A stretch of 57,373 bases of DNA from an uncultured Pelagibacteraceae bacterium (GTDB lineage Bacteria > Pseudomonadota > Alphaproteobacteria > Pelagibacterales > Pelagibacteraceae): assembly GCA_902596045.1 (NCBI GenBank), contig CACJSJ010000006.1, positions 1 through 57,373 on the forward strand, in the 5' to 3' direction. The notes below the pieces were generated by a model. The model worked only from the letters and a program-made list of their open reading frames with translations, was not told where the DNA came from and did not search any database. Shown here one piece after another: positions 1 through 57,373 of this stretch. Both the position numbers and the translations under genes were made by a program. How positions within the stretch are numbered: position 1 is the stretch's first letter; the number at the start of each line of letters is the position of its first letter.

Positions 1-627
1 ATTGACTCAACTAATGATGAAAAAAAACTTTTAAAAGTCTATAAAAATGCAAAGTTTATTCTTTCTAGTTCTGGTGACACTAGCGAATGTATAAAATTGA
101 AATTTCCTAAACTTAAATTAAAAATTTTAAAGGTTTCATATTGTATAAATTTTAGAAAAGTTAATTTTAATTTAAAGAAAAATATGATTACTTATTCTAG
201 TAGAAAATTACCTCATCATAGTAATTTAGTGATTTCATATTTAAAACCTCATTTGCCAAAAAAATGGACTTTGCAAAATTTGCATAATTTATCAAATAAA
301 GAATTTATGACATTAATCAAAAGATCTAAAATTTTTTTATCTTTTTCATATTTAGAAGGGTTGGGATTACCTCCAGTTGAAGCTGCATTAGCTGGCAATC
401 AAGTTATTGGATACACTGGAGAAGGTGGTAATGAATATTGGAAAAGACCATTATTTACTAAAATTAATTCAGGTGAAATAAATAAATTTGTTAAAACTAC
501 TATTAAGAGAATAACTAAAGATAATTTAAAAAAAAATTATTCTAAAAAACACTTTAATAGACTTAAAAAAAAATTTTCAAAAGAAAATGAAGAAAAAAGT
601 GTTAAGAAATTTTTGAAATTGATTTAG
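1..627 (+). CDS. Glycosyltransferase, C-terminal part (5' end outside window)
   Basis: The reading frame is open from base 1 with no stop, so this is the 3' part of a longer gene and not a gene starting at the internal TTG near 97. About 208 codons are visible. Residues around the motif SYLEGLGLPPVEAALAG, followed by a Gly-rich stretch, resemble the nucleotide-sugar binding region of GT-B glycosyltransferases, where an E-G-x-G-L-P-P-x-E-A segment contacts the donor. The last 50 residues are very Lys-rich. The gene overlaps the convergent tauC by 4 bp. Donor and acceptor cannot be inferred. A surface-glycan role is an inference from the fold and from other glycan genes further along. Confidence 0.7.
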   Translation: MDSTNDEKKLLKVYKNAKFILSSSGDTSECIKLKFPKLKLKILKVSYCINFRKVNFNLKKNMITYSSRKLPHHSNLVISYLKPHLPKKWTLQNLHNLSNKEFMTLIKRSKIFLSFSYLEGLGLPPVEAALAGNQVIGYTGEGGNEYWKRPLFTKINSGEINKFVKTTIKRITKDNLKKNYSKKHFNRLKKKFSKENEEKSVKKFLKLI

Positions 628-2549
628 CCTTTTCCACGCCAAGGAATTGTCTTATCAATAATTTTTCTTAATGTTACATCAAATAAAAGACCCAACATTC
701 CCATAATAAATATTGTGATCCAAATAACTTCATATTGAAAGTATTTTTTAGCAACATTTTCAACAAAACCGATACCAGTTGTACCTGCTAAAAATTCAGC
801 AGCAACCAATGTTCCCCAACACATTCCAACGGCAACTCGTATTCCTGTAAGAATTTCAGGTAAAGAATTTGGAAATATCACATATCTTAATATTTGACGT
901 TTTGAAGCTCCTAAAGAGTGAGCTGCATGAATTTTTGAAAGCTGAGTTCCAGAAGCACCAGCTCTAGCTGAAATTATCATAATTGATAACGAAACCATAA
1001 ATAATAAAAATACTTTTCCTGTATTATCAATTCCAAGTACCGAAATAATTAAAGGCGCCCATGCAAGAGGGGGTACTGGTCTATAAAGCTCAATCAATGG
1101 ATCAAAGAAACCTTTTGCGAATCTGTTTAATCCCATGAATAATCCTAATGGAACACCAATAAGTATTCCAAAAACTAGTCCTAAAAAAACTCTCATAAAA
1201 GAGTCCCAAATATGACCGTAAGGGACTGGTACCTTAAATAATTTAAAGTTACCTGTTACAAGATTTAGAACTTTACCTTTAAAGTTTTGTTTTACCGTTC
1301 CATCTTTATTATGAACAGGATATTCACCTGGAAGGATATCTGCTATCCAATCTGGTAAAATGAAACCAATCATTTTACTAACATCAACCATATCTATCCA
1401 AAGAAGAGGAATATCTTTATAACCAACACTTGGTTTTGACATTAGAATAAATTTATTAAAAGTATCTGATGGTTTAGGAAGCCATCTACCAGAACCTTGT
1501 TCAGAACAACTTGGACCACTAGCAACAATTGTTCCAGCTGGAAATAATAATATATCAACGTATCTTAATCCACCTTGAGCTTCTATCTGAGCATTGTCAA
1601 ATTTGATAATAGCGTTTTGCATTTTATCTAATGCATTTGGTGGATAGATACTTGCAAACTCTATTCTTCTTGCAATTTTAACAATATTTTTAGCATATGT
1701 AGAGGCAACTTCCTCACTATCATCTAAGTCTTTTCTATAAGACTTAATTTCATTTTTAATTTCATTAATTTTGTTTTTAAATTGTGGATTATGATTTCGT
1801 AATTTGAAAAATTCATCACTTATCAAATTCAACTCTTGAGCCGCCGTATGGAATTTTAAACCTCTATCTGTTGCTGGGATCAAAGGTACTTCTATTGTGT
1901 TTTCAATTGTGCCAGTTCCAGCATTGACTTTTGTAATACCCCAACCACCTTCTTCTTTGACAGCTGCGAGTCTATCGTTAAGATCTTTTTCAGTTTCAAA
2001 AGGATAATCAGGTTTTTGAAAACTTTCAGTTAAAAGATTAATTTTACCTGTAATATCATTTATTTTTTGCTTAGTTTCATTTTCAAGCAAATCATCGTTT
2101 GTTAATAGTGGAATTAATTGATTGGTTTTATCTATAAAGCCTAAGAGAGTTGTTTTTTGTTGACTATTTAGCTCTTCAGAACCTTTTATCTCAATTGAGA
2201 TTTTTTTAAGGTTTTTATTTTCTTGTCTAATCTGAGAGGTACTTTTTAACTCTCGTTCTTCTATTGGAAATTGATATTTTAATCCTAGTAAAGAGTCATT
2301 TACTTTTGCAACTTGACAAAGTTCGTTAGCAGATTTTGGATAAAATCCTTTAGCGATATCCCATGAATAATAAAGCCAAGTTAATAGAAGAAAACTACTC
2401 CCAACAATTACCCAGTGAGTACCACCTAAAGCTCTTTCAGGATTTCCGAAAACAGCATCAATTTTTTCAGTTTTAATTAAACGTCTCCCATAAAGAATAC
2501 AGCCAATTACAGCAAAAAATATTAAGAAAGTTATTATTTGCGTTAGCAT
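624..2549 (-). CDS. tauC: Taurine ABC transporter permease TauC, with enlarged extracytoplasmic domain
   Basis: Inner-membrane permease of a TauABC/SsuABC-type importer. The C-terminal third (about residues 445-641) is a standard BPD_transp_1 domain with several membrane helices and the ATPase-coupling EAA loop (AAHSLGASKRQILRYVIFP, about 545-565). At 641 aa it is more than twice the usual 250-280 aa. The N-terminus adds two hydrophobic segments (about 5-20 and 48-66) and then some 380 residues that are hydrophilic, rich in Lys/Glu/Asn and partly coiled-coil-like, probably periplasmic. It is the last gene of tauA-tauB-tauC and directly abuts tauB. Taurine is inferred from the neighbours; another sulfonate or small amine substrate is possible. 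Confidence 0.85.
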   Translation of the reverse strand: MLTQIITFLIFFAVIGCILYGRRLIKTEKIDAVFGNPERALGGTHWVIVGSSFLLLTWLYYSWDIAKGFYPKSANELCQVAKVNDSLLGLKYQFPIEERELKSTSQIRQENKNLKKISIEIKGSEELNSQQKTTLLGFIDKTNQLIPLLTNDDLLENETKQKINDITGKINLLTESFQKPDYPFETEKDLNDRLAAVKEEGGWGITKVNAGTGTIENTIEVPLIPATDRGLKFHTAAQELNLISDEFFKLRNHNPQFKNKINEIKNEIKSYRKDLDDSEEVASTYAKNIVKIARRIEFASIYPPNALDKMQNAIIKFDNAQIEAQGGLRYVDILLFPAGTIVASGPSCSEQGSGRWLPKPSDTFNKFILMSKPSVGYKDIPLLWIDMVDVSKMIGFILPDWIADILPGEYPVHNKDGTVKQNFKGKVLNLVTGNFKLFKVPVPYGHIWDSFMRVFLGLVFGILIGVPLGLFMGLNRFAKGFFDPLIELYRPVPPLAWAPLIISVLGIDNTGKVFLLFMVSLSIMIISARAGASGTQLSKIHAAHSLGASKRQILRYVIFPNSLPEILTGIRVAVGMCWGTLVAAEFLAGTTGIGFVENVAKKYFQYEVIWITIFIMGMLGLLFDVTLRKIIDKTIPWRGKG

Positions 2550-3347
2550 TTAAATTTCTTTCCCCATAATTTCCTCTTCCATATTCCAAATCATTTCTAA
2601 TATTTCCTCTCTTTTTGCAGAAAAATCTTTGTTTTTTTTTATTTCTCTTAAATCTTCTTTAAGTCCCATTGAAGCAAATGGAAGATTATATTCTTTATGT
2701 ATACGGCCTGGACGAGGAGCCATGACATATAATCTTTCACCAAGTAATAAAGCTTCTTCGACTGAGTGAGTAATAAGAATAATTGTTTTTCCAGTTTCTT
2801 TCCAAATTTTTAAAACTAGAGACTGCATCTTCTCTCTAGTCAAAGCATCAAGAGCACCTAATGGCTCATCCATTAAAATTAAATCTGGATCATTTATAAG
2901 ACACCTTGCAAGAGCAACTCTTTGTTGCATCCCTCCTGATAATTGATAGGTAGGAGTATTTCCAAAACCTTTTAAACCAACTATGTCTAGCCATTCATCA
3001 ACTTTTTTTGCAGTATTAGTTGGATCTTCTTTTTTCATTCTTAATCCAAAATTCACATTTTCCGATACTGTTAACCATTCAAATAAAGCCCCTTGTTGAA
3101 AAACCATACCTCTTTCAACACCTGGTCCATCAATCTCTTTATTATTTAAAGTGATACTTCCAGAAGTTGGTCTTATAAATCCAGCTGTAATATTTAATAA
3201 GGTAGTTTTTCCACAACCTGATGGCCCTAGTACTGTTAACAATTCTCCTTTTTTTAGAGTAAAATTTAAATCTTTTAATGCGTGAACAGTTTCTCCTTTT
3301 GGAGTTTTAAATATCATATTTAGATTTTGTGAAATAAGATCACTCAT
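2550..3347 (-). CDS. tauB: Taurine ABC transporter ATP-binding protein TauB
   Basis: Cytoplasmic ATPase subunit of the importer. It has Walker A GPSGCGKT at about residues 41-48, the signature LSGGMQQ at about 136-142, Walker B LILMDEP at about 156-162 and the H-loop histidine in ITHSVEE near 194. All are intact, and the length (265 aa) is typical of the nitrate/sulfonate/taurine class. The stop codon directly abuts the tauC start, so the two are likely translated together. It is separated from tauA by a 91-bp gap holding a terminator-like hairpin, which suggests tauB and tauC are expressed below the level of the binding protein. Confidence 0.93.
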   Translation of the reverse strand: MSDLISQNLNMIFKTPKGETVHALKDLNFTLKKGELLTVLGPSGCGKTTLLNITAGFIRPTSGSITLNNKEIDGPGVERGMVFQQGALFEWLTVSENVNFGLRMKKEDPTNTAKKVDEWLDIVGLKGFGNTPTYQLSGGMQQRVALARCLINDPDLILMDEPLGALDALTREKMQSLVLKIWKETGKTIILITHSVEEALLLGERLYVMAPRPGRIHKEYNLPFASMGLKEDLREIKKNKDFSAKREEILEMIWNMEEEIMGKEI

Positions 3348-3370
3348 AAAATAATTTCATATTAGAATTT

Positions 3371-3413
3371 TATTAAAAAAAATAGGCACCAATTTATTAA
3401 ATTGGCGCCTATT
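3371..3413 (-). terminator. Terminator/attenuator hairpin between tauA and tauB
   Basis: A 14-bp inverted repeat (3381-3394 with 3400-3413) with a 5-nt loop. Read on the minus strand it is followed by a run of T (complement of 3375-3380). The single non-Watson-Crick position is a G-U wobble in minus-strand RNA but an A-C mismatch in plus-strand RNA, which supports function in the tau transcript. It probably ends or attenuates transcription after tauA, or protects the tauA 3' end. Confidence 0.8.
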
Positions 3414-3438
3414 AAATTTTTCTTTCTCTATAAAAAAA

Positions 3439-4380
3439 TTATAAAGGTAAGAAACTAGTATCTACGTTTCCTTTTGGTGTTCCCATTCCTTTTAAGAACG
3501 CATCAAGATTTCCACTTTCCATAGATGTTTTAGTTTCTGCTGGTGATAGAAATTTAAAGCCACTTAAAGTTTCTTTCATATCTCCAACTTTCATTTCGGA
3601 AGCTTTAGCCATAACATTCATATTGCTTTTACCAGCTTTATATCTAGCATTAGCTTCATGAGTTACTTCTATAAAAGTTCTAAGCATTCCTGGATTTTCC
3701 TTCATAAACTTTGTAGTTACTGAAGTGATATCTATTCCTAAGATACCTGCAGCTCTAGCTTCATCCACAGTAAGTAATCTTGAACCTACAGCAGTCGCAG
3801 CTTTAATAGAGTTACCACCAAATAAACATGCCATTACAACATCACCGCTTACCAAAGCAGCAGCTCCTTCTTCAGGGTCCATTTGAATAATATCCATTTT
3901 ACCTCTGTCAGCTCCAACAACTTTCATACTTTCATCGAAAACATACTCAGCCATTGTTCCTAGTGGAACAGCAACTTTTTTACCCTCTAATTCAGTAGCG
4001 TTTGCCTTTGTAATTCCAGAAGCATTAGAAGTAACACAAGTTGTTCCTCCCATTCCGTATTCCATAGCAATATCAACTAATTTGATTGGTGCTTTAGATT
4101 TTACAGCATTAATAAATGGAACTAATCCTTGAGAGTAAGAAATATCAATATCTCCTGCTAACATAGCATCAGTCATTGCTCCACCATTAGTGAAGTTTGT
4201 CCATTTAACTGGCACTCCAAGAGCTTTAGCGAATGCTTTTTTTTGCATATCTTCTAAGTTTGGACTTGGCCATTCTAGAAAGTAAGCAACTCTTACTTCA
4301 TTAGCAGCCGAATTAGCAGCTGAAATAGTCAGGTTAAGAGCCACAAAACATCCTAAAAGAAAACTAATTATTTTTTTCAT
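3439..4380 (-). CDS. tauA: Taurine ABC transporter substrate-binding protein TauA
   Basis: Periplasmic binding protein of 313 aa. The N-terminus is a clear Sec signal peptide: Met-Lys-Lys, a hydrophobic core, then cleavage near Ala-Asn-Ser-Ala. The mature part starts EVRVAYFLEWPSPN and belongs to the SsuA/TauA/NMT1-like family (type II periplasmic fold). It is the first gene of the tau operon, with about 200 bp of divergent regulatory DNA between it and the aminotransferase gene. The taurine assignment rests on family plus the adjoining aminotransferase and alanine dehydrogenase genes, which form a plausible catabolic route. Binding specificity is not visible from sequence alone. Confidence 0.85.
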   Translation of the reverse strand: MKKIISFLLGCFVALNLTISAANSAANEVRVAYFLEWPSPNLEDMQKKAFAKALGVPVKWTNFTNGGAMTDAMLAGDIDISYSQGLVPFINAVKSKAPIKLVDIAMEYGMGGTTCVTSNASGITKANATELEGKKVAVPLGTMAEYVFDESMKVVGADRGKMDIIQMDPEEGAAALVSGDVVMACLFGGNSIKAATAVGSRLLTVDEARAAGILGIDITSVTTKFMKENPGMLRTFIEVTHEANARYKAGKSNMNVMAKASEMKVGDMKETLSGFKFLSPAETKTSMESGNLDAFLKGMGTPKGNVDTSFLPL

Positions 4381-4481
4381 TATTTATCCTGTAGTTAATT
4401 TAATTAAATTAGCTGTATTTAAATTCAATTTAGAGAGGATGTAAAACAAATAAAGGTACAATTTGAAGTTGTATTTCAAAA

Positions 4482-4495
4482 ATGTCCATTATGGG
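4482..4495 (+). promoter_or_regulatory. Candidate operator in tauA/aminotransferase intergenic region
   Basis: The 14-mer ATGTCCATTATGGG contains the odd palindrome CCAT-T-ATGG. An exact copy occurs, on the other strand, in the promoter of the regulator gene at 11441-12412 (site 12436-12449). It lies about 85 bp before the aminotransferase start and about 100 bp before tauA, so it could serve either gene. Binding by that regulator is an inference. Confidence 0.55.
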
Positions 4496-4580
4496 GAGCG
4501 CAAAAATAATCCTTTTAAACAAGTAAAATTAGTCTAAGAATTTTGAAACTAACTAATTAAGAAATTTTTAAATTTATACT

Positions 4581-5927
4581 ATGAGCTCTGAAAATAGAAC
4601 TGCTGTACCAAACTCATTAAACGAACATTGGATGCCGTTTACATCCAATAAAGATTTTAAACAAAACCCTAGATTAATTACTGAAGCGAAAGGTGTCTAT
4701 CTAAAAACACATCATGGAAAAACTCAGATTGATGCAAGCTCAGGATTATTTTGTAATCCTCTTGGCCATGGAAGAAAAGAAATTACGGAAGCTGTTACTA
4801 AACAATTAGAAACTTTAGATTACGCTCAACCGTTTCAACAAGGGTTTGGAGGATCGTTTGAGTTAGCTACAAAAATTGCAAAACATACACCGGGTGATTT
4901 AAACAAAATTTTTTATACAATTTGTGGTTCAACAGCTGTCGAAACTGCTCTAAAAATTGCAATAGCTTACCACAGAGCAAAAGGACATGCAGAAAGATTT
5001 AGGTTTGTAGGTAGAGAACGTGGATATCATGGAATGAATATTGGATGTATTTCTGTTGGAGGAATGGTAAACAATGTTAAAACATTTGCCAGTGTTCTAA
5101 TGCCAGGTGTCCAGCATATAAGTCATACACACTTACCAGAACACAAATTTGTTAGTGGTCAACCAGAAACAGGAGATTACTTAGCTAATGATTTAGAGAC
5201 TATATGTACAAACTTTGGTGGTGAAAATATTGCAGCTTGTATAGTTGAACCCATAGCTGGATCTACTGGTACCTTAGTTCCACCAAAAGGGTATTTGCAA
5301 AAACTTAGACAAATTTGTGATAAGCATGGAATTCTTTTAATTTTTGATGAAGTTATAACTGGTTGGGGAAGAACAGGATCTAAGTTTGGCGCACATGAAT
5401 TTGGAGTAACTCCAGATATAATGACAATGGCAAAAGCTACAACAAATGGAGTTGTTCCAATGGGAGTTGTTGCATGTAATGATTATATCTATGATGCAGT
5501 TATGGACTCATCTCCAATGGGATCAGTTGAATTATTTCATGGTTATACTTATTCAGGAATTCCAGTAGCAGTTGCTGCAGCTTTAGCGGTTCAAGATATT
5601 TTTGAAAAAGAGGATATTTTTAGTAGAGCTAAAAATTTAGCACCATATTTCCAAAAAGGTTTATTTTCTCTTCAAGATTTAGAGTCAGTAGACAATATTA
5701 GAGGGTATGGAATGATGGGTGGAATTGATATGAAATTAAATACCAAGCCAGGCAAAGCTGGTTATGAATGTTTTAAAGCTTGTTATGAAGCTGGAGTAAA
5801 CTTTAAAGCAACTGGTGATTGTTTAATTATCGCTCCACAATTTATTTGTGAAGAAAAACATATTGATGAAATTATTGATAAACTTAGAACAGGTATCACT
5901 AACTATCAAAAAAACCAAAAAAATTAG
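4581..5927 (+). CDS. tpa: Omega-amino acid (taurine/beta-alanine):pyruvate aminotransferase
   Basis: Class III PLP-dependent aminotransferase of 448 aa, the usual family length. The N-terminal HWMPFTSN segment is typical of omega-amino acid:pyruvate transaminases. The PLP-contact Asp is in FDEV (about 256) and the Schiff-base Lys is in MAKATTNG (about 285). With taurine it would form sulfoacetaldehyde and alanine, and the alanine dehydrogenase 36 bp downstream would regenerate pyruvate and release ammonium. It is divergent from tauABC, which favours taurine. By overall similarity beta-alanine, hypotaurine or a broad omega-amine range is equally possible. No sulfoacetaldehyde acetyltransferase (xsc) is in this window. 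Confidence 0.8.
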   Translation: MSSENRTAVPNSLNEHWMPFTSNKDFKQNPRLITEAKGVYLKTHHGKTQIDASSGLFCNPLGHGRKEITEAVTKQLETLDYAQPFQQGFGGSFELATKIAKHTPGDLNKIFYTICGSTAVETALKIAIAYHRAKGHAERFRFVGRERGYHGMNIGCISVGGMVNNVKTFASVLMPGVQHISHTHLPEHKFVSGQPETGDYLANDLETICTNFGGENIAACIVEPIAGSTGTLVPPKGYLQKLRQICDKHGILLIFDEVITGWGRTGSKFGAHEFGVTPDIMTMAKATTNGVVPMGVVACNDYIYDAVMDSSPMGSVELFHGYTYSGIPVAVAAALAVQDIFEKEDIFSRAKNLAPYFQKGLFSLQDLESVDNIRGYGMMGGIDMKLNTKPGKAGYECFKACYEAGVNFKATGDCLIIAPQFICEEKHIDEIIDKLRTGITNYQKNQKN

Positions 5928-5963
5928 TTAGTTATTAAACAATTAATAATTGAGATAAGTCTT

Positions 5964-7076
5964 ATGAAGATAGGCGTGCCTAAAGAAATTAAGCCACAAG
6001 AAAACAGAATAGGTCTTACACCAGAAAGTGTAAAAACTTTAGTATCAGAGGGCCATGAAGTTATTGTTGAAAATAATGGTGGTTTTGAAGCAGGTTTTGA
6101 AAATGATCAATATAAAAAAGCTGGTGCGAAAATTGCAAATACTGCAGCTGATATCTTTAATGATGCTGAAATTATAGTTAAAGTTAAAGAACCTCAAAAA
6201 GTCGAAGTAGATATGATCAGAGAAAATCAAATTGTATATACTTATCTTCACCTTGCTGCTGCAAAAGAATTAACTGAAGGACTTATTAAATCTAAAAGTA
6301 TTAACATTGCATACGAAACTGTGACTGATGACAATGGTAGATTGCCTTTACTTGCTCCAATGAGTGCTGTTGCAGGAAGAATGTCGGTTCAAGCTGGAGC
6401 ACATTGTTTAGAAAAAAATCAAAAAGGCAGAGGAGTATTACTAGGAGGAGCACCAGGAGGTGAGCCAGCTAATGTATTAATTCTTGGAGGTGGCGTAGTT
6501 GGAGAAAACGCAGCTGTTATAGCAACTGGAATGCAAGCTAAAGTTCATATAGTTGATAAATCTGAAGCAAGATTAAAACAATTAGTCCAGATGTTTGGAG
6601 ATAAAATTATTCCTGAACAAAGTGACAAAATAGATTTAAACAAATTAGTAGCAGAGGCAGATTTATTAGTAGGAGGTGTTTTAATTCCAGGAGCAGAAGC
6701 ACCAAAATTAGTCACCAAAGATATGATAAAATTAATGAAAAGAGGCTCAGTAATTGTTGATGTTGCAATCGATCAAGGAGGATGTGTTGAAACAAGTAAA
6801 CCCACAACTCATGGTGACCCTACATATATAGTAGATGACGTTGTTCATTACTGTGTTGCAAATATGCCTGGCGGCGTTCCTAGAACTTCTACTTTTGCAT
6901 TAAATCAAGCGACTCTTCCATATTTGATTAAACTTGCAAATAAAGGTTATCAAAAAGCTTTAGGTGAAGATAAAAACTTTTTAGCAGGACTTAATGTTTG
7001 TAATGGACAAGTAACATATAAAGCTGTAGCTGATGTTTTTGGTCATGAGTTTGTTGACCCTAAATCAATACTTTAA
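5964..7076 (+). CDS. ald: Alanine dehydrogenase
   Basis: NAD-dependent L-alanine dehydrogenase (alanine to pyruvate plus ammonium), 370 aa, full length. It starts MKIGVPKEIKPQENRIGLTP as expected. The conserved substrate-binding Lys (KVKEP, about 75) and catalytic His (YLHLA, about 96) are present, and the Rossmann motif is GGGVVG (about 173-178). It lies 36 bp after the aminotransferase and is probably co-transcribed, so its likely job is to recycle the alanine made by that enzyme. Its 3' end overlaps the convergent epimerase gene by 4 bp. Confidence 0.93.
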   Translation: MKIGVPKEIKPQENRIGLTPESVKTLVSEGHEVIVENNGGFEAGFENDQYKKAGAKIANTAADIFNDAEIIVKVKEPQKVEVDMIRENQIVYTYLHLAAAKELTEGLIKSKSINIAYETVTDDNGRLPLLAPMSAVAGRMSVQAGAHCLEKNQKGRGVLLGGAPGGEPANVLILGGGVVGENAAVIATGMQAKVHIVDKSEARLKQLVQMFGDKIIPEQSDKIDLNKLVAEADLLVGGVLIPGAEAPKLVTKDMIKLMKRGSVIVDVAIDQGGCVETSKPTTHGDPTYIVDDVVHYCVANMPGGVPRTSTFALNQATLPYLIKLANKGYQKALGEDKNFLAGLNVCNGQVTYKAVADVFGHEFVDPKSIL

Positions 7077-8080
7077 TTATAATAATCTAAATACCAATTT
7101 AAAAATTTATTAATTCCATCTTGATATTTTGTTTTAGGATTATAACCAGTTATTTTTCTTAAAAGTTTAGTATCTGATAAAGTTGAATGAACATCACCTT
7201 TTTGCATTGGCAAGAAATTTTTATTTGCTTTTTTTCCCAATCTTTTTTCAATAGCATTTATAAAATCTGAAAGAAGGACTTTTTTTGTATTCCCTATATT
7301 TAAAATCCTAGTTGGTGCAACGTGAGAAAGGCTATCATTTTTATATTTTTTTGATGAATTTAATTTTGGAATTTTATTTGTTAATCTAAATATCCCATCA
7401 ACTATGTCATCAATATATGTATAATCTCTATACATTTTACCTTTATTATAAACATCTATTTTTTTTCCATTTAAAATATTTTTGGTGAATTTAAAGTAAG
7501 CCATATCTGGTCGACCCCATGGACCGTAAACAGTAAAAAATCTTAATATTGTAATTGGCATTTTCCATAAGCTTGAATAAGAGTGAGCCAAATTCTCTAT
7601 AGATTTTTTTGTAGCTGCATAAAAACTTACCTGATTATCTGTTTTATCAATTTCTTGAAATGGAAATTTTTTATTTGCTCCATAAACTGATGAGCTTGAT
7701 CCTATGATAAGATGCTTAACTTTAAATTTTTTTGCAGACTCAATTACATGAAAAGTTCCTGTTATATTGGAATCTAAATAAATTTTTGGATTTTCAATGC
7801 TATACCTTACTCCTGCTTGAGCAGCCAAATGAATGATTATTGAAGGTTTGAATTTACCTATAGAATTATTTAATATTTTTTGATTTTCTAAATTTCCCTT
7901 TGTAAAAGTGAAATTTTTATACTTTTTTAAAATCTTTAATCTAGATTTTTTTAATTTGACGTCATAATAATTATTCATTGAGTCAAACCCTTGCACTTTA
8001 AAACCTTTATCTAAATATTTTTTAGCGACATGAAAACCAATAAAACCAGACGAACCTGTAATAAATAATTTTGTTTTCAT
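7073..8080 (-). CDS. NAD-dependent sugar-nucleotide epimerase (UDP-glucuronate 4-epimerase-like)
   Basis: Extended short-chain dehydrogenase of 335 aa. It has the Rossmann motif TGSSGFIGFHVAKKYL at the N-terminus, then GFDSMNNYYDVKLKKSRL, which is characteristic of the CapI/LspL/WbnF group of UDP-glucuronate or UDP-galacturonate 4-epimerases. The catalytic Ser lies in GSSSSVYG and the Tyr-x3-Lys in YAATKK. HLAAQAGVRYSIENP is also typical of the group. It would supply a uronic acid donor for surface polysaccharide. Its neighbours are metabolic genes, so the exact product is not set by context. Confidence 0.8.
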   Translation of the reverse strand: MKTKLFITGSSGFIGFHVAKKYLDKGFKVQGFDSMNNYYDVKLKKSRLKILKKYKNFTFTKGNLENQKILNNSIGKFKPSIIIHLAAQAGVRYSIENPKIYLDSNITGTFHVIESAKKFKVKHLIIGSSSSVYGANKKFPFQEIDKTDNQVSFYAATKKSIENLAHSYSSLWKMPITILRFFTVYGPWGRPDMAYFKFTKNILNGKKIDVYNKGKMYRDYTYIDDIVDGIFRLTNKIPKLNSSKKYKNDSLSHVAPTRILNIGNTKKVLLSDFINAIEKRLGKKANKNFLPMQKGDVHSTLSDTKLLRKITGYNPKTKYQDGINKFLNWYLDYYN

Positions 8081-8109
8081 TTTTTTCTAATATTTAATAT
8101 AACACTAAT

Positions 8110-10554
8110 GTGAATAAAGAAATTCCTAAAACAACTAAGGTAGTAGTTATTGGTGGTGGGGTAGTAGGATGTTCTGTTGCTTATCATTTAGCTAAATTTG
8201 GATGGAAAGATACAGTTCTTTTAGAGAGAGATCAATTAACTTCAGGAACAACTTGGCATGCAGCGGGACTTGTAAGTCAATTAGGACCTTCAGCAGCTAT
8301 AACTAAAATAAGAAAATACACTTTAGATTTATACAAAGAGCTGGAAAAAAAAGTTGATCATTCAGCTGGATTAAGATTGAATGGTGCTCTTTCAATTGCT
8401 GAAACAAAAGGAAGATGGCAAGAATTACAAAGACAGGCTACAACAGCACAATTGTATGATGTTGATGTAAGGATTTTAAATAAAGATCAAATAAAAAAAG
8501 ATTATCCAATAGTAAACACTGATGATGTCATCGGTGGTATTTTAATGCCAGGTGATGGTGCTGCTGATCCTTCAGGAGTAACACACATGTTAGCAAAAGC
8601 AGCAAGACAAGAAGGAGCACAAATTTTTGAAAAATCACCTGTTGAAGAAATTATAACAAAGAATGGAAAAATCTCTGGAGTAAGAGTTAATGGTCAAAAA
8701 ATTGATTGTGAATATATTGTTTTAGCTTCAGGAATGTGGTCAAGACAAATAGGAGAAAAAGCTGGAGTAAGTATTCCCCTTTATCCAGCTGAGCATTTTT
8801 ATATTATTACTGAACCAATAGAAAATCTCTCAAAGACTTTACCAGTTATTAGAGATTTTGATAATCGAACTTACATTAAGGAAGATGCTGGTAAAATATT
8901 AGTTGGAATTTTTGAGGGAAATTCTATTCCTGCATGGGATAAAACAAACAAAGTACCAGAAGATTTTTCTTTTGGTGAATTTCAAGAAAATTTTGAACAT
9001 TTTGAACCTTACTTAGCATCTGCAATAAAACGATTTCCAGTTTTAGAAACAGCTGGTATTAGAAAATTTTTTTCAGGACCTGAGTCTTTCACTCCTGATA
9101 CAAATACTTTATTAGGAGAAGTTCCTGAAGTTAAAAATTTTTTTGTATGTTGTGGGTTGAACAGCATCGGTATAGGAAGTGGGGGAGGAGTTGGTAAAGT
9201 TACAGCAGAATGGCTGATGACTGGCCACATTAATGAAGATATTTTTAGTTACGATATAAAAAGATTTCAAAGATTCCACTCAGAATTAGGTTTTATCAAA
9301 AAAAGGATTACGGAATCTTTAGGTGATTTATATGGAATGCATTGGCCATTTAAACAACACAAAACTTCTCGGAATGTCAAAACTCTCCCTCATCATGATA
9401 ATCTAAAAAGCTTTGGGGCATGTTTTGGAGTTTCAGGTGGATATGAAAGACCTATGTGGTTTGCTTTAGATGGAGAAAAAGCTGAGTATGAATATAGTTA
9501 CAATTATCAAAGTTGGTATCCTTCAGCAGAGTATGAAACTAACAATACTATTAAAAATGTTGGTTTATTTGACCTTACACCATTTTCTAAGTTTGAAATT
9601 AAGTCGGATAAAGCACATCAAGAATTACAGAAGATTTGTACTGCAAACATTAAAAATGAGCCTGGTAAATGTGTTTATACTCATATGTTAAATTCTGATG
9701 GTGGAATAGAGACTGATTTAACAGTTGTATGTGTTGATAAAAATCATTTTAGAATAATAAGTTCAGCCGCTACAAGAGAAAGAGATAAATTCCATATTAA
9801 AAGATATCTTTCAAAAGATATTGAATTCAAAGACATTACAGATGATCTGGTTGTGTTCGGTTTATTTGGTCCAAAGAGTAGAGATCTAATAAAAACAATA
9901 TCTAAAGATAACTTTGATAATGATGGTTTTAAATTTAGTACAGCAAAATATATCACAATTGAAGATGTAGAGATTTGGGCTCAAAGGTTATCTTATGTGG
10001 GTGAGTTAGGTTATGAATTATACGTAAATATTAAGGATGCTAAAAAAATATATGAATTGCTTATAGAAAAAGGCAAAGACTTTAATCTATCCAATTGCGG
10101 TATGCATGCAATGGACATAATGCGAATGGAGAGTGGTTTTTTACATTGGGGACATGATATTTCTCCAGAGGAAAATCAATACCAAGCAGGACTGTCTTTC
10201 ACAATTAGTAAAAAGAAAGACGTAGATTTTATAGGTAAACAAGCATTAGAAAAGATTAAAAAAGAGAAGATTAAAAATAAATTTGCAATGTTTACGTTAA
10301 AAGAAAGTGAACCAGGCAAACCTTTATTACTTCATGATGAACCTATTTATATTGATGATAAAATTATAGGAAGATCTACATCAGGAAATTACTCATTTAA
10401 TTTTAAAAAGAATTTGATATTTGGCTATATTCAAAATGATTTTACTGATGATGAACTTCAGTCTAAAAATCTATTTATTGAAGTGGAAAAACAAAAGTAC
10501 CCAATTTCAATTCAGTTAGCCCCACTAAAACGGACAAATTTTAAAAATTTATAA
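8110..10554 (+). CDS. FAD-dependent dimethylglycine/sarcosine dehydrogenase with folate-binding GcvT domain
   Basis: Two-domain enzyme of 814 aa. Residues about 1-390 form a D-amino-acid-oxidase-type FAD domain: dinucleotide motif VVVIGGGVVGCSVAYHLA at about 11-28, then the TSGTTWHAAG segment whose His carries covalent FAD in DMGDH/sarcosine dehydrogenase relatives. Residues about 420-810 form a GcvT-like tetrahydrofolate-binding aminomethyltransferase domain. Such fusions oxidatively demethylate methylated glycines and pass the one-carbon unit to folate. SAR11 genomes carry several paralogues for glycine betaine breakdown products, so the exact substrate is uncertain. The start is GTG at 8110, because the ATG two bases earlier is followed at once by TGA in its own frame. 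Confidence 0.85.
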   Translation: MNKEIPKTTKVVVIGGGVVGCSVAYHLAKFGWKDTVLLERDQLTSGTTWHAAGLVSQLGPSAAITKIRKYTLDLYKELEKKVDHSAGLRLNGALSIAETKGRWQELQRQATTAQLYDVDVRILNKDQIKKDYPIVNTDDVIGGILMPGDGAADPSGVTHMLAKAARQEGAQIFEKSPVEEIITKNGKISGVRVNGQKIDCEYIVLASGMWSRQIGEKAGVSIPLYPAEHFYIITEPIENLSKTLPVIRDFDNRTYIKEDAGKILVGIFEGNSIPAWDKTNKVPEDFSFGEFQENFEHFEPYLASAIKRFPVLETAGIRKFFSGPESFTPDTNTLLGEVPEVKNFFVCCGLNSIGIGSGGGVGKVTAEWLMTGHINEDIFSYDIKRFQRFHSELGFIKKRITESLGDLYGMHWPFKQHKTSRNVKTLPHHDNLKSFGACFGVSGGYERPMWFALDGEKAEYEYSYNYQSWYPSAEYETNNTIKNVGLFDLTPFSKFEIKSDKAHQELQKICTANIKNEPGKCVYTHMLNSDGGIETDLTVVCVDKNHFRIISSAATRERDKFHIKRYLSKDIEFKDITDDLVVFGLFGPKSRDLIKTISKDNFDNDGFKFSTAKYITIEDVEIWAQRLSYVGELGYELYVNIKDAKKIYELLIEKGKDFNLSNCGMHAMDIMRMESGFLHWGHDISPEENQYQAGLSFTISKKKDVDFIGKQALEKIKKEKIKNKFAMFTLKESEPGKPLLLHDEPIYIDDKIIGRSTSGNYSFNFKKNLIFGYIQNDFTDDELQSKNLFIEVEKQKYPISIQLAPLKRTNFKNL

Positions 10555-11406
10555 TTAAGCCTGTTTTCTTAAGATAAGAACAAAAATTACTGAAGTTGCC
10601 ATCATGATTAATGCATAAGCGGCAGTAGGCACCATGTAAGTCATATCAGAACCAAACAACTGTGTTCCCACAAAAACAGCCAATGTTCCATTTTGTAAAC
10701 CACATTCTAAAGATATACATCTTCTCTGGGCTACATCTGAAGCAAAAAATTTAGCAATATAAAAACCGACAATCATCATTGTGATATTTAAAATGAAAGC
10801 AATTGTTCCTGCAGTAGATAAGAACATTACAATACTATCCCACTCTTCAATATAGATAGCGATAAAAACTATTGAAAATAATCCTATAGACATTTTTTGA
10901 ATAATTTTCATATTGTTTTCAATAAAATTATTAAAAACTTTTCTTATAATCATGCCAATTATTACAGGAACAGTTACGACAAAAAACATTTTTAGTGATA
11001 TTCCAAGCATTGAAACTTCTTTTTCTACATAAGAGATGTTAAATAAATCTATTGATAAAAAAACTATATAAGGAACGGAAACTATACTTATTAGACTTGT
11101 AAAAGCAGTAATAGATATCGAGAGAGCCACATCACCATTTGCAAATTTTGTTAAAACATTTGATGTTACACCTCCAGGAGCTGCTGCAATCAACATTACA
11201 CCTAAAGCTAATTCAATTGGAGTTTTTAATATAATTATTAAAAGATATGCAATAACTGGAAGTAAAACTAATTGACAAACCATTCCAACTAAAAACACTT
11301 TTGGACTTTGAAAAACTCTAGTGAAATCTTTTACAGTTAAAGATGCACCAAGACTTAACATAATTAGTGCTAAAGCTATTGGTGCAATAGTTGTAACAAT
11401 ACCCAT
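10555..11406 (-). CDS. Bile acid:sodium symporter (BASS/SBF) family transporter
   Basis: Very hydrophobic protein of 283 aa with about nine to ten predicted membrane helices. The conserved BASS core GVMLIAAAPGGVTSNVLTKFANGDVALS is visible (its first 20 residues lie around 90-110). The second crossover region has EC-GLQNGTLAVFV, matching the family's E-x-G-x-Q-N motif. Despite the name, bacterial members move varied organic anions with Na+; the substrate here is unknown. It sits between the DMGDH-like gene, with which it is tail to tail without a gap, and the regulator gene 34 bp upstream, with which it may form an operon. Confidence 0.85.
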   Translation of the reverse strand: MGIVTTIAPIALALIMLSLGASLTVKDFTRVFQSPKVFLVGMVCQLVLLPVIAYLLIIILKTPIELALGVMLIAAAPGGVTSNVLTKFANGDVALSISITAFTSLISIVSVPYIVFLSIDLFNISYVEKEVSMLGISLKMFFVVTVPVIIGMIIRKVFNNFIENNMKIIQKMSIGLFSIVFIAIYIEEWDSIVMFLSTAGTIAFILNITMMIVGFYIAKFFASDVAQRRCISLECGLQNGTLAVFVGTQLFGSDMTYMVPTAAYALIMMATSVIFVLILRKQA

Positions 11407-11440
11407 TAATATATCTCCAAAAAAATAGAGTAAATATTTA

Positions 11441-12412
11441 TTAAGAAATTACAAGAAGATTTAAAATTTTACGTATAAACTTTGCTTTGTACCAAAAAAC
11501 TTCTTTTTGATAAGGCAGGACTTTCTTAAAATTAAGAGATGACAGTTCATATTGTTTTTTATCATTTATTTTAAGATAATCTTGTTTTAATAAATATTTA
11601 CATTTTCTCACTACAGTTGGCCGAGGTATATCTGTCATATCAGAAATTGACATTGCACTTAGACCAATGTTTGAACCTACATTGTCAATAATTATTTTAC
11701 TAGTTTTCCAATGATCAAGTGGAGCTGCATTAATATCTAATTCTTTAGATGCATTTAAAACCTGGTTCATACAAACTGTTCCCCAAATATGAAATGTAGA
11801 CAAATCTTGCATAAAATTGTCATATCCAATAACCAATGGTACTTGCATCCTATAAAACCATCTCCAGCATAATGAAAATCTTTTTCTAATTATATTTTCA
11901 ATTAATTTTGGATTAAGTTTTAGAGAATAATTATTATTATTGTTTAATCCTAGAGAAACTAAGTAAATATATTTAGAAGTAAATTTAATTTGATTATCTG
12001 GTTTGATTAAATTGAATGCAGATCGATCAATAATTATTTGTTTATTTTGTCTTTTTAAAACGCCTAATTTTTCAAGTTCCAAAACTTTTCGTCTTACCGT
12101 TTCTTTTGGTAATTTAAGTTTTTCACAAATTTCTAAAATACTAAATTTTTCTATTTGCAGATAAGATTTTGAATAATATTCATCAAAGGAATATTGAATA
12201 CTCATTTGATCATAAAATTGAAGAGTTTTTTCAACCAAAGAAATAACAATTAAATATTTGTAATGATCTTTAAATGCCCAATACACAGTGTTCATCCAAT
12301 TCCATTGATGAAAAATCCACTCTTTACTTAAATCAGAATAATTTTCCATTATAGACTCATAGACCAACTCATCAGTGAGTGTTTTTGAAAAATCTATTTG
12401 TTGAAACGCCAT
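11441..12412 (-). CDS. Transcriptional regulator with two predicted HTH regions
   Basis: 323 aa, no recognised named family. Two helix-turn-helix-like segments are visible. One is at about residues 90-130 (FSILEICEKLKLPKETVRRK, followed by a wing-like LGVLKRQNKQIIID). The second is near the C-terminus, about 250-290 (AMSISDMTDIPRPTVVRKCK, then YLLKQDYLKINDKKQYELS). Both have the 'x-x-E/D-x3-L-P-x-x-T-V-x-R-K' layout of MarR/GntR-type winged helices. The region between is rich in Trp, Tyr and Phe and could bind a ligand. The gene has a good sigma70-like promoter whose spacer holds the 14-bp motif also found upstream of tauA, so autoregulation and control of taurine genes are plausible inferences. 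Confidence 0.65.
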   Translation of the reverse strand: MAFQQIDFSKTLTDELVYESIMENYSDLSKEWIFHQWNWMNTVYWAFKDHYKYLIVISLVEKTLQFYDQMSIQYSFDEYYSKSYLQIEKFSILEICEKLKLPKETVRRKVLELEKLGVLKRQNKQIIIDRSAFNLIKPDNQIKFTSKYIYLVSLGLNNNNNYSLKLNPKLIENIIRKRFSLCWRWFYRMQVPLVIGYDNFMQDLSTFHIWGTVCMNQVLNASKELDINAAPLDHWKTSKIIIDNVGSNIGLSAMSISDMTDIPRPTVVRKCKYLLKQDYLKINDKKQYELSSLNFKKVLPYQKEVFWYKAKFIRKILNLLVIS

Positions 12413-12427
12413 AATTATTAAAGGGCA

Positions 12428-12456
12428 ATAAGAAACCCATAATGGACATGTGTCAA
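12428..12456 (-). promoter_or_regulatory. Promoter of the HTH regulator gene, with operator in its spacer
   Basis: On the minus strand there is a perfect -35 TTGACA (12451-12456), a 17-nt spacer and a -10-like TCTTAT (12428-12433). The predicted transcript would start only about 10 nt before the ATG at 12412. The spacer contains the 14-bp motif ATGTCCATTATGGG (12436-12449), so a bound protein would block polymerase directly. Confidence 0.65.
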
Positions 12457-12523
12457 CTTAAAAATGACCCAAATTGAACTATTCATGTTTTGAGTAAAAA
12501 CAAATTACGTGTTTTAATTTATT

Positions 12524-12754
12524 ATGAACGACAAAGGCTTTGAATCAGATATTACATTAGACGAGACCCCACATTTTGGTGTGACTGAAGAAAAGCCTTT
12601 AAAAATATTAAAAAAACAATCTAAAAAAGTTGATATTAATGTTCTCAAAGCGAGAGCTCAAGAAATTGAAAATAAAGAAAGCAGAAAAAACATCTCAATA
12701 TTTATTTTCTTTTTACTTATGCTTGGAGCTTTTGGAATCTTTCTTTCAACATAA
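12524..12754 (+). CDS. Small single-pass membrane protein (paralogue 1)
   Basis: 76 aa of unknown function. It has an acidic/polar N-terminal half, then INVLKARAQEIENKESRKNI and a C-terminal hydrophobic helix (about residues 57-75, ISIFIFFLLMLGAFGIFLS). The layout suggests an N-in tail-anchored inner-membrane protein. The next gene is a recognisable paralogue sharing 'INVL-x2-R-x6-KESRK'. It is divergent from the HTH regulator gene, 111 bp away. Confidence 0.65.
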   Translation: MNDKGFESDITLDETPHFGVTEEKPLKILKKQSKKVDINVLKARAQEIENKESRKNISIFIFFLLMLGAFGIFLST

Positions 12755-12794
12755 AAGATTTGTAAATCTTTATTTTTGATGGTTTAATATATTT

Positions 12795-13001
12795 ATGAAA
12801 AATTCACTTTCATCAATTAAAAATGAAATAACTGCTAAGCCTACAACATTAGATGAGAGTTTAAATGGAACTAAATCAACTAATATTAACGTTCTTTTAA
12901 ATAGAGTTAAACTTGATCAAAAAAAAGAGAGTAGAAAAAAAATAATATTTACAGCCGCTACTTCATTAGGTTTAGTTATATTTGGTGTATTAATTTTTTA
13001 A
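12795..13001 (+). CDS. Small single-pass membrane protein (paralogue 2)
   Basis: 68 aa of unknown function. It resembles the preceding 76-aa protein: residues TNINVLLNRVKLDQKKESRK align with the same region, followed by a C-terminal hydrophobic helix (about 50-68). The tandem arrangement 40 bp apart suggests a local duplication that has since diverged, with the juxtamembrane motif best kept. The first half is Ser/Thr/Lys-rich and probably unstructured. Confidence 0.6.
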   Translation: MKNSLSSIKNEITAKPTTLDESLNGTKSTNINVLLNRVKLDQKKESRKKIIFTAATSLGLVIFGVLIF

Positions 13002-13119
13002 TTATTAGTTGTTAAATTAATTTCTTAAGTTCTCTAATCTGATAATTTAATTAAAATTTTATCAAATATGCATTCTGTTAAATTATTGTATTTTGTTATT
13101 GAAATTATAATTAATTAAA

Positions 13120-13196
13120 TGGTAGCGGGAAGTGGGATCGAACCACTGACCTCAGGCTTATGAGTCCTGCGCTCTAACCAACTGAGCTACCCCGCC
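13120..13196 (-). tRNA. tRNA-Met (anticodon CAT)
   Basis: A 77-nt cloverleaf on the minus strand with encoded CCA. It has a 7-bp acceptor stem (GGCGGGG with TCCCGCT, two G-U pairs), a D-arm GCTC/GAGC and a T-arm with TTCGATC. The anticodon loop CTCATAA places CAT at 13160-13162. The last anticodon-stem pair is an A-G mismatch. The 5' GGCGGGGTAGCTCAGTTGG resembles alphaproteobacterial elongator tRNA-Met. A CAT anticodon could also mean tRNA-Ile2 (lysidine-modified), which is less likely from the acceptor stem. Confidence 0.93.
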
Positions 13197-13212
13197 AATA
13201 AATCGTTGATTT

Positions 13213-13241
13213 ATAATAGATATTATTTTTAGTTCAATCAA
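13213..13241 (-). promoter_or_regulatory. Promoter of the tRNA gene
   Basis: Minus strand: -35 TTGATT (13236-13241), an exact 17-nt spacer and -10 TATTAT (13213-13218). The start would lie about 10 nt before the mature tRNA 5' end at 13196. Confidence 0.6.
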
Positions 13242-13350
13242 GTTTTTATACTTACTATAATCAAAGTAAGCTTATGAAATATAGACTCTTTATAGAAAAG
13301 TAAAAAGATATTTAAATAAGATAAAGGAATACTCTTACTTTTTAACAATT

Positions 13351-14514
13351 TTACATTAATATGTTTTTTATTTCTTTAATTACAATATTTTGCTCTTCAT
13401 CTGTTAAAGTAGGATACATTGGTAATGAAAAAACTTTTCTTGAAGATATTTCAGTTTCAGTTAATAAATTGCAGGTATCTTCTTTTGAGTTTTTTCTAGA
13501 ACAATTACATGACTCACATTCAAAATGCTTATAAGCATCCATAATATGTATTGGCCAAGGATAACTAATATTTAAATGAATATCTTTTTTCGTTAATTCA
13601 GACATAATTTTATCTCTTTCATTATGCTTAACCACATATATATAGTAAGCATGTCTGTTATCAGGATGTTCAATTGGTAATTCTAATGAAGTATTTTTTA
13701 ATTCTTTATTATATATGGTTGCTAAATTTCTTCTTCTCTCAATCCATTCATCAAGATATTTGAGTTTTTTTAATAGAATAGCAGCATGAACCTCATCTAA
13801 TCTTGAGTTTGTTCCATGTTCAACAGCATAATATTTTCCATTCCAGTGGCCAGATGACATCTTTTTTTTTTCCATTCCAAGAAATCTTATTCTTTTTATT
13901 TTATCATGAATTTGTTCATTATTAGTTGTAATAAATCCTCCATCTCCATAGGCTCCAAATATTTTAGTTGGATAAAAAGAGAAACATCCCACATCACCAA
14001 TTGATCCAGCTTTTTTTCCCTTATATGTAGCCCCGTGTGATTGAGCGCAATCTTCAATTACTTTTAAATTATATTTACTTGCTAGTTCCATAATCTTATC
14101 CATTTCACACATTTGACCATACAAATGAACAGGAATTATTGCTTTAGTTTTCTTATTAATTGCTTTTTCAATTTTATTTACATCAATTAATGAATATTCA
14201 TTTATATCTACAAATCTTACAGAAGCACCAGCATTAACTATACCAGTTACAGTTGGAACAGCGGTATTGGAGGTAGTTATAACTTCACTATCTGATGTTA
14301 CACCTAAAGCTTTTAATGATATTGTGATCGCATCAGTACAATTGCCTACACCTATACCAAATTTACTATCATGGTAAGATGAAAATTTTTTTTCAAATTC
14401 CTCAACATTTGGACCAAAAATTAATATTCCACTTTGAAAAACATTATCTACAGCTTCTAAGATATCATCCCTTAGAAGCTGATATTCTTTTTTATAATCC
14501 CAAACTTTAATCAT
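13351..14514 (-). CDS. DegT/EryC1/StrS sugar aminotransferase (EvaB-like role proposed)
   Basis: PLP-dependent aminotransferase of 387 aa acting on keto-sugar nucleotides. The conserved EDCAQSHGATYKG precedes the PLP-binding Lys in FYPTKIFGAYGDGG (about K184). Between the usual SYPWPIH and LPMYPTLT motifs there is an insertion of about 15 residues with four cysteines (C333, C336, C338, C348), unlike typical members. It is the last gene of the minus-strand sugar operon, 17 bp after the 2,3-dehydratase. In the epivancosamine pathway this step aminates C3. Amination at C4 is the main alternative and cannot be excluded from sequence. Confidence 0.85.
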   Translation of the reverse strand: MIKVWDYKKEYQLLRDDILEAVDNVFQSGILIFGPNVEEFEKKFSSYHDSKFGIGVGNCTDAITISLKALGVTSDSEVITTSNTAVPTVTGIVNAGASVRFVDINEYSLIDVNKIEKAINKKTKAIIPVHLYGQMCEMDKIMELASKYNLKVIEDCAQSHGATYKGKKAGSIGDVGCFSFYPTKIFGAYGDGGFITTNNEQIHDKIKRIRFLGMEKKKMSSGHWNGKYYAVEHGTNSRLDEVHAAILLKKLKYLDEWIERRRNLATIYNKELKNTSLELPIEHPDNRHAYYIYVVKHNERDKIMSELTKKDIHLNISYPWPIHIMDAYKHFECESCNCSRKNSKEDTCNLLTETEISSRKVFSLPMYPTLTDEEQNIVIKEIKNILM

Positions 14515-14531
14515 TAAATAAAATAACGCTT

Positions 14532-15785
14532 TTACTTAATTTTATCAACATTACAACTGGCAAATAGGTTCCTTGCCTCAATTGTCATTTTGTTTTGATT
14601 AATCAGTTCTACAACTTGATTATGGGAAGCCCAAACAAAATTGTCATATAGGTTGATCTTATTATGATCTTTTATTTCACAAATCATATTTCTTGTTTGA
14701 TTTTTTAAAAATCTTCCTCCTTCATCAGAATTTATTATATCCATCGAACAGTTCTTTTTATTAAAAAAAGATAAAAATTTTATATTTTTTCTTGAATTTA
14801 AAGAAAAATTTTTTTCAAATATAGTTGAAGTATACTTAGATTTATCAAAACCAGGTTCAATAATTATTTTTAATAGATAATGCACAGTATTACTGATTTT
14901 ACTTACTATAAAACCATTTAATGATGAAGAATGATCACTTATGATTGGTTGTTCCCATTTTTTTACCTCTCTTAAGTTAGCAACCACATCTATAAAAAAA
15001 ATTGAAAAAAATTTTTTTTTAATATCAGAGACAGAATTTTTTTTTATTTTCCAGTCTTTTAAATCATTAAAACTAATTATATTTCTGGAAAATTTCATCT
15101 TTTTATCAAATTGTTTCAACATATTCTTTATATTGTAATTTGAATTAAGCTTATTTTCACCTAAGTTTTTTTGAATTGCACTTGATAAAACAGATATAGC
15201 ATCCATGTTAAGCATATTTCTTTTATTTATTAGATACTGAATATTTTCTTTGGTTAGCCAGCAATAATTTTTTTTAAAAGGTATATTGAGCTTGTAAGCT
15301 TCTAATAAAATGTTCCAATTTTTCTTTTTTAAAAACCTCGAACCTTGCTCTGATAATTTAATTTTTGAGATAATCTTAAATTTTTTTTGTTTCTTGAGAA
15401 AATAGTTTAAAAAGGGTGTTTTTTTTCCACCATGTTTTCTTAGATAATTACTTTTTGTAGCTTGGACAGTAGGGGAAATTTGTATGCCATTAATATTACC
15501 CGGTTCAATTTTTGATTGTAAAAGATAATAATCTTTACCCCCACTTTTTTTTTTTACAATTCCCAATATTCCACGTTCTTTTTGAACTACTAACGGTTGA
15601 AATATTTTTTTATTTTTTTGCTGAAATAAAAATGGTTTGATAGAAAAAAAATTATTTGATTTGTGAAAAATAATGTTTTGTTTAAATATCCAATCCTTTA
15701 ATGAATTTATTTTTTTCTTCTTTATTCTAATTTTATTAATTTTTTTTTGATTGTTTAACCAATCAATTAATTTATTAGTTTTCAT
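14532..15785 (-). CDS. NDP-4-keto-6-deoxyhexose 2,3-dehydratase (EvaA/TylX3-like)
   Basis: 417 aa with the internal duplication typical of this family. Repeat 1 has YYLLQSKIEPGN (86-97), QISPTVQATKSNYLRKHGG (about 102-120) and SEQGSRFLKKKNWNILLE (145-162). Repeat 2 has HYLLKIIIEPGF (302-313) and SDEGGRFLKNQTRNMICE (353-370). Each repeat ends in a Trp-rich 'W-x-L/S-x-x-x-I/V-x-x-L-I-N' segment. The enzyme removes the C2 hydroxyl of TDP-4-keto-6-deoxy-D-glucose, the committed step to 2-deoxysugars. It is slightly shorter than antibiotic-cluster homologues (about 450-500 aa). It is extremely rich in Lys/Asn/Phe, with many A/T runs. It abuts the C-methyltransferase gene (1 bp). Confidence 0.85.
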   Translation of the reverse strand: MKTNKLIDWLNNQKKINKIRIKKKKINSLKDWIFKQNIIFHKSNNFFSIKPFLFQQKNKKIFQPLVVQKERGILGIVKKKSGGKDYYLLQSKIEPGNINGIQISPTVQATKSNYLRKHGGKKTPFLNYFLKKQKKFKIISKIKLSEQGSRFLKKKNWNILLEAYKLNIPFKKNYCWLTKENIQYLINKRNMLNMDAISVLSSAIQKNLGENKLNSNYNIKNMLKQFDKKMKFSRNIISFNDLKDWKIKKNSVSDIKKKFFSIFFIDVVANLREVKKWEQPIISDHSSSLNGFIVSKISNTVHYLLKIIIEPGFDKSKYTSTIFEKNFSLNSRKNIKFLSFFNKKNCSMDIINSDEGGRFLKNQTRNMICEIKDHNKINLYDNFVWASHNQVVELINQNKMTIEARNLFASCNVDKIK

Positions 15786-15786
15786 A

Positions 15787-16977
15787 TCATTTTATTATTC
15801 TTACCCTTGGAACATGAGTAATGAATTTTCCACCATTTTTGATAAATTTTTTTTCTTTAGCCATAATTTCTTTTGAAAAATTCCATGCACCAAGAAAGGC
15901 ATAGTCAATTTTTTCTTCGATCATATCGCACGAAGGCTTTATCAATAAATGTTTGCCTGGTGTAAATTTCCATTGTTTATTTTTAGTTGTATCGATGACA
16001 TAATTAATTAAACTTTTGTCAATATTGCAGTAATTAAAAATCGTTGCAGATTTATAAGTAGCTCCATAGCTAATTACTTTTTTATTATTTTTTCTAAGTT
16101 TTTTTAATAATTTTATTAATTGTTTTTTTGAATTTTGAACTCTTAAACTAAATTTTTTATATGTTGAAAATTTATTTAGTTTTTTATTTATTTCTAAATT
16201 AAAATTTTTTTTTACAGATTTTGAAATCTTGTATTTAGAGTCTTGTTTAGCTACATAAAATCTTATTGAACCTCCATGTGTATTAAGAATTTCAGTGTTT
16301 ATGATCTTTAGTTTATGGATCTTCAATAAATTTGAAATGGCTATCAAAGAAAAAACATGAACATGCTCATCATAAAATTGATCATATGAATTATTTTTCA
16401 ACACAGACCCTATATAAGGATCTTCAAAAACAAATACGCCATTATGATTGAGACAAATTGAAATTGCCTTAAAAACCTCTTTTAAATCAGGTATGTGAGA
16501 AATAGTATTTGCAGAGTAAATAAGATCTATTTTACCTTTCTCTTTTAAAATCTTTTTTGCTAAATTAACATCCCAAAATTTATCATAAGTATAATACCCT
16601 TTTTTATTTGTAATTTTGGCAAGATTTTTGCATGGTTCAACAGCTATAATTTTTTTTTTATGAAAGTTCTTTAAAAAAACACCATCATTACTTCCAATTT
16701 CTAAAGATAATTTTGGTTTATATTTTTTTTTAAGTGTTTCTGCAATTTTTTTAAAAGATAAATTCATTGTTTTCGATTGTGAAGCTCTGTGCGCATACAT
16801 ATTTGTATATTGATTTTTTGGATTAACAGGTTTTTTAATTGATACTAAATAATTATCTAAATCAATAATCATAGATAAATTATAAAAGAATTCTTTTTTT
16901 AAAGTTGAGGATCGGGTATTGATTAAGTAGGAATTAGTTATTGGTTGCTGTAACAAATTTAAAAATATTTTTTTCAT
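15787..16977 (-). CDS. Sugar-nucleotide C-methyltransferase (EvaC/TylC3-like)
   Basis: 396 aa. The SAM-binding motif SLEIGSNDGVFLKNF is at about 91-105. The hallmark Tyr-x-Glu-His catalytic segment appears as FYDEHVHVFS (about 201-210), followed by LNTHGGSIRFYV. A C-terminal Rossmann-like domain starts near ISYGATYKSAT (about 290). This three-domain layout is that of enzymes adding a methyl to C3 of keto-deoxysugars. The N-terminal domain normally binds zinc through two Cys-x2-Cys pairs; here LQQPITNSYLI is recognisable but the cysteines are absent. It lies in the sugar operon, upstream of the 2,3-dehydratase. Confidence 0.82.
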   Translation of the reverse strand: MKKIFLNLLQQPITNSYLINTRSSTLKKEFFYNLSMIIDLDNYLVSIKKPVNPKNQYTNMYAHRASQSKTMNLSFKKIAETLKKKYKPKLSLEIGSNDGVFLKNFHKKKIIAVEPCKNLAKITNKKGYYTYDKFWDVNLAKKILKEKGKIDLIYSANTISHIPDLKEVFKAISICLNHNGVFVFEDPYIGSVLKNNSYDQFYDEHVHVFSLIAISNLLKIHKLKIINTEILNTHGGSIRFYVAKQDSKYKISKSVKKNFNLEINKKLNKFSTYKKFSLRVQNSKKQLIKLLKKLRKNNKKVISYGATYKSATIFNYCNIDKSLINYVIDTTKNKQWKFTPGKHLLIKPSCDMIEEKIDYAFLGAWNFSKEIMAKEKKFIKNGGKFITHVPRVRIIK

Positions 16978-17013
16978 GCAATTTAAATTAAATAAACGAT
17001 TAACAAATAAATT

Positions 17014-17538
17014 TTATAGTCTATCAACCAAATGTTCAAAACTTAAATTTTTTTTATCTCTTTTCGATACTATAGGTTTTTTTATTGGCCATTTTATATT
17101 TAGCTTTGGATCATTCCAGATTATTCCTAATTCAGATTTTTCATCTCTATAATTTGTACATTTATAATGCATAATTGTGTTATTTTCTAATGCACAAAAA
17201 CCATGTGCAAAACCCTCAGGTATATAAAATGATACATTCTGTTTTTCAGACAGAATAATTGAAACATATTGTCCAAAAGTTTTTGAGCCTTTTCTCAAAT
17301 CAACAGCAACATCAAAAGCTTTACCTTTTAAAACAGTCACATATTTACCTTGAGAATTTTTTTTTTGTAAGTGGAGCCCTCTAATCACATTTTTTTTTGA
17401 ATAAGATATAATTTCAAAAATGAACTTTTTTGATAATAAATTTTCCCTATATAATTCTCTAAGGAAGCCTCTTTTATCTTTAAAAGTTTCTTTTTTAATA
17501 ATTAGTAAATCTTTAATTTTTGTTTTAATTATTTTCAC
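17014..17538 (-). CDS. RmlC-like dTDP-4-keto-6-deoxyhexose epimerase (EvaD-like role proposed)
   Basis: Cupin-type sugar epimerase, 174 aa from the GTG at 17538 (the frame extends to a TTG at 17547). I chose the GTG because family members begin MKI at this point. Motifs: FKDKRGFLRELY, RGLHLQ with the catalytic His, AVDLRKGSKTFGQ with the partner Asp, IPEGFAHGF, and Tyr in IMHYKC near the usual acid/base Tyr. It epimerises C3 and C5 (RmlC) or C5 alone (EvaD); sequence does not decide which. It is 36 bp upstream of the C-methyltransferase in the same operon. Confidence 0.85.
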   Translation of the reverse strand: MKIIKTKIKDLLIIKKETFKDKRGFLRELYRENLLSKKFIFEIISYSKKNVIRGLHLQKKNSQGKYVTVLKGKAFDVAVDLRKGSKTFGQYVSIILSEKQNVSFYIPEGFAHGFCALENNTIMHYKCTNYRDEKSELGIIWNDPKLNIKWPIKKPIVSKRDKKNLSFEHLVDRL

Positions 17539-17613
17539 TATTATCAATAATAAAATTTTGGTTGAATTTTAAACTTGTTATAAGATTATACATTGTAAGT
17601 AAAATTAATTCTT

Positions 17614-18330
17614 TTAGTTTTTTGTTATTTTTAAATATTTGTCTATATTCATTGATTGTTTAAGAGGAAATTTTTTACCTAACATTTTTTTAGCTGACAC
17701 AGGTTTAACTTTAGGATTTGTTTTTTTGGCAAAATTAAATACGATTTGCTTATGTCCCCCAACATTAATTATACCCTTTTTATCTATGAGTTTTAACAAG
17801 TTTTTTGCAAAGTCTTCATGATACATAAAATTTGTTTCAACATCATTGAATGCCTTTTTGTGAATAAATGGTTTTTCTGACATACAAATTCTTAAAATTA
17901 ATGAATTTTTATACATTTGAACTGCACATTCTCCTCCCAACTTAGATAGAGCATAATTATTTATTGGCAAAACAGGATCATCTTCTGAATAATTTCCTTT
18001 AGTTCCCGCATAAACATAATTTGTCGAAAAATAAATCAATTTAATTTTTTCTTGGTTGCAAACTTTTACAATATTGCAAGTTCCAATAATATTTTTTGAA
18101 ATACTATCTTCTATATTTTTTTCATGAATATCCATAGGCCTAGATAATGCAGCACAATGAATTAAATAATTTGGTTTAATTTTTTTTACATATTTTTTAA
18201 TTGAATTAATATTTGTTAAATTTAGAGTTTTTTTTGATGGAAAAAAAATATTTTTTGAACTCTTAAATTTTTTAAATACCTTAGCAAATCTTCCACCTCC
18301 ACCTGTCATAATGATTTTTTTTTGCTTCAT
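17614..18330 (-). CDS. RmlD-like dTDP-4-ketohexose reductase (EvaE-like role proposed)
   Basis: Short-chain dehydrogenase of the RmlD type, 238 aa against a usual 280-300. The Rossmann motif is IIMTGGGGRFAKVF at the N-terminus, with HCAALSRP, STNYVYAG (catalytic Ser/Thr) and YALSKLGGE (Tyr-x3-Lys). The shorter length reflects a reduced C-terminal substrate domain; I see no frameshift. It is the first gene of the operon running down to the aminotransferase and is a candidate for the final C4 ketoreduction. On its own it could also be the last step of dTDP-L-rhamnose synthesis. Confidence 0.75.
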   Translation of the reverse strand: MKQKKIIMTGGGGRFAKVFKKFKSSKNIFFPSKKTLNLTNINSIKKYVKKIKPNYLIHCAALSRPMDIHEKNIEDSISKNIIGTCNIVKVCNQEKIKLIYFSTNYVYAGTKGNYSEDDPVLPINNYALSKLGGECAVQMYKNSLILRICMSEKPFIHKKAFNDVETNFMYHEDFAKNLLKLIDKKGIINVGGHKQIVFNFAKKTNPKVKPVSAKKMLGKKFPLKQSMNIDKYLKITKN

Positions 18331-18546
18331 ATAAGGTTTTTTATAAATTCTTATTGATATTTAAATACAAATGAACAATAGAGATATCTACCATATTTAT
18401 TTATCTCAAATGTAAAAAATGCATTTTTTTTTTCATTTATATTATAATAGAATTTTATAAACTTTTTAAAAAAAAACGACATTATTATTTATAAAGATAT
18501 ACTTTATTGTTAAAAATTTTAATATACTCCAGAATTAAAAAAATTT

Positions 18547-20604
18547 ATGAAAATTACTTATCGTCCAGAAATAGACGGTTTAAGAGCAATCGCAGTTAGT
18601 GCTGTTATTTTGTATCATGCTCAAATCATTATCTTAGGTGAAAAACCTTTTAAGGGTGGATTTATAGGTGTTGATATTTTTTTTGTAATCTCAGGATACT
18701 TAATAACTTCTTTAATTTTGAAAGAATTAATAACAACTGGTTATTTTTCATTTAAGAATTTTTATGAAAGAAGAGTTAGGAGAATACTACCAGCGTTATT
18801 AGTTGTAATATTAGCTTCATTACCATTTGCTTGGATGTATCTTTTGCCTAATAATTTTTTGGATTTTTCAAAATCAATTCTTTATTCTCTTAGTTTTAGT
18901 TCTAACTTTTATTTTCATTTTTCAGGTCAACAATATGGAGCTGAAAGTGGATTATTAAAACCATTTCTTCACACTTGGTCTTTATCTGTTGAAGAACAAT
19001 TTTATATTTTATTTCCAATATTTTTATTAATTATTTTTAGATTTTTTAATAAATACTTAATTCATATTTTTATTTTTGGTTTTTTTATTAGTTTAGGTGT
19101 TGCTGATTGGAGTAGTAAAAATTCTTCATCTATTTCTTTTTATTTTATTCACACAAGAATATGGGAATTACTTGCTGGTTCAATTTTAGCATATTTTGAA
19201 ATTAAACAAGGTCACAGAAGTCAAAATAAGTTACTAAATTTGATAATGCCTAGCATTGGTTTATTTTTGATTATATTTACTATCGTTTTTTTTAAACTTC
19301 ATTTTCCACACCCATCATTTCATACATTGCCAGCAATTTTAGGGGTGTGTCTAATAATTTGGTTTTCTAATTCTAATGAAATAGTTACCAAATTGCTTTC
19401 AACTAAAATATTTGTGGGTGTTGGTCTTATCTCCTACTCATTATATCTATGGCATTATCCAATTTTTGCATTTGTTAGAATAAATGAAATTGGTGAAGGC
19501 AAATTACCTTTAATTTTATTGTTGGTCATAATCACCATTTTATCTATTCTTTCTTATTATCTAATTGAACAACCAGCTAGGAAAAAAAATTTCAATTTAA
19601 AGTTATTGTCAAGTTTAATTGCAATCTCTTTTTTTATATCAATTACGTTTAGCTTTAATGTAATAAATAAAGCGGGCTATAAAAATAGATTGCCAGAAAT
19701 TTTGGCCAAAAATTTGGAACAAGATATTTTCAAGGAAAATATATTTGAAGAGTCATGGAGATTTTGGCATTTATTAAGAAATGTAAATGGTGAGCATTGT
19801 TTTAGTAATACTGAAAGATGTAGTTTTAACACATCTTCAAGTAAAAAAGTTTATCTTGTTGGAGATAGTCATGCAGGATCAATAATGTATGATTTGAAAA
19901 ATAAAATAATAGACAAAAATTATCAATTTATCACTTCCGTTGTTGGTGGTTGTTCATTTTATCCAGGTTTTAATATGATTATTCCAAAAACTGGAAAAGT
20001 AGATGATTTATGTACTAATGAGTATTTTCAAAATTTAAAAGAAATTTTGTCTAAAGAAAAAGACTCAATCATTATATTTGTTGCAAGATTCCCAGCACAT
20101 TTAACAAATCTTGAGTTTAGTCAAAATATTAATGACAAAAAAGTTAAGTGGCATAGAGAATATGTTTCAGTTGGTGAATATAATAATTTACAAACTTCAT
20201 TTAGGAATGAAGTTTTAAATCTTTCAAAAAACAATAAAATAATTTTAATGTATCCTATTCCAGAAGTTGATTTTGACCCAAATAAAAAGATTTATCTCAA
20301 ATGGATTGGTAGAGAAAATAAATTTTCTAAAGATTTTAAACTTGAATACCTAACTACTTCTTATAAAGCTTATCAAACAAGAACAGCATCAAGTTTTGAA
20401 TTATTAGACTCTATTAAGGGTGAAAATATCTATAGGGTTTATCCACATACTTTATTTTGTAATACTGCTTTCAAAGATGAGTGTATGACACATGATGATA
20501 AAATTGTTTTTTACATTGATAAACACCATCCATCATTAAAAGGAAGTCACTTAATTAATGAGCTTATAGTTAAAGAGATTGAAAAAATAGAGCAAACATT
20601 TTAA
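18547..20604 (+). CDS. Membrane O-acyltransferase (acyltransferase 3) with C-terminal SGNH domain
   Basis: 685 aa, OafA/YrhL type. It begins ITYRPEIDGLRAIAVSAVILYHA, the family start with its conserved Arg and His. About ten membrane helices follow to about residue 375. Residues about 380-685 form a periplasmic SGNH hydrolase-like domain with VGDSHAGS (nucleophile Ser) and DKHHPS near the end (Asp/His). It would acetylate or otherwise acylate a surface glycan on the periplasmic side. It lies on the plus strand in the middle of the minus-strand sugar genes, dividing rmlBA from the other five, so the glycan made here is probably O-acylated. The 216 bp upstream are AT-rich; no clear operator is seen. 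Confidence 0.9.
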   Translation: MKITYRPEIDGLRAIAVSAVILYHAQIIILGEKPFKGGFIGVDIFFVISGYLITSLILKELITTGYFSFKNFYERRVRRILPALLVVILASLPFAWMYLLPNNFLDFSKSILYSLSFSSNFYFHFSGQQYGAESGLLKPFLHTWSLSVEEQFYILFPIFLLIIFRFFNKYLIHIFIFGFFISLGVADWSSKNSSSISFYFIHTRIWELLAGSILAYFEIKQGHRSQNKLLNLIMPSIGLFLIIFTIVFFKLHFPHPSFHTLPAILGVCLIIWFSNSNEIVTKLLSTKIFVGVGLISYSLYLWHYPIFAFVRINEIGEGKLPLILLLVIITILSILSYYLIEQPARKKNFNLKLLSSLIAISFFISITFSFNVINKAGYKNRLPEILAKNLEQDIFKENIFEESWRFWHLLRNVNGEHCFSNTERCSFNTSSSKKVYLVGDSHAGSIMYDLKNKIIDKNYQFITSVVGGCSFYPGFNMIIPKTGKVDDLCTNEYFQNLKEILSKEKDSIIIFVARFPAHLTNLEFSQNINDKKVKWHREYVSVGEYNNLQTSFRNEVLNLSKNNKIILMYPIPEVDFDPNKKIYLKWIGRENKFSKDFKLEYLTTSYKAYQTRTASSFELLDSIKGENIYRVYPHTLFCNTAFKDECMTHDDKIVFYIDKHHPSLKGSHLINELIVKEIEKIEQTF

Positions 20605-20652
20605 AAAAGTTTAACCAAATTCAAAGTATCTATCGGCTTGAAATATTTTTAT

Positions 20653-21519
20653 TTATAAAAGTTTTGATAAATATTTCGAATAATCACAATTACCATAAAA
20701 CTTCATAGATTGTTTTAGATGACTTCTATTTATCCATTTATTGTTAAAAGCAATTTCCTCTAGACAAGCAATTTTTAAACCTTGCTGATTTTCTATTGAA
20801 GAAACAAAAGTACTGGTTTTGTAAAAATCATCCATTGATCCTGTGTCAAGCCATGCACCACCTCTACCAATTAAGTCTGCATACAACTGGTTTTTTGATT
20901 TATAAAAATTTAACAAATCTACTATCTCAACCTCTCCCCTGGCTGACGGTTTTAATTTTTTTGCATATTTTACTACATTATTGTCAAAAAAATATAATCC
21001 TGTAATTGCGAGGTTAGAAAAGAATTTTTTAGGTTTTTCTTTTATTTTTATTATCTTATTTTGATTATTTGTTTTTGCGACACCAAATGATTCAGGTTTT
21101 AAAACTTTATGTAAAACAACTCTTGCACCATTCTTTAATTTTGTATTTTTTAAAAGTAATTTACTTAAACTCTGACCATAAAAAAAATTATCCCCCAGTA
21201 TCATTGCAACATTTTCTTTGCCAATAAACTTTTCACCTATTACAAATGCATCTGGAAGGCCTCGGGGTTCATTTTGTTCTAAATAACTAATTTTAATTCC
21301 TAAATTGTTACCATTTGGAAGTATTTTTTTATATTGATCTAATTGACCTTTATTAACAATAATTAATATATCTTTTATCTTAGCTAACATTAAAATTGAC
21401 AATGGATAAAAAATTAAAGGTTTATCGTAGATTGGAAGTAATTGTTTATTTACAGCTTTTGTTAAAGGACTCATTCTTGTTCCTTTTCCACCAGCTAATA
21501 TAATTCCTTTTTTTATCAT
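20653..21519 (-). CDS. rmlA: Glucose-1-phosphate thymidylyltransferase
   Basis: 288 aa, full length. It makes dTDP-glucose from glucose-1-phosphate and dTTP. The nucleotidyltransferase signature KGIILAGGKGTRMSPLT is followed by KQLLPIYDKPLIFYPLS; MILGDNFFYG, KPKKFFSNLAITGLYFFD and GGAWLDTGS are all typical of RmlA. Its ATG (21517-21519) overlaps the stop of a 13-codon minicistron (21516-21518) created by a 38-bp tandem duplication after rmlB. It feeds rmlB and through it the deoxysugar genes. Confidence 0.95.
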   Translation of the reverse strand: MIKKGIILAGGKGTRMSPLTKAVNKQLLPIYDKPLIFYPLSILMLAKIKDILIIVNKGQLDQYKKILPNGNNLGIKISYLEQNEPRGLPDAFVIGEKFIGKENVAMILGDNFFYGQSLSKLLLKNTKLKNGARVVLHKVLKPESFGVAKTNNQNKIIKIKEKPKKFFSNLAITGLYFFDNNVVKYAKKLKPSARGEVEIVDLLNFYKSKNQLYADLIGRGGAWLDTGSMDDFYKTSTFVSSIENQQGLKIACLEEIAFNNKWINRSHLKQSMKFYGNCDYSKYLSKLL

Positions 21520-21590
21520 CCTTTACCCAATCTATTATTAATATCTTTTTTTATCATCCTTTACCCAATCTATTATTAATATCTTTTTTT
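21507..21590 (-). repeat. 38-bp perfect tandem duplication at the rmlB/rmlA junction
   Basis: Bases 21515-21552 and 21553-21590 are identical 38-bp units, and the CTTTTTTT at 21507-21514 repeats the unit's end. The unit spans the rmlB C-terminal codons and the ATGA overlap with rmlA. Because 38 is not a multiple of 3, the extra copy leaves a separate 13-codon frame (MIKKDINNRLGKG, 21557 down to 21516) with ATGA overlaps at both ends. Confidence 0.95.
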
Positions 21591-22567
21591 GAAAGTGATT
21601 TATAATATGATTTATTTTTAAGATACCAATCTAAAGTTAATTTTATTCCTTTTGAAAAATTTATTTTAGGCTGCCAACCAAGTTTTTTTTTAATTTTATT
21701 ACTATTTAAGGCATATCTTATATCGTGTCCTGGACGATCTTTTACAAAATTTATTTTAACTTTATTACCTAACTTAATTGATTTTCTTGAGTTTTTTAAA
21801 AGCTCTTTAGTAACTTCTAAATTGTTTAAATTTTTATTAGATCCAATATTATAAAATTCACCTATTTTACCTCTTAAAAAGACTTTAATTAAAGCTTCAC
21901 AGTGATCCTTTACATAAATCCATTCTCTAGAATTCGTTCCTTTACCATATATAGGTAAAGGCTTGTTGTTAAAAATATTATAAATTAGTTTTGGAATTAA
22001 TTTTTCTGGATGTTGTTTTGGACCATAATTATTAGAACAGTTTGTAACTATTGCTGGCAAATTATAAGTTCTCACATAAGAACTCACTAAATGATCTGAA
22101 GCAGCTTTGCTAGCAGCATAGGGTGAGCTTGGTTGGTAAGGATATTTTTCATCTGATCTACCAGATAAAATATCACCATAAACCTCATCAGTAGAAATAT
22201 GAATTAATTTAGATTTGTTCTTTTTTGAAAAATTTTTAAAACTTTCTAAAAGATTATATACACCAACAATATTACTTTGAATAAAGCTATCAGGATTATC
22301 AATTGATCTATCAACGTGAGTTTCTGCTGCTAAGTTAAATACGCCACTTGGTTTATATTTAAATAATATATTTTCAAATTTTCTATTTTTAATATCTAGT
22401 TTGATAAATTTATATTTTTTTGATCTTTTAAACTCTTTTACATTATAATAGTTAGAAGAATACGTGGCTTTGTCTATGTTTATAACAAAAAATTTTTTTT
22501 TTAATAATAGATCAATGAGATTGCTACCAATAAAACCTAATCCGCCTGTAACTATGATTTTTTTCAT
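21554..22567 (-). CDS. rmlB: dTDP-glucose 4,6-dehydratase
   Basis: 337 aa, full length. It converts dTDP-glucose to dTDP-4-keto-6-deoxyglucose. The Rossmann motif is VTGGLGFIGSNLID, with NLAAETHVDRSIDNP, STDEVYGD (Thr-Asp-Glu catalytic triad) and YAASKAASDHLV (Tyr-x3-Lys), plus NCSNNYGPKQHPEKLIP. All are diagnostic of RmlB. It shares an intergenic region of about 54 bp with the divergent GT2 gene. Its product is the branch point for L-rhamnose and for the 2,3-dehydratase route encoded downstream. The last codons lie in the duplicated 38-bp unit. Confidence 0.95.
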   Translation of the reverse strand: MKKIIVTGGLGFIGSNLIDLLLKKKFFVINIDKATYSSNYYNVKEFKRSKKYKFIKLDIKNRKFENILFKYKPSGVFNLAAETHVDRSIDNPDSFIQSNIVGVYNLLESFKNFSKKNKSKLIHISTDEVYGDILSGRSDEKYPYQPSSPYAASKAASDHLVSSYVRTYNLPAIVTNCSNNYGPKQHPEKLIPKLIYNIFNNKPLPIYGKGTNSREWIYVKDHCEALIKVFLRGKIGEFYNIGSNKNLNNLEVTKELLKNSRKSIKLGNKVKINFVKDRPGHDIRYALNSNKIKKKLGWQPKINFSKGIKLTLDWYLKNKSYYKSLSKKDINNRLGKG

Positions 22568-22621
22568 TATTTGATTTTTACATTACAAAAAAGTGTTAGT
22601 ATAGTCGAATATACACATATC

Positions 22622-23506
22622 ATGTCAATAAGTAGGCAAAATCTTTCAGTAATAATTGTTAGCTTTAAAAGCTATCACGTTATTCATCGTTGTATTAATT
22701 CAATAGATAAAGAAATTGAAATTATTGTTATAGAAAACTCAAATAATACAAAACTTAAAAAAGATATTGAAGAACAATATGAAAATGTAAAATGTATCTT
22801 GTCCTCAGAAAATATTGGAATGGGTGCTGGCAATAATATAGGTATAAAAAATACAAATAAAGATTTTGCTTTGATTCTTAATCCAGATGTAATTTTAGAA
22901 AAAAATACAATTGATGAAATTATTGGCGCATCAAAATCATTAGATTCTTTTGGAGTTATTGCACCGATTTCAGATAAGCCCAATTACCCAAATTATAAAC
23001 TTGATAAAAATAAAAATCATAAATTTAATCCAATTAATCCTTTTAAAGTGAAAACTGTCGATGGATACTCAATGCTTTTGAATTTAAAAAGATTAAGAAA
23101 GTTAAATAATTTTAATTTTTTTGATGAAAATATTTTTTTGTATCTTGAAAATGACGATTTTTGTAAAAGATTAAATTCAAATAATGAAAATATATATATT
23201 GTGCCAAAATCTAAAGTTCATCACTTTGGAGGAGAAGCAGTTGATCCTAAATATCAGTATGAAATTGAGCTTTCTAGAAATTGGCATTGGATGTGGTCAA
23301 AATTTTATTTCAATAAAAAACATTATGGATTCATAAAAGCTTTTATTAATATTTTTCACAATTTAATTTCAGCAAAAATTAAATTTTTTTATTTTCTAAT
23401 TACATTTAATAATAATAGGAGAAGAATTTACCAGATGAGACTATTTGGGTTATTAAATTCTATGATTGGTAACAAATCCTTTTACAGACCAAAATTAGAC
23501 GATTAA
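22622..23506 (+). CDS. Family 2 glycosyltransferase (rhamnosyltransferase-like)
   Basis: 294 aa from the ATG at 22622. The frame extends to 22571, but the GT2 domain begins right after this Met (NLSVIIVSFKSYHVIHRCI), and the earlier start would leave no room for a promoter beside rmlB. Motifs: ENIGMGAGNNIGIK and the metal-binding LNPDV (DxD-like), then FLYLENDDFCKRL. The layout matches WbbL-type transferases that use dTDP-deoxysugars. It is therefore a candidate for attaching the sugar made by the neighbouring rml/eva-like genes. It overlaps the convergent apt gene by 4 bp. Confidence 0.8.
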   Translation: MSISRQNLSVIIVSFKSYHVIHRCINSIDKEIEIIVIENSNNTKLKKDIEEQYENVKCILSSENIGMGAGNNIGIKNTNKDFALILNPDVILEKNTIDEIIGASKSLDSFGVIAPISDKPNYPNYKLDKNKNHKFNPINPFKVKTVDGYSMLLNLKRLRKLNNFNFFDENIFLYLENDDFCKRLNSNNENIYIVPKSKVHHFGGEAVDPKYQYEIELSRNWHWMWSKFYFNKKHYGFIKAFINIFHNLISAKIKFFYFLITFNNNRRRIYQMRLFGLLNSMIGNKSFYRPKLDD

Positions 23507-24030
23507 TGACCAGGAAATTCAACTAAATTTTCAACTTTATATTTTTTATTAATTAGTTTTTCGCAACCACCTAAATCAAACAAATTTATTACAAAAATAA
23601 ATGCAGAAACTTTGCCCTTAGAGATTTCTACAAGTTGTGCTGCTGCTTCAGCTGTTCCACCTGTAGCAATTAGATCATCTATAATTAATACATCATCTTC
23701 CTTATCTATCGAATCTTTATGAACCTCTATTGTTGCTGTTCCATATTCAAGTTCAAAGTCAACTGAATGTACATCTGCAGGTAATTTATTTTTCTTCCTA
23801 AGCATAATGAAAGGTTTATTTAATAGATATGAAACTGCAGAAGCAAATACAAAACCCCTAGACTCAATTGCAGCGATCTTGTTAAAGTTGAATTTTTTAG
23901 ATTTATCAACAATTTGATTTATTGTTTCAGCAAAAGCTTTTTCATCTTTAATTAAGGTAGTAATATCTCTAAATAAAATACCTTTCTTAGGGTAATCTGG
24001 GATAGACCTAATAAAATCTTTTAAATTCAT
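23503..24030 (-). CDS. apt: Adenine phosphoribosyltransferase
   Basis: 175 aa, typical length. It starts MNLKDFIRSIPDYPKKGILFRDITTL, the Apt signature, and the PRPP-binding loop is VLIIDDLIATGGTAEAA (about 117-133). It converts adenine and PRPP to AMP. The gene is divergent, 40 bp from mtnP, whose enzyme releases adenine from methylthioadenosine. The pairing makes sense as adenine recovery linked to polyamine synthesis. Confidence 0.95.
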   Translation of the reverse strand: MNLKDFIRSIPDYPKKGILFRDITTLIKDEKAFAETINQIVDKSKKFNFNKIAAIESRGFVFASAVSYLLNKPFIMLRKKNKLPADVHSVDFELEYGTATIEVHKDSIDKEDDVLIIDDLIATGGTAEAAAQLVEISKGKVSAFIFVINLFDLGGCEKLINKKYKVENLVEFPGH

Positions 24031-24070
24031 ATAGTTAAATATAAAAGTATAAATAAATTATATTTTTAAC

Positions 24071-24943
24071 ATGACAATAAATAAATTAGCAATAATTGGT
24101 GGAAGTGGCTTATATGATATTGAGGAGTTTAAAGATAGAGAATTATTAGACTTAAATAGCCCTTGGGGTAAGCCTTCTGATCAAATTTTAAAAACAAATT
24201 TTAAAAATAAAGAAGTTTTTTTTGTTCCAAGACATGGACGAGGCCATTTTATATCTCCCTCTAATATTAATTTTAGAGCGAATATAGATGTTTTGAAGCA
24301 ACTTGGGGTTACTGATATTGTGTCTATATCTGCAGTTGGCTCTTTAAAGGAAGAAATACCGCCAGGAAAATTCGTTATTGTTGACCAATTTATAGATCGA
24401 ACTTTTGCTAGACATAAAACTTTCTTTGATGATGAAATTGTAGCACACGTTTCTATGGCTCTTCCCACGTCTGTTGGCCTTATGAATGCATGTGAGGACG
24501 CAATTAAACAGGAAAATATTGATTATCAAAAAGGAGGAACTTATATAGTAATGGAAGGGCCACAGTTTTCTACTTTAGCTGAGTCAAAATTATACAGATC
24601 ATGGAAAGCTGACGTTATTGGAATGACAAATATGCCAGAAGCAAAATTAGCAAGAGAGGCTGAAATTAGATACGCATCTATTTCAATGGTAACTGATTAC
24701 GATTGTTGGCATCCAGATCATGAAAATGTTGATGTTCAACAAGTAATAAAAGTTCTTTTAGGCAATGCTGCTAAAGCAAAAAATATGATTAAAAATTTAA
24801 TAGAAAATTTTGAAAATCATATTGATCCAAATGACCCAACAAATAACTGTTTAGATGTAGCTGTAATTACTGCTCCAGAAAAAAGAACGCAAAAAACAAA
24901 AGATAAACTCAAGACTATTGCAGGACGTGTTTTAAATAAATGA
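24071..24943 (+). CDS. mtnP: S-methyl-5'-thioadenosine phosphorylase
   Basis: 290 aa, PNP/MTAP family. The N-terminal KLAIIGGSGLYDIEEF, the phosphate-site PRHGRGHFISPSNINFRAN and the purine-site YIVMEGPQFSTLAES and GMTNMPEAKLAREAEI are all conserved. It splits methylthioadenosine with phosphate into adenine and methylthioribose-1-phosphate. The stop overlaps the next start as ATGA, so it heads a tightly coupled operon with the TPR protein, mtnA, the aldolase and the SpeD-SpeE fusion. Confidence 0.95.
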   Translation: MTINKLAIIGGSGLYDIEEFKDRELLDLNSPWGKPSDQILKTNFKNKEVFFVPRHGRGHFISPSNINFRANIDVLKQLGVTDIVSISAVGSLKEEIPPGKFVIVDQFIDRTFARHKTFFDDEIVAHVSMALPTSVGLMNACEDAIKQENIDYQKGGTYIVMEGPQFSTLAESKLYRSWKADVIGMTNMPEAKLAREAEIRYASISMVTDYDCWHPDHENVDVQQVIKVLLGNAAKAKNMIKNLIENFENHIDPNDPTNNCLDVAVITAPEKRTQKTKDKLKTIAGRVLNK

Positions 24944-25500
24944 AAAAAATAATATATATTATAATATTCAATTTAATTTTTATTTTAAGTATTAACGCCA
25001 AAAATCATAATTTAGTTCAAGTTACTGAACTCAACAAACTTTTTGATGATTTGAGTAAGATAAATAACGCTCAGGATGGAGATGTTCTAGAAAAAAAAAT
25101 TTGGGCTGTTTGGAATAAACACCCTAATCAAAAAAACCTGACAGAAAAATTAGAGTTTGGCACTAAACTTATGTATCAAGGTCAATACGATTACGCATTA
25201 GAAGTCTTTACAAATATTATTGAAACGGATCCAGAATGGTCAGAAGCCTGGAATAAAAGAGCTACTTTACTTTTTTTAATGAAAGATTATCAAAAATCTT
25301 TAGAGGATATTAGTAAAGTATTAGATTTAGAACCAAGGCATTTTGGAGCACTATCAGGTAGAGCTCAAATATACATTGATTTAGAATTATATCAAAAAGC
25401 TCTTATAGATTTAAAAGATGCAAGGAAAATTCATCCAGTTATTAGAGGTAATAAATTAATTAATGAGCTTGAAAAACTTATTAATGGAGAAAATGTATAA
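24940..25500 (+). CDS. Exported TPR-repeat protein
   Basis: 186 aa. It has an N-terminal signal peptide or anchor (KKIIYIIIFNLIFILSINA, residues 2-20), then about three tetratricopeptide repeats from residue 60 on (YQGQYDYALEVFTNIIETDP, then W-NKRATLLFLMKDYQKSLEDI and GRAQIYIDLELYQKALIDLK). It probably acts as a periplasmic or membrane-tethered protein-interaction scaffold. It sits inside the methylthioadenosine salvage operon by ATGA overlap with mtnP and 8 bp before mtnA. I see no enzymatic link; the placement may simply be co-expression. Confidence 0.8.
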   Translation: MKKIIYIIIFNLIFILSINAKNHNLVQVTELNKLFDDLSKINNAQDGDVLEKKIWAVWNKHPNQKNLTEKLEFGTKLMYQGQYDYALEVFTNIIETDPEWSEAWNKRATLLFLMKDYQKSLEDISKVLDLEPRHFGALSGRAQIYIDLELYQKALIDLKDARKIHPVIRGNKLINELEKLINGENV

Positions 25501-25508
25501 AAAAAATA

Positions 25509-26579
25509 ATGAAAATTGAAGGTAAAGAATATCGTACAATTTGGTTAGAAAATAATATTGTAAAAATTATTGATCAAACAAAACTACCTCATACATTTAT
25601 TATTAAAGATCTTAAAACAGTTAAAGACGCTATAAACGCTATCAAAACAATGGAAGTAAGAGGTGCACCCTTAATAGGAGCAACAGCAGCTTATGGATTA
25701 GTTTTAGCTATTATTGAAAATAATGATCAGTCATTTTTAAAAAAATCAGCAGAAGATTTAATTAGTTCAAGACCTACAGCTATTAATTTAAAGTGGGCTG
25801 TTGATAGAATGATAAAAAAATTATCAGGTGTTAATAGTGACAAAATTTTAGAAATAGCTTTCAATGAAGCAAAAGAAATTTGTGAAGAAGATATAAAATT
25901 TTGTGAAAATATTGGATTGAATGGCCTTAAAATAATAGAAGAAATTTATCATAAAAAAAAAGATACTGTTAATATTCTTACTCATTGTAATGCAGGGTGG
26001 TTAGCTACAATAAATTGGGGAACAGCCACTTCACCAATTTATCATGCTCACAAAAAAGGTATTCCTGTCCATGTTTGGGCTGATGAAACAAGACCAAGAA
26101 ACCAGGGAGCAAATCTAACTTCTTATGAATTTAATGAGGAAGGAGTTAAAAATACAATTATAGCTGATAATACTGGTGGAATATTAATGCAAAGAGGTGA
26201 AGTTGATATGTGTATTGTTGGAACTGATAGAACTTTATCAAATGGAGATGTCTGTAATAAAGTTGGAACTTATTTAAAAGCACTTGCTGCTTATGATAAT
26301 GATATTCCTTTTTATGTAGCCCTTCCAAGCTCAACAATAGATTGGAATATTAAAGATCATAAAGATATTCCAATTGAAGAGAGAAATTCAGATGAATTAT
26401 CTCATGTTGAAGGTTTAGATGAAAAAGGAGATATAAAGAAAATACAAATTTATCCAAAAAAAAGTAAAGCTATGAATTTAGCTTTTGATGTAACTCCAGC
26501 AAAATATGTTACAGGTTTGATTACCGAAAAAGGAGTATGTGAAGCATCAGAAAAAGGACTTAAAGACTTGTTCAAATGA
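25509..26579 (+). CDS. mtnA: S-methyl-5-thioribose-1-phosphate isomerase
   Basis: 356 aa, MtnA/eIF2B-like family. Signature parts are MEVRGAPLIGATAAYGL, the catalytic Cys in ILTHCNAGWLAT (about 160), the DETRPRNQGANLTSYE segment and the catalytic Asp in GTDRTLSNGDVCNKVGTY. It isomerises methylthioribose-1-phosphate to methylthioribulose-1-phosphate. It overlaps the next gene by ATGA. No downstream universal methionine-salvage genes (mtnC, mtnD, mtnE) are here, which points to the aldolase branch instead. Confidence 0.95.
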   Translation: MKIEGKEYRTIWLENNIVKIIDQTKLPHTFIIKDLKTVKDAINAIKTMEVRGAPLIGATAAYGLVLAIIENNDQSFLKKSAEDLISSRPTAINLKWAVDRMIKKLSGVNSDKILEIAFNEAKEICEEDIKFCENIGLNGLKIIEEIYHKKKDTVNILTHCNAGWLATINWGTATSPIYHAHKKGIPVHVWADETRPRNQGANLTSYEFNEEGVKNTIIADNTGGILMQRGEVDMCIVGTDRTLSNGDVCNKVGTYLKALAAYDNDIPFYVALPSSTIDWNIKDHKDIPIEERNSDELSHVEGLDEKGDIKKIQIYPKKSKAMNLAFDVTPAKYVTGLITEKGVCEASEKGLKDLFK

Positions 26580-27232
26580 AGAATTTAGATCAAAGAAATC
26601 AAATTATTGAATATTCACTAAAATTAAATTCTACAAATCTTTCACCACTTAGATCTGGCAACATATCTTTGAGAGTAACGGAAGATGATACACAAGGGTA
26701 CTTAATTACTCCGTCAGGAAAAAAATATGAATCACTAAAACCTGAAGATATCGTTTTTATGGGTTTAAATGAAGAAGAAGAAAAAAACGATTTAACCAAC
26801 AAACCTTCATCAGAATGGAGATTTCACAGGGATATTTATTTTAACAAAAAAGATGCACAAGCGATTGTTCATTCCCATTCCCCACACGCAACAGCTGTAT
26901 CATCTCATGGTAAATCAATTCCACCGTTTCACTATATGATTGCTCTTGCAGGAGGAGAAGACATCAAATGCGCTGAATACGCTACTTTTGGAACTAAGGA
27001 ACTATCTAATAATGTTATTAAAGCTTTAGAAAACAGAAGTGCTTGCTTGATGTCTAATCACGGCCAAGTTGCTTTTGGAAAAAATTTAGAGGATGCATTT
27101 GAGCTAGCACAAGAGATAGAAAATATTTGTCATCAATACACTATTGCTCTAAAGTTAGGACAACCTAAGATTCTTTCATTTGAAGAAATGAAAAAAGTTT
27201 TAGATAAGGCTAAGAATTATAAAAAGGAGTAA
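26576..27232 (+). CDS. Class II aldolase, FucA-like (methylthioribulose-1-phosphate aldolase proposed)
   Basis: 218 aa. It resembles E. coli L-fuculose-1-phosphate aldolase along its whole length: SGNISLRV, PSSEWRFH (catalytic Glu about 80), VHSHSPHATAVS (zinc ligands about H99 and H101), HYMIALAGG, YATFGTKELS and the third zinc ligand in NHGQVAFG (about H162). MtnB dehydratases are related but lack this close FucA pattern. Next to mtnP and mtnA, the best proposal is the 'DHAP shunt' aldolase, which splits methylthioribulose-1-phosphate to dihydroxyacetone phosphate and methylthioacetaldehyde. The alternative is MtnB-like dehydration. It is coupled to mtnA by ATGA and lies 1 bp before the SpeD-SpeE gene. 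Confidence 0.8.
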   Translation: MKNLDQRNQIIEYSLKLNSTNLSPLRSGNISLRVTEDDTQGYLITPSGKKYESLKPEDIVFMGLNEEEEKNDLTNKPSSEWRFHRDIYFNKKDAQAIVHSHSPHATAVSSHGKSIPPFHYMIALAGGEDIKCAEYATFGTKELSNNVIKALENRSACLMSNHGQVAFGKNLEDAFELAQEIENICHQYTIALKLGQPKILSFEEMKKVLDKAKNYKKE

Positions 27233-27233
27233 G

Positions 27234-28274
27234 ATGATTAAAGTAGGGGAGCATATTACTTTAGATATTATTGGTACTACAAAAGAGTACGATCCTTCAG
27301 TTTTTGAAAAAGTTATACATAAAATCGCTAAAGCAGCAGATGTAACTATTTTAAATATTTCAAAATATAAGTTTGAACCTCAGGGTTTTACTATTTTAGC
27401 TTTATTAGCAGAAAGCCACATTAGCTTTCATACGTTTCCAGAAAAGGGAATAATTAGTTTTGATTTTTTTACCTGTGGAAAAATTAGCCCATCAGTGGCA
27501 ATTGATATTGTTAAAAAAGAATTTAAGCATAAACGAATAGTTAAGAAAGAATTTAATAGAGACACCCGATCTCTATATCATGATATTTATAGCTCACCTG
27601 GATTACAAAAATCATATGTTGTAAATGAGGTTTTAGAAGATTTTAATTCAAAAGTTGGTCAACACATAGAAATTTTAGAACTAGAACAGTTTGGAAAATC
27701 GTTATTTATTGATGGCGAAATACAGGTGGCTGCTTCAGATGAACATTTGTATAGCTCAACTTTTGTTGGAGCTGGTTTAAAATTAAATAAAAAAAATGAA
27801 AGAGCGGCGATCATTGGTGGTGGCGACGGTGGCGTTGCTAGAGAATGTATATCAAAAAAGTTTAATTTTATAGATTGGTATGAATTAGATCCACAGGTTG
27901 TTGAGGTTTGTAATAAACATCTAGGCGATATAGGAAATAAAGCTACTGAAAAAAATTCGGTAAAATGTGTTTGGGGTGATGCTTTTGAAAGTATAAAAAC
28001 AGTAAACGAAGATACATATGATCATATTTTTGTAGATTTGAATGATGACCAGTTTTGTATAGATCTTGCTGCTAAAAATATGGACTCTTTAGTTAGAATA
28101 CTAAAACCAAAAGGAGTTATTACTGCACAAGTTGGAAGCCAGGATAAAAAACCTCTTCAAGTTGAAAATTGGCTGAACGTATTTAATCATCATTTTGGAA
28201 ACACTAATTTATCAAGAGTTTACATACCTAGTTTTGATTGTTCTTGGAATTTCTCTTCATCTATAAATCACTAA
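27234..28274 (+). CDS. Fused S-adenosylmethionine decarboxylase-spermidine synthase
   Basis: 346 aa with two enzyme domains. Residues about 1-112 are a bacterial SpeD: the self-cleavage site AES-H (pyruvoyl-forming Ser about 61), HTFPE with catalytic His (about 66) and the FFTCG Cys (about 81). Residues about 115-346 are a SpeE-like aminopropyltransferase: GQHIEILELEQFGKSLFIDG, the decarboxy-SAM motif IIGGGDGGVARE (about 193-204) and the acidic pair in FVDLNDD (about 268-271), where most synthases read D-S-S-D-P. The SpeE part is shorter than the usual 280 aa. The product would be spermidine or a related polyamine plus methylthioadenosine, which the upstream operon genes recycle. The intact motifs suggest that both domains are active. 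Confidence 0.9.
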   Translation: MIKVGEHITLDIIGTTKEYDPSVFEKVIHKIAKAADVTILNISKYKFEPQGFTILALLAESHISFHTFPEKGIISFDFFTCGKISPSVAIDIVKKEFKHKRIVKKEFNRDTRSLYHDIYSSPGLQKSYVVNEVLEDFNSKVGQHIEILELEQFGKSLFIDGEIQVAASDEHLYSSTFVGAGLKLNKKNERAAIIGGGDGGVARECISKKFNFIDWYELDPQVVEVCNKHLGDIGNKATEKNSVKCVWGDAFESIKTVNEDTYDHIFVDLNDDQFCIDLAAKNMDSLVRILKPKGVITAQVGSQDKKPLQVENWLNVFNHHFGNTNLSRVYIPSFDCSWNFSSSINH

Positions 28275-28334
28275 TTTTTTCTTTTTAATATCTTTAATTT
28301 GTGAAATACTAATTTTTTATTAAAGGAGATTATA

Positions 28335-29162
28335 ATGAGTATATTTAAAAAAACTATTTTTTCAGTTTTATTTTCACTGTTGGTGATGGGGAATGTACAT
28401 GCTGATAAAATTAAAATTGGAACTGAAGGCGCCTATCCTCCATGGAACTCAAAAAATGAAGCAGGTAAGTTAATAGGATTTGAAGTTGAATTAGCTTATA
28501 CGCTTTGTAGGTACATTGGAGAACAATGTGTAATAGTCGAGCAAGATTGGGATGGAATGATACCAGCATTAATCATGAGAAAATTTGATGCGATAATGGC
28601 AGGTATGTCAATTACTGCAGAAAGACAAAAAGCTATAAGCTTTTCACAAGGTTATGCAGATGAAGTTGCATCTCTTGCTGTAATGAAAGGTTCAAGCTTA
28701 GAGGGTTTAGATACACCTGCTGGGATAAATCTTACAAAACCAAATGCTGCAGCTAAAAAAGCTCTTAAAACACTTACTGCTGCATTAGCAGGTAAAACTG
28801 TTTGTGTACAAACTGCTACAATCCACCAAAACTTTTTAGATTCTGGTGATGTAGGAAAAGTAAATGTCAGAACATACAAAACACAGGATGAAGTTAACTT
28901 AGATTTAGCATCAGGAAGATGTGATGCTGCATTAGCTGCTGCTGTTGCATTCAGCGATTATGCAGAAAAATCTGGTAAGCCAGTTGTTCTAACTGGACCA
29001 ACTTTTTCAGGCGGTGCCTTTGGAAACGGTGTTGGAGTGGGTATTAGAAAAGATGATACTGAACTTTTGAAAAAGTTTAACGCCGCTATCAATCAAGCGA
29101 GAAAAAACGGAGACATTAGTAGAATTGCTACTAAGTGGTTTGGTTTCGACGCTTCTATGTAA
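28335..29162 (+). CDS. Polar amino-acid ABC transporter substrate-binding protein
   Basis: 275 aa, SBP_bac_3 family. Signal peptide about 1-23 (ending NVHA). The mature part, KIKIGTEGAYPPWNSKNE with LIGFEVELAYTLCRYI and QDWDGMIPALIMRKFDAIMAGMSIT, closely follows the lysine/arginine/ornithine, histidine and octopine binding proteins. An insert of about 30 residues (about 130-160) is Ala/Lys-rich. A strong Shine-Dalgarno (AAAGGAG) precedes the ATG by 7 nt. Two permease genes follow but no ATPase gene. Cationic amino acids or ornithine would fit the polyamine genes just upstream, but this is inference. Confidence 0.88.
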   Translation: MSIFKKTIFSVLFSLLVMGNVHADKIKIGTEGAYPPWNSKNEAGKLIGFEVELAYTLCRYIGEQCVIVEQDWDGMIPALIMRKFDAIMAGMSITAERQKAISFSQGYADEVASLAVMKGSSLEGLDTPAGINLTKPNAAAKKALKTLTAALAGKTVCVQTATIHQNFLDSGDVGKVNVRTYKTQDEVNLDLASGRCDAALAAAVAFSDYAEKSGKPVVLTGPTFSGGAFGNGVGVGIRKDDTELLKKFNAAINQARKNGDISRIATKWFGFDASM

Positions 29163-29175
29163 TTAAATTTTAGAT

Positions 29176-29202
29176 TTGGCGACTATAATGTATAGTCGCC
29201 AA
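29176..29202 (+). promoter_or_regulatory. Hairpin between binding-protein and permease genes
   Basis: Perfect 12-bp inverted repeat (29176-29187 with 29191-29202) closed by a 3-nt loop, with no U-run after it. It ends 5 nt before the permease ATG at 29208, where a ribosome binding site should be. It probably stabilises the binding-protein mRNA and lowers permease translation. Confidence 0.75.
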
Positions 29203-29207
29203 TCTGT

Positions 29208-29900
29208 ATGGAACTTCTAGCATTTGGAGACACTGGTTGGGGTGATGAATTATTTTATGCAACCCTAATGACTATAGCTGTATCAATTACAGCAATGATA
29301 ATTGGTTTTAGTTTTGCAGCAATTTTTACTCCACTTAAACTATCAAAAAATAGATTACTTAATTTTATTGCCAATTCCTACACAACAGTAATTAGAGGTG
29401 TTCCAGAATTATTAGTAATATACCTTTTCTTTTTTGGTGGAACAGGTGCAGTAATGTATGTTGCTTCGATATTTGGATATAATGAATATATTGAAATAAA
29501 TGCATTTATAACAGGCGCATTTGCAATTGGAATTATTTCTGGTGCTTATTCAACAGAAGTTTTTAGAGGAGCAGTTCAATCAATTGACAAAGGTCAGTTT
29601 GAGGCAGCTAAAGTTTTGGGATTAAGTAAATTTGCCCAATTTTTTAAAATTATTCTTCCACAAGTTTTACGGCTAGCTATCCCCAACCTAAGTAATGTAT
29701 GGCAAATTACTCTTAAAGATACATCGCTAATCTCTGTAACGGGTCTTGTTGAAATTATGAGACAATCTTATATTGCAGCAGGTTCTACTAGAGATCCTTT
29801 ATTCTTTTATTCTTTTGCTGCTGTTTTGTATTTACTTCTTACATATCTAAGCATGAAGTTAATTAACAGATTAGAAATTAAATATAGCAGGGGATATTAA
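29208..29900 (+). CDS. Polar amino-acid ABC transporter permease (HisQ/OccQ-like)
   Basis: 230 aa inner-membrane permease of the HisQ/ArtQ type with about five helices. TTVIRGVPELLVIYLFFFG is the characteristic N-terminal motif of amino-acid permeases, and the EAA loop is QFEAAKVLGLSKFAQFFKIILP. No Shine-Dalgarno is visible because a 12-bp hairpin occupies that position. Its stop overlaps the next start (TAATG). Confidence 0.9.
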   Translation: MELLAFGDTGWGDELFYATLMTIAVSITAMIIGFSFAAIFTPLKLSKNRLLNFIANSYTTVIRGVPELLVIYLFFFGGTGAVMYVASIFGYNEYIEINAFITGAFAIGIISGAYSTEVFRGAVQSIDKGQFEAAKVLGLSKFAQFFKIILPQVLRLAIPNLSNVWQITLKDTSLISVTGLVEIMRQSYIAAGSTRDPLFFYSFAAVLYLLLTYLSMKLINRLEIKYSRGY

Positions 29901-30574
29901 TGGATCTTGAATTAATGATAGGTAGTTTTCCAAAGTTATTAAGCGCTGCAGTTATTACTTTAAAACTTTTATCAGTTTCCTTAATCATTGGTTTATTTAT
30001 TGGATTTTTATTTGCAATTTTGAGATTAAATAAGAATATTTTTGTCAATAGATTTGCATATGGATACTCATATGTGTTCAGAGGAACACCCTTACTTGTT
30101 CAAATATTTATTATTTATTTTGGTCTAGGACAAATTGAGTATTTAAGATCTACTTTTTTTTGGGTTATTTTAAAAGAACCATACTGGTGTGCAATTATTG
30201 CTTTTGCATTAAACACTGGGGCTTATACATCAGAAATTTTAAGATCTGCATTTCAAACAATTAAACCAGGTATAATTGAAGCCGGACAAAGCTTAGGTAT
30301 TTCAAGCAAAATTATTTTTTATAAAATTCAAATTCCAATCGCTATTAGACAATCATTACCAGCTTATGGGAATGAGATTATTTTAATGATGAAGGGAACT
30401 TCATTAGCTAGCACAGTCACACTGATGGATTTAACAGGAGTTGCGAAATATATAATTTCAACAACTTTTAAGCCAATAGAAGTATTTATTGTAGCAGGTG
30501 GTATTTATCTATTTATGACTTTTATTATTCATAATGTAATTAAATTTTTAGAAAAAAAATATAGTTTTAATTAA
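29900..30574 (+). CDS. Polar amino-acid ABC transporter permease (HisM/OccM-like)
   Basis: 224 aa, partner permease of the preceding one. YVFRGTPLLVQIFIIYFGLG is the family motif, and the EAA loop is IIEAGQSLGISSKIIFYKIQIP. It has about five membrane helices. Its start overlaps the upstream stop by 1 bp, indicating translational coupling and heteromer formation. No HisP-type ATPase gene follows: the next gene is convergent and unrelated, so the ATPase must be encoded elsewhere. Confidence 0.9.
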   Translation: MDLELMIGSFPKLLSAAVITLKLLSVSLIIGLFIGFLFAILRLNKNIFVNRFAYGYSYVFRGTPLLVQIFIIYFGLGQIEYLRSTFFWVILKEPYWCAIIAFALNTGAYTSEILRSAFQTIKPGIIEAGQSLGISSKIIFYKIQIPIAIRQSLPAYGNEIILMMKGTSLASTVTLMDLTGVAKYIISTTFKPIEVFIVAGGIYLFMTFIIHNVIKFLEKKYSFN

Positions 30575-31722
30575 AGTATAACTAGATCAAGCTTTTGATT
30601 GCCAAGTCTTTCATTTCCTTTGTCAGTAACTAAGTAAGTTTCACCCAAATTCATTGCTAATTGATTTTCAGAGTCCATTAATATCATATGTAAAAAAAAT
30701 ACATTACCAGGTTCAATTATATATGGATTACCAGTGTATAACATTGGCCAATCCATCCAATTGGGAGAGAAGGTTGTACCTAAAGAATAACCACATGCAT
30801 TCATTCTTGATTTATTAAAACCAAGATCATCAAAAATTTTTGCATGAGCATCAAAAACTTCTCCAATTTTATTTCCTGTTTTAAGTTTATTTTCACAATT
30901 CAATAACGCTTCAACGCAAGCCTCATGCATTTTGTAATGTTTAGGATCTGCTTTACCAATAGGAATCGTTCTAAACATTGCAGAATGATAATGTCTGTAA
31001 GTTCCAGCCCATTCTACAGTTAATTGATCTTGTTTATTTAGAATTTGTTTTTCTGCTTGATATCGGCAAAGAAGAGCATTTTTTCCTGAACCAATAATAA
31101 ATTCATTTGCAGGATAATCTCCACCTCCTTCAAATATAACTTTATTCATTTCAGCCAGTATTTTAGATTCACTTACACCAGCTTTTGCATTTTTCCATAC
31201 TTCATCCAAAGCATTATCTGCAAGCTTTGCAGCTTTTTTTACATAAACAATTTCTTCATCAGATTTCACTACTCTTAATTTTGTTACTAAGTCAGATTTA
31301 TCTTCTAAGATACAATAATTTTCTAAGGATTTGTTAAGTCTGAGTGCATTACGTCCAGTCAAACCATAAGCTTCATATTCAACTCCTAATTTTTTTCCTT
31401 TAAGATTTAATTCATCTAAAATGACCTTAAGATCGTCAGTTGGGTTTGATTCATCTTGGTCGACCCAAATTCTAACATCTTCTATATTTGATGTATTTTG
31501 TGCCTGTCTTAAATCAGGAGCTCTAGTAAGCAATATTGTGTTTCCACTTTTATCAAAGATTAATGATTGAAAAAAAACGTATCCAAAAGTGTCATAACCT
31601 GTAAGCCAATACATAGATTCTTGTCTAAACATTAATAGAGCATCAAGATTTTGCTCTTTCATTGATTTTAAAACCTGAGTTTTTCTTTTTGAAAATTCTT
31701 CTTTTGAAAAATGAAGTCCCAT
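30571..31722 (-). CDS. M24-fold creatinase/ectoine-hydrolase-like protein without metal ligands
   Basis: 383 aa, 'pita-bread' M24 family: N-terminal creatinase domain (about 1-140), then the catalytic domain. In prolidases five residues (D, D, H, E, E) bind metal. Here the first region reads TVEWAGTYRHYHSAMFRT, with Asp replaced by Glu and Ala, and the His site reads GYSLGTTFSPNW with Tyr. This resembles creatinase and the ectoine hydrolase DoeA, which share GGDYPA and the E-x-A-G-x-Y-x-x-Y-H pattern and work without metal. It probably hydrolyses a small C-N substrate and not a peptide. The neighbours do not identify the substrate. Confidence 0.75.
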   Translation of the reverse strand: MGLHFSKEEFSKRKTQVLKSMKEQNLDALLMFRQESMYWLTGYDTFGYVFFQSLIFDKSGNTILLTRAPDLRQAQNTSNIEDVRIWVDQDESNPTDDLKVILDELNLKGKKLGVEYEAYGLTGRNALRLNKSLENYCILEDKSDLVTKLRVVKSDEEIVYVKKAAKLADNALDEVWKNAKAGVSESKILAEMNKVIFEGGGDYPANEFIIGSGKNALLCRYQAEKQILNKQDQLTVEWAGTYRHYHSAMFRTIPIGKADPKHYKMHEACVEALLNCENKLKTGNKIGEVFDAHAKIFDDLGFNKSRMNACGYSLGTTFSPNWMDWPMLYTGNPYIIEPGNVFFLHMILMDSENQLAMNLGETYLVTDKGNERLGNQKLDLVIL

Positions 31723-31730
31723 TAAATAAT

Positions 31731-32120
31731 TTAATAGCTAGTATATTCTTTTATCTCTTTAATTTTTGAACCGGTATAATTATTAATTTCTAGTTTAATC
31801 TTAGCTCTATCATCATTTAAAAAATGAACATCGCGTGATAATTTAATAAATTTTTCATCAAATTTTTTTTCTTTTTCACACAATCTTTTATCATCCTCAA
31901 TTATCCACAGTTTAGCATTTATTTCTTTTAAAGATTGAAAGAGTTTATTAAGTTTATCATCAGACCTCACATTATTATCTAATTGATCTTTTAAAATTGA
32001 ATGTTCATTAGAAATGAATCTTAGTTTCTCAGGGTCTTTAATTTTTTCTTGTTTAATTTCTAAAATTGAAATCTTATCTAAAAGTTCACCTATTGAAACT
32101 TCTACTATAATTTTATTCAT
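31731..32120 (-). CDS. DUF6165-like protein
   Basis: 129 aa. It starts IIVEVSIGELLDKISILEIKQEKI, matching a small conserved family of unknown function (DUF6165) often found near glycosyltransferases. It is highly charged and probably all-helical, with no signal peptide. It is 8 bp upstream of the M24-like gene on the same strand and divergent (32 bp) from the GT9 gene, which is the likelier functional partner. Confidence 0.65.
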   Translation of the reverse strand: MNKIIVEVSIGELLDKISILEIKQEKIKDPEKLRFISNEHSILKDQLDNNVRSDDKLNKLFQSLKEINAKLWIIEDDKRLCEKEKKFDEKFIKLSRDVHFLNDDRAKIKLEINNYTGSKIKEIKEYTSY

Positions 32121-32152
32121 AAAATTAAATACTGTGTTATCTTGTTATAAAT

Positions 32153-33094
32153 ATGTCTAATATTTTAATTATTAAACACGGATCATTAGGAGATATAGCC
32201 CAAGCAAGTGGTGCAATTCAAGATATATATGAAAATCATAAAAATGATCAAATTTATCTTTTAACAACAAAACCTTATTTAGATTTATTTAGGAAAAATC
32301 CATTTATTCATGAAGTAATTTTGGACAAAAGATTACCCAGATTTAACTTAATTTATTTATATTTTTTGATGAGAGAACTAAAGAAATATAAGTTTTCAAA
32401 AGTTTTTGATCTTCAAAATTCATCAAGAACTAATTTTTATAAAAATATTCTTTTTCCTAAAGCAAATAAAGAAGTTTGGTCTAGCTCTACTACAACTTTA
32501 CCTAATGTTTTAAATAAAAAAGAATTTGATAAACACTCTGTTTTAGATAGATTTAATCATCAACTTCAAACCTCAAAAATACAAACATCAAATACATTAA
32601 ATCCAAATTTTAATTGGGCGTCTACTGATATCAGTGAAATTAAAAGCCAATATAATTTAAATAAATATATTTTATTATTTCCATTTTGCTCACCTCATTT
32701 ATCAATTAAGAAATGGCCTTACTTTAATGATTTATCAAAACTAATTTTAAATAAGTTTAATGATGAATTTAAAATAGTTACTGCACCAGGGCCCTTAGAA
32801 ATCAATGAAGCAAAAAATATTAATTCACTTGTACTTCTTGATAATGGAAAAGCTCTAGATATTTTTCAATTAACTGCCCTCATAAAAGAAAGCTCTTTTA
32901 TTATAGCAAATGATACTGGTCCAGCACATATAGCTGCTCACGTAGGAGCTAAAGGTTTAACTTTATTTGGTCAACATACAACTGCATTTAAAGTAAGTAT
33001 AGAAAGAGAAAATTTTAAGGCAATTCAAGTTAATGATTTAAAAAATTTAAGCCCAGAAAAAGTTTTTGAGAGAGTTATTGAAAATTTAAGTTAA
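32153..33094 (+). CDS. Family 9 glycosyltransferase (heptosyltransferase-like)
   Basis: 313 aa, GT9/WaaF-RfaF type. N-terminal ILIIKHGSLGDIAQASGAIQ carries the G-D-x-x-x-x acceptor motif of the family. The C-terminal donor half has LFPFCSPHLSIKKWP and FIIANDTGPAHIAAHVGAKGLTLFG, the ADP-heptose-type binding signature. It would transfer a heptose or similar sugar in lipopolysaccharide core assembly on the cytoplasmic face. It overlaps the convergent GT4 gene by 9 bp. Confidence 0.85.
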   Translation: MSNILIIKHGSLGDIAQASGAIQDIYENHKNDQIYLLTTKPYLDLFRKNPFIHEVILDKRLPRFNLIYLYFLMRELKKYKFSKVFDLQNSSRTNFYKNILFPKANKEVWSSSTTTLPNVLNKKEFDKHSVLDRFNHQLQTSKIQTSNTLNPNFNWASTDISEIKSQYNLNKYILLFPFCSPHLSIKKWPYFNDLSKLILNKFNDEFKIVTAPGPLEINEAKNINSLVLLDNGKALDIFQLTALIKESSFIIANDTGPAHIAAHVGAKGLTLFGQHTTAFKVSIERENFKAIQVNDLKNLSPEKVFERVIENLS

Positions 33095-34168
33095 TATTTT
33101 TTTATAATTTTCTATAATATTTGACCAAAGAAATTTATCAGAATTTAATTTTGCATTTTTACCAAATTCTATGAATTTTTTATTTTCTAACATTAAGTTT
33201 AATGATGAATATATTTCATCTAAATTATTTCCATCACAAATTAAACCTGCTTTATCATGATCAATTGCATCTGCAGCACCACCATCTTTTCCACCAATTG
33301 AGGGAATGCCATATTGCGCAGCTTCCACATAAGCTATCCCAAATCCTTCTACTGATGTTTTGTATTTAATAGAAGGCATAACAAATATATTAGATTTAGA
33401 AATCAATGCATTTTTTAAATTTTCAGAAATATCTTTAAAAAACATAACTTGAGCTTCAAGACCAAGTTCTTTAACTAATTTTTTAATATTTTCTTCCTCA
33501 GTTCCATAACCAATACAAATGTAAACAATATCTGGATATATTTGTTTTAAATTTCTGATAGCCATAATTACTTTTTCATGATTTTTTCTTTTATCAAATC
33601 TTGAAACAGTAATTAATCTCGGTGTTTTAATCTTTAATAAACTTTCGACCTTATTAATTGATTTTTTATCTAGATCTTTAACAGGATCAATACCTGGATT
33701 AATGATAGTAATCTTTTCTTCATTTACACCAATTTCAATTGCTAAATTTTTTGTGTATTGTGAATTGGCAATTACCTTTTCTACATTGTTCAAAACTTTC
33801 AAAATACGATTATTTAATCTACTACCTTTTGGATGGTTAATTTCTTTTCCATGAATTAAGCAATATTTTTTTCTGTCTGTTTTAAGAAGCTCTAAACTTT
33901 TCCAATGATCTCCAATAATACCATTAATTTTATTTTCTTTAGACACTTCATCAATTAACTGTGCTTTTCTTATTTTTCTTAAAAATTTAAAACCCCCAAC
34001 TCTTTCAATTGAAAAATTTACTTTTTCATCAAATTCTTTATGATTTTCTTGATAATCTGCAAAAACTTTAATCAAAAAGTTTTTTGACATTTCTCTGGCT
34101 AAACCCCACATCAAACTTTGCATACCTCCTAATTCTGGTGGAAAAGCTCTTGTTACAATCAAATACAT
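33086..34168 (-). CDS. Family 4 glycosyltransferase
   Basis: 360 aa, GT-B fold. The N-terminal YLIVTRAFPPELGGMQSLMWGLA is the Gly-rich acceptor-side loop. The C-terminal half has VSRFDKRKNHEKVI and the donor-binding EGFGIAYVEAAQYGIPSIGGKDGGAADAI (E-x7-E motif). The acceptor is probably a lipopolysaccharide or other envelope glycan, given the GT9 neighbour. It is coupled to the upstream redoxin gene by a 1-bp TAATG overlap. Confidence 0.85.
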   Translation of the reverse strand: MYLIVTRAFPPELGGMQSLMWGLAREMSKNFLIKVFADYQENHKEFDEKVNFSIERVGGFKFLRKIRKAQLIDEVSKENKINGIIGDHWKSLELLKTDRKKYCLIHGKEINHPKGSRLNNRILKVLNNVEKVIANSQYTKNLAIEIGVNEEKITIINPGIDPVKDLDKKSINKVESLLKIKTPRLITVSRFDKRKNHEKVIMAIRNLKQIYPDIVYICIGYGTEEENIKKLVKELGLEAQVMFFKDISENLKNALISKSNIFVMPSIKYKTSVEGFGIAYVEAAQYGIPSIGGKDGGAADAIDHDKAGLICDGNNLDEIYSSLNLMLENKKFIEFGKNAKLNSDKFLWSNIIENYKKILT

Positions 34169-34722
34169 TAATTATATTTCCATTTAATGCTACAGCCAGC
34201 ACTTGGGGTCTGACCTTTTGGTCCATTATTAGTTTCAGCAATCTGTACCATAGCTTTAAATAAATCACTTTTACCATTTCTAACAGGCATAAGTTTTTTT
34301 AGTTCTCTTGACCGTCCTCTGTATTGAAGTTCTAAATTTTTATTGTACCCAAAGAAATCTGGAGTGCAAACTGCATCATAAGCTTTTGCAATTTCCTGTG
34401 TTTCATCAATTAAATAAGGAAAGTTAAATTTATTTTTTTTTGCAAACTCAATCATGTTTTCAAAAGAGTCCTCAGGATAATTAACAGTATCATTTGAAGA
34501 AATGGCAATAGAATTTATACCTATTTTTTTAAACTCATTACAGTCCTCAACAATATCTTTGGTTATTGCTTTTACATATGGGCAGTGATTACAAATAAAC
34601 ATTATTAATGTTCCATTTTTACCTCTAACTTGATCTAATGAAACAAAATTACCTTCAGTAGATTTAAGTTTAAATGGAATAGCTTTTTTGCCAAAATCAC
34701 ATATTGGAGTTTGTAGCAGCAT
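34168..34722 (-). CDS. Thioredoxin-fold protein (AhpC/TSA-redoxin type)
   Basis: 184 aa. The thioredoxin-like fold has the active site ICNHCPYVKAI (Cys-x2-Cys at about 44-47), followed by ISSNDTVNYPEDSFENM, PYLIDETQEIAKAYDAVCTPDFFGYN and a conserved cis-Pro region. No signal peptide, so probably a cytoplasmic thiol oxidoreductase. It is co-transcribed with the GT4 gene. The substrate is unknown. Confidence 0.82.
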   Translation of the reverse strand: MLLQTPICDFGKKAIPFKLKSTEGNFVSLDQVRGKNGTLIMFICNHCPYVKAITKDIVEDCNEFKKIGINSIAISSNDTVNYPEDSFENMIEFAKKNKFNFPYLIDETQEIAKAYDAVCTPDFFGYNKNLELQYRGRSRELKKLMPVRNGKSDLFKAMVQIAETNNGPKGQTPSAGCSIKWKYN

Positions 34723-34742
34723 ATTGTAATAATATATAAGTT

Positions 34743-35255
34743 ATGTTTTATGATTTAAAAGATAAAAAACCAAAAAACTCTGGTGAAAATTGGGTTGCGC
34801 CCAATGCAACTATAATAGGTGATGTTACTTTAGAAAAGAATTCAAGTATTTGGTTCAACGCTGTTTTAAGGGGTGACATAGAAAACATTCACATAGGGGA
34901 AGGATCTAATGTCCAAGATGGAAGTGTTTTACATACAGATCCAGGTTGCCCTTTAAAAGTTGGCAAAGACGTAACAGTTGGGCATTTAGTTATGCTTCAT
35001 GGATGTACAATCGGAGACAATAGCTTAATTGGAATTGGAGCTGTTATTCTTAATAAAGCTAAAATTGGAAAAAATTGTATTATTGGCGCTAAAGCTTTAA
35101 TTACAGAAAATAAAGTTATACCAGACAATTCGTTAGTAGTTGGCTCACCAGGAAAAGTTGTAAGAGAGGTTACAGAAGAAGAAAAAAAAGCAGTTTGGGA
35201 AAATACTAAACATTATCAAGATAACTGGAAAAAGTACTCTAAATCAATTTTTTAA
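34743..35255 (+). CDS. Gamma-carbonic-anhydrase-like hexapeptide protein (PaaY/YrdA family)
   Basis: 170 aa left-handed beta-helix. Repeated hexapeptides run from APNATIIGDVTLEKNSSIW to about residue 125. The zinc-ligand histidines are in DGSVLHTD, TVGHLVMLHGC, in the H...H-x4-H spacing of gamma-carbonic anhydrases. The C-terminal helix (KKAVWENTKHYQDNWKKY) is typical. Activity could be carbonic anhydrase or a thioesterase-like role as for PaaY. It is divergent (20 bp) from the redoxin gene. Confidence 0.88.
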   Translation: MFYDLKDKKPKNSGENWVAPNATIIGDVTLEKNSSIWFNAVLRGDIENIHIGEGSNVQDGSVLHTDPGCPLKVGKDVTVGHLVMLHGCTIGDNSLIGIGAVILNKAKIGKNCIIGAKALITENKVIPDNSLVVGSPGKVVREVTEEEKKAVWENTKHYQDNWKKYSKSIF

Positions 35256-35264
35256 AATTTTTAA

Positions 35265-36077
35265 ATGACAGTAACCAAAAATCTAACTTCAATTGCCGAA
35301 ATTTATAAAACAGATAAGTTAGAACATGGTTACACAGCAGTTTATGAAAAATATTTTGAAAACATAAGAGATCAAAAATTACAAATTCTAGAAATAGGTA
35401 TAGCAGATGGAAAATCTTTATTAATGTGGTCAGATTATTTTAAAAATTCCACTATTATTGGTATCGATATTCATAAAATAGATATTAAAGAAAAAAAACT
35501 TGATAGAAACAACATTAAGGTTCACCAAGGATCTCAAAGTGATGATAAATGTATTAATAAATTAATTAGTCAATACGGGAATTTTGATATTATTATTGAT
35601 GATGGGAGCCATTTAAAAAAAGATGTTATCAAAAGTTTTCATTTGCTCTTTCCTTATTTAAATAATGATGGCCTATATGTAGTAGAAGATATGCAAACGA
35701 GTTATAATCATTTTTTTGGAGGCAATCCTTTTGATTTGAAATATTCAAATTCACATATGAATTTTTTTAAACATTTGACTGATAGATTGAATTATCAAGA
35801 AATTGCTAACCCTTTTTACACTTCTAATAAATATGATGCAAAAATAACTAACGTTTCTTTTTATCATAATCTAGTTTTTGTGAGAAAAGGAGTTAATGAC
35901 AAAATTAGCAAGGAAGTATTAAAACATTCGTATGAAAATATGAAGTTTAATGAAAAGTCATCAAGAACTGGTAATTTTTTTAAATATTATATTAAATATA
36001 AAATTATTTATAAAACCTATACTTTTGTTTTTATGATATTTAATTTAATAAAAAGATTGTTACTTTTAAGGTTTTAA
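35265..36077 (+). CDS. SAM-dependent methyltransferase (macrocin O-methyltransferase-like)
   Basis: 270 aa. TDKLEHGYTAVYEKYFENI and ILEIGIADGKSLLMWSDYF (SAM motif I), then GIDIHKID, DIIIDDGSH and LYVVEDMQTSY, follow the MycE/TylE-type sugar O-methyltransferases, in which the D-D-x-S-H segment helps bind metal. The C-terminus (about 245-270) is a hydrophobic/basic helix that could touch the membrane. The likely target is a sugar hydroxyl in a surface glycan. It lies 9 bp after the hexapeptide gene and overlaps the convergent next gene by 4 bp. Confidence 0.75.
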   Translation: MTVTKNLTSIAEIYKTDKLEHGYTAVYEKYFENIRDQKLQILEIGIADGKSLLMWSDYFKNSTIIGIDIHKIDIKEKKLDRNNIKVHQGSQSDDKCINKLISQYGNFDIIIDDGSHLKKDVIKSFHLLFPYLNNDGLYVVEDMQTSYNHFFGGNPFDLKYSNSHMNFFKHLTDRLNYQEIANPFYTSNKYDAKITNVSFYHNLVFVRKGVNDKISKEVLKHSYENMKFNEKSSRTGNFFKYYIKYKIIYKTYTFVFMIFNLIKRLLLLRF

Positions 36078-36673
36078 GGAACCAACCAAGCATTTTTATT
36101 AGCTTCTAAATCAAACTTTGCTCTTCGATGTCCTTTAGCAGCAAGGTATAGCCACTCAATAGATTTAATTTTACACTTTATAACTGTAAAGTTTTTATAA
36201 CCTTCCTCACTTTGTTCCATAGTGTAATCAAAATCTTCTAGTTTAGATATCATACCAGAAGTTGGATTTTCTGAAGCAGTTCCTGGAGGGCTATCAGTTA
36301 AATAACAACGTCTGCTTATGTGTTGAGTTTTTTTCCAAGACTCTTCAGTTGTGGAATTTTGATTATTAACTTCACATTTTACTTTTACTCTTAATTGTAT
36401 TTTTTCTTCTTTATCGTAGAAAACTAGGGAAGCATTCTTATTTTTTTTAAGAATATCTACCTTAGGTGATCTTAAATCTGTGTGAAATTGTAAAAAATTA
36501 TTTACTTTGTCTGATTTTCTTAAAACAACAATTCTGCCGTCTACTTCGTCTTGGTGAGCACATATGAAAACAGGAATTCTAAATGGTGAACCTCTATTAG
36601 TCACAGCATCATCTAGCATTGACCAATACTTATTTTGAATTTCTTCTAAATTTTCATAGTATGCTGGTTGCAT
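36074..36673 (-). CDS. Pyridoxamine 5'-phosphate oxidase-like FMN protein
   Basis: 199 aa, split-barrel flavin family. RIVVLRKSDKVNNFLQFHTDLRSPKVDIL and NASLVFYDKEEKIQLRV correspond to the FMN-phosphate binding strands of PdxH-type proteins, and the C-terminal SIEWLYLAAKGHRRAKFDL matches the usual W-L-x-L-x2-x-x-H-R-R end. True PdxH enzymes are about 215 aa with a different C-terminal R-R-L-x-P motif, so this may be a PdxH relative with another substrate. It follows the dehydrogenase gene by 3 bp on the same strand. Confidence 0.8.
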   Translation of the reverse strand: MQPAYYENLEEIQNKYWSMLDDAVTNRGSPFRIPVFICAHQDEVDGRIVVLRKSDKVNNFLQFHTDLRSPKVDILKKNKNASLVFYDKEEKIQLRVKVKCEVNNQNSTTEESWKKTQHISRRCYLTDSPPGTASENPTSGMISKLEDFDYTMEQSEEGYKNFTVIKCKIKSIEWLYLAAKGHRRAKFDLEANKNAWLVP

Positions 36674-36676
36674 ACA

Positions 36677-37546
36677 TTACTTTCTAAATCTCTTAATTAG
36701 ACTTGAAGTGTCCCAACGATTACCGCCTAGACCTTGAACTTCTCCATAAAATTTATCTACAAGTTCTGTTACAGGTAACAATGAACCATTATTTTTTGCT
36801 TCATCCATTGCAATTTTTAAATCTTTTCTCATCCAATCAACCGCAAAACCAAAATCAAATTTATCATCAATCATTGTTTTATATCTATTTTCCATTTGCC
36901 ATGATTGAGCAGCACCTTTTGAAATAACTTCAATTACATCTTCCATATTTAATCCAGCTTTCATTCCAAAGTTTATTCCTTCTGATAATCCTTGAACTAA
37001 TCCTGCTATACAAATTTGATTAACCATTTTTGCAAGTTGACCACTTCCAGCGTTACCGAGTAATTTCATTTTTTTACTGTAACAATCAATTTTATCTTTA
37101 GCTTTATTAAAGTCAGCTTGTTCTCCTCCGATCATGACTGTTAGTGCCCCATTTTCTGCTCCAGCTTGTCCACCTGATACAGGCGCATCTAGAGAACCAA
37201 AACCATTTTTTTTTGCATACTCATGAATTTCTCTAGCAATAGTTGCTGATGCAGTAGTGTTATCAATATAAACTGAACCCTTTTTAATTGTTTTAAATAT
37301 TCCATTTTCACCAAATGTAACTTCTCTTAAGTCGTTATCATTACCAACACAGGTAAAAATATACTCAGCATCTTTTGCAGCTTCTGCTGGTGTTTCTGCC
37401 ATTTTACCTTTGTATTCGCTTATCCATTTTTCAGCTTTAGATTTAGTTCTGTTAAAAACAGTTACATTGTGTCCTGCTTTTGATATATATCCAGCCATTG
37501 GGTAGCCCATTACCCCAAGACCTATGAAAGCAACATTACAAGTCAT
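36677..37546 (-). CDS. Beta-hydroxyacid dehydrogenase (3-hydroxyisobutyrate/tartronate-semialdehyde type)
   Basis: 289 aa. The Rossmann motif is AFIGLGVMGYPMAGYISKAGH. The substrate-binding DAPVSGGQAGAENGALTVM is at about 121-139, and the catalytic Lys is in GSGQLAKMVNQI (about 173). This is the GlxR/MmsB/GLYR family, and the exact hydroxyacid is not clear from sequence. Its ATG lies only 11 bp from the divergent ATG of the MFS gene, leaving no separate promoter space. Confidence 0.85.
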   Translation of the reverse strand: MTCNVAFIGLGVMGYPMAGYISKAGHNVTVFNRTKSKAEKWISEYKGKMAETPAEAAKDAEYIFTCVGNDNDLREVTFGENGIFKTIKKGSVYIDNTTASATIAREIHEYAKKNGFGSLDAPVSGGQAGAENGALTVMIGGEQADFNKAKDKIDCYSKKMKLLGNAGSGQLAKMVNQICIAGLVQGLSEGINFGMKAGLNMEDVIEVISKGAAQSWQMENRYKTMIDDKFDFGFAVDWMRKDLKIAMDEAKNNGSLLPVTELVDKFYGEVQGLGGNRWDTSSLIKRFRK

Positions 37547-37557
37547 AAATTTTTTAT

Positions 37558-38766
37558 ATGTTTAAGAGTTTAAGTTTAAAAGTAATTATATTTGGATTTA
37601 TATTTACATTTTTTTCAAGTTTTGGACAGAGTTTTTTTTTAGGCCTGTTTAATTCTAGTATACGTGACGCACTTTCTATTACCCAGGGACAATTTGGATC
37701 AATTTATGCTTCAGCAACTTTACTAAGTAGTTTTCTTTTAATTTGGGTTGGCAAAAAGATAGATGATATCAATATTTTTAAATTTGCATTTTTTGTAACT
37801 TTACTTCTTTCTTTCTCATGTTTTTTCTTTTCAAAAATCTCATCAATTACATTTTTATTTATTGCCATATTTTTGATGAGATTTTCAGGTCAAGGGATGA
37901 TGTCTCATACAGCAACTACTACAATTTCTAGATATTTTACAAAATCTAGAGGAAAGGCTTTAAGTACAAGTTGGTTTGGTCTTTCAACAGCAGAATTCAT
38001 ACTACCAGTACTGATAGTATATTTATTGACTATTACTTCTTGGCAAAATATTTGGATCTCAATCTCAATATTAGTTTTAATATTTTTACCAATAATTTCT
38101 TTTATTTTAATCAAAAGTTTAAATTTTGATTCTAGGGAAGAAATAAATGAGAAAGATTTTAAAGAAAAAAATATTAAACAATGGAAAAGAATTGAAGTCT
38201 TAAAAGATTATAGATTTTATATAGTATGTTTAAATATGCTAGCAATGCCTTGGATTGCAACAGGAGTATTTGTTTACCAATCATTTATTACCGAGTCTAA
38301 GGGTTGGGGTACTTTTATAATTGCACAATCATTCATGGTATATTCAGTTTTATCTGTAATTACTTTATTGGCTTCAGGATTTTTAATCGATAAATTTACA
38401 AGTCGAAAATTATTAATTTTTATGAATATCCCATTATTATTTTCAGCCTTAGTTTTGATTTACTTTGATACTCCTATAACTGCATTTATATTTTTAGGTT
38501 TAATCGGTATATCCAATGGCCTTGCCAACGTTTTAGGGTCTTCTACTTGGGCAGAAATTTATGGAGTAAAATATATTGGGTCTATTAAAGCCTTAACGAC
38601 TGCTTTAATGGTATTTTCAACAGCTTTTGGTACTGCTTTATTTGGACTTTTAATTGATAAAGGGTATTCGATTGAGCAAATTGCTTTAGTTTCATTTATC
38701 TATATTTTCATGTCTATTATCCTTCTTTTACTTGTAAGAAAAAAGCTAAATCCAAAATATCTCTAA
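37558..38766 (+). CDS. Major facilitator superfamily transporter
   Basis: 402 aa with about twelve membrane helices and a central cytoplasmic loop (about 185-215, Lys/Glu-rich). The first helix starts within ten residues of the ATG, and WVGKKIDD after helix 2 resembles the MFS A-like motif. It has the overall pattern of oxalate/formate- or monocarboxylate-type MFS members. The substrate is not identifiable. The start codon is 11 bp from the divergent dehydrogenase start, so its transcript probably begins inside that gene or has almost no leader. Confidence 0.85.
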   Translation: MFKSLSLKVIIFGFIFTFFSSFGQSFFLGLFNSSIRDALSITQGQFGSIYASATLLSSFLLIWVGKKIDDINIFKFAFFVTLLLSFSCFFFSKISSITFLFIAIFLMRFSGQGMMSHTATTTISRYFTKSRGKALSTSWFGLSTAEFILPVLIVYLLTITSWQNIWISISILVLIFLPIISFILIKSLNFDSREEINEKDFKEKNIKQWKRIEVLKDYRFYIVCLNMLAMPWIATGVFVYQSFITESKGWGTFIIAQSFMVYSVLSVITLLASGFLIDKFTSRKLLIFMNIPLLFSALVLIYFDTPITAFIFLGLIGISNGLANVLGSSTWAEIYGVKYIGSIKALTTALMVFSTAFGTALFGLLIDKGYSIEQIALVSFIYIFMSIILLLLVRKKLNPKYL

Positions 38767-38809
38767 AAATTTCCTTGATTTTTTAAACTTCACTGTGTAG
38801 ACACTGCGC

Positions 38810-39346
38810 ATGGCAAGAGTAACTGTAGAAGATTGTGTTGATAAAGTTGATAGTCCGTACGAATTAGTTTTGGTAGCAAAAGAAAGAGCAACCCAACTAA
38901 ATTCAGGTATAGAGCCTACATTAGATAGAGATAATGATAAAAATACAGTTATTGCCTTAAGAGAAATTGCTGAAGATAATATTAAAGTCCCAGATTTAAC
39001 TGAAAGCGCAGTTTACAAATTAAGAAAACATGTTGAACAAGTTGATGATGGAACTGAAGAGGATGAAGAGGTGGGAGATGATTTCGAAAGCTTATATAAA
39101 GGTGAAATTTCAAAAAGCGGAGTACCTATTTTACCTTCCAAAAGAGCAAGAAAAGCACCTGAAAAAATTCAAGTTTCAAAAGAAGATTTAGCTGAACTAT
39201 CTCAATCAAGTCAACCAGATGTTGACAATTTAACTTCAGAAGAAAATGAAACGGAGCAAGGCGATGTTTCACTAGAAGAAGTTTCTGAAAGCGAAAATCA
39301 ACAATCAGAAGTCAATACTGAAGATTCAGACACTTCAAACTCATAA
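38810..39346 (+). CDS. rpoZ: RNA polymerase omega subunit with long acidic tail
   Basis: 178 aa. Residues 1-75 are a standard omega: [29 protein letters not shown], then [11 protein letters not shown]. The usual protein is 70-130 aa. Here about 95 further residues form a low-complexity tail dense in Glu, Asp, Ser and Gln, almost certainly disordered, with one basic patch ([13 protein letters not shown], about 107-119). Omega helps assemble the beta' subunit. It is followed by dusA after 22 bp. Confidence 0.92.
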
Positions 39347-39368
39347 TAAAATAATATAAAGTCAAATC

Positions 39369-40361
39369 ATGAATAGGAAAGTATCAGTTGCTCCTATGAT
39401 GGATTGCACAGATAGACATGAAAGATATTTTTTAAGATTAATTTCCAAAAATACTCTTCTTTACACTGAGATGATTGTAGATGAAGCAATTAGCAGAGGT
39501 AATAAGAAAAAATTACTCGAATTTAATATTAATGAAAAACCAGTATCACTCCAGTTAGGGGGATCCTCTCCTAAACTTTTAGCAGAAGCATCAAAAATTG
39601 GTGAAGATTTTGGATATGATGAAATAAATTTAAATTTAGGTTGTCCAAGTAAAAAAGTAGAAAAGAATAAATTTGGAGCCTGTTTAATGAAAGAACCAAA
39701 TTTAGTTGGAGATTGTTTAAGTAAGATGCAATCAGTTACAAAATTGCCAGTGACTATCAAAACAAGAATAGGATATGATGATGTTGAAGATTATGAAAAT
39801 CTTTTTAATTTTATTTCAAAACTTAAAACCACAGGAATAAAAACATTTATTATTCATGCAAGAAAAGCAATGTTAGGAAAATTTACACCTAAACAAAACT
39901 TGAATATCCCACCTTTGAAATATGAATATGTATACAAATTAAAAAAAGATTTTCCTAATGATGAAATAATTTTAAACGGAGGAATAACTTCAGTGGAACA
40001 AATTAAACCACATCTTAAAAAAACTGATGGAGTGATGATCGGTAGAGCTGCTTATCATACACCATATATTTTAGCTGATATTGAAAAAGAAGTATTTAAT
40101 AATAAAAACATACCAAGTAGACAAGATGTAATTGAACAATTGATTCCATATATTAAAGATGAAATTAAAAAAGGTACTAGATTAAATCAAATCATGAGAC
40201 ATACACTTGGCTTATTTCACGGACAAACAGGGGCAAGTTATTGGAAAAGGTACTTGAGTGAAAACATGTGTGTTCGAGACGCAGATGTAAAAAAAATTGA
40301 TCACATTATGGATAAGATTAAGTACAATAATGTTGATACAAGCGTAGGGCAGTCTGCTTAA
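39369..40361 (+). CDS. dusA: tRNA-dihydrouridine synthase A
   Basis: 330 aa, FMN TIM-barrel. VSVAPMMDCTDRHERYFLRLISK is the DusA start. The catalytic Cys lies in LNLGCPSKKVEKNKFGACLM, with IHARKAMLGKF, and ILNGGITS plus DGVMIGRAAYHTPY bind the flavin phosphate. It reduces uridines in the D-loop of tRNAs. It is probably co-transcribed with rpoZ upstream. The TauE-like reading frame starts very close to, or inside, its 3' end. Confidence 0.95.
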   Translation: MNRKVSVAPMMDCTDRHERYFLRLISKNTLLYTEMIVDEAISRGNKKKLLEFNINEKPVSLQLGGSSPKLLAEASKIGEDFGYDEINLNLGCPSKKVEKNKFGACLMKEPNLVGDCLSKMQSVTKLPVTIKTRIGYDDVEDYENLFNFISKLKTTGIKTFIIHARKAMLGKFTPKQNLNIPPLKYEYVYKLKKDFPNDEIILNGGITSVEQIKPHLKKTDGVMIGRAAYHTPYILADIEKEVFNNKNIPSRQDVIEQLIPYIKDEIKKGTRLNQIMRHTLGLFHGQTGASYWKRYLSENMCVRDADVKKIDHIMDKIKYNNVDTSVGQSA

Positions 40362-40398
40362 TTCAATTTTATCAAGTGAGTATATCTACATCATCCTA

Positions 40399-41187
40399 TT
40401 GATGGTTTTAACTGCATTTCCGGTTGGTTTTGTTGCTGGTTTATTTGGTATTGGTGGAGGTTTAATTACAGTTCCTTTTCTTTATTATATTTTTGGATTG
40501 TTAAATGTTGACCCTCAGTATTTAATGCATTTAGCTGTTGGAACTTCATTTGCAATAATTATTCCAACATCAATGGTATCAGTTTTAACTCATCACAAAT
40601 ATAAGTCTGTGGATTTTCAAATTGTGAAAAATTATGGTGTTTACGTTATTTTGGGTGTTATAATTGGAACAATATTTGCTGCTTCATTAAAAACAAAATC
40701 ATTAGTACTTTTCTTTTCTATAATTATTTTATTCCTTGGAATTTATTTACTTTTATTAAAAGAAAGAGAACAAAATATTATAATCAACATGAAGCTCTAT
40801 TTAAAAGTAATCTTAGGTTTATTAGTAGGATTTATTTCAGCTCCGATGGGTATAGGTGGTGCAATAATGAATGTTCCTATATTAAAATTTTTTGGATATT
40901 CAATAAATAAAGCTATAGGAAGTGCTGCAGCAATAGGTTTTTTAATAGCTTTATTTGGAGCATCAGGTTTCTTGATAACAGGAAATTATTTAAAAACTGA
41001 ATTACCTTTAAGTATTGGTTTTTTAAACATCCCAGCTTTTTTAATTTTTATTCCAATAACAACTTTCATGGCAAGAATTGGTGCTAAAACAGTTCATAAA
41101 ATTGATAAAAATAAAATTAGTAAATTTTTTGGAATTTTTTTATTAATAATTGCTACAAAGTTTTTATTAGAATATTTAAAATTGTAG
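40399..41187 (+). CDS. TauE/SafE family sulfite/anion exporter
   Basis: 262 aa from TTG 40399; an ATG follows directly at 40402. There are about eight membrane helices and the two TauE repeats, with GFVAGLFGIGGGLITVPFL near the N-terminus and GFISAPMGIGGAIMNVPIL at about 145. The codons upstream of the TTG continue a hydrophobic stretch (EYIYIIL) back to a stop at 40345. The true start may therefore be earlier, at a rare codon overlapping dusA. Family members export sulfite, sulfoacetate or other anions. A link with taurine sulfur is tempting but the tau genes are far away. Confidence 0.82.
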   Translation: MMVLTAFPVGFVAGLFGIGGGLITVPFLYYIFGLLNVDPQYLMHLAVGTSFAIIIPTSMVSVLTHHKYKSVDFQIVKNYGVYVILGVIIGTIFAASLKTKSLVLFFSIIILFLGIYLLLLKEREQNIIINMKLYLKVILGLLVGFISAPMGIGGAIMNVPILKFFGYSINKAIGSAAAIGFLIALFGASGFLITGNYLKTELPLSIGFLNIPAFLIFIPITTFMARIGAKTVHKIDKNKISKFFGIFLLIIATKFLLEYLKL

Positions 41188-41284
41188 TAAATTTTTATTT
41201 AATAAATACATATAAAGATAAAGAAATTTCACGTAAAAATTGTAATTTAAAAAATACACTAAGCTTTTTTAATACTTTAAGCAT

Positions 41285-41320
41285 TTGACAAACTCGATTT
41301 AAACACATCTTATCTATAAT
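41285..41320 (+). promoter_or_regulatory. Promoter of the charged coiled-coil gene
   Basis: A perfect -35 TTGACA (41285-41290), a 17-nt spacer and TCTTAT (41308-41313). A perfect TATAAT follows at 41315-41320 but at 24-nt spacing. The hexamer pair and spacer length are the same as in the HTH regulator promoter at 12428-12456. Confidence 0.55.
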
Positions 41321-41348
41321 TAACATATTAAATTTGTTAATTTTTATT

Positions 41349-42485
41349 ATGAGCCCAAAAAAAATCATAAGAAAAAAAAAGGGTATTAAAAATATAAAGT
41401 CGATTGTCCCAGAAAATTTAAGTAAAATAAAAGTAAATCCTTTTAATGTAATTGATAACGCTAAAGATAAAATTAATAATTTTTATACAAATCTAAAAAA
41501 ACAAAGGGAAAAAGAAAAAAAAAGATTGGAAAAAAAAAGATATTTAGATGAAAAAAAAGAATTACAAAATAAAAAAAAGGAAGCCCGAAAAGAAAGGCTC
41601 GATAAAATCAAAGAAGAAAAAAATCAAATTTTAGCTCAAAAAAAATTAATAATTGATAATGAAAAACAAGTAAGAAAAAATGAGGAAAAAAGAAGAAAAA
41701 TTGAAAATCAAAGAATTAAAATTGAACAACAAAAAATTAGAGATGAGGAAGCAAAGAAAATAAGAGAAGATGCATCTAAACTTAAAGAAGAACAACTAAG
41801 AATAAAAATGCTTGAAAGACAAAGAGTTAGAGAAGAAAAAATTAAAGCAAAAGAAGAGGAAATTAGATCTAAACAAATACAAGCACAAAAAATTAGAGAA
41901 GAAAAAGAAATAGCAAGACAAGAAAGGATAAGATTAAAAGAAATAGAGAGAAAAAAAAGATTAGATGAAGAGCAAAAAATTAGAGAAGCAGCTAAAAAAT
42001 TAAGATATGAAGAAGAAAAGTTACGAGAAACTGAAGACAGATTAAGACAGCTAGAAATTGATCGACAGCAAGAAATTGAGCGACAATTAATTAGAGAACA
42101 AGCTGAACAAAAAGAAAAAGAAGAAAAACTTAGATTAAAAGAGCAAGAAATTAAAGCTGCAGAACAAGAAAAAATATTTAAAGAAAAAGAACTTAGAGAA
42201 AAAGAAGAGGAATTAAGAAAAGAAGAGGAAAAGAAAAAACGAATTGAAGAGGAAAGGGAAATTGAATTAAGACGTCAAGATGAGGAAGAAGAGAGAATTA
42301 AAGAGGAAAATCGAAGACTTAAAGAATGGGAAGATAAATTTGATAAAGAACATAAAGCCAGGGAAGAAGAATTAATTAAAAAATTTTATAATAATGAGAT
42401 AACAGGTGAAAATGACACTGAAATTCAAGAGAAATTAGATCCTGAAGTTAAAAATGATGATAACGAAGAAAATAAAAATAATTAA
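41349..42485 (+). CDS. Highly charged helical protein (ER/K-rich), function unknown
   Basis: 378 aa from the ATG at 41349 (the frame extends to a TTG at 41334). After a basic N-terminus (MSPKKIIRKKKGIKN) and a short mixed segment to about residue 50, the chain is almost wholly Lys, Glu, Arg and Gln to about residue 355, followed by a short acidic tail. Runs of E/D alternating every three to four residues with R/K suggest a stable single alpha-helix or a long coiled coil. There are almost no aromatic residues and no cysteines. It could be a spacer, a filament-like or a nucleoid/envelope scaffold; no family is recognised. A terminator-like hairpin follows in the intergenic region. Confidence 0.75.
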   Translation: MSPKKIIRKKKGIKNIKSIVPENLSKIKVNPFNVIDNAKDKINNFYTNLKKQREKEKKRLEKKRYLDEKKELQNKKKEARKERLDKIKEEKNQILAQKKLIIDNEKQVRKNEEKRRKIENQRIKIEQQKIRDEEAKKIREDASKLKEEQLRIKMLERQRVREEKIKAKEEEIRSKQIQAQKIREEKEIARQERIRLKEIERKKRLDEEQKIREAAKKLRYEEEKLRETEDRLRQLEIDRQQEIERQLIREQAEQKEKEEKLRLKEQEIKAAEQEKIFKEKELREKEEELRKEEEKKKRIEEEREIELRRQDEEEERIKEENRRLKEWEDKFDKEHKAREEELIKKFYNNEITGENDTEIQEKLDPEVKNDDNEENKNN

Positions 42486-42520
42486 AGTAGAAAAATTTAA
42501 TCAAATATAAGAGCTTTATA

Positions 42521-42558
42521 AAAAAAAGGAGGTGATTTCAGTCTCCCTCCATCACCTC
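42521..42558 (-). terminator. Rho-independent terminator of the phosphohexomutase gene
   Basis: Inverted repeat GAGGTGAT (42529-42536) with ATCACCTC (42551-42558), and a 14-nt loop. On the minus strand the stem is followed by C and a run of T (complement of 42521-42527). On the plus strand only a weaker T-rich stretch follows about 10 nt later, so its main direction is minus. Confidence 0.75.
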
Positions 42559-42629
42559 ACAGAATATTTTTAATTGATTCTCTGCAGTTATTTGATCACT
42601 TAATAGTTGAAAATTAATGTTATTAATAA

Positions 42630-44084
42630 TTAAATTTTTTGATCATATTGACCAATCTTTCCAGTTTTTTTAAGCAAATCATCAATAAAATTGAAAATTT
42701 TCTTTTTTCTATTATCTGAAGTTGGACTTTCTGTAACAATAACCAAGGAAGGTTTGTTTGAAGATGCTCTTATTAATCCCCAAGATCCGTCTTCAAACGA
42801 AAATCTAATTCCATTTACTGTAAGAATTTCAGAGATTGTTTGATTATCAATTTTAATTTGATTGTTCATAATTTTTGTAACTTGTTTAACAAGTTCCTCT
42901 ACCACTTGATATTTTTCTTCATCTTTACAAAAAGGCGCCATTGTAGGGGTTTGATAAGTATTAGGTAATTGATTAATCATTTCGCTCATTTTGATATCTT
43001 TATTATCTAATAAATGACACACTTGTATTGCTGAATTAATACCATCATCATAACCATAACCTAATGGCTTATTAAAAAAGAAATGACCGCTTTTTTCAAA
43101 TCCAGCTAATGCATTTTCAGTATTAACCTTTCTTTTAATGTGAGAATGTCCAGTTTTCCAATAGATGGTTTCGCAATTATTTTCTATTAAAACTTTATCT
43201 TTGGAATAAAGCCCAGTTGATTTTACATCTACAATAAACTTAGAATTTTTATGTTTTGAGGATAAGTTTCTTGCAATTAATAAACCAATTTTATCTGAAA
43301 ATATTTCATTTCCATCATTATCTATAACACCAACTCTATCTCCATCGCCATCAAATCCAAAACCAATATCTGCGTTATTATCTTTAACCGCCTTAGCTAT
43401 TGCATGAAGCATTTTTAAATCCTCAGGATTTGGATTATATTTTGGAAAGTTCCAATCTAAATTACAATCAAGTTCTATTATTTCACACCCAATTCCTCTT
43501 AATATATCTGGTGCAAATATTCCAGCTGTTCCATTTCCACAAGCAACAACTGCTTTTATTTTCTTTTTAATCTTATTTTTATTAATTAAATCGTCTTTGT
43601 AAATTTTCTGAAAATTTTTTATCTCTTTTTCACTTCCGAGACCTATTGTAAAATTTTCTTTCAGAGTTATTTCTTTTAACTCTTTCATTTCCTCTGGGGC
43701 ATGTGTTAAACCTTTTTTGATACCCATTTTTACACCTGTCCATCCATTTTCATTATGACTAGCTGTTACCATTGCAACAGCATCTGCATCTAAGTTGAAT
43801 TGAGCAAAATAAACCATCGGAGATAAGGATAAACCTATGTCTTCAATTAAACATCCAGTTGAAATTAAACCTTTTTTAAGTGCAGATTTTATTTCTTCAC
43901 TATAGGACCTGTAGTCATACCCAATAATTACTCTTGGATTGCTTTTTTTTGTGTGTTTAATAATCTGAGTTCCTAAACCTTTGCCAAGATTCGTGACACC
44001 GAGAAGATTAATGTCTTTTTTATATACCCATCTAGCGTCATATTCTCTAAATCCATAAGGGTCTATTTTTAAATCTTCACTCAT
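42630..44084 (-). CDS. Phosphomannomutase/phosphoglucomutase
   Basis: 484 aa, alpha-D-phosphohexomutase family. The phosphoserine loop is VTASHNENGWTGVKMG (about 101-116), the metal-binding DGDGDR is near 243-248, and FEKSGHFFF is the sugar-binding loop (about 323-331). It interconverts hexose-6- and hexose-1-phosphates (glucose and/or mannose). That would supply glucose-1-phosphate to rmlA and mannose-1-phosphate to other donors. The gene stands alone with a divergent promoter region shared with nrdA. Confidence 0.92.
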   Translation of the reverse strand: MSEDLKIDPYGFREYDARWVYKKDINLLGVTNLGKGLGTQIIKHTKKSNPRVIIGYDYRSYSEEIKSALKKGLISTGCLIEDIGLSLSPMVYFAQFNLDADAVAMVTASHNENGWTGVKMGIKKGLTHAPEEMKELKEITLKENFTIGLGSEKEIKNFQKIYKDDLINKNKIKKKIKAVVACGNGTAGIFAPDILRGIGCEIIELDCNLDWNFPKYNPNPEDLKMLHAIAKAVKDNNADIGFGFDGDGDRVGVIDNDGNEIFSDKIGLLIARNLSSKHKNSKFIVDVKSTGLYSKDKVLIENNCETIYWKTGHSHIKRKVNTENALAGFEKSGHFFFNKPLGYGYDDGINSAIQVCHLLDNKDIKMSEMINQLPNTYQTPTMAPFCKDEEKYQVVEELVKQVTKIMNNQIKIDNQTISEILTVNGIRFSFEDGSWGLIRASSNKPSLVIVTESPTSDNRKKKIFNFIDDLLKKTGKIGQYDQKI

Positions 44085-44195
44085 ACTGTTGATTACTTAC
44101 CTTTTTTTTAATTATTTTATTGATATTTTTTTTGTCACGTTCTATAAATGTTCTATTGATTTGTTGTTTATATAGTATATCAACTAAAAGCGTAT

Positions 44196-44210
44196 ACAAC
44201 ATGTAGTTGT
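44196..44210 (+). promoter_or_regulatory. Palindromic site upstream of nrdA (NrdR-box-like)
   Basis: ACAAC-ATGTA-GTTGT is a 15-bp inverted repeat 34 bp before the nrdA ATG. A looser AT-rich element centred near 44172 lies about 31 bp upstream, the spacing expected of paired NrdR boxes, but that element matches poorly. The assignment to NrdR is inferred from position. Confidence 0.45.
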
Positions 44211-44243
44211 TTTCGTAAAAATAACAAAATAAAACACAAAATT

Positions 44244-46184
44244 ATGAACAAAATTCTATCGCAGGCCCTAAAGAAAGCTGTCTCTGAGTATAGCCCTCAA
44301 GTAATAGAGGTTCCAAAAGGAAATAGACCTGATCTTTTTTCATTAAATACTGAAACTGAACTTTTTCAAAATGACAAAGGTATAATTATTAAAATTGATC
44401 GATCTCGTGATGCTAATTTAACTGATTTTGGGAAGGCAACCTTGAAAGACAGATATCTTGGTCACAATGAGTCATTTCAAGATTTATTTGCACGTGTTGC
44501 TAGCTCATATGCAGATGACAACTTACATGCACAAAGAATTTATAATTACATAAGTAATTTATGGTTTATGCCTGCAACACCTGTTTTATCAAATGGTGGA
44601 ACTAAAAGAGGATTACCAATTTCATGCTTTTTAAATGAGGCATCAGATAGTCTTGGCGGAATTCTAGATCTTTGGAGTGAAAATGTTTGGTTAGCTGCTA
44701 AAGGTGGTGGTATTGGAAGTTACTGGGGCAATTTAAGATCTATTGGTGAAAAAATTGGTAAGGTTGGAAAAACATCTGGAATAATTCCTTTCATTAAAGT
44801 CATGGATTCTTTGACAATGGCAATTAGTCAAGGATCATTAAGAAGAGGTTCTGCAGCTTGTTATCTTCCAGTCGATCATCCTGAAATAGAAGAGTTTATT
44901 GAAATGAGAAGACCAACAGGTGGTGATCCAAATAGAAAAGCTTTAAATTTACATCACGGTGTTTTAGTTTCGGATGCATTCATGAGAGCTGTTGAAAATG
45001 ATGAACAATGGGCACTTAAAAGTCCTGCAGATGGAACAGTTCAACAAACTATATCAGCTAGAAATTTATGGATAAGATTACTTACAGCTAGAATTGAAAC
45101 TGGAGAACCATACATAATTTATATTGATACGGTTAATAGATTAATTCCACAACATCATAAACTCGCTAACTTAACTGTTAAAACATCTAATTTGTGTAGT
45201 GAAATAACTTTACCTACTGGAATTGATAAAGACGGTAGAGATAGAACAGCTGTTTGTTGTTTATCTTCATTAAATTTAGAAAAGTATGATGAATGGAAAG
45301 ATGACCCAAATATGATCGGTGATGTTATGAGATTTTTAGATAATGTTTTAACTGACTTTATTAAAAAAGCTCCAGACCAATTTAAGGATGCAAAGTATTC
45401 AGCAGAGAGAGAAAGAAGCGTTGGATTAGGTGTAATGGGTTTCCATTCTTTTTTACAAAAAAATAAAATTCCACTTGAGTCAGTAATGGCCAAATCTTGG
45501 AACAAAAAAATATTTAAACAAATTGATGAGCAAGTAAATAAAGCATCAAAAGATTTGGCTGAAGAAAGAGGAGCTTGCCCAGATGCTGCAGAATATGGTT
45601 ATCAAGAAAGATTTTCTAATAAAACAGCAATTGCCCCAACAGCTTCTATTTCAATTATTTGTGGTGGAGCTTCACCAGGAGTTGAGCCGATAGCTGCAAA
45701 TAGCTATACTCATAAAACTCTATCAGGATCTTTCAATGTTAGAAATAGATATTTAGAGGAAATTTTAGATGGTCATGGTAAAAATGATGATGAAACTTGG
45801 TCTACAATAACAACTAATCAAGGATCTGTTTCACATTTAGATTTTTTAACAGATTTAGAAAAAGATGTTTTTAAAACTGCTTTTGAGTTAAATCAAAAAT
45901 GGATTATTGAATTAAGTGGAGATCGAACACCTTTTATATCTCAAGCACAATCAGTTAATTTATTTTTACCAGCAGACGTCCACAAAAAAGAATTACATAG
46001 AATTCATTTTGATGCATGGAAAAAAGGTTTAAAAAGCCTTTATTATTGTAGATCAAAATCAATTCAAAGAGCTGAAAATATCAATGATGCAAAATCAACA
46101 GATGTTACAGCCAATGTATATAAATCTAAAAACAAACAATCTAACGAAGAACCAGAATACGAGGAGTGTTTATCATGTCAGTAG
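44244..46184 (+). CDS. nrdA: Class I ribonucleotide reductase alpha subunit, no ATP-cone
   Basis: 646 aa against about 760 in E. coli. It reduces ribonucleotides to deoxyribonucleotides. Active-site residues are visible: Cys128 (GLPISCFL), Asn316-x-Cys318-x-Glu320 (SNLCSEITLP), the partner Cys at 338/339, the radical-transfer Tyr pair (SLYYCRSKSIQR, about 620) and the C-terminal Cys-x2-Cys (ECLSCQ). The N-terminal ATP-cone (about 90 residues) that gives dATP feedback is absent. Its 3' end overlaps nrdB by 10 bp. Confidence 0.95.
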   Translation: MNKILSQALKKAVSEYSPQVIEVPKGNRPDLFSLNTETELFQNDKGIIIKIDRSRDANLTDFGKATLKDRYLGHNESFQDLFARVASSYADDNLHAQRIYNYISNLWFMPATPVLSNGGTKRGLPISCFLNEASDSLGGILDLWSENVWLAAKGGGIGSYWGNLRSIGEKIGKVGKTSGIIPFIKVMDSLTMAISQGSLRRGSAACYLPVDHPEIEEFIEMRRPTGGDPNRKALNLHHGVLVSDAFMRAVENDEQWALKSPADGTVQQTISARNLWIRLLTARIETGEPYIIYIDTVNRLIPQHHKLANLTVKTSNLCSEITLPTGIDKDGRDRTAVCCLSSLNLEKYDEWKDDPNMIGDVMRFLDNVLTDFIKKAPDQFKDAKYSAERERSVGLGVMGFHSFLQKNKIPLESVMAKSWNKKIFKQIDEQVNKASKDLAEERGACPDAAEYGYQERFSNKTAIAPTASISIICGGASPGVEPIAANSYTHKTLSGSFNVRNRYLEEILDGHGKNDDETWSTITTNQGSVSHLDFLTDLEKDVFKTAFELNQKWIIELSGDRTPFISQAQSVNLFLPADVHKKELHRIHFDAWKKGLKSLYYCRSKSIQRAENINDAKSTDVTANVYKSKNKQSNEEPEYEECLSCQ

Positions 46185-47206
46185 CTGAAAAAATAAATAA
46201 AAAAATTATTCAACCAGAAAAAAAAGAAATTGTTCAACCACAAAAAATGGGACTATTAGTTGAGAATCCTGTTTACAAACCTTTTAGATACCCATGGTGC
46301 TATGATGCATGGTTAACACAACAAAGAATTCACTGGTTGCCTGAAGAAGTACCACTTGGTGATGATGTTAGAGATTGGCAAAAAAATTTAACTGCATCAG
46401 AAAAAAACTTATTAACACAAATTTTTAGATTTTTTACACAAGCTGATGTTGAGGTTAGTAATTGTTATTTAAGACACTACACAACTGTGTTTAAACCAAC
46501 AGAAGTTTTAATGATGATGACTGCCTTTGCTGCAATGGAGACAGTTCACATTGCTGCCTATTCTCATTTGTTAGACACAATTGGAATGCCCGAGTCTGAA
46601 TATTCTGCATTTATGAAATATAAAGAAATGAAAGATAAATATGATTACATGCAAAATTTTGACATGACGTCAAAAGAAGATATTGCTAAAACAGTTGCAG
46701 TATTTAGTGCGTTCACTGAAGGTCTTCAACTCTTTGCAAGTTTTGCAATACTTTTAAACTTTCCAAGACACAACAAGATGAAAGGTATGGGCCAAATAGT
46801 TACATGGTCTGTGAGAGATGAAACTCTTCACTGCAATTCAATGATAAGAATTTTTAAAGAGTTCATAAATGAAAACCCCGAAATATGGAATGCAAAATTA
46901 AAAAAAGAACTTTATGAAGCTTGCAGAACTATTATTGAGCATGAAGATGCGTTTATTGATTTAGCTTTCGAAATGGGACCAATGGAAGGTTTAACTGCAC
47001 AAGAAGTTAAAGATTATATCAGATTTATTGGTAATAGAAGATTAGTTCAACTTGGATTAGAGCCAATTTATGATGTGCAAAAAAATCCTCTTGGATGGTT
47101 AGATACCATGTTGAATGCTGTTGAACATATGAATTTCTTTGAAGGTCGTGCAACAGAATACTCTAAAGCATCAACGCAGGGTACATGGGTAGAAGCATTT
47201 AGTTAA
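46175..47206 (+). CDS. nrdB: Class I ribonucleotide reductase beta subunit
   Basis: 343 aa from the ATG at 46175, preceded by GAGGAG at 46161-46166; an in-frame GTG at 46166 lies inside that Shine-Dalgarno. The diiron ligands are Asp91, Glu122, His125, Glu182, Glu216 and His219, and the radical Tyr129 is in ETVHIAAYS. The first four key positions keep the E. coli NrdB spacing, offset by 7. The Tyr argues against the Tyr-less Ic and Ie subclasses. It overlaps nrdA, so the two are translationally coupled. Confidence 0.95.
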   Translation: MSVAEKINKKIIQPEKKEIVQPQKMGLLVENPVYKPFRYPWCYDAWLTQQRIHWLPEEVPLGDDVRDWQKNLTASEKNLLTQIFRFFTQADVEVSNCYLRHYTTVFKPTEVLMMMTAFAAMETVHIAAYSHLLDTIGMPESEYSAFMKYKEMKDKYDYMQNFDMTSKEDIAKTVAVFSAFTEGLQLFASFAILLNFPRHNKMKGMGQIVTWSVRDETLHCNSMIRIFKEFINENPEIWNAKLKKELYEACRTIIEHEDAFIDLAFEMGPMEGLTAQEVKDYIRFIGNRRLVQLGLEPIYDVQKNPLGWLDTMLNAVEHMNFFEGRATEYSKASTQGTWVEAFS

Positions 47207-47211
47207 TTCAA

Positions 47212-47841
47212 TTGAAATACAAAAAGTATTTTAGAAAAACTAGCCTTAAACAAAAAGGAGATGGTGATTTTTTTTTAGAGGAAATAAGAAAAAATAAACC
47301 TAAAGTTTTTTTGGAAGTGGGCGTTTTTCATGGAGTAACAGCAAGAAATGTTTGTGAATTACTAGCTGAATTACATGGGAATGACTTTAAATATATAGGT
47401 TTAGATTTATTTGAAAAAAATGATGAAAATAAATCTGAAATTATTCCAAACACAAATTTTTCAAATCCTTTTAAACAAATTTATTTTAAATATATAAAAA
47501 GACAAAATCCATACTCAATAGAAGCTATTATGGATTTGCTGAATAAATTTAAAGATAATGTCCAATTAATAAAAGGAAATTCCAATAAAGTTTTAAAAAA
47601 AGTAGATATGTCAAAAATAGACTATGTTTTTTTAGATGGTGGTCATGAATATGGAACTGTAATAAATGACCTAAATAACTGTATTGGTGTAATAAATAAC
47701 AATGGTACGATTTTGTGTGACGATTATAATTTATCGTATGCACCAGGTGTTAAAAAAGCTATTGATGAATTTGTAGAACAAAATAATTTAAAGTGTGAGA
47801 TATTGTGTAATTTTAGATTTGCGAAAATAGAAAAATATTAA
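47212..47841 (+). CDS. SAM-dependent methyltransferase (class I, Methyltransf_24-like)
   Basis: 209 aa starting at TTG 47212, 5 bp after nrdB. VFLEVGVFHGVTARNVCELL is SAM motif I, followed by YIGLDLFEKND, VQLIKGNS, IDYVFLDGGHEYGTVINDL and GTILCDDYN. The D-G-G-H and D-D motifs are those of sugar or small-molecule O-methyltransferases with metal-assisted catalysis. The substrate is unknown, and its place after nrdAB gives no functional hint. Confidence 0.75.
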   Translation: MKYKKYFRKTSLKQKGDGDFFLEEIRKNKPKVFLEVGVFHGVTARNVCELLAELHGNDFKYIGLDLFEKNDENKSEIIPNTNFSNPFKQIYFKYIKRQNPYSIEAIMDLLNKFKDNVQLIKGNSNKVLKKVDMSKIDYVFLDGGHEYGTVINDLNNCIGVINNNGTILCDDYNLSYAPGVKKAIDEFVEQNNLKCEILCNFRFAKIEKY

Positions 47842-47842
47842 A

Positions 47843-48967
47843 TTATCTTTGATCCAACACTTGAACTTTTCTGTGTTTATTACCGTTATAGCTAGCCAAG
47901 GGCCGAATAAGTTTATTTGCGGCATGTTGCTCGAATATATGTGCAGACCAACCAGTAATTCTTGATATAACAAAAATTGGTGTAAAGAAATCCGTGTCAA
48001 AACCCATTAGATGATAAGTTGGTCCAGTAGGATAGTCGACATTTGGATGAATATTTTTTCTCTCAATCATTACTTTTTCAACAATATCGTAGATTTTTTC
48101 AAACTTCTTATCTTTTTTAATTTTAGCTACTTTTCCAAAATACTCTCTCATTGTAGGAACTCTAGAATCTCCACTTTTATAAACTCTGTGACCAAATCCC
48201 ATCACAACATCTTTGTTATCAAGAGCCATGTTAATCCACTTTAACGCATTTTCTGGTTTCTTAATTTTATTCATCATATGCATTACTTCTTCATTGGCTC
48301 CACCGTGTAAAGGACCCTTTAGACTTGCTATAGCTCCTGTAATTGCTCCATGAATATCTGATAAACTACTTGTAATTGTTCTTGCTGTGAAAGTTGAAAC
48401 GTTAAAACTATGTTCGGCATAAAGAATTAAAGATACATCAAATGCTTTGACAATATCTTTATTTGGAACTTTACCAAAGCACATGTGAAAAAAGTTTTCA
48501 GAAAATGAGAGATTTTTCTTTGGAGGAATTATTTTTTTACCTTTTCTAGTTCTATAAAAAGCAGCTAAGGCGACAGGCGTTTTTGCAAAAATTCTCATTA
48601 CTTTTCGCATATTGGCTTTTTGTGAATTATCTCTCGTGTCCTTATCTTCTAAACCCATAATGCTAACAGCTGTTCTTGCTACATCCATAGGATGAGCTGT
48701 TTTAGGAATACTTTTTATTGCATTGATTAAACTTTTAGATAATTTTCTTTCTTTGTTTTCGTCTTTTTCAAAATTTTTTAATTGTTTTTTATTTGGAAGT
48801 TCCCCATTCAAAATTAAATAAGCAACCTCTTCAAATTTGCAATTTGCACATAAGTCTTGAGCAGCATATCCCCTGTATGTTAAAGAATTTATCTCTGGCA
48901 TTACTTTAGAAATCGCTGTTTCATCAACAGTTACACCCATTAAACCTTTTTTGATGTCTTCACTCAT
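47843..48967 (-). CDS. prpC: 2-Methylcitrate synthase
   Basis: 374 aa, citrate synthase superfamily, short form. It starts KKGLMGVTVDETAISKV and TYRGYAAQDL as in PrpC. Catalytic His residues lie in GPLHGGANEEV and GFGHRVYK, and the Asp in the FDTDFFTPIFV region. It condenses propionyl-CoA with oxaloacetate. It is the last gene of prpD-prpB-prpC; its start overlaps the prpB stop by 1 bp. As the operon has all three cycle-specific steps, methylcitrate is preferred over plain citrate synthase activity. Confidence 0.93.
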   Translation of the reverse strand: MSEDIKKGLMGVTVDETAISKVMPEINSLTYRGYAAQDLCANCKFEEVAYLILNGELPNKKQLKNFEKDENKERKLSKSLINAIKSIPKTAHPMDVARTAVSIMGLEDKDTRDNSQKANMRKVMRIFAKTPVALAAFYRTRKGKKIIPPKKNLSFSENFFHMCFGKVPNKDIVKAFDVSLILYAEHSFNVSTFTARTITSSLSDIHGAITGAIASLKGPLHGGANEEVMHMMNKIKKPENALKWINMALDNKDVVMGFGHRVYKSGDSRVPTMREYFGKVAKIKKDKKFEKIYDIVEKVMIERKNIHPNVDYPTGPTYHLMGFDTDFFTPIFVISRITGWSAHIFEQHAANKLIRPLASYNGNKHRKVQVLDQR

Positions 48968-49863
48968 TATTCGTGACCTTTGGTACTAAAGTTATAAATT
49001 TTTTCGTCTAAACTATTATATTTCTCATAATCAACAAGCTCATACAATCGTTTCCTAGTCTGCATTTTATCAATAATATTGTTTTGATGTCCATTTGCAT
49101 AAATGTCTCTTAAACCATCCTCAACATTTTTCATTGCTAATCTTTGTGTAGTGACAGGATAAATTACAATATTATAACCAAATTGTTCTAATTCTTTGTA
49201 ATTGAATAACTTAGATTTACCGAATTCAGTCATGTTAGCAAGTAAATAACATGAGAGTTCTTTTCTTACTTTTTCAAATTCTTTTTCATTATGTAATGCC
49301 TCTGGAAAAATTATTTCAGCACCTGCATCTATATATGCTTTGCATCTATCGATCATTTTTTCAATTCCTTCAACAGCTTTTGCATCTGATCTTGCAATAA
49401 TTTTAAAGTTCTCATCTTTTTTTGCTGCTACACATTCTTTAATTTTATTAACCATTGCATCAGTTGTGATAAGCTCTTTATTATCGAGATGCCCACATCT
49501 TTTTCTTTCGATTTGATCCTCCAGGTGAACAGCTGAAATTCCAAATTCCTCAAAAGTTTCAATAGTTTCTTTGCAAGACTTAAAACCAGTATCAATATCA
49601 ACTATTGTTGGAAGATTAGTTACTCTTGAAATTAAATAAGATCGTGTACTTACATCCTGAAGTGTAGTTAAACCAATATCTGGAAAACCAAGATCATTTG
49701 CCATTACACCACCAGATACATAAACAGCATCATAGCCTATTTCTTCAATTAATTTTGCTGTAAGAGGATTATATGCCCCTGGTACTCTTAAAATTTTTTT
49801 TGATTTAAGTTTATTTACGAAATCAAATCTTTTTTGAGATGGTTCTTTTTCAACAAAATGCAT
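48967..49863 (-). CDS. prpB: Methylisocitrate lyase
   Basis: 298 aa, isocitrate lyase/PEP mutase superfamily. GAYNPLTAKLIEEIGYDAVYVSGG, VDIDTGF, VHLEDQIERKRCGHL (catalytic Cys in KRCGH, about 122) and IIARSDA are present. It splits 2-methylisocitrate into pyruvate and succinate. Overlaps of 1 bp on both sides (prpD stop, prpC start) show tight operon coupling. Confidence 0.94.
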   Translation of the reverse strand: MHFVEKEPSQKRFDFVNKLKSKKILRVPGAYNPLTAKLIEEIGYDAVYVSGGVMANDLGFPDIGLTTLQDVSTRSYLISRVTNLPTIVDIDTGFKSCKETIETFEEFGISAVHLEDQIERKRCGHLDNKELITTDAMVNKIKECVAAKKDENFKIIARSDAKAVEGIEKMIDRCKAYIDAGAEIIFPEALHNEKEFEKVRKELSCYLLANMTEFGKSKLFNYKELEQFGYNIVIYPVTTQRLAMKNVEDGLRDIYANGHQNNIIDKMQTRKRLYELVDYEKYNSLDEKIYNFSTKGHE

Positions 49864-51365
49864 TAAAAAATACCTTTTTTTAAATTTTTTTTTAGTTTAT
49901 TTTTTCTTACATCAATATTTAATCTATTTAATTGCCCTGATTTTAATTTTCTTAGATTTTGCACTGTTTTTAAAAACCGATCACTTTCTTTTTTATCTAA
50001 AATATTTTCTGTTAAAGTTAAAAATTTATTTATATAATTTTTTCTCTTGAAAGGTCTCGATCCATAGGGATGAGCATCTGCTCTATCTTGTTGTTCAATT
50101 ATTTTTTTTCCATTATTTAATGTTATAATTACTTTAGCACCAAAAGATTTTTTTTTAGGATTTGGATCGTGATATTTTTTTGTCCATTTTTTATCTTCAT
50201 GCGTTTTTATAGATCGCCAAATTTTAATAGTGCTTCTTTTGTTAGCTCTAGATTTTGAATATGATTTAACATGATGCCATCTACCATCTTCTAAGGCTAC
50301 TGCAAAAATATACATTATAGAGTGATCTAAAGTCTCTCTACTAGCATTAGGATCCATTTTTTGAGGATCATTAGCCCCTGTGCCAATAACATAATGTGTG
50401 TGATGACTTGTATAAATATCAATTTTTTTAATTTGATTTAAGTTTGACACTTTTTTATTTAGTTTTTTAGCAAGATCAATCAAAGCTTGAGATTGATATT
50501 CTGCGGAATATTCTTTGGTATAAGTTTCAAGTATAGCTTTTTTAGATTCCCCCTTTTTTGGAAGAGGAACTTTGTAAAGTGCTTTCTTACCATCTAAAAT
50601 TCTTGCTATGACACTATCTTCACCCTCGTAAATCGGACTTGGTGCACCTTCACCACGCATCACTCTGTCTACAGCTTCAATTGCAAGTTTACCTGCATGT
50701 GCTGGAGCGTATGCCTTCCAACTTGAAATTTCACCTTTTCTCGATTGTCTTGTAGAAACCGTTGTATGTAATGCCTGTTGTACTGCCTGATAAATTGTTT
50801 CAGTTTTTAATTTTAACATTGTACCAAGTCCTGCAGCTACACTTGGTCCTAAATGAGCTATGTGATCTACTTTATGTTTGTGCAGACAAATTCCTTTAAC
50901 TAAATTTACTTGAACTTCATAAGCAGTAATAATACCTCTTATAAGATCTAAACCACTTCTTCTATTTTGCTGAGCAACGCTTATTAAGGGAGGGATATTA
51001 TCCCCTGGATGACTGTAATCTGCTGCTAAAAAAGTATCATGAAAATCAAGTTCTCTTACTGCAGTTCCGTTTGACCAAGCGGCCCACTCACAATCAAATT
51101 TTAATTTTTTATTAACTCCAAATAAAGTTGCACCATTTTTTCTAGAGTGTTTTAAAGCCATCTCTCTTGATGAAATAACAGGCCTTCTGTTTAGTGATGC
51201 AATTGCAACTGAAGCGTTATCAATAATTCTATTTATAACCATATCAATTGCATCTTTATTTAGTTTTGCATTATCACTTGCTATTTCAGCAATTTTCCAT
51301 GCTAGTTGATTTTTTTTTGGTAAATGTATTTTAGATGGGTAAACTTTTACTTTATGTACAATCAA
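49863..51365 (-). CDS. prpD: 2-Methylcitrate dehydratase (MmgE/PrpD family)
   Basis: 500 aa. Conserved parts are [53 protein letters not shown] and [19 protein letters not shown], all typical of PrpD. It dehydrates 2-methylcitrate to methylaconitate/2-methylisocitrate. The start is TTG at 51365, supported by TTAGGAGT lying 5 nt upstream. It is the first gene of the operon; prpE and acnD are not here. The C-terminal 40 residues are Lys-rich. Confidence 0.92.
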
Positions 51366-51419
51366 AATAACTCCTAATTTTCGAGATTGTTTTTAATAGT
51401 TAAAAAAAAATAATCAATA

Positions 51420-52103
51420 TTAAAGATATTTTAATACAATTTTTTCGATTCCAATAAAGTCTTTTACTAAGTGATTATGATATATTTCGGATGTATTTTT
51501 TTCTGTGTAACCATCTTCTAATAGTATAACGGGTATACCAGCATTTTTGGCTGCATTAGCATCTGTTTCACTATCTCCGATCATTAAAGTTTTTTTAATA
51601 TCACCACCTAAAATCTCAACAACTGAAGTCAAATGTCTTGGGTCTGGTTTACAATATTCAAATGTATTATGTCCAGCAACGTATTCAAAAAAATCATAAA
51701 TACCAATTTTTTTTAATAGATCGATAGCTAAATGCTCCTGTTTATTTGTACAAACTGCCATAGAGATTTTATTTTCTTTGCACCAAATTAAAAAATTTTT
51801 AACACCTTTTATAAGAGTACTTTCATTAACAATATTTTTTCCATAAAAATCTACAAAGTCTTTAACCATATCTTTTTTAATTTTTTCATCCTGCACTTTT
51901 CCAAATTCTTTTTTAGCTTGGCCCCAAATAGATCTTCCGAGCATAGCCCCAGCTCCTTGGCCAACTAGATTTCTAATTTCCTCTGTTGATTTTGTAGGAT
52001 AACCAAATTTTTTCATTACATGATTGTGTGCACGCATTAAGTCTGGTGCTGTATCTACCAAAGTGCCATCTAAATCAAAAATAATCGTGTATAGTTGTGT
52101 CAT
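51420..52103 (-). CDS. gph: Phosphoglycolate phosphatase-type HAD hydrolase
   Basis: 227 aa from the ATG at 52103 (the frame extends to TTG 52109). HAD motif I is IIFDLDGTLVDTAPDLMRAHN, motif II is AVCTNKQ, the motif III Lys is in EYCKPDPRHL, and motif IV is MIGDSETDANAA. The RNLVGQGAGAML cap segment is typical of Gph. It removes phosphate from 2-phosphoglycolate; related sugar phosphates are possible. It is divergent from the GlmU-like gene. Confidence 0.85.
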   Translation of the reverse strand: MTQLYTIIFDLDGTLVDTAPDLMRAHNHVMKKFGYPTKSTEEIRNLVGQGAGAMLGRSIWGQAKKEFGKVQDEKIKKDMVKDFVDFYGKNIVNESTLIKGVKNFLIWCKENKISMAVCTNKQEHLAIDLLKKIGIYDFFEYVAGHNTFEYCKPDPRHLTSVVEILGGDIKKTLMIGDSETDANAAKNAGIPVILLEDGYTEKNTSEIYHNHLVKDFIGIEKIVLKYL

Positions 52104-52174
52104 AATCAAAAGTATTTTTAAGAAATATTTTGTGAATTAAGAAACGTATATACTTAATATAAAGAATTTCCTAG

Positions 52175-52798
52175 ATGAAACAGATTAATTTACAAAAGCT
52201 ACAAAATAAACTTAGAATTAAATTCTTAAAGTTAGGTGTACAAATGTTAGGACCTGAGACAATTTATTTTTCAGAAGATACTAAAATTGGAAAAAAAGTA
52301 GTTATAGAACCATATGTTGTATTTGGTCCTAAAGTAAAAATCGGGAACAATGTAACAATAAAATCTTTTTCTCATCTAGAAAATTGTCGAATTGAAAATA
52401 AAGTTGATATAGGACCTTATGCAAGAATTAGACCAGGTGTAATTTTAAAAGAGGGTTCAAAAGTTGGTAATTTTGTTGAAATTAAAAAAAGTGTTATTGG
52501 TAAAAAATCAAAAGTTAATCACCTGTCTTATGTAGGTGATAGCGAAATAGGTAAGTCAGTAAATATTGGTGCGGGAACAATAACTTGCAACTATGATGGA
52601 ATTAAAAAAAATAGAACAAAAATAAAAGATAAAGTATTTGTTGGTTCTAATTCATCTTTGGTGGCCCCATTATTAGTTGAGAAGGGTAGTATAATTGGTG
52701 CAGGATCAGTAATAACAAAAAACGTTAAAAAAAATTCATTGGCATTGACTAGAAGCTCACAAACTGAAGTCCAAAATTATAAAAGAAAAAGAAAATAA
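52175..52798 (+). CDS. Stand-alone GlmU acetyltransferase domain (C-terminal half only)
   Basis: 207 aa. It matches only the left-handed beta-helix half of GlmU, starting at the hinge helix. FGPKVKIGNNVTIKSFSHLENC, ARIRPGVIL, NFVEIKKSVIG, KVNHLSYVGDSEIG, VNIGAGTITCNYDG and FVGSNSSLVAPL include the acetyl-CoA and glucosamine-1-phosphate site residues. The N-terminal uridylyltransferase domain is absent and upstream DNA is a divergent gene, so this is not a frameshifted full GlmU. It should acetylate glucosamine-1-phosphate; UDP-GlcNAc formation would need a separate enzyme. It lies 2 bp before glmS, whose product leads to its substrate. Confidence 0.88.
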   Translation: MKQINLQKLQNKLRIKFLKLGVQMLGPETIYFSEDTKIGKKVVIEPYVVFGPKVKIGNNVTIKSFSHLENCRIENKVDIGPYARIRPGVILKEGSKVGNFVEIKKSVIGKKSKVNHLSYVGDSEIGKSVNIGAGTITCNYDGIKKNRTKIKDKVFVGSNSSLVAPLLVEKGSIIGAGSVITKNVKKNSLALTRSSQTEVQNYKRKRK

Positions 52799-52800
52799 TT

Positions 52801-54621
52801 ATGTGTGGAATTATAGGAATTAATAGTAATAAACCGGTTTCAGCAACAATAATAAATTCGTTAAAAAAATTAGAGTATAGAGGATATGATTCTGCGGGAA
52901 TTGCAACTCTTTCCAGTGGTTTAATTAATGAAATTAAATCTGAGGGAAGAGTAGACAACCTTGAAAAAAATTCTTTAGTTCAAAATATGGAAGGTACTAT
53001 TGGTATTGGACATGTTAGATGGGCAACACATGGTTCACCAAATAGTATTAATGCTCATCCACATTCATCTCAAAATGTATCGGTTGTTCATAATGGAATT
53101 ATAGAAAACTCAACATTACTAAAAAATATGTTAGTTAAGAAAGGTCACAAATTCAAATCTCAAACAGATACAGAGGTAATTGTTCATTTAATTACAGAAA
53201 ATTTGAAAAAAGAAAACATAGTTAATTCAATAAAAAAAACTCTTAAAGAACTTCAGGGGAGTTTTGCATTAGGGATTATTTTTAAAGATGAACCAGATTT
53301 AATTGTAGGAGCGAGAAGAGGATCTCCTTTAGCTGTTGGTTATGGACCAAATGAAAATTACTTGGGATCTGACTCGTATGCACTAAAATCAATGACTAAT
53401 AAAATAACATATTTAAATGATGGTGAATTTTGTGTCATTAAAAAAGATCATGTAGAATTTTTTAGTGAAGAAGGAAATAAAATTAACAAAAAAGTTTTAG
53501 AGCTATCAAATGAAGAAGAGAAATATGACAAAGGTGATTATAAACATTTTATGGCTAAGGAGATTGAAGAACAACCAATTACTCTTAAAAATGGAATTAA
53601 AGAGTATATTGATTCAGTAAATGATGAAATAAATATTTACAATATTCCTTGGAAGAAAAATGAAATTTCTTCCATAATTTTGATTGGATGCGGAACTGCG
53701 TACCACTCATGTTTAATGGCTAAATATTGGTTTGAAGAATTGACATCATTGGATGTAAACGTGGATATTGCATCAGAATTTAGATATAGAAAAAATAGAT
53801 TCAAAAAAGACAGTTTATATGTTTTTGTATCTCAATCTGGAGAAACAGCAGATACTTACGCTGCATTAGATTTATGCAAGAAAAATGATATGAAAACTTG
53901 CGCAGTTGTTAACGTTATTGAAAGCTCTATAGCAAGAGATTCAGAGTTTGTTTTACCTATTCACTGTGGTACTGAAATTGGTGTTGCCTCTACAAAAGCC
54001 TTCTTAGGTCAAATTCTTATATTGTATATTTTGTCTTTGAAATTAGGAGTTTTAAGAGGTGATTTAGAAAAAAAAGCACTTTCTCTAAAATTAAAACACT
54101 TAAAAGAGTTACCAAAATTAGTCGAACAAACTTTATTGACTGATAATAAAATACAAAATGTTTCAAATACATTTAATCAAGCAAAAGGGTCTATGTTTTT
54201 AGGTAGAGGATTTTCTTATCCAATTGCATTAGAGGGTGCATTAAAATTAAAAGAATTATCATATATACATGCAGAAGGTTATCCAGCTGGTGAAATGAAA
54301 CATGGACCATTAGCTTTGATTGAGGAGGGTATGCCTGTTGTAGTTCTAGCTCCAAGAGATGATTATTATAAAAAAACCATTTCTAATATGCAGGAAGTAA
54401 TTGCAAGAGGAGCAAAAGTTTTATTAATAACAAATAAAAGTGATGATGAAGTTGTTTCAGAAAATATTTGGGAAACGATAGAGGTTGAAAGCACTAATCA
54501 AGATCTATTACCATTTCTTTTAACAATACCTTTACAAAAACTTGCCTATTATTCAGCTCTTAAAAAAGGTTATGATATCGATAAACCCAGAAATTTGGCT
54601 AAATCTGTCACCGTTGAATAA
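52801..54621 (+). CDS. glmS: Glutamine:fructose-6-phosphate aminotransferase
   Basis: 606 aa, full length. Cys2 of MCGIIG is the glutaminase nucleophile, and LEYRGYDSAG, GHVRWATHGSPN and HNGIIEN line its site. Two SIS domains follow, with IGCGTAYHSC and SQSGETADTYAAL, then EGALKLKELSYIHAEGYPAGEMKHGPLALI and the C-terminal KPRNLAKSVTVE. It makes glucosamine-6-phosphate for cell-wall and lipopolysaccharide amino sugars. It is coupled to the GlmU half upstream. Confidence 0.97.
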   Translation: MCGIIGINSNKPVSATIINSLKKLEYRGYDSAGIATLSSGLINEIKSEGRVDNLEKNSLVQNMEGTIGIGHVRWATHGSPNSINAHPHSSQNVSVVHNGIIENSTLLKNMLVKKGHKFKSQTDTEVIVHLITENLKKENIVNSIKKTLKELQGSFALGIIFKDEPDLIVGARRGSPLAVGYGPNENYLGSDSYALKSMTNKITYLNDGEFCVIKKDHVEFFSEEGNKINKKVLELSNEEEKYDKGDYKHFMAKEIEEQPITLKNGIKEYIDSVNDEINIYNIPWKKNEISSIILIGCGTAYHSCLMAKYWFEELTSLDVNVDIASEFRYRKNRFKKDSLYVFVSQSGETADTYAALDLCKKNDMKTCAVVNVIESSIARDSEFVLPIHCGTEIGVASTKAFLGQILILYILSLKLGVLRGDLEKKALSLKLKHLKELPKLVEQTLLTDNKIQNVSNTFNQAKGSMFLGRGFSYPIALEGALKLKELSYIHAEGYPAGEMKHGPLALIEEGMPVVVLAPRDDYYKKTISNMQEVIARGAKVLLITNKSDDEVVSENIWETIEVESTNQDLLPFLLTIPLQKLAYYSALKKGYDIDKPRNLAKSVTVE

Positions 54622-54656
54622 ATAAAAAACTCTGATACAACAATCTAAGGTTGAAC

Positions 54657-56036
54657 ATGAAAAATTGGAAAGTAAATAGTTGGAGAAAGTATCCTGTTAA
54701 ACACATACCAAAGTATGATGATGAAAAGGAACTTAATAGTGTTTTAAATAAATTAAAAACATTTCCACCACTTGTATTTGCAGGTGAGACAAGACATTTA
54801 AAAGATCAACTAGCTAAAGTAGTTGATGGTAAAGCTTTTTTATTACAAGGTGGTGATTGTGCTGAAAGTTTTGCAGAGTTCCACCCCGATAACATAAGAG
54901 ATACTTTTAAAGTAATTCTTCAAATGGCTTTGGTAATGACATATTCAGCATCTTTACCTATTGTTAAATTAGGTAGAATTGCAGGACAGTTTTCTAAACC
55001 AAGAAGTGCTCCAACAGAGAAACAAGGTGATATTGAATTACCAAGTTATCTAGGTGATAATATTAATGCAATAGATTTTAATGAAAAAGCTAGAAGACCA
55101 GATCCAAAAAGAATGTACAAAGCATATTCTCAATCAGCTTCAACGCTAAATCTTTTGCGAGCATTTTCAAAAGGTGGTTTTGCAGATTTGAACAAAGTTC
55201 ATTTGTGGAATTTAGATTACATTAAAAAAAGTCCACAAGCGAAAAAATTCAAAGATTTAGAGGATAAAATTGCTGATGCGTTGGCTTTTATAGAAGCATG
55301 TGGAATAACTTCAGACTTTAATAATAGATTATATACCGTAAATTTCTGGACATCACATGAAGCATTGCATCTACCATTCGAAGAAAGTATGACCAGAGTA
55401 GACTCTACTACAGGTGAGTTTCACGATACATCTGCTCATTTTGTTTGGATTGGCGATAGAACGAGACAATTAGATGGCGGACATGTTGAATTTTGTAAAG
55501 GAATAGAAAATCCGATTGGAATAAAGTGTGGCCCGACTTCTAAACCTGAGGAGATTGCAAAAATTTGTGAAGTGTTAAATCCCAAAAATGAAAAAGGAAA
55601 AATAACTTTAATTTCAAGATTTGGTTATCAAAATGTAGAAAAGTTTTTACCTAAGTTAATAAGACGAATTAAAAAAGAGGGGCTTAATGTTATTTGGTCT
55701 TGCGACCCGATGCATGGTAACACTATTGCATCAACAACTGGCTTTAAAACTAGACCTTTCAACAACGTAGTAAATGAAGTCAAAAATGTTTTTGGTGTAC
55801 ATCAATCAGAAGGATCTTATGCAGGTGGCTTGCATGTGGAAATGACTGGTCAAGATGTGACAGAGTGTACAGGTGGAGCTAGAAAAATATCCGATGCTGA
55901 CCTATCTAGCAGATATCACACTCATTGTGATCCTAGATTAAATTCAGATCAGGCTTTAGAGTTAGCCTTTTTAATTTCTGATGAGATTAAAAAGAATAGC
56001 AGCTATTCTAAAAATGCTATTCAAGCGGCATCTTAA
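54657..56036 (+). CDS. Class II 3-deoxy-D-arabino-heptulosonate-7-phosphate synthase
   Basis: 459 aa from the ATG at 54657, which has TAAGG 6 nt upstream; an in-frame TTG at 54651 is too close to it. WRKYPVKHIPKY, PPLVFAGETRHLKDQLA and LLQGGDCAESFAEF (metal-ligand Cys) are class II signatures, as are GRIAGQFSKPRS and WSCDPMHGNT near the end. It is the first step of the shikimate pathway (PEP plus erythrose-4-phosphate). Plant-type class II enzymes are common in alphaproteobacteria. Confidence 0.95.
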   Translation: MKNWKVNSWRKYPVKHIPKYDDEKELNSVLNKLKTFPPLVFAGETRHLKDQLAKVVDGKAFLLQGGDCAESFAEFHPDNIRDTFKVILQMALVMTYSASLPIVKLGRIAGQFSKPRSAPTEKQGDIELPSYLGDNINAIDFNEKARRPDPKRMYKAYSQSASTLNLLRAFSKGGFADLNKVHLWNLDYIKKSPQAKKFKDLEDKIADALAFIEACGITSDFNNRLYTVNFWTSHEALHLPFEESMTRVDSTTGEFHDTSAHFVWIGDRTRQLDGGHVEFCKGIENPIGIKCGPTSKPEEIAKICEVLNPKNEKGKITLISRFGYQNVEKFLPKLIRRIKKEGLNVIWSCDPMHGNTIASTTGFKTRPFNNVVNEVKNVFGVHQSEGSYAGGLHVEMTGQDVTECTGGARKISDADLSSRYHTHCDPRLNSDQALELAFLISDEIKKNSSYSKNAIQAAS

Positions 56037-56075
56037 GCTATTGCTATCTGATTTAAGATAATTAAATAAACTACT

Positions 56076-56813
56076 ATGAACCCTAAAGAAAAAACAAAAT
56101 TTATATCAAATTGGATTAAATCTTATGCGGAAGGAATGCCTTCAAAAGCACAATCTCTAGTAATTGGTATTTCTGGGGGTATAGACTCATCTGTTTCAAG
56201 CACATTAAGTGCTATGACTGGCTTAAAAACAATAGTTCTTACAATGCCAATAAAACAAATAGAAAATCAACATGATTTAAGTTTAAAACATCAGAATTGG
56301 CTAGTTAAGAATTTTAAAAATGTTGAAGCCCACACAATTAGCCTTGATAAATTATTTGAAACTTTTTCTTTGACATTAAATAAATTTGATAATGAACATG
56401 GTTTTGCAAATTCTAGAGCAAGATTACGAATGACAACACTTTATCAAGTGGCAGCTGCAAACAAAGGTATTGTTGTGGGTACAGGTAATAAAGTGGAGGA
56501 TTTTGGTGTAGGATTTTATACAAAATATGGAGATGGTGGAGTAGACATTTCACCAATAGCAGATTGTAATAAGACTGAAGTTTGGGAATTAGGAAAAGAA
56601 TTAGGAATATTAAAAGAAATTATTGATGCACCCCCAACAGATGGTCTATGGGACGATGGAAGAACTGACGAGGGCCAGCTTGGTTTTAGTTATAATGAAT
56701 TAGAGGATGCAATGAGTAATCCCGACTCACCCCACAAAGCTAAATACGAAAAAATTAGAAAACAAAATTTGCATAAAATGGACCCTATTCCTGTATGCAA
56801 AATTCCTAGTTAA
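56076..56813 (+). CDS. nadE: NH3-dependent NAD+ synthetase
   Basis: 245 aa. The ATP-pyrophosphatase P-loop is IGISGGIDSSVSS (about 31-43), with NSRARLRMTTLYQVA, GTGNKVEDFGVGFYTKYGDGGVD and APPTDGLWDDGRTDEGQLG. It lacks a glutaminase domain, so it uses ammonia to amidate deamido-NAD. Length is slightly short for the type (about 250-275). It lies 39 bp after the DAHP synthase gene and 51 bp before cysS. Confidence 0.95.
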   Translation: MNPKEKTKFISNWIKSYAEGMPSKAQSLVIGISGGIDSSVSSTLSAMTGLKTIVLTMPIKQIENQHDLSLKHQNWLVKNFKNVEAHTISLDKLFETFSLTLNKFDNEHGFANSRARLRMTTLYQVAAANKGIVVGTGNKVEDFGVGFYTKYGDGGVDISPIADCNKTEVWELGKELGILKEIIDAPPTDGLWDDGRTDEGQLGFSYNELEDAMSNPDSPHKAKYEKIRKQNLHKMDPIPVCKIPS

Positions 56814-56864
56814 TCAATTCGATTAACAAATCATTAAATAAGGTATATTTCTTAATCAACTGCT

Positions 56865-57373
56865 ATGGATATTTTTTTAACAAATAATTTAAGTAATAAA
56901 AAAGAACATTTTGTTCCCAAAGAAAAAAAAAATGTTGGAATGTATGTTTGTGGACCCACGGTTTATGATGATCCCCATATAGGAAATGCAAGACCTTTAG
57001 TAATTTTTGATATTTTATTTAAATTATTAAAAAATGAATTTCCCTTAGTTACATATGTAAGAAATATAACTGATATTGATGACAAAATAATTAAATCATC
57101 ACAAGAACAAAAAATTTCTACAAAAGAGTTAACTGAAAAAGTAACAAGAGATTTTTTAGATGATTGTAAATTCCTAAATTGTGAAAATCCTACTCATCAG
57201 CCAAAAGCAACTGAGCATATTGATCTAATGATTGAGATGATTGATGATCTAATAAAAAAAGGATTTGCATACGAAAATAAAAAGCATGTTTATTTTGAGG
57301 TTAAAAAATTTTCTGATTATGGAAAATTATCAAATAAAAATTTAGAGGATTTAGTTGCTGGATCTAGAGTAGA
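56865..57373 (+). CDS. cysS: Cysteinyl-tRNA synthetase (N-terminal part, truncated by window end)
   Basis: The frame opens at ATG 56865 (MDIFLTNNLSNKKEHF) and runs off the window with no stop; about 170 codons are visible. GMYVCGPTVYDDPHIGNAR contains the zinc-binding Cys and the class I HIGH-type motif. RNITDIDDKIIK and GSRVE, at the window end, are typical of CysRS. It charges tRNA-Cys. The C-terminal half with the KMSKS motif is outside the window. Confidence 0.95.
   Translation, partial: MDIFLTNNLSNKKEHFVPKEKKNVGMYVCGPTVYDDPHIGNARPLVIFDILFKLLKNEFPLVTYVRNITDIDDKIIKSSQEQKISTKELTEKVTRDFLDDCKFLNCENPTHQPKATEHIDLMIEMIDDLIKKGFAYENKKHVYFEVKKFSDYGKLSNKNLEDLVAGSRV

Follow-up and report, generated by a model that had tools for sequence, protein, structure and literature searches.

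A candidate branched amino-deoxysugar pathway in a SAR11 genome: a three-gene module beside rhamnose-type genes

Branched sugars of the 3-amino-3-C-methyl type are known mainly from antibiotics, and the locus analysed here raises the question of whether a SAR11 bacterium could make one. The window, a contig stretch of 57,373 nucleotides, had been predicted to hold a complete EvaA-E-like gene set together with rmlA and rmlB. All the genes named in that original prediction were recovered as intact frames where it had placed them, with family matches far beyond chance (Table 1).

Layout and integrity of the locus

The analysis of the locus reveals five contiguous, intact minus-strand frames at 13351-18330, encoding a DegT aminotransferase, a 2,3-dehydratase, a C-methyltransferase, RmlC and a short RmlD-like SDR, with intergenic gaps of 17, 1, 36 and 75 bases; rmlA and rmlB lie near this run, and a plus-strand AT3-SGNH acyltransferase gene intervenes. 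The GC content of 13197-23506 is 24.5%, compared with 30.1% and 29.5% in the flanks, and a tRNA-Met gene marks the left edge of this low-GC stretch. The locus is situated by apt/mtaP. At curated Rfam thresholds only tRNA was detected, with no rRNA family in the 57 kb window. A standard O-antigen cluster or rRNA-linked O-chain cluster was rejected as an identity for the locus because no rRNA was detected in the window and section 5 of PMC11898729 defines the O-chain cluster (OBC) as adjoining the 16S-23S operon. The repeats found in the window resemble AT-rich low-complexity matches.

Table 1. Features of the sugar locus and its left boundary
Feature	Position	Strand	Evidence
tRNA-Met	13120..13196	-	ARAGORN; Rfam tRNA 13123-13196; left edge of low-GC stretch
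DegT/DnrJ/EryC1/StrS aminotransferase, predicted C3, EvaB/KijD2-like	13351..14514	-	387 aa; PF01041 4.8e-107
Two-domain NDP-hexose 2,3-dehydratase, EvaA-like	14532..15785	-	417 aa; PF03559 in two stretches, 1e-90
Sugar 3-C-methyltransferase, KijD1/TcaB9-like	15787..16977	-	396 aa; PF08484 2.5e-46; 5t64 2e-71
RmlC-type 3,5-epimerase, predicted C5 step	17014..17538	-	PF00908 4.9e-57; NCBIfam rmlC 201.4 bits vs cut-off 155.75
Short RmlD-like SDR, predicted 4-ketoreductase	17614..18330	-	238 aa; PF04321 5.6e-28, residues 5-149
AT3-SGNH acyltransferase, possible glycan O-acylation	18547..20604	+	PF01757 + PF19040; outside conserved set
RmlA glucose-1-phosphate thymidylyltransferase	20653..21519	-	PF00483 2.4e-60; TIGR01207 356.5 bits, just under cut-off 360.65
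RmlB dTDP-glucose 4,6-dehydratase	21554..22567	-	TIGR01181 414.5 bits vs cut-off 365.1
GT2 glycosyltransferase of rml locus	22571..23506	+	PF00535 4.5e-12; TIGR01556 rhamnosyltransferase 32.3 bits, under cut-off 200.55

The host is SAR11. A scan of GTDB contigs with the dehydratase, which detects close relatives only, returned a single relative, Pelagibacteraceae AG-333-M03 (74% identity over 417 residues). This independent assembly, G409, has the gene set as well, and gene order is conserved on both flanks across a contig break; an assembly artefact or contamination was accordingly rejected. The five genes are under purifying selection, with dN/dS values of 0.06-0.17. Viral contigs held no dehydratase relative in a scan likewise sensitive to close relatives only, and the phage matches comprised six records with distant methyltransferases.

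The dehydratase, aminotransferase and methyltransferase module

The distinctive part of the locus is a three-gene module consisting of the dehydratase, the aminotransferase and the methyltransferase. The tandem Nudix-like PF03559 domains that are the hallmark of EvaA-type 2,3-dehydratases are present, and EvaA (4j7g) was the only distinct PDB sequence matched by the protein (1.6e-48), with both halves matching. Glu139 and Glu190 are given as the pocket A catalytic residues of EvaA in section 22 of PMC8987622, and a number-checked alignment places E94 and E146 of the window protein at these positions. Both catalytic glutamates are kept in all 28 aligned SAR11 dehydratase rows, so that a loss of active-site residues, which would have spoken against the predicted activity, was not seen in this sequence comparison. 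A structure model of the dehydratase with one relative was unusable (pLDDT 29.7).

The aminotransferase carries an FSFYPTK motif at residues 178-184, whose Lys we take to be the PLP lysine, and it probably acts at C3 in the manner of EvaB, judging from its relatives. Among PDB sequences, QdtB, 5u1z, 2oga and WbpE ranked above perosamine synthetase and 2po3, where we take 5u1z, 2oga and 2po3 to be WlaRG, DesV and DesI and likewise assume the C3 or C4 role of each match. The best 25 of 985 plasmid records represent seven lineages, and every lineage includes one or more of these records with a 2,3-dehydratase; at least 19 of the 25 carry the dehydratase. These observations were further strengthened by a tree, holding no C3 enzymes of other pathways, in which the protein groups with the aminotransferases of 2,3-dehydratase-bearing records (support 97/97), and a grouping with enzymes for a different sugar was thus not encountered. 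It is improbable, given these rankings and the tree, that the enzyme works at C4, or that methylation falls elsewhere, to give another product such as a 4-amino branched sugar. C3-type and C4-type DegT enzymes share one common fold, the regiochemistry is judged from relatives, and the best NCBIfam matches, which we take to be C4-type, all fall below their own cut-offs (PseC, 260.6 bits compared with 423.5). Against a C4 role also stands the ketoreductase that replaces the aminotransferase at sister loci, which resembles KijD10, a C3-acting enzyme in kijanimicin.

In the methyltransferase, both a Tyr-x-Glu-His motif (Tyr-Asp-Glu-His), whose residues are presumably catalytic in 3-C-methyltransferases, and a C-terminal PF08484 domain are present. 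The protein scores 244 bits to 5t64 and 179 bits to 4rv9, which we take to be KijD1 and TylC3, respectively; since a methyltransferase from a reductase-type locus likewise favours KijD1 (237 bits, compared with 194 bits for TylC3), this ranking alone is no proof of an amino substrate. An N-terminal four-Cys site, presumably a structural zinc binder, is absent from the window protein, which has zero Cys in its first 75 residues, and two CxxC pairs occur in all three plasmid reference methyltransferases and in one SAR11 homolog (L084).

Completing enzymes and the proposed pathway

The RmlC frame is listed from a TTG at 17547, and a GTG at 17538 fits the ATG start of a relative (L007). It does not group with antibiotic-cluster epimerases: in a tree built without EvaD itself, the five plasmid references separate from the 21 SAR11 rows at 100/100. 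The SDR covers only the first 149 of 287 PF04321 positions and scores 89 bits against the full-length RmlD model, below the cut-off of 224; it has the YxxxK motif (YALSK at 126), and its nucleotide-binding motif has Ala in place of the last Gly. A structure model of the SDR alone was unusable (pLDDT 31.5). At the same spot, five of 20 other SAR11 genomes carry SDR-RmlC-RmlA-RmlB alone, an L-rhamnose-type set without the dehydratase. These 20 mtaP loci were hand-picked by contig reach from 67 matching genomes, and the dehydratase is missing from them because genomes already fetched for it were excluded by choice. RmlC and the SDR, which are also paired with rmlAB at this locus without the dehydratase, thus appear to be resident in SAR11. 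The predicted complete EvaA-E set is supported for the 2,3-dehydratase, the probable C3 aminotransferase and the C3 methyltransferase, a combination of the kind that serves 3-amino-3-C-methyl sugars, and is not supported as originally worded for these last two enzymes.

We judge it rather probable that the locus makes a TDP-3-amino-3-C-methyl-2,3,6-trideoxyhexose through three genes grafted onto a resident SAR11 rhamnose-type pathway. RmlA would form TDP-glucose and RmlB TDP-4-keto-6-deoxyglucose, from which the EvaA-like dehydratase would strip the C2 oxygen to give a 3,4-diketo sugar; the aminotransferase would trap this compound by placing an amino group at C3, and the methyltransferase would then add a methyl group to the same carbon. 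As C3 would now be quaternary, RmlC could flip C5 only, leading to the L series, and the short SDR would reduce C4. The product is thus probably an L sugar, and if the SDR keeps the stereochemistry of RmlD, with an equatorial C4 hydroxyl, it would match L-epivancosamine. The data themselves establish what the genes encode, the retention of catalytic residues, the closest relatives, the swap of the C3 gene and purifying selection; each reaction, the stereochemistry and the use of the sugar in a cell-surface glycan are inferred.

RmlC may simply be making L-rhamnose, given that it passes the rhamnose-pathway model, and this bears on an unlikely alternative in which two sugars are made: L-rhamnose by RmlA, RmlB, RmlC and the SDR, and a D-series, kijanose-like 3-amino-3-C-methyl-4-keto sugar by the module, finished by another reductase. 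Such a division would be consistent with the rmlC equivalog score, with the five dehydratase-free loci, with a genome (G342) that has RmlC about 29 kb and the SDR about 43 kb away from the module, and with kijanose, a D sugar whose synthesis uses these three types of enzyme (PMC10951976). A single pathway is favoured by the position of RmlC directly after the module in both the window and G409 and by the mutual similarity of these two genomes, whose RmlC (80% identity) and SDR (85%) are closer to each other than to any other row compared; the SDR tree itself does not include the G409 protein. No further reductase gene was seen in 13351-23506, and all three aminotransferase-type genomes encode RmlC and the SDR.

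The acyltransferase had been proposed to acylate the sugar; that role found no backing, since the second genome (G409) has no gene for it at the locus, where a 271-aa protein sits between the SDR and RmlA. The GT2 frame is listed from a TTG at 22571, and the earlier start was 22622. Attachment of the sugar by this GT2 is unsupported, as the enzyme does not track the module in its tree: its nearest relatives beyond G409 come from dehydratase-free loci. It is very improbable that the sugar is attached to a secreted small molecule, in the manner of actinomycetes, and not to a surface glycan. Several of the relatives looked at do occur in antibiotic-type clusters, with polyketide synthases beside two of them (L100 and L102), and a Serratia plasmid relative lies beside beta-ketoacyl synthase genes. 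The annotated genes of the stretch include no polyketide or peptide synthetase, however; the GT2 and the GT9 and GT4 genes farther right of the locus are of glycan type, and a Hoeflea dehydratase sits amid glycosyltransferases.

Exchange at C3 across SAR11 and comparison with known systems

Not counting the genome of the window, 25 of 396 Pelagibacterales genomes have the dehydratase family, as against none of 397 others sampled across the phylum; in the rest of the phylum it is known from single plasmids. Among 11 SAR11 two-domain dehydratase loci, eight have a KijD10-like 3-ketoreductase in the place of the aminotransferase and three have the aminotransferase, and never both (ten assigned by HMM, the window by Pfam); this count is partly circular, because 11 of these same neighbour proteins went into the ketoreductase HMM. 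Pfam independently assigned eight of ten tested neighbour proteins to GFO/IDH/MocA, the remaining two being a GT2 and a methyltransferase. At the single-domain loci L054 and L058, aminotransferase and reductase occur together. The best PDB matches of the SAR11 methyltransferases tested (2/2) and ketoreductases tested (2/2) are structures that we take to be KijD1 and KijD10. In the window's own genome, PF01408 occurs at three places, two over cut-off, and no KijD10-like ketoreductase was seen: the pair scored 92 and 70 bits, compared with 327-393 for the two-domain-locus reductases (three of the eight being in the model), and in a genome 87% complete the gene could be absent from the assembly only. 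Because all loci in the aminotransferase state belong to a single clade, the exchange may have happened only once. Tree rows were kept by bit score (SDR 300, RmlC 200, methyltransferase 300, aminotransferase 140 and dehydratase 200), which drops weaker members, and the dehydratase tree was flagged for long branches.

We tentatively suggest, at something short of even odds, that this SAR11 slot is an exchangeable cassette, in which an rml backbone would yield L-rhamnose, a 3-C-methyl-2,6-dideoxyhexose or a 3-amino-3-C-methyl-2,3,6-trideoxyhexose according to whether the C3 module is absent or carries the ketoreductase or the aminotransferase. Relatives with the ketoreductase should make a 3-hydroxy, mycarose-type, non-amino sugar. 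If this cassette interpretation is true, sugars of the antibiotic type would occur naturally on the surface of one of the ocean's most abundant bacterial groups, and a single gene would alter cell-surface charge. Should the products be displayed at the surface, SAR11 would act as a reservoir for deoxysugars of the antibiotic type, and the swap of aminotransferase and ketoreductase at one locus would amount to a natural experiment in how surface charge affects recognition and in charge itself. Antibiotic clusters are the source of the characterised sugar 2,3-dehydratases that a 2022 review names (PMC8987622, section 22), and the discussion of a large SAR11 O-chain cluster survey (PMC11898729), which used nearly 1,700 SAR11 single-cell genomes, states that gene functions were not analysed; the pathway supplies a testable sugar to seek in SAR11.

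The locus can be compared with five known systems. TDP-L-epivancosamine is made by EvaA-E for chloroeremomycin in Amycolatopsis orientalis, in the order dehydration, C3 amination, C3 methylation, epimerisation and 4-ketoreduction, and the window has all five enzyme types in one run; it differs in its SAR11 host, where the last two steps seem to fall to Rml-type enzymes already resident there, in a methyltransferase without the four-Cys site and in having no antibiotic genes adjoining. The dTDP-L-rhamnose pathway shares RmlA, RmlB, RmlC and an RmlD-like SDR, a set that other SAR11 genomes carry at this locus without the module, whereas the window adds three genes and has a short SDR (238 aa). 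In Coxiella burnetii, a TylC3-type 3-C-methyltransferase was proposed in silico for the virenose of a Gram-negative lipopolysaccharide (PMC3539893), although virenose, 6-deoxy-3-C-methyl-gulose, has no amino group and is not a 2-deoxy sugar, unlike the predicted SAR11 product. The Pelagibacterales OBC of PMC11898729 is likewise a low-GC, variable set of SAR11 glycan genes, but it adjoins the 16S-23S operon. Finally, in the kijanimicin genes of Actinomadura (KijB1, KijD2, KijD1 and KijD10), one dehydratase product is aminated and C-methylated or else reduced at C3, a branch point that SAR11 appears to share. PMC10951976 places both branches in one cluster and does not describe the reduced branch as C-methylated, whereas both SAR11 branches have a methyltransferase and, at the two-domain loci, one branch replaces the other.

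Organization of the locus

Gene calls and family profile searches bore out the positions and enzyme classes originally predicted for the five minus-strand genes and rmlAB, with a single coordinate correction: the listed RmlC frame opens with TTG at 17547, and the GTG at 17538, favored by agreement with the relative in comparison locus L007, appears to be the start. The five-gene run is tightly packed, with gaps of 17, 1, 36, and 75 bases, and an AT3-SGNH acyltransferase gene stands between it and rmlAB. The low-GC stretch has a GC content of 24.5% (30.1% and 29.5% on the flanks), and a tRNA-Met adjoins its start. Further genes, for DUF6165, GT9, GT4, a hexapeptide transferase, and a methyltransferase, probably form another glycan-related group.

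Coordinates of features in the window and in comparison loci
Feature	Position	Strand	Remark
Low-GC stretch	13197-23506		
DegT aminotransferase	13351-14514	-	
2,3-dehydratase	14532-15785	-	
Dehydratase residue 310	14856-14858	-	pocket-B Glu
C-methyltransferase	15787-16977	-	
RmlC	17014-17538	-	corrected start
Short RmlD-like SDR	17614-18330	-	
AT3-SGNH acyltransferase	18547-20604	+	
rmlA	20653-21519	-	
Tandem array	21481-21590		38-base unit, 2.9 copies; spans rmlA start and rmlB end
rmlB	21554-22567	-	
GT2	22571-23506	+	
Glycan-related group	31731-36077		probable
Interrupted two-domain dehydratase	L044:9353-10614		stop; intact copies in relatives
Second sugar C-methyltransferase	L108:9160-10356		own-genome contig C2, ~29159-30355

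The window's genome, 87% complete, consists of 32 contigs totalling 1.07 Mb. A scan of the GTDB contigs, limited in reach to close relatives, found one relative of the dehydratase, in Pelagibacteraceae AG-333-M03. Between the window and that assembly, dN/dS was 0.06 for the aminotransferase, 0.17 for the dehydratase, 0.07 for the methyltransferase, 0.11 for RmlC, and 0.06 for the SDR (cut by a contig end), with 0.05 for mtaP for comparison; these figures are rough because dS is near or above 1.

Assignment of the module enzymes

The window dehydratase contains two PF03559 domains, and EvaA, the 2,3-dehydratase of TDP-L-epivancosamine biosynthesis, was the sole distinct PDB sequence matched (1.6e-48). 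Mutation of EvaA E139 and E190 abolishes activity (PMC8987622, section 22). In the alignment with EvaA this pair is kept as window E94 and E146, whereas loss of key active-site residues would have counted against the original prediction, and Glu occupies both positions in 28/28 SAR11 rows aligned. Both are likewise present in six of seven plasmid reference dehydratases, the seventh, from Hoeflea sp. IMCC20628 (another alphaproteobacterium), having Asp at the second position and lying among glycosyltransferases, an acyltransferase, and rfbA. At residue 310, the pocket-B Glu is kept in 3/3 aminotransferase-type dehydratases, and Lys is found in 7/7 intact reductase-type two-domain ones.

The methyltransferase matched 5t64 (244 bits), which we take to be KijD1 of the kijanimicin pathway, and TcaB9 (225 bits) better than 4rv9 (179 bits), the mycarose enzyme, presumably TylC3. 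The presumed catalytic residues of TcaB9, a Tyr, a Glu, and a His, are all conserved in it. The one methyltransferase tested from a reductase-type locus scored 237 bits against 5t64 and 194 against 4rv9, so that the preference for KijD1 over TylC3 extends beyond the amino version. An N-terminal four-cysteine site is present in 3/3 plasmid reference methyltransferases and in a SAR11 locus without dehydratase (L084); it is absent from the window and 16 other methyltransferases of regular dehydratase cassettes, which have 0 or 1 Cys in that region, and the methyltransferase of a divergent dehydratase locus (L060) has two. Two residues past the motif His, the aminotransferase-clade methyltransferases carry His, and 14/14 other regular cassettes carry Tyr. 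A second sugar C-methyltransferase gene lies on contig C2 of the window's own genome, near a 307-aa SDR-like protein and a 132-aa protein resembling FdtA/QdtA by eye; PF03559 had no match on that contig.

For the aminotransferase, the PDB ranking placed two enzymes first, followed by QdtB and others; QdtB and several further matches are presumably C3 enzymes. The 25 best of 985 plasmid records (16 of them S. clavuligerus) represent seven lineages, namely Serratia, Kitasatospora, Streptomyces atratus, S. clavuligerus, S. akebiae, S. albidoflavus, and Pseudonocardia, every one with a 2,3-dehydratase, which was seen in at least 19 of the 25 records, at ~20 kb in Pseudonocardia and within ~5 kb in the other lineages. 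In a tree without C3 enzymes of other pathways, the SAR11 clade is sister to these dehydratase-linked references (97/97); ranking and tree alike place the DegT protein with partners of 2,3-dehydratases.

Distribution and the resident rml pathway

PF03559 was found in 4/61 nearest genomes (0/18 of the best-quality ones) and in 26/397 genomes of the order, and the window's own genome was the only carrier among 398 sampled across the phylum. Without it, the order and phylum counts are 25/396 and 0/397 (Fisher 2e-8), and among genomes ≥90% complete and ≤5% contaminated 8/151 and 0/337 (7e-5), values that overstate the difference because SAR11 genomes are related. Since PF03559 occurs on Serratia and Hoeflea plasmids, the family is rare elsewhere in the phylum rather than absent. 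We fetched 27 further loci, including two genomes found only in the nearest-genome search; with the window, 11 are two-domain and 17 single-domain (227-253 aa). The single-domain proteins (L045-L061, 17 of the 27 fetched) keep both pocket-A Glu and appear to be a natural half-size EvaA; six of these 17 loci have an RmlA-RmlC-SDR-methyltransferase-dehydratase cassette, five of the six also with RmlB. Searches of open-licence papers on SAR11/Pelagibacter deoxysugars, vancosamine, mycarose, or O-antigen, and on mycarose/vancosamine with lipopolysaccharide, showed none on this pathway in SAR11 among the titles and abstracts listed, which is weak evidence of absence.

A complete EvaA-E set had been predicted, and all five classes are present, but RmlC and the SDR look resident. 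Among 20 apt/mtaP loci hand-picked from genomes without PF03559, five have SDR, RmlC, RmlA, and RmlB at this place, one SDR, RmlA, and RmlB, three RmlA and RmlB, one RmlB only, and ten none; a methyltransferase ~35% identical occurs in L081 and L084, and a GFO-type reductase in L079. In six dehydratase loci (L039-L044) the same rml genes are joined here by a methyltransferase-dehydratase-reductase insert, and the window and AG-333-M03 have its aminotransferase form. Window RmlC falls among SAR11 RmlC, apart from five antibiotic-cluster epimerases (100/100), although branching inside the SAR11 group lacks resolution. Given this placement and the rml-only loci, we interpret resident RmlC and the short SDR as carrying out the steps of EvaD and EvaE. 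In the genome of aminotransferase-type locus L037, RmlC and SDR lie ~29 kb and ~43 kb from the module; the genome of L035 (72% complete) has no convincing SDR and an RmlC match of 34.6 bits only.

The GT2 had been proposed to attach the module sugar, yet its tree does not follow the module: the window GT2 groups with those of loci without it, and is therefore more likely a resident transferase, and most reductase-type-locus GT2s group with those of rml-only L076 and L078, that of L039 lying elsewhere. The acyltransferase, suggested as perhaps acylating the sugar, is absent between SDR and RmlA in AG-333-M03. The SAR11 O-chain cluster adjoins the 16S-23S operon (PMC11898729, section 5), and no rRNA match was found anywhere in the window, which rules out this identity for the locus. 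That paper states that gene function was not analysed (discussion), and its main text contains no occurrence of rhamnose, dehydratase, dTDP, aminotransferase, or deoxy.

Exchange of aminotransferase and ketoreductase

The methyltransferase is adjacent to the dehydratase in all 11 two-domain loci. In three of these (the window, L037, and L038) the aminotransferase is present and a nearby GFO/IDH/MocA reductase is lacking; the other eight carry the reductase but not an aminotransferase of this kind. The reductase family, PF01408, had no match on the window's contig in a search of its own genome and was named in 8/10 dehydratase-neighbour proteins tested, across both dehydratase classes. The three aminotransferase loci form one clade in the dehydratase and methyltransferase trees (SH-aLRT 93; 100/99 in a second tree set), which therefore indicates at least one exchange event and is not evidence of many. 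Among single-domain loci, a reductase lies within 8 kb in 16/17, the contig ending in the remaining one, and two (L054, L058) have an aminotransferase (48-49%) besides the reductase, which speaks against a simple either-or rule. Both SAR11 reductases tested, one from a single-domain locus, have as best PDB match the sugar 3-ketoreductase 3rbv, presumably KijD10.

The SAR11 module is real, under selection, and of antibiotic type; on its predicted chemistry it would make a branched amino sugar, build on a rhamnose-type pathway, and alternate with a 3-hydroxy version. In kijanimicin biosynthesis the product of the dehydratase has two fates, reduction by KijD10 or amination by KijD2 with methylation by KijD1 (PMC10951976). 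Set beside the SAR11 gene states, this suggests that the SAR11 loci exchange the enzyme at that same branch point.
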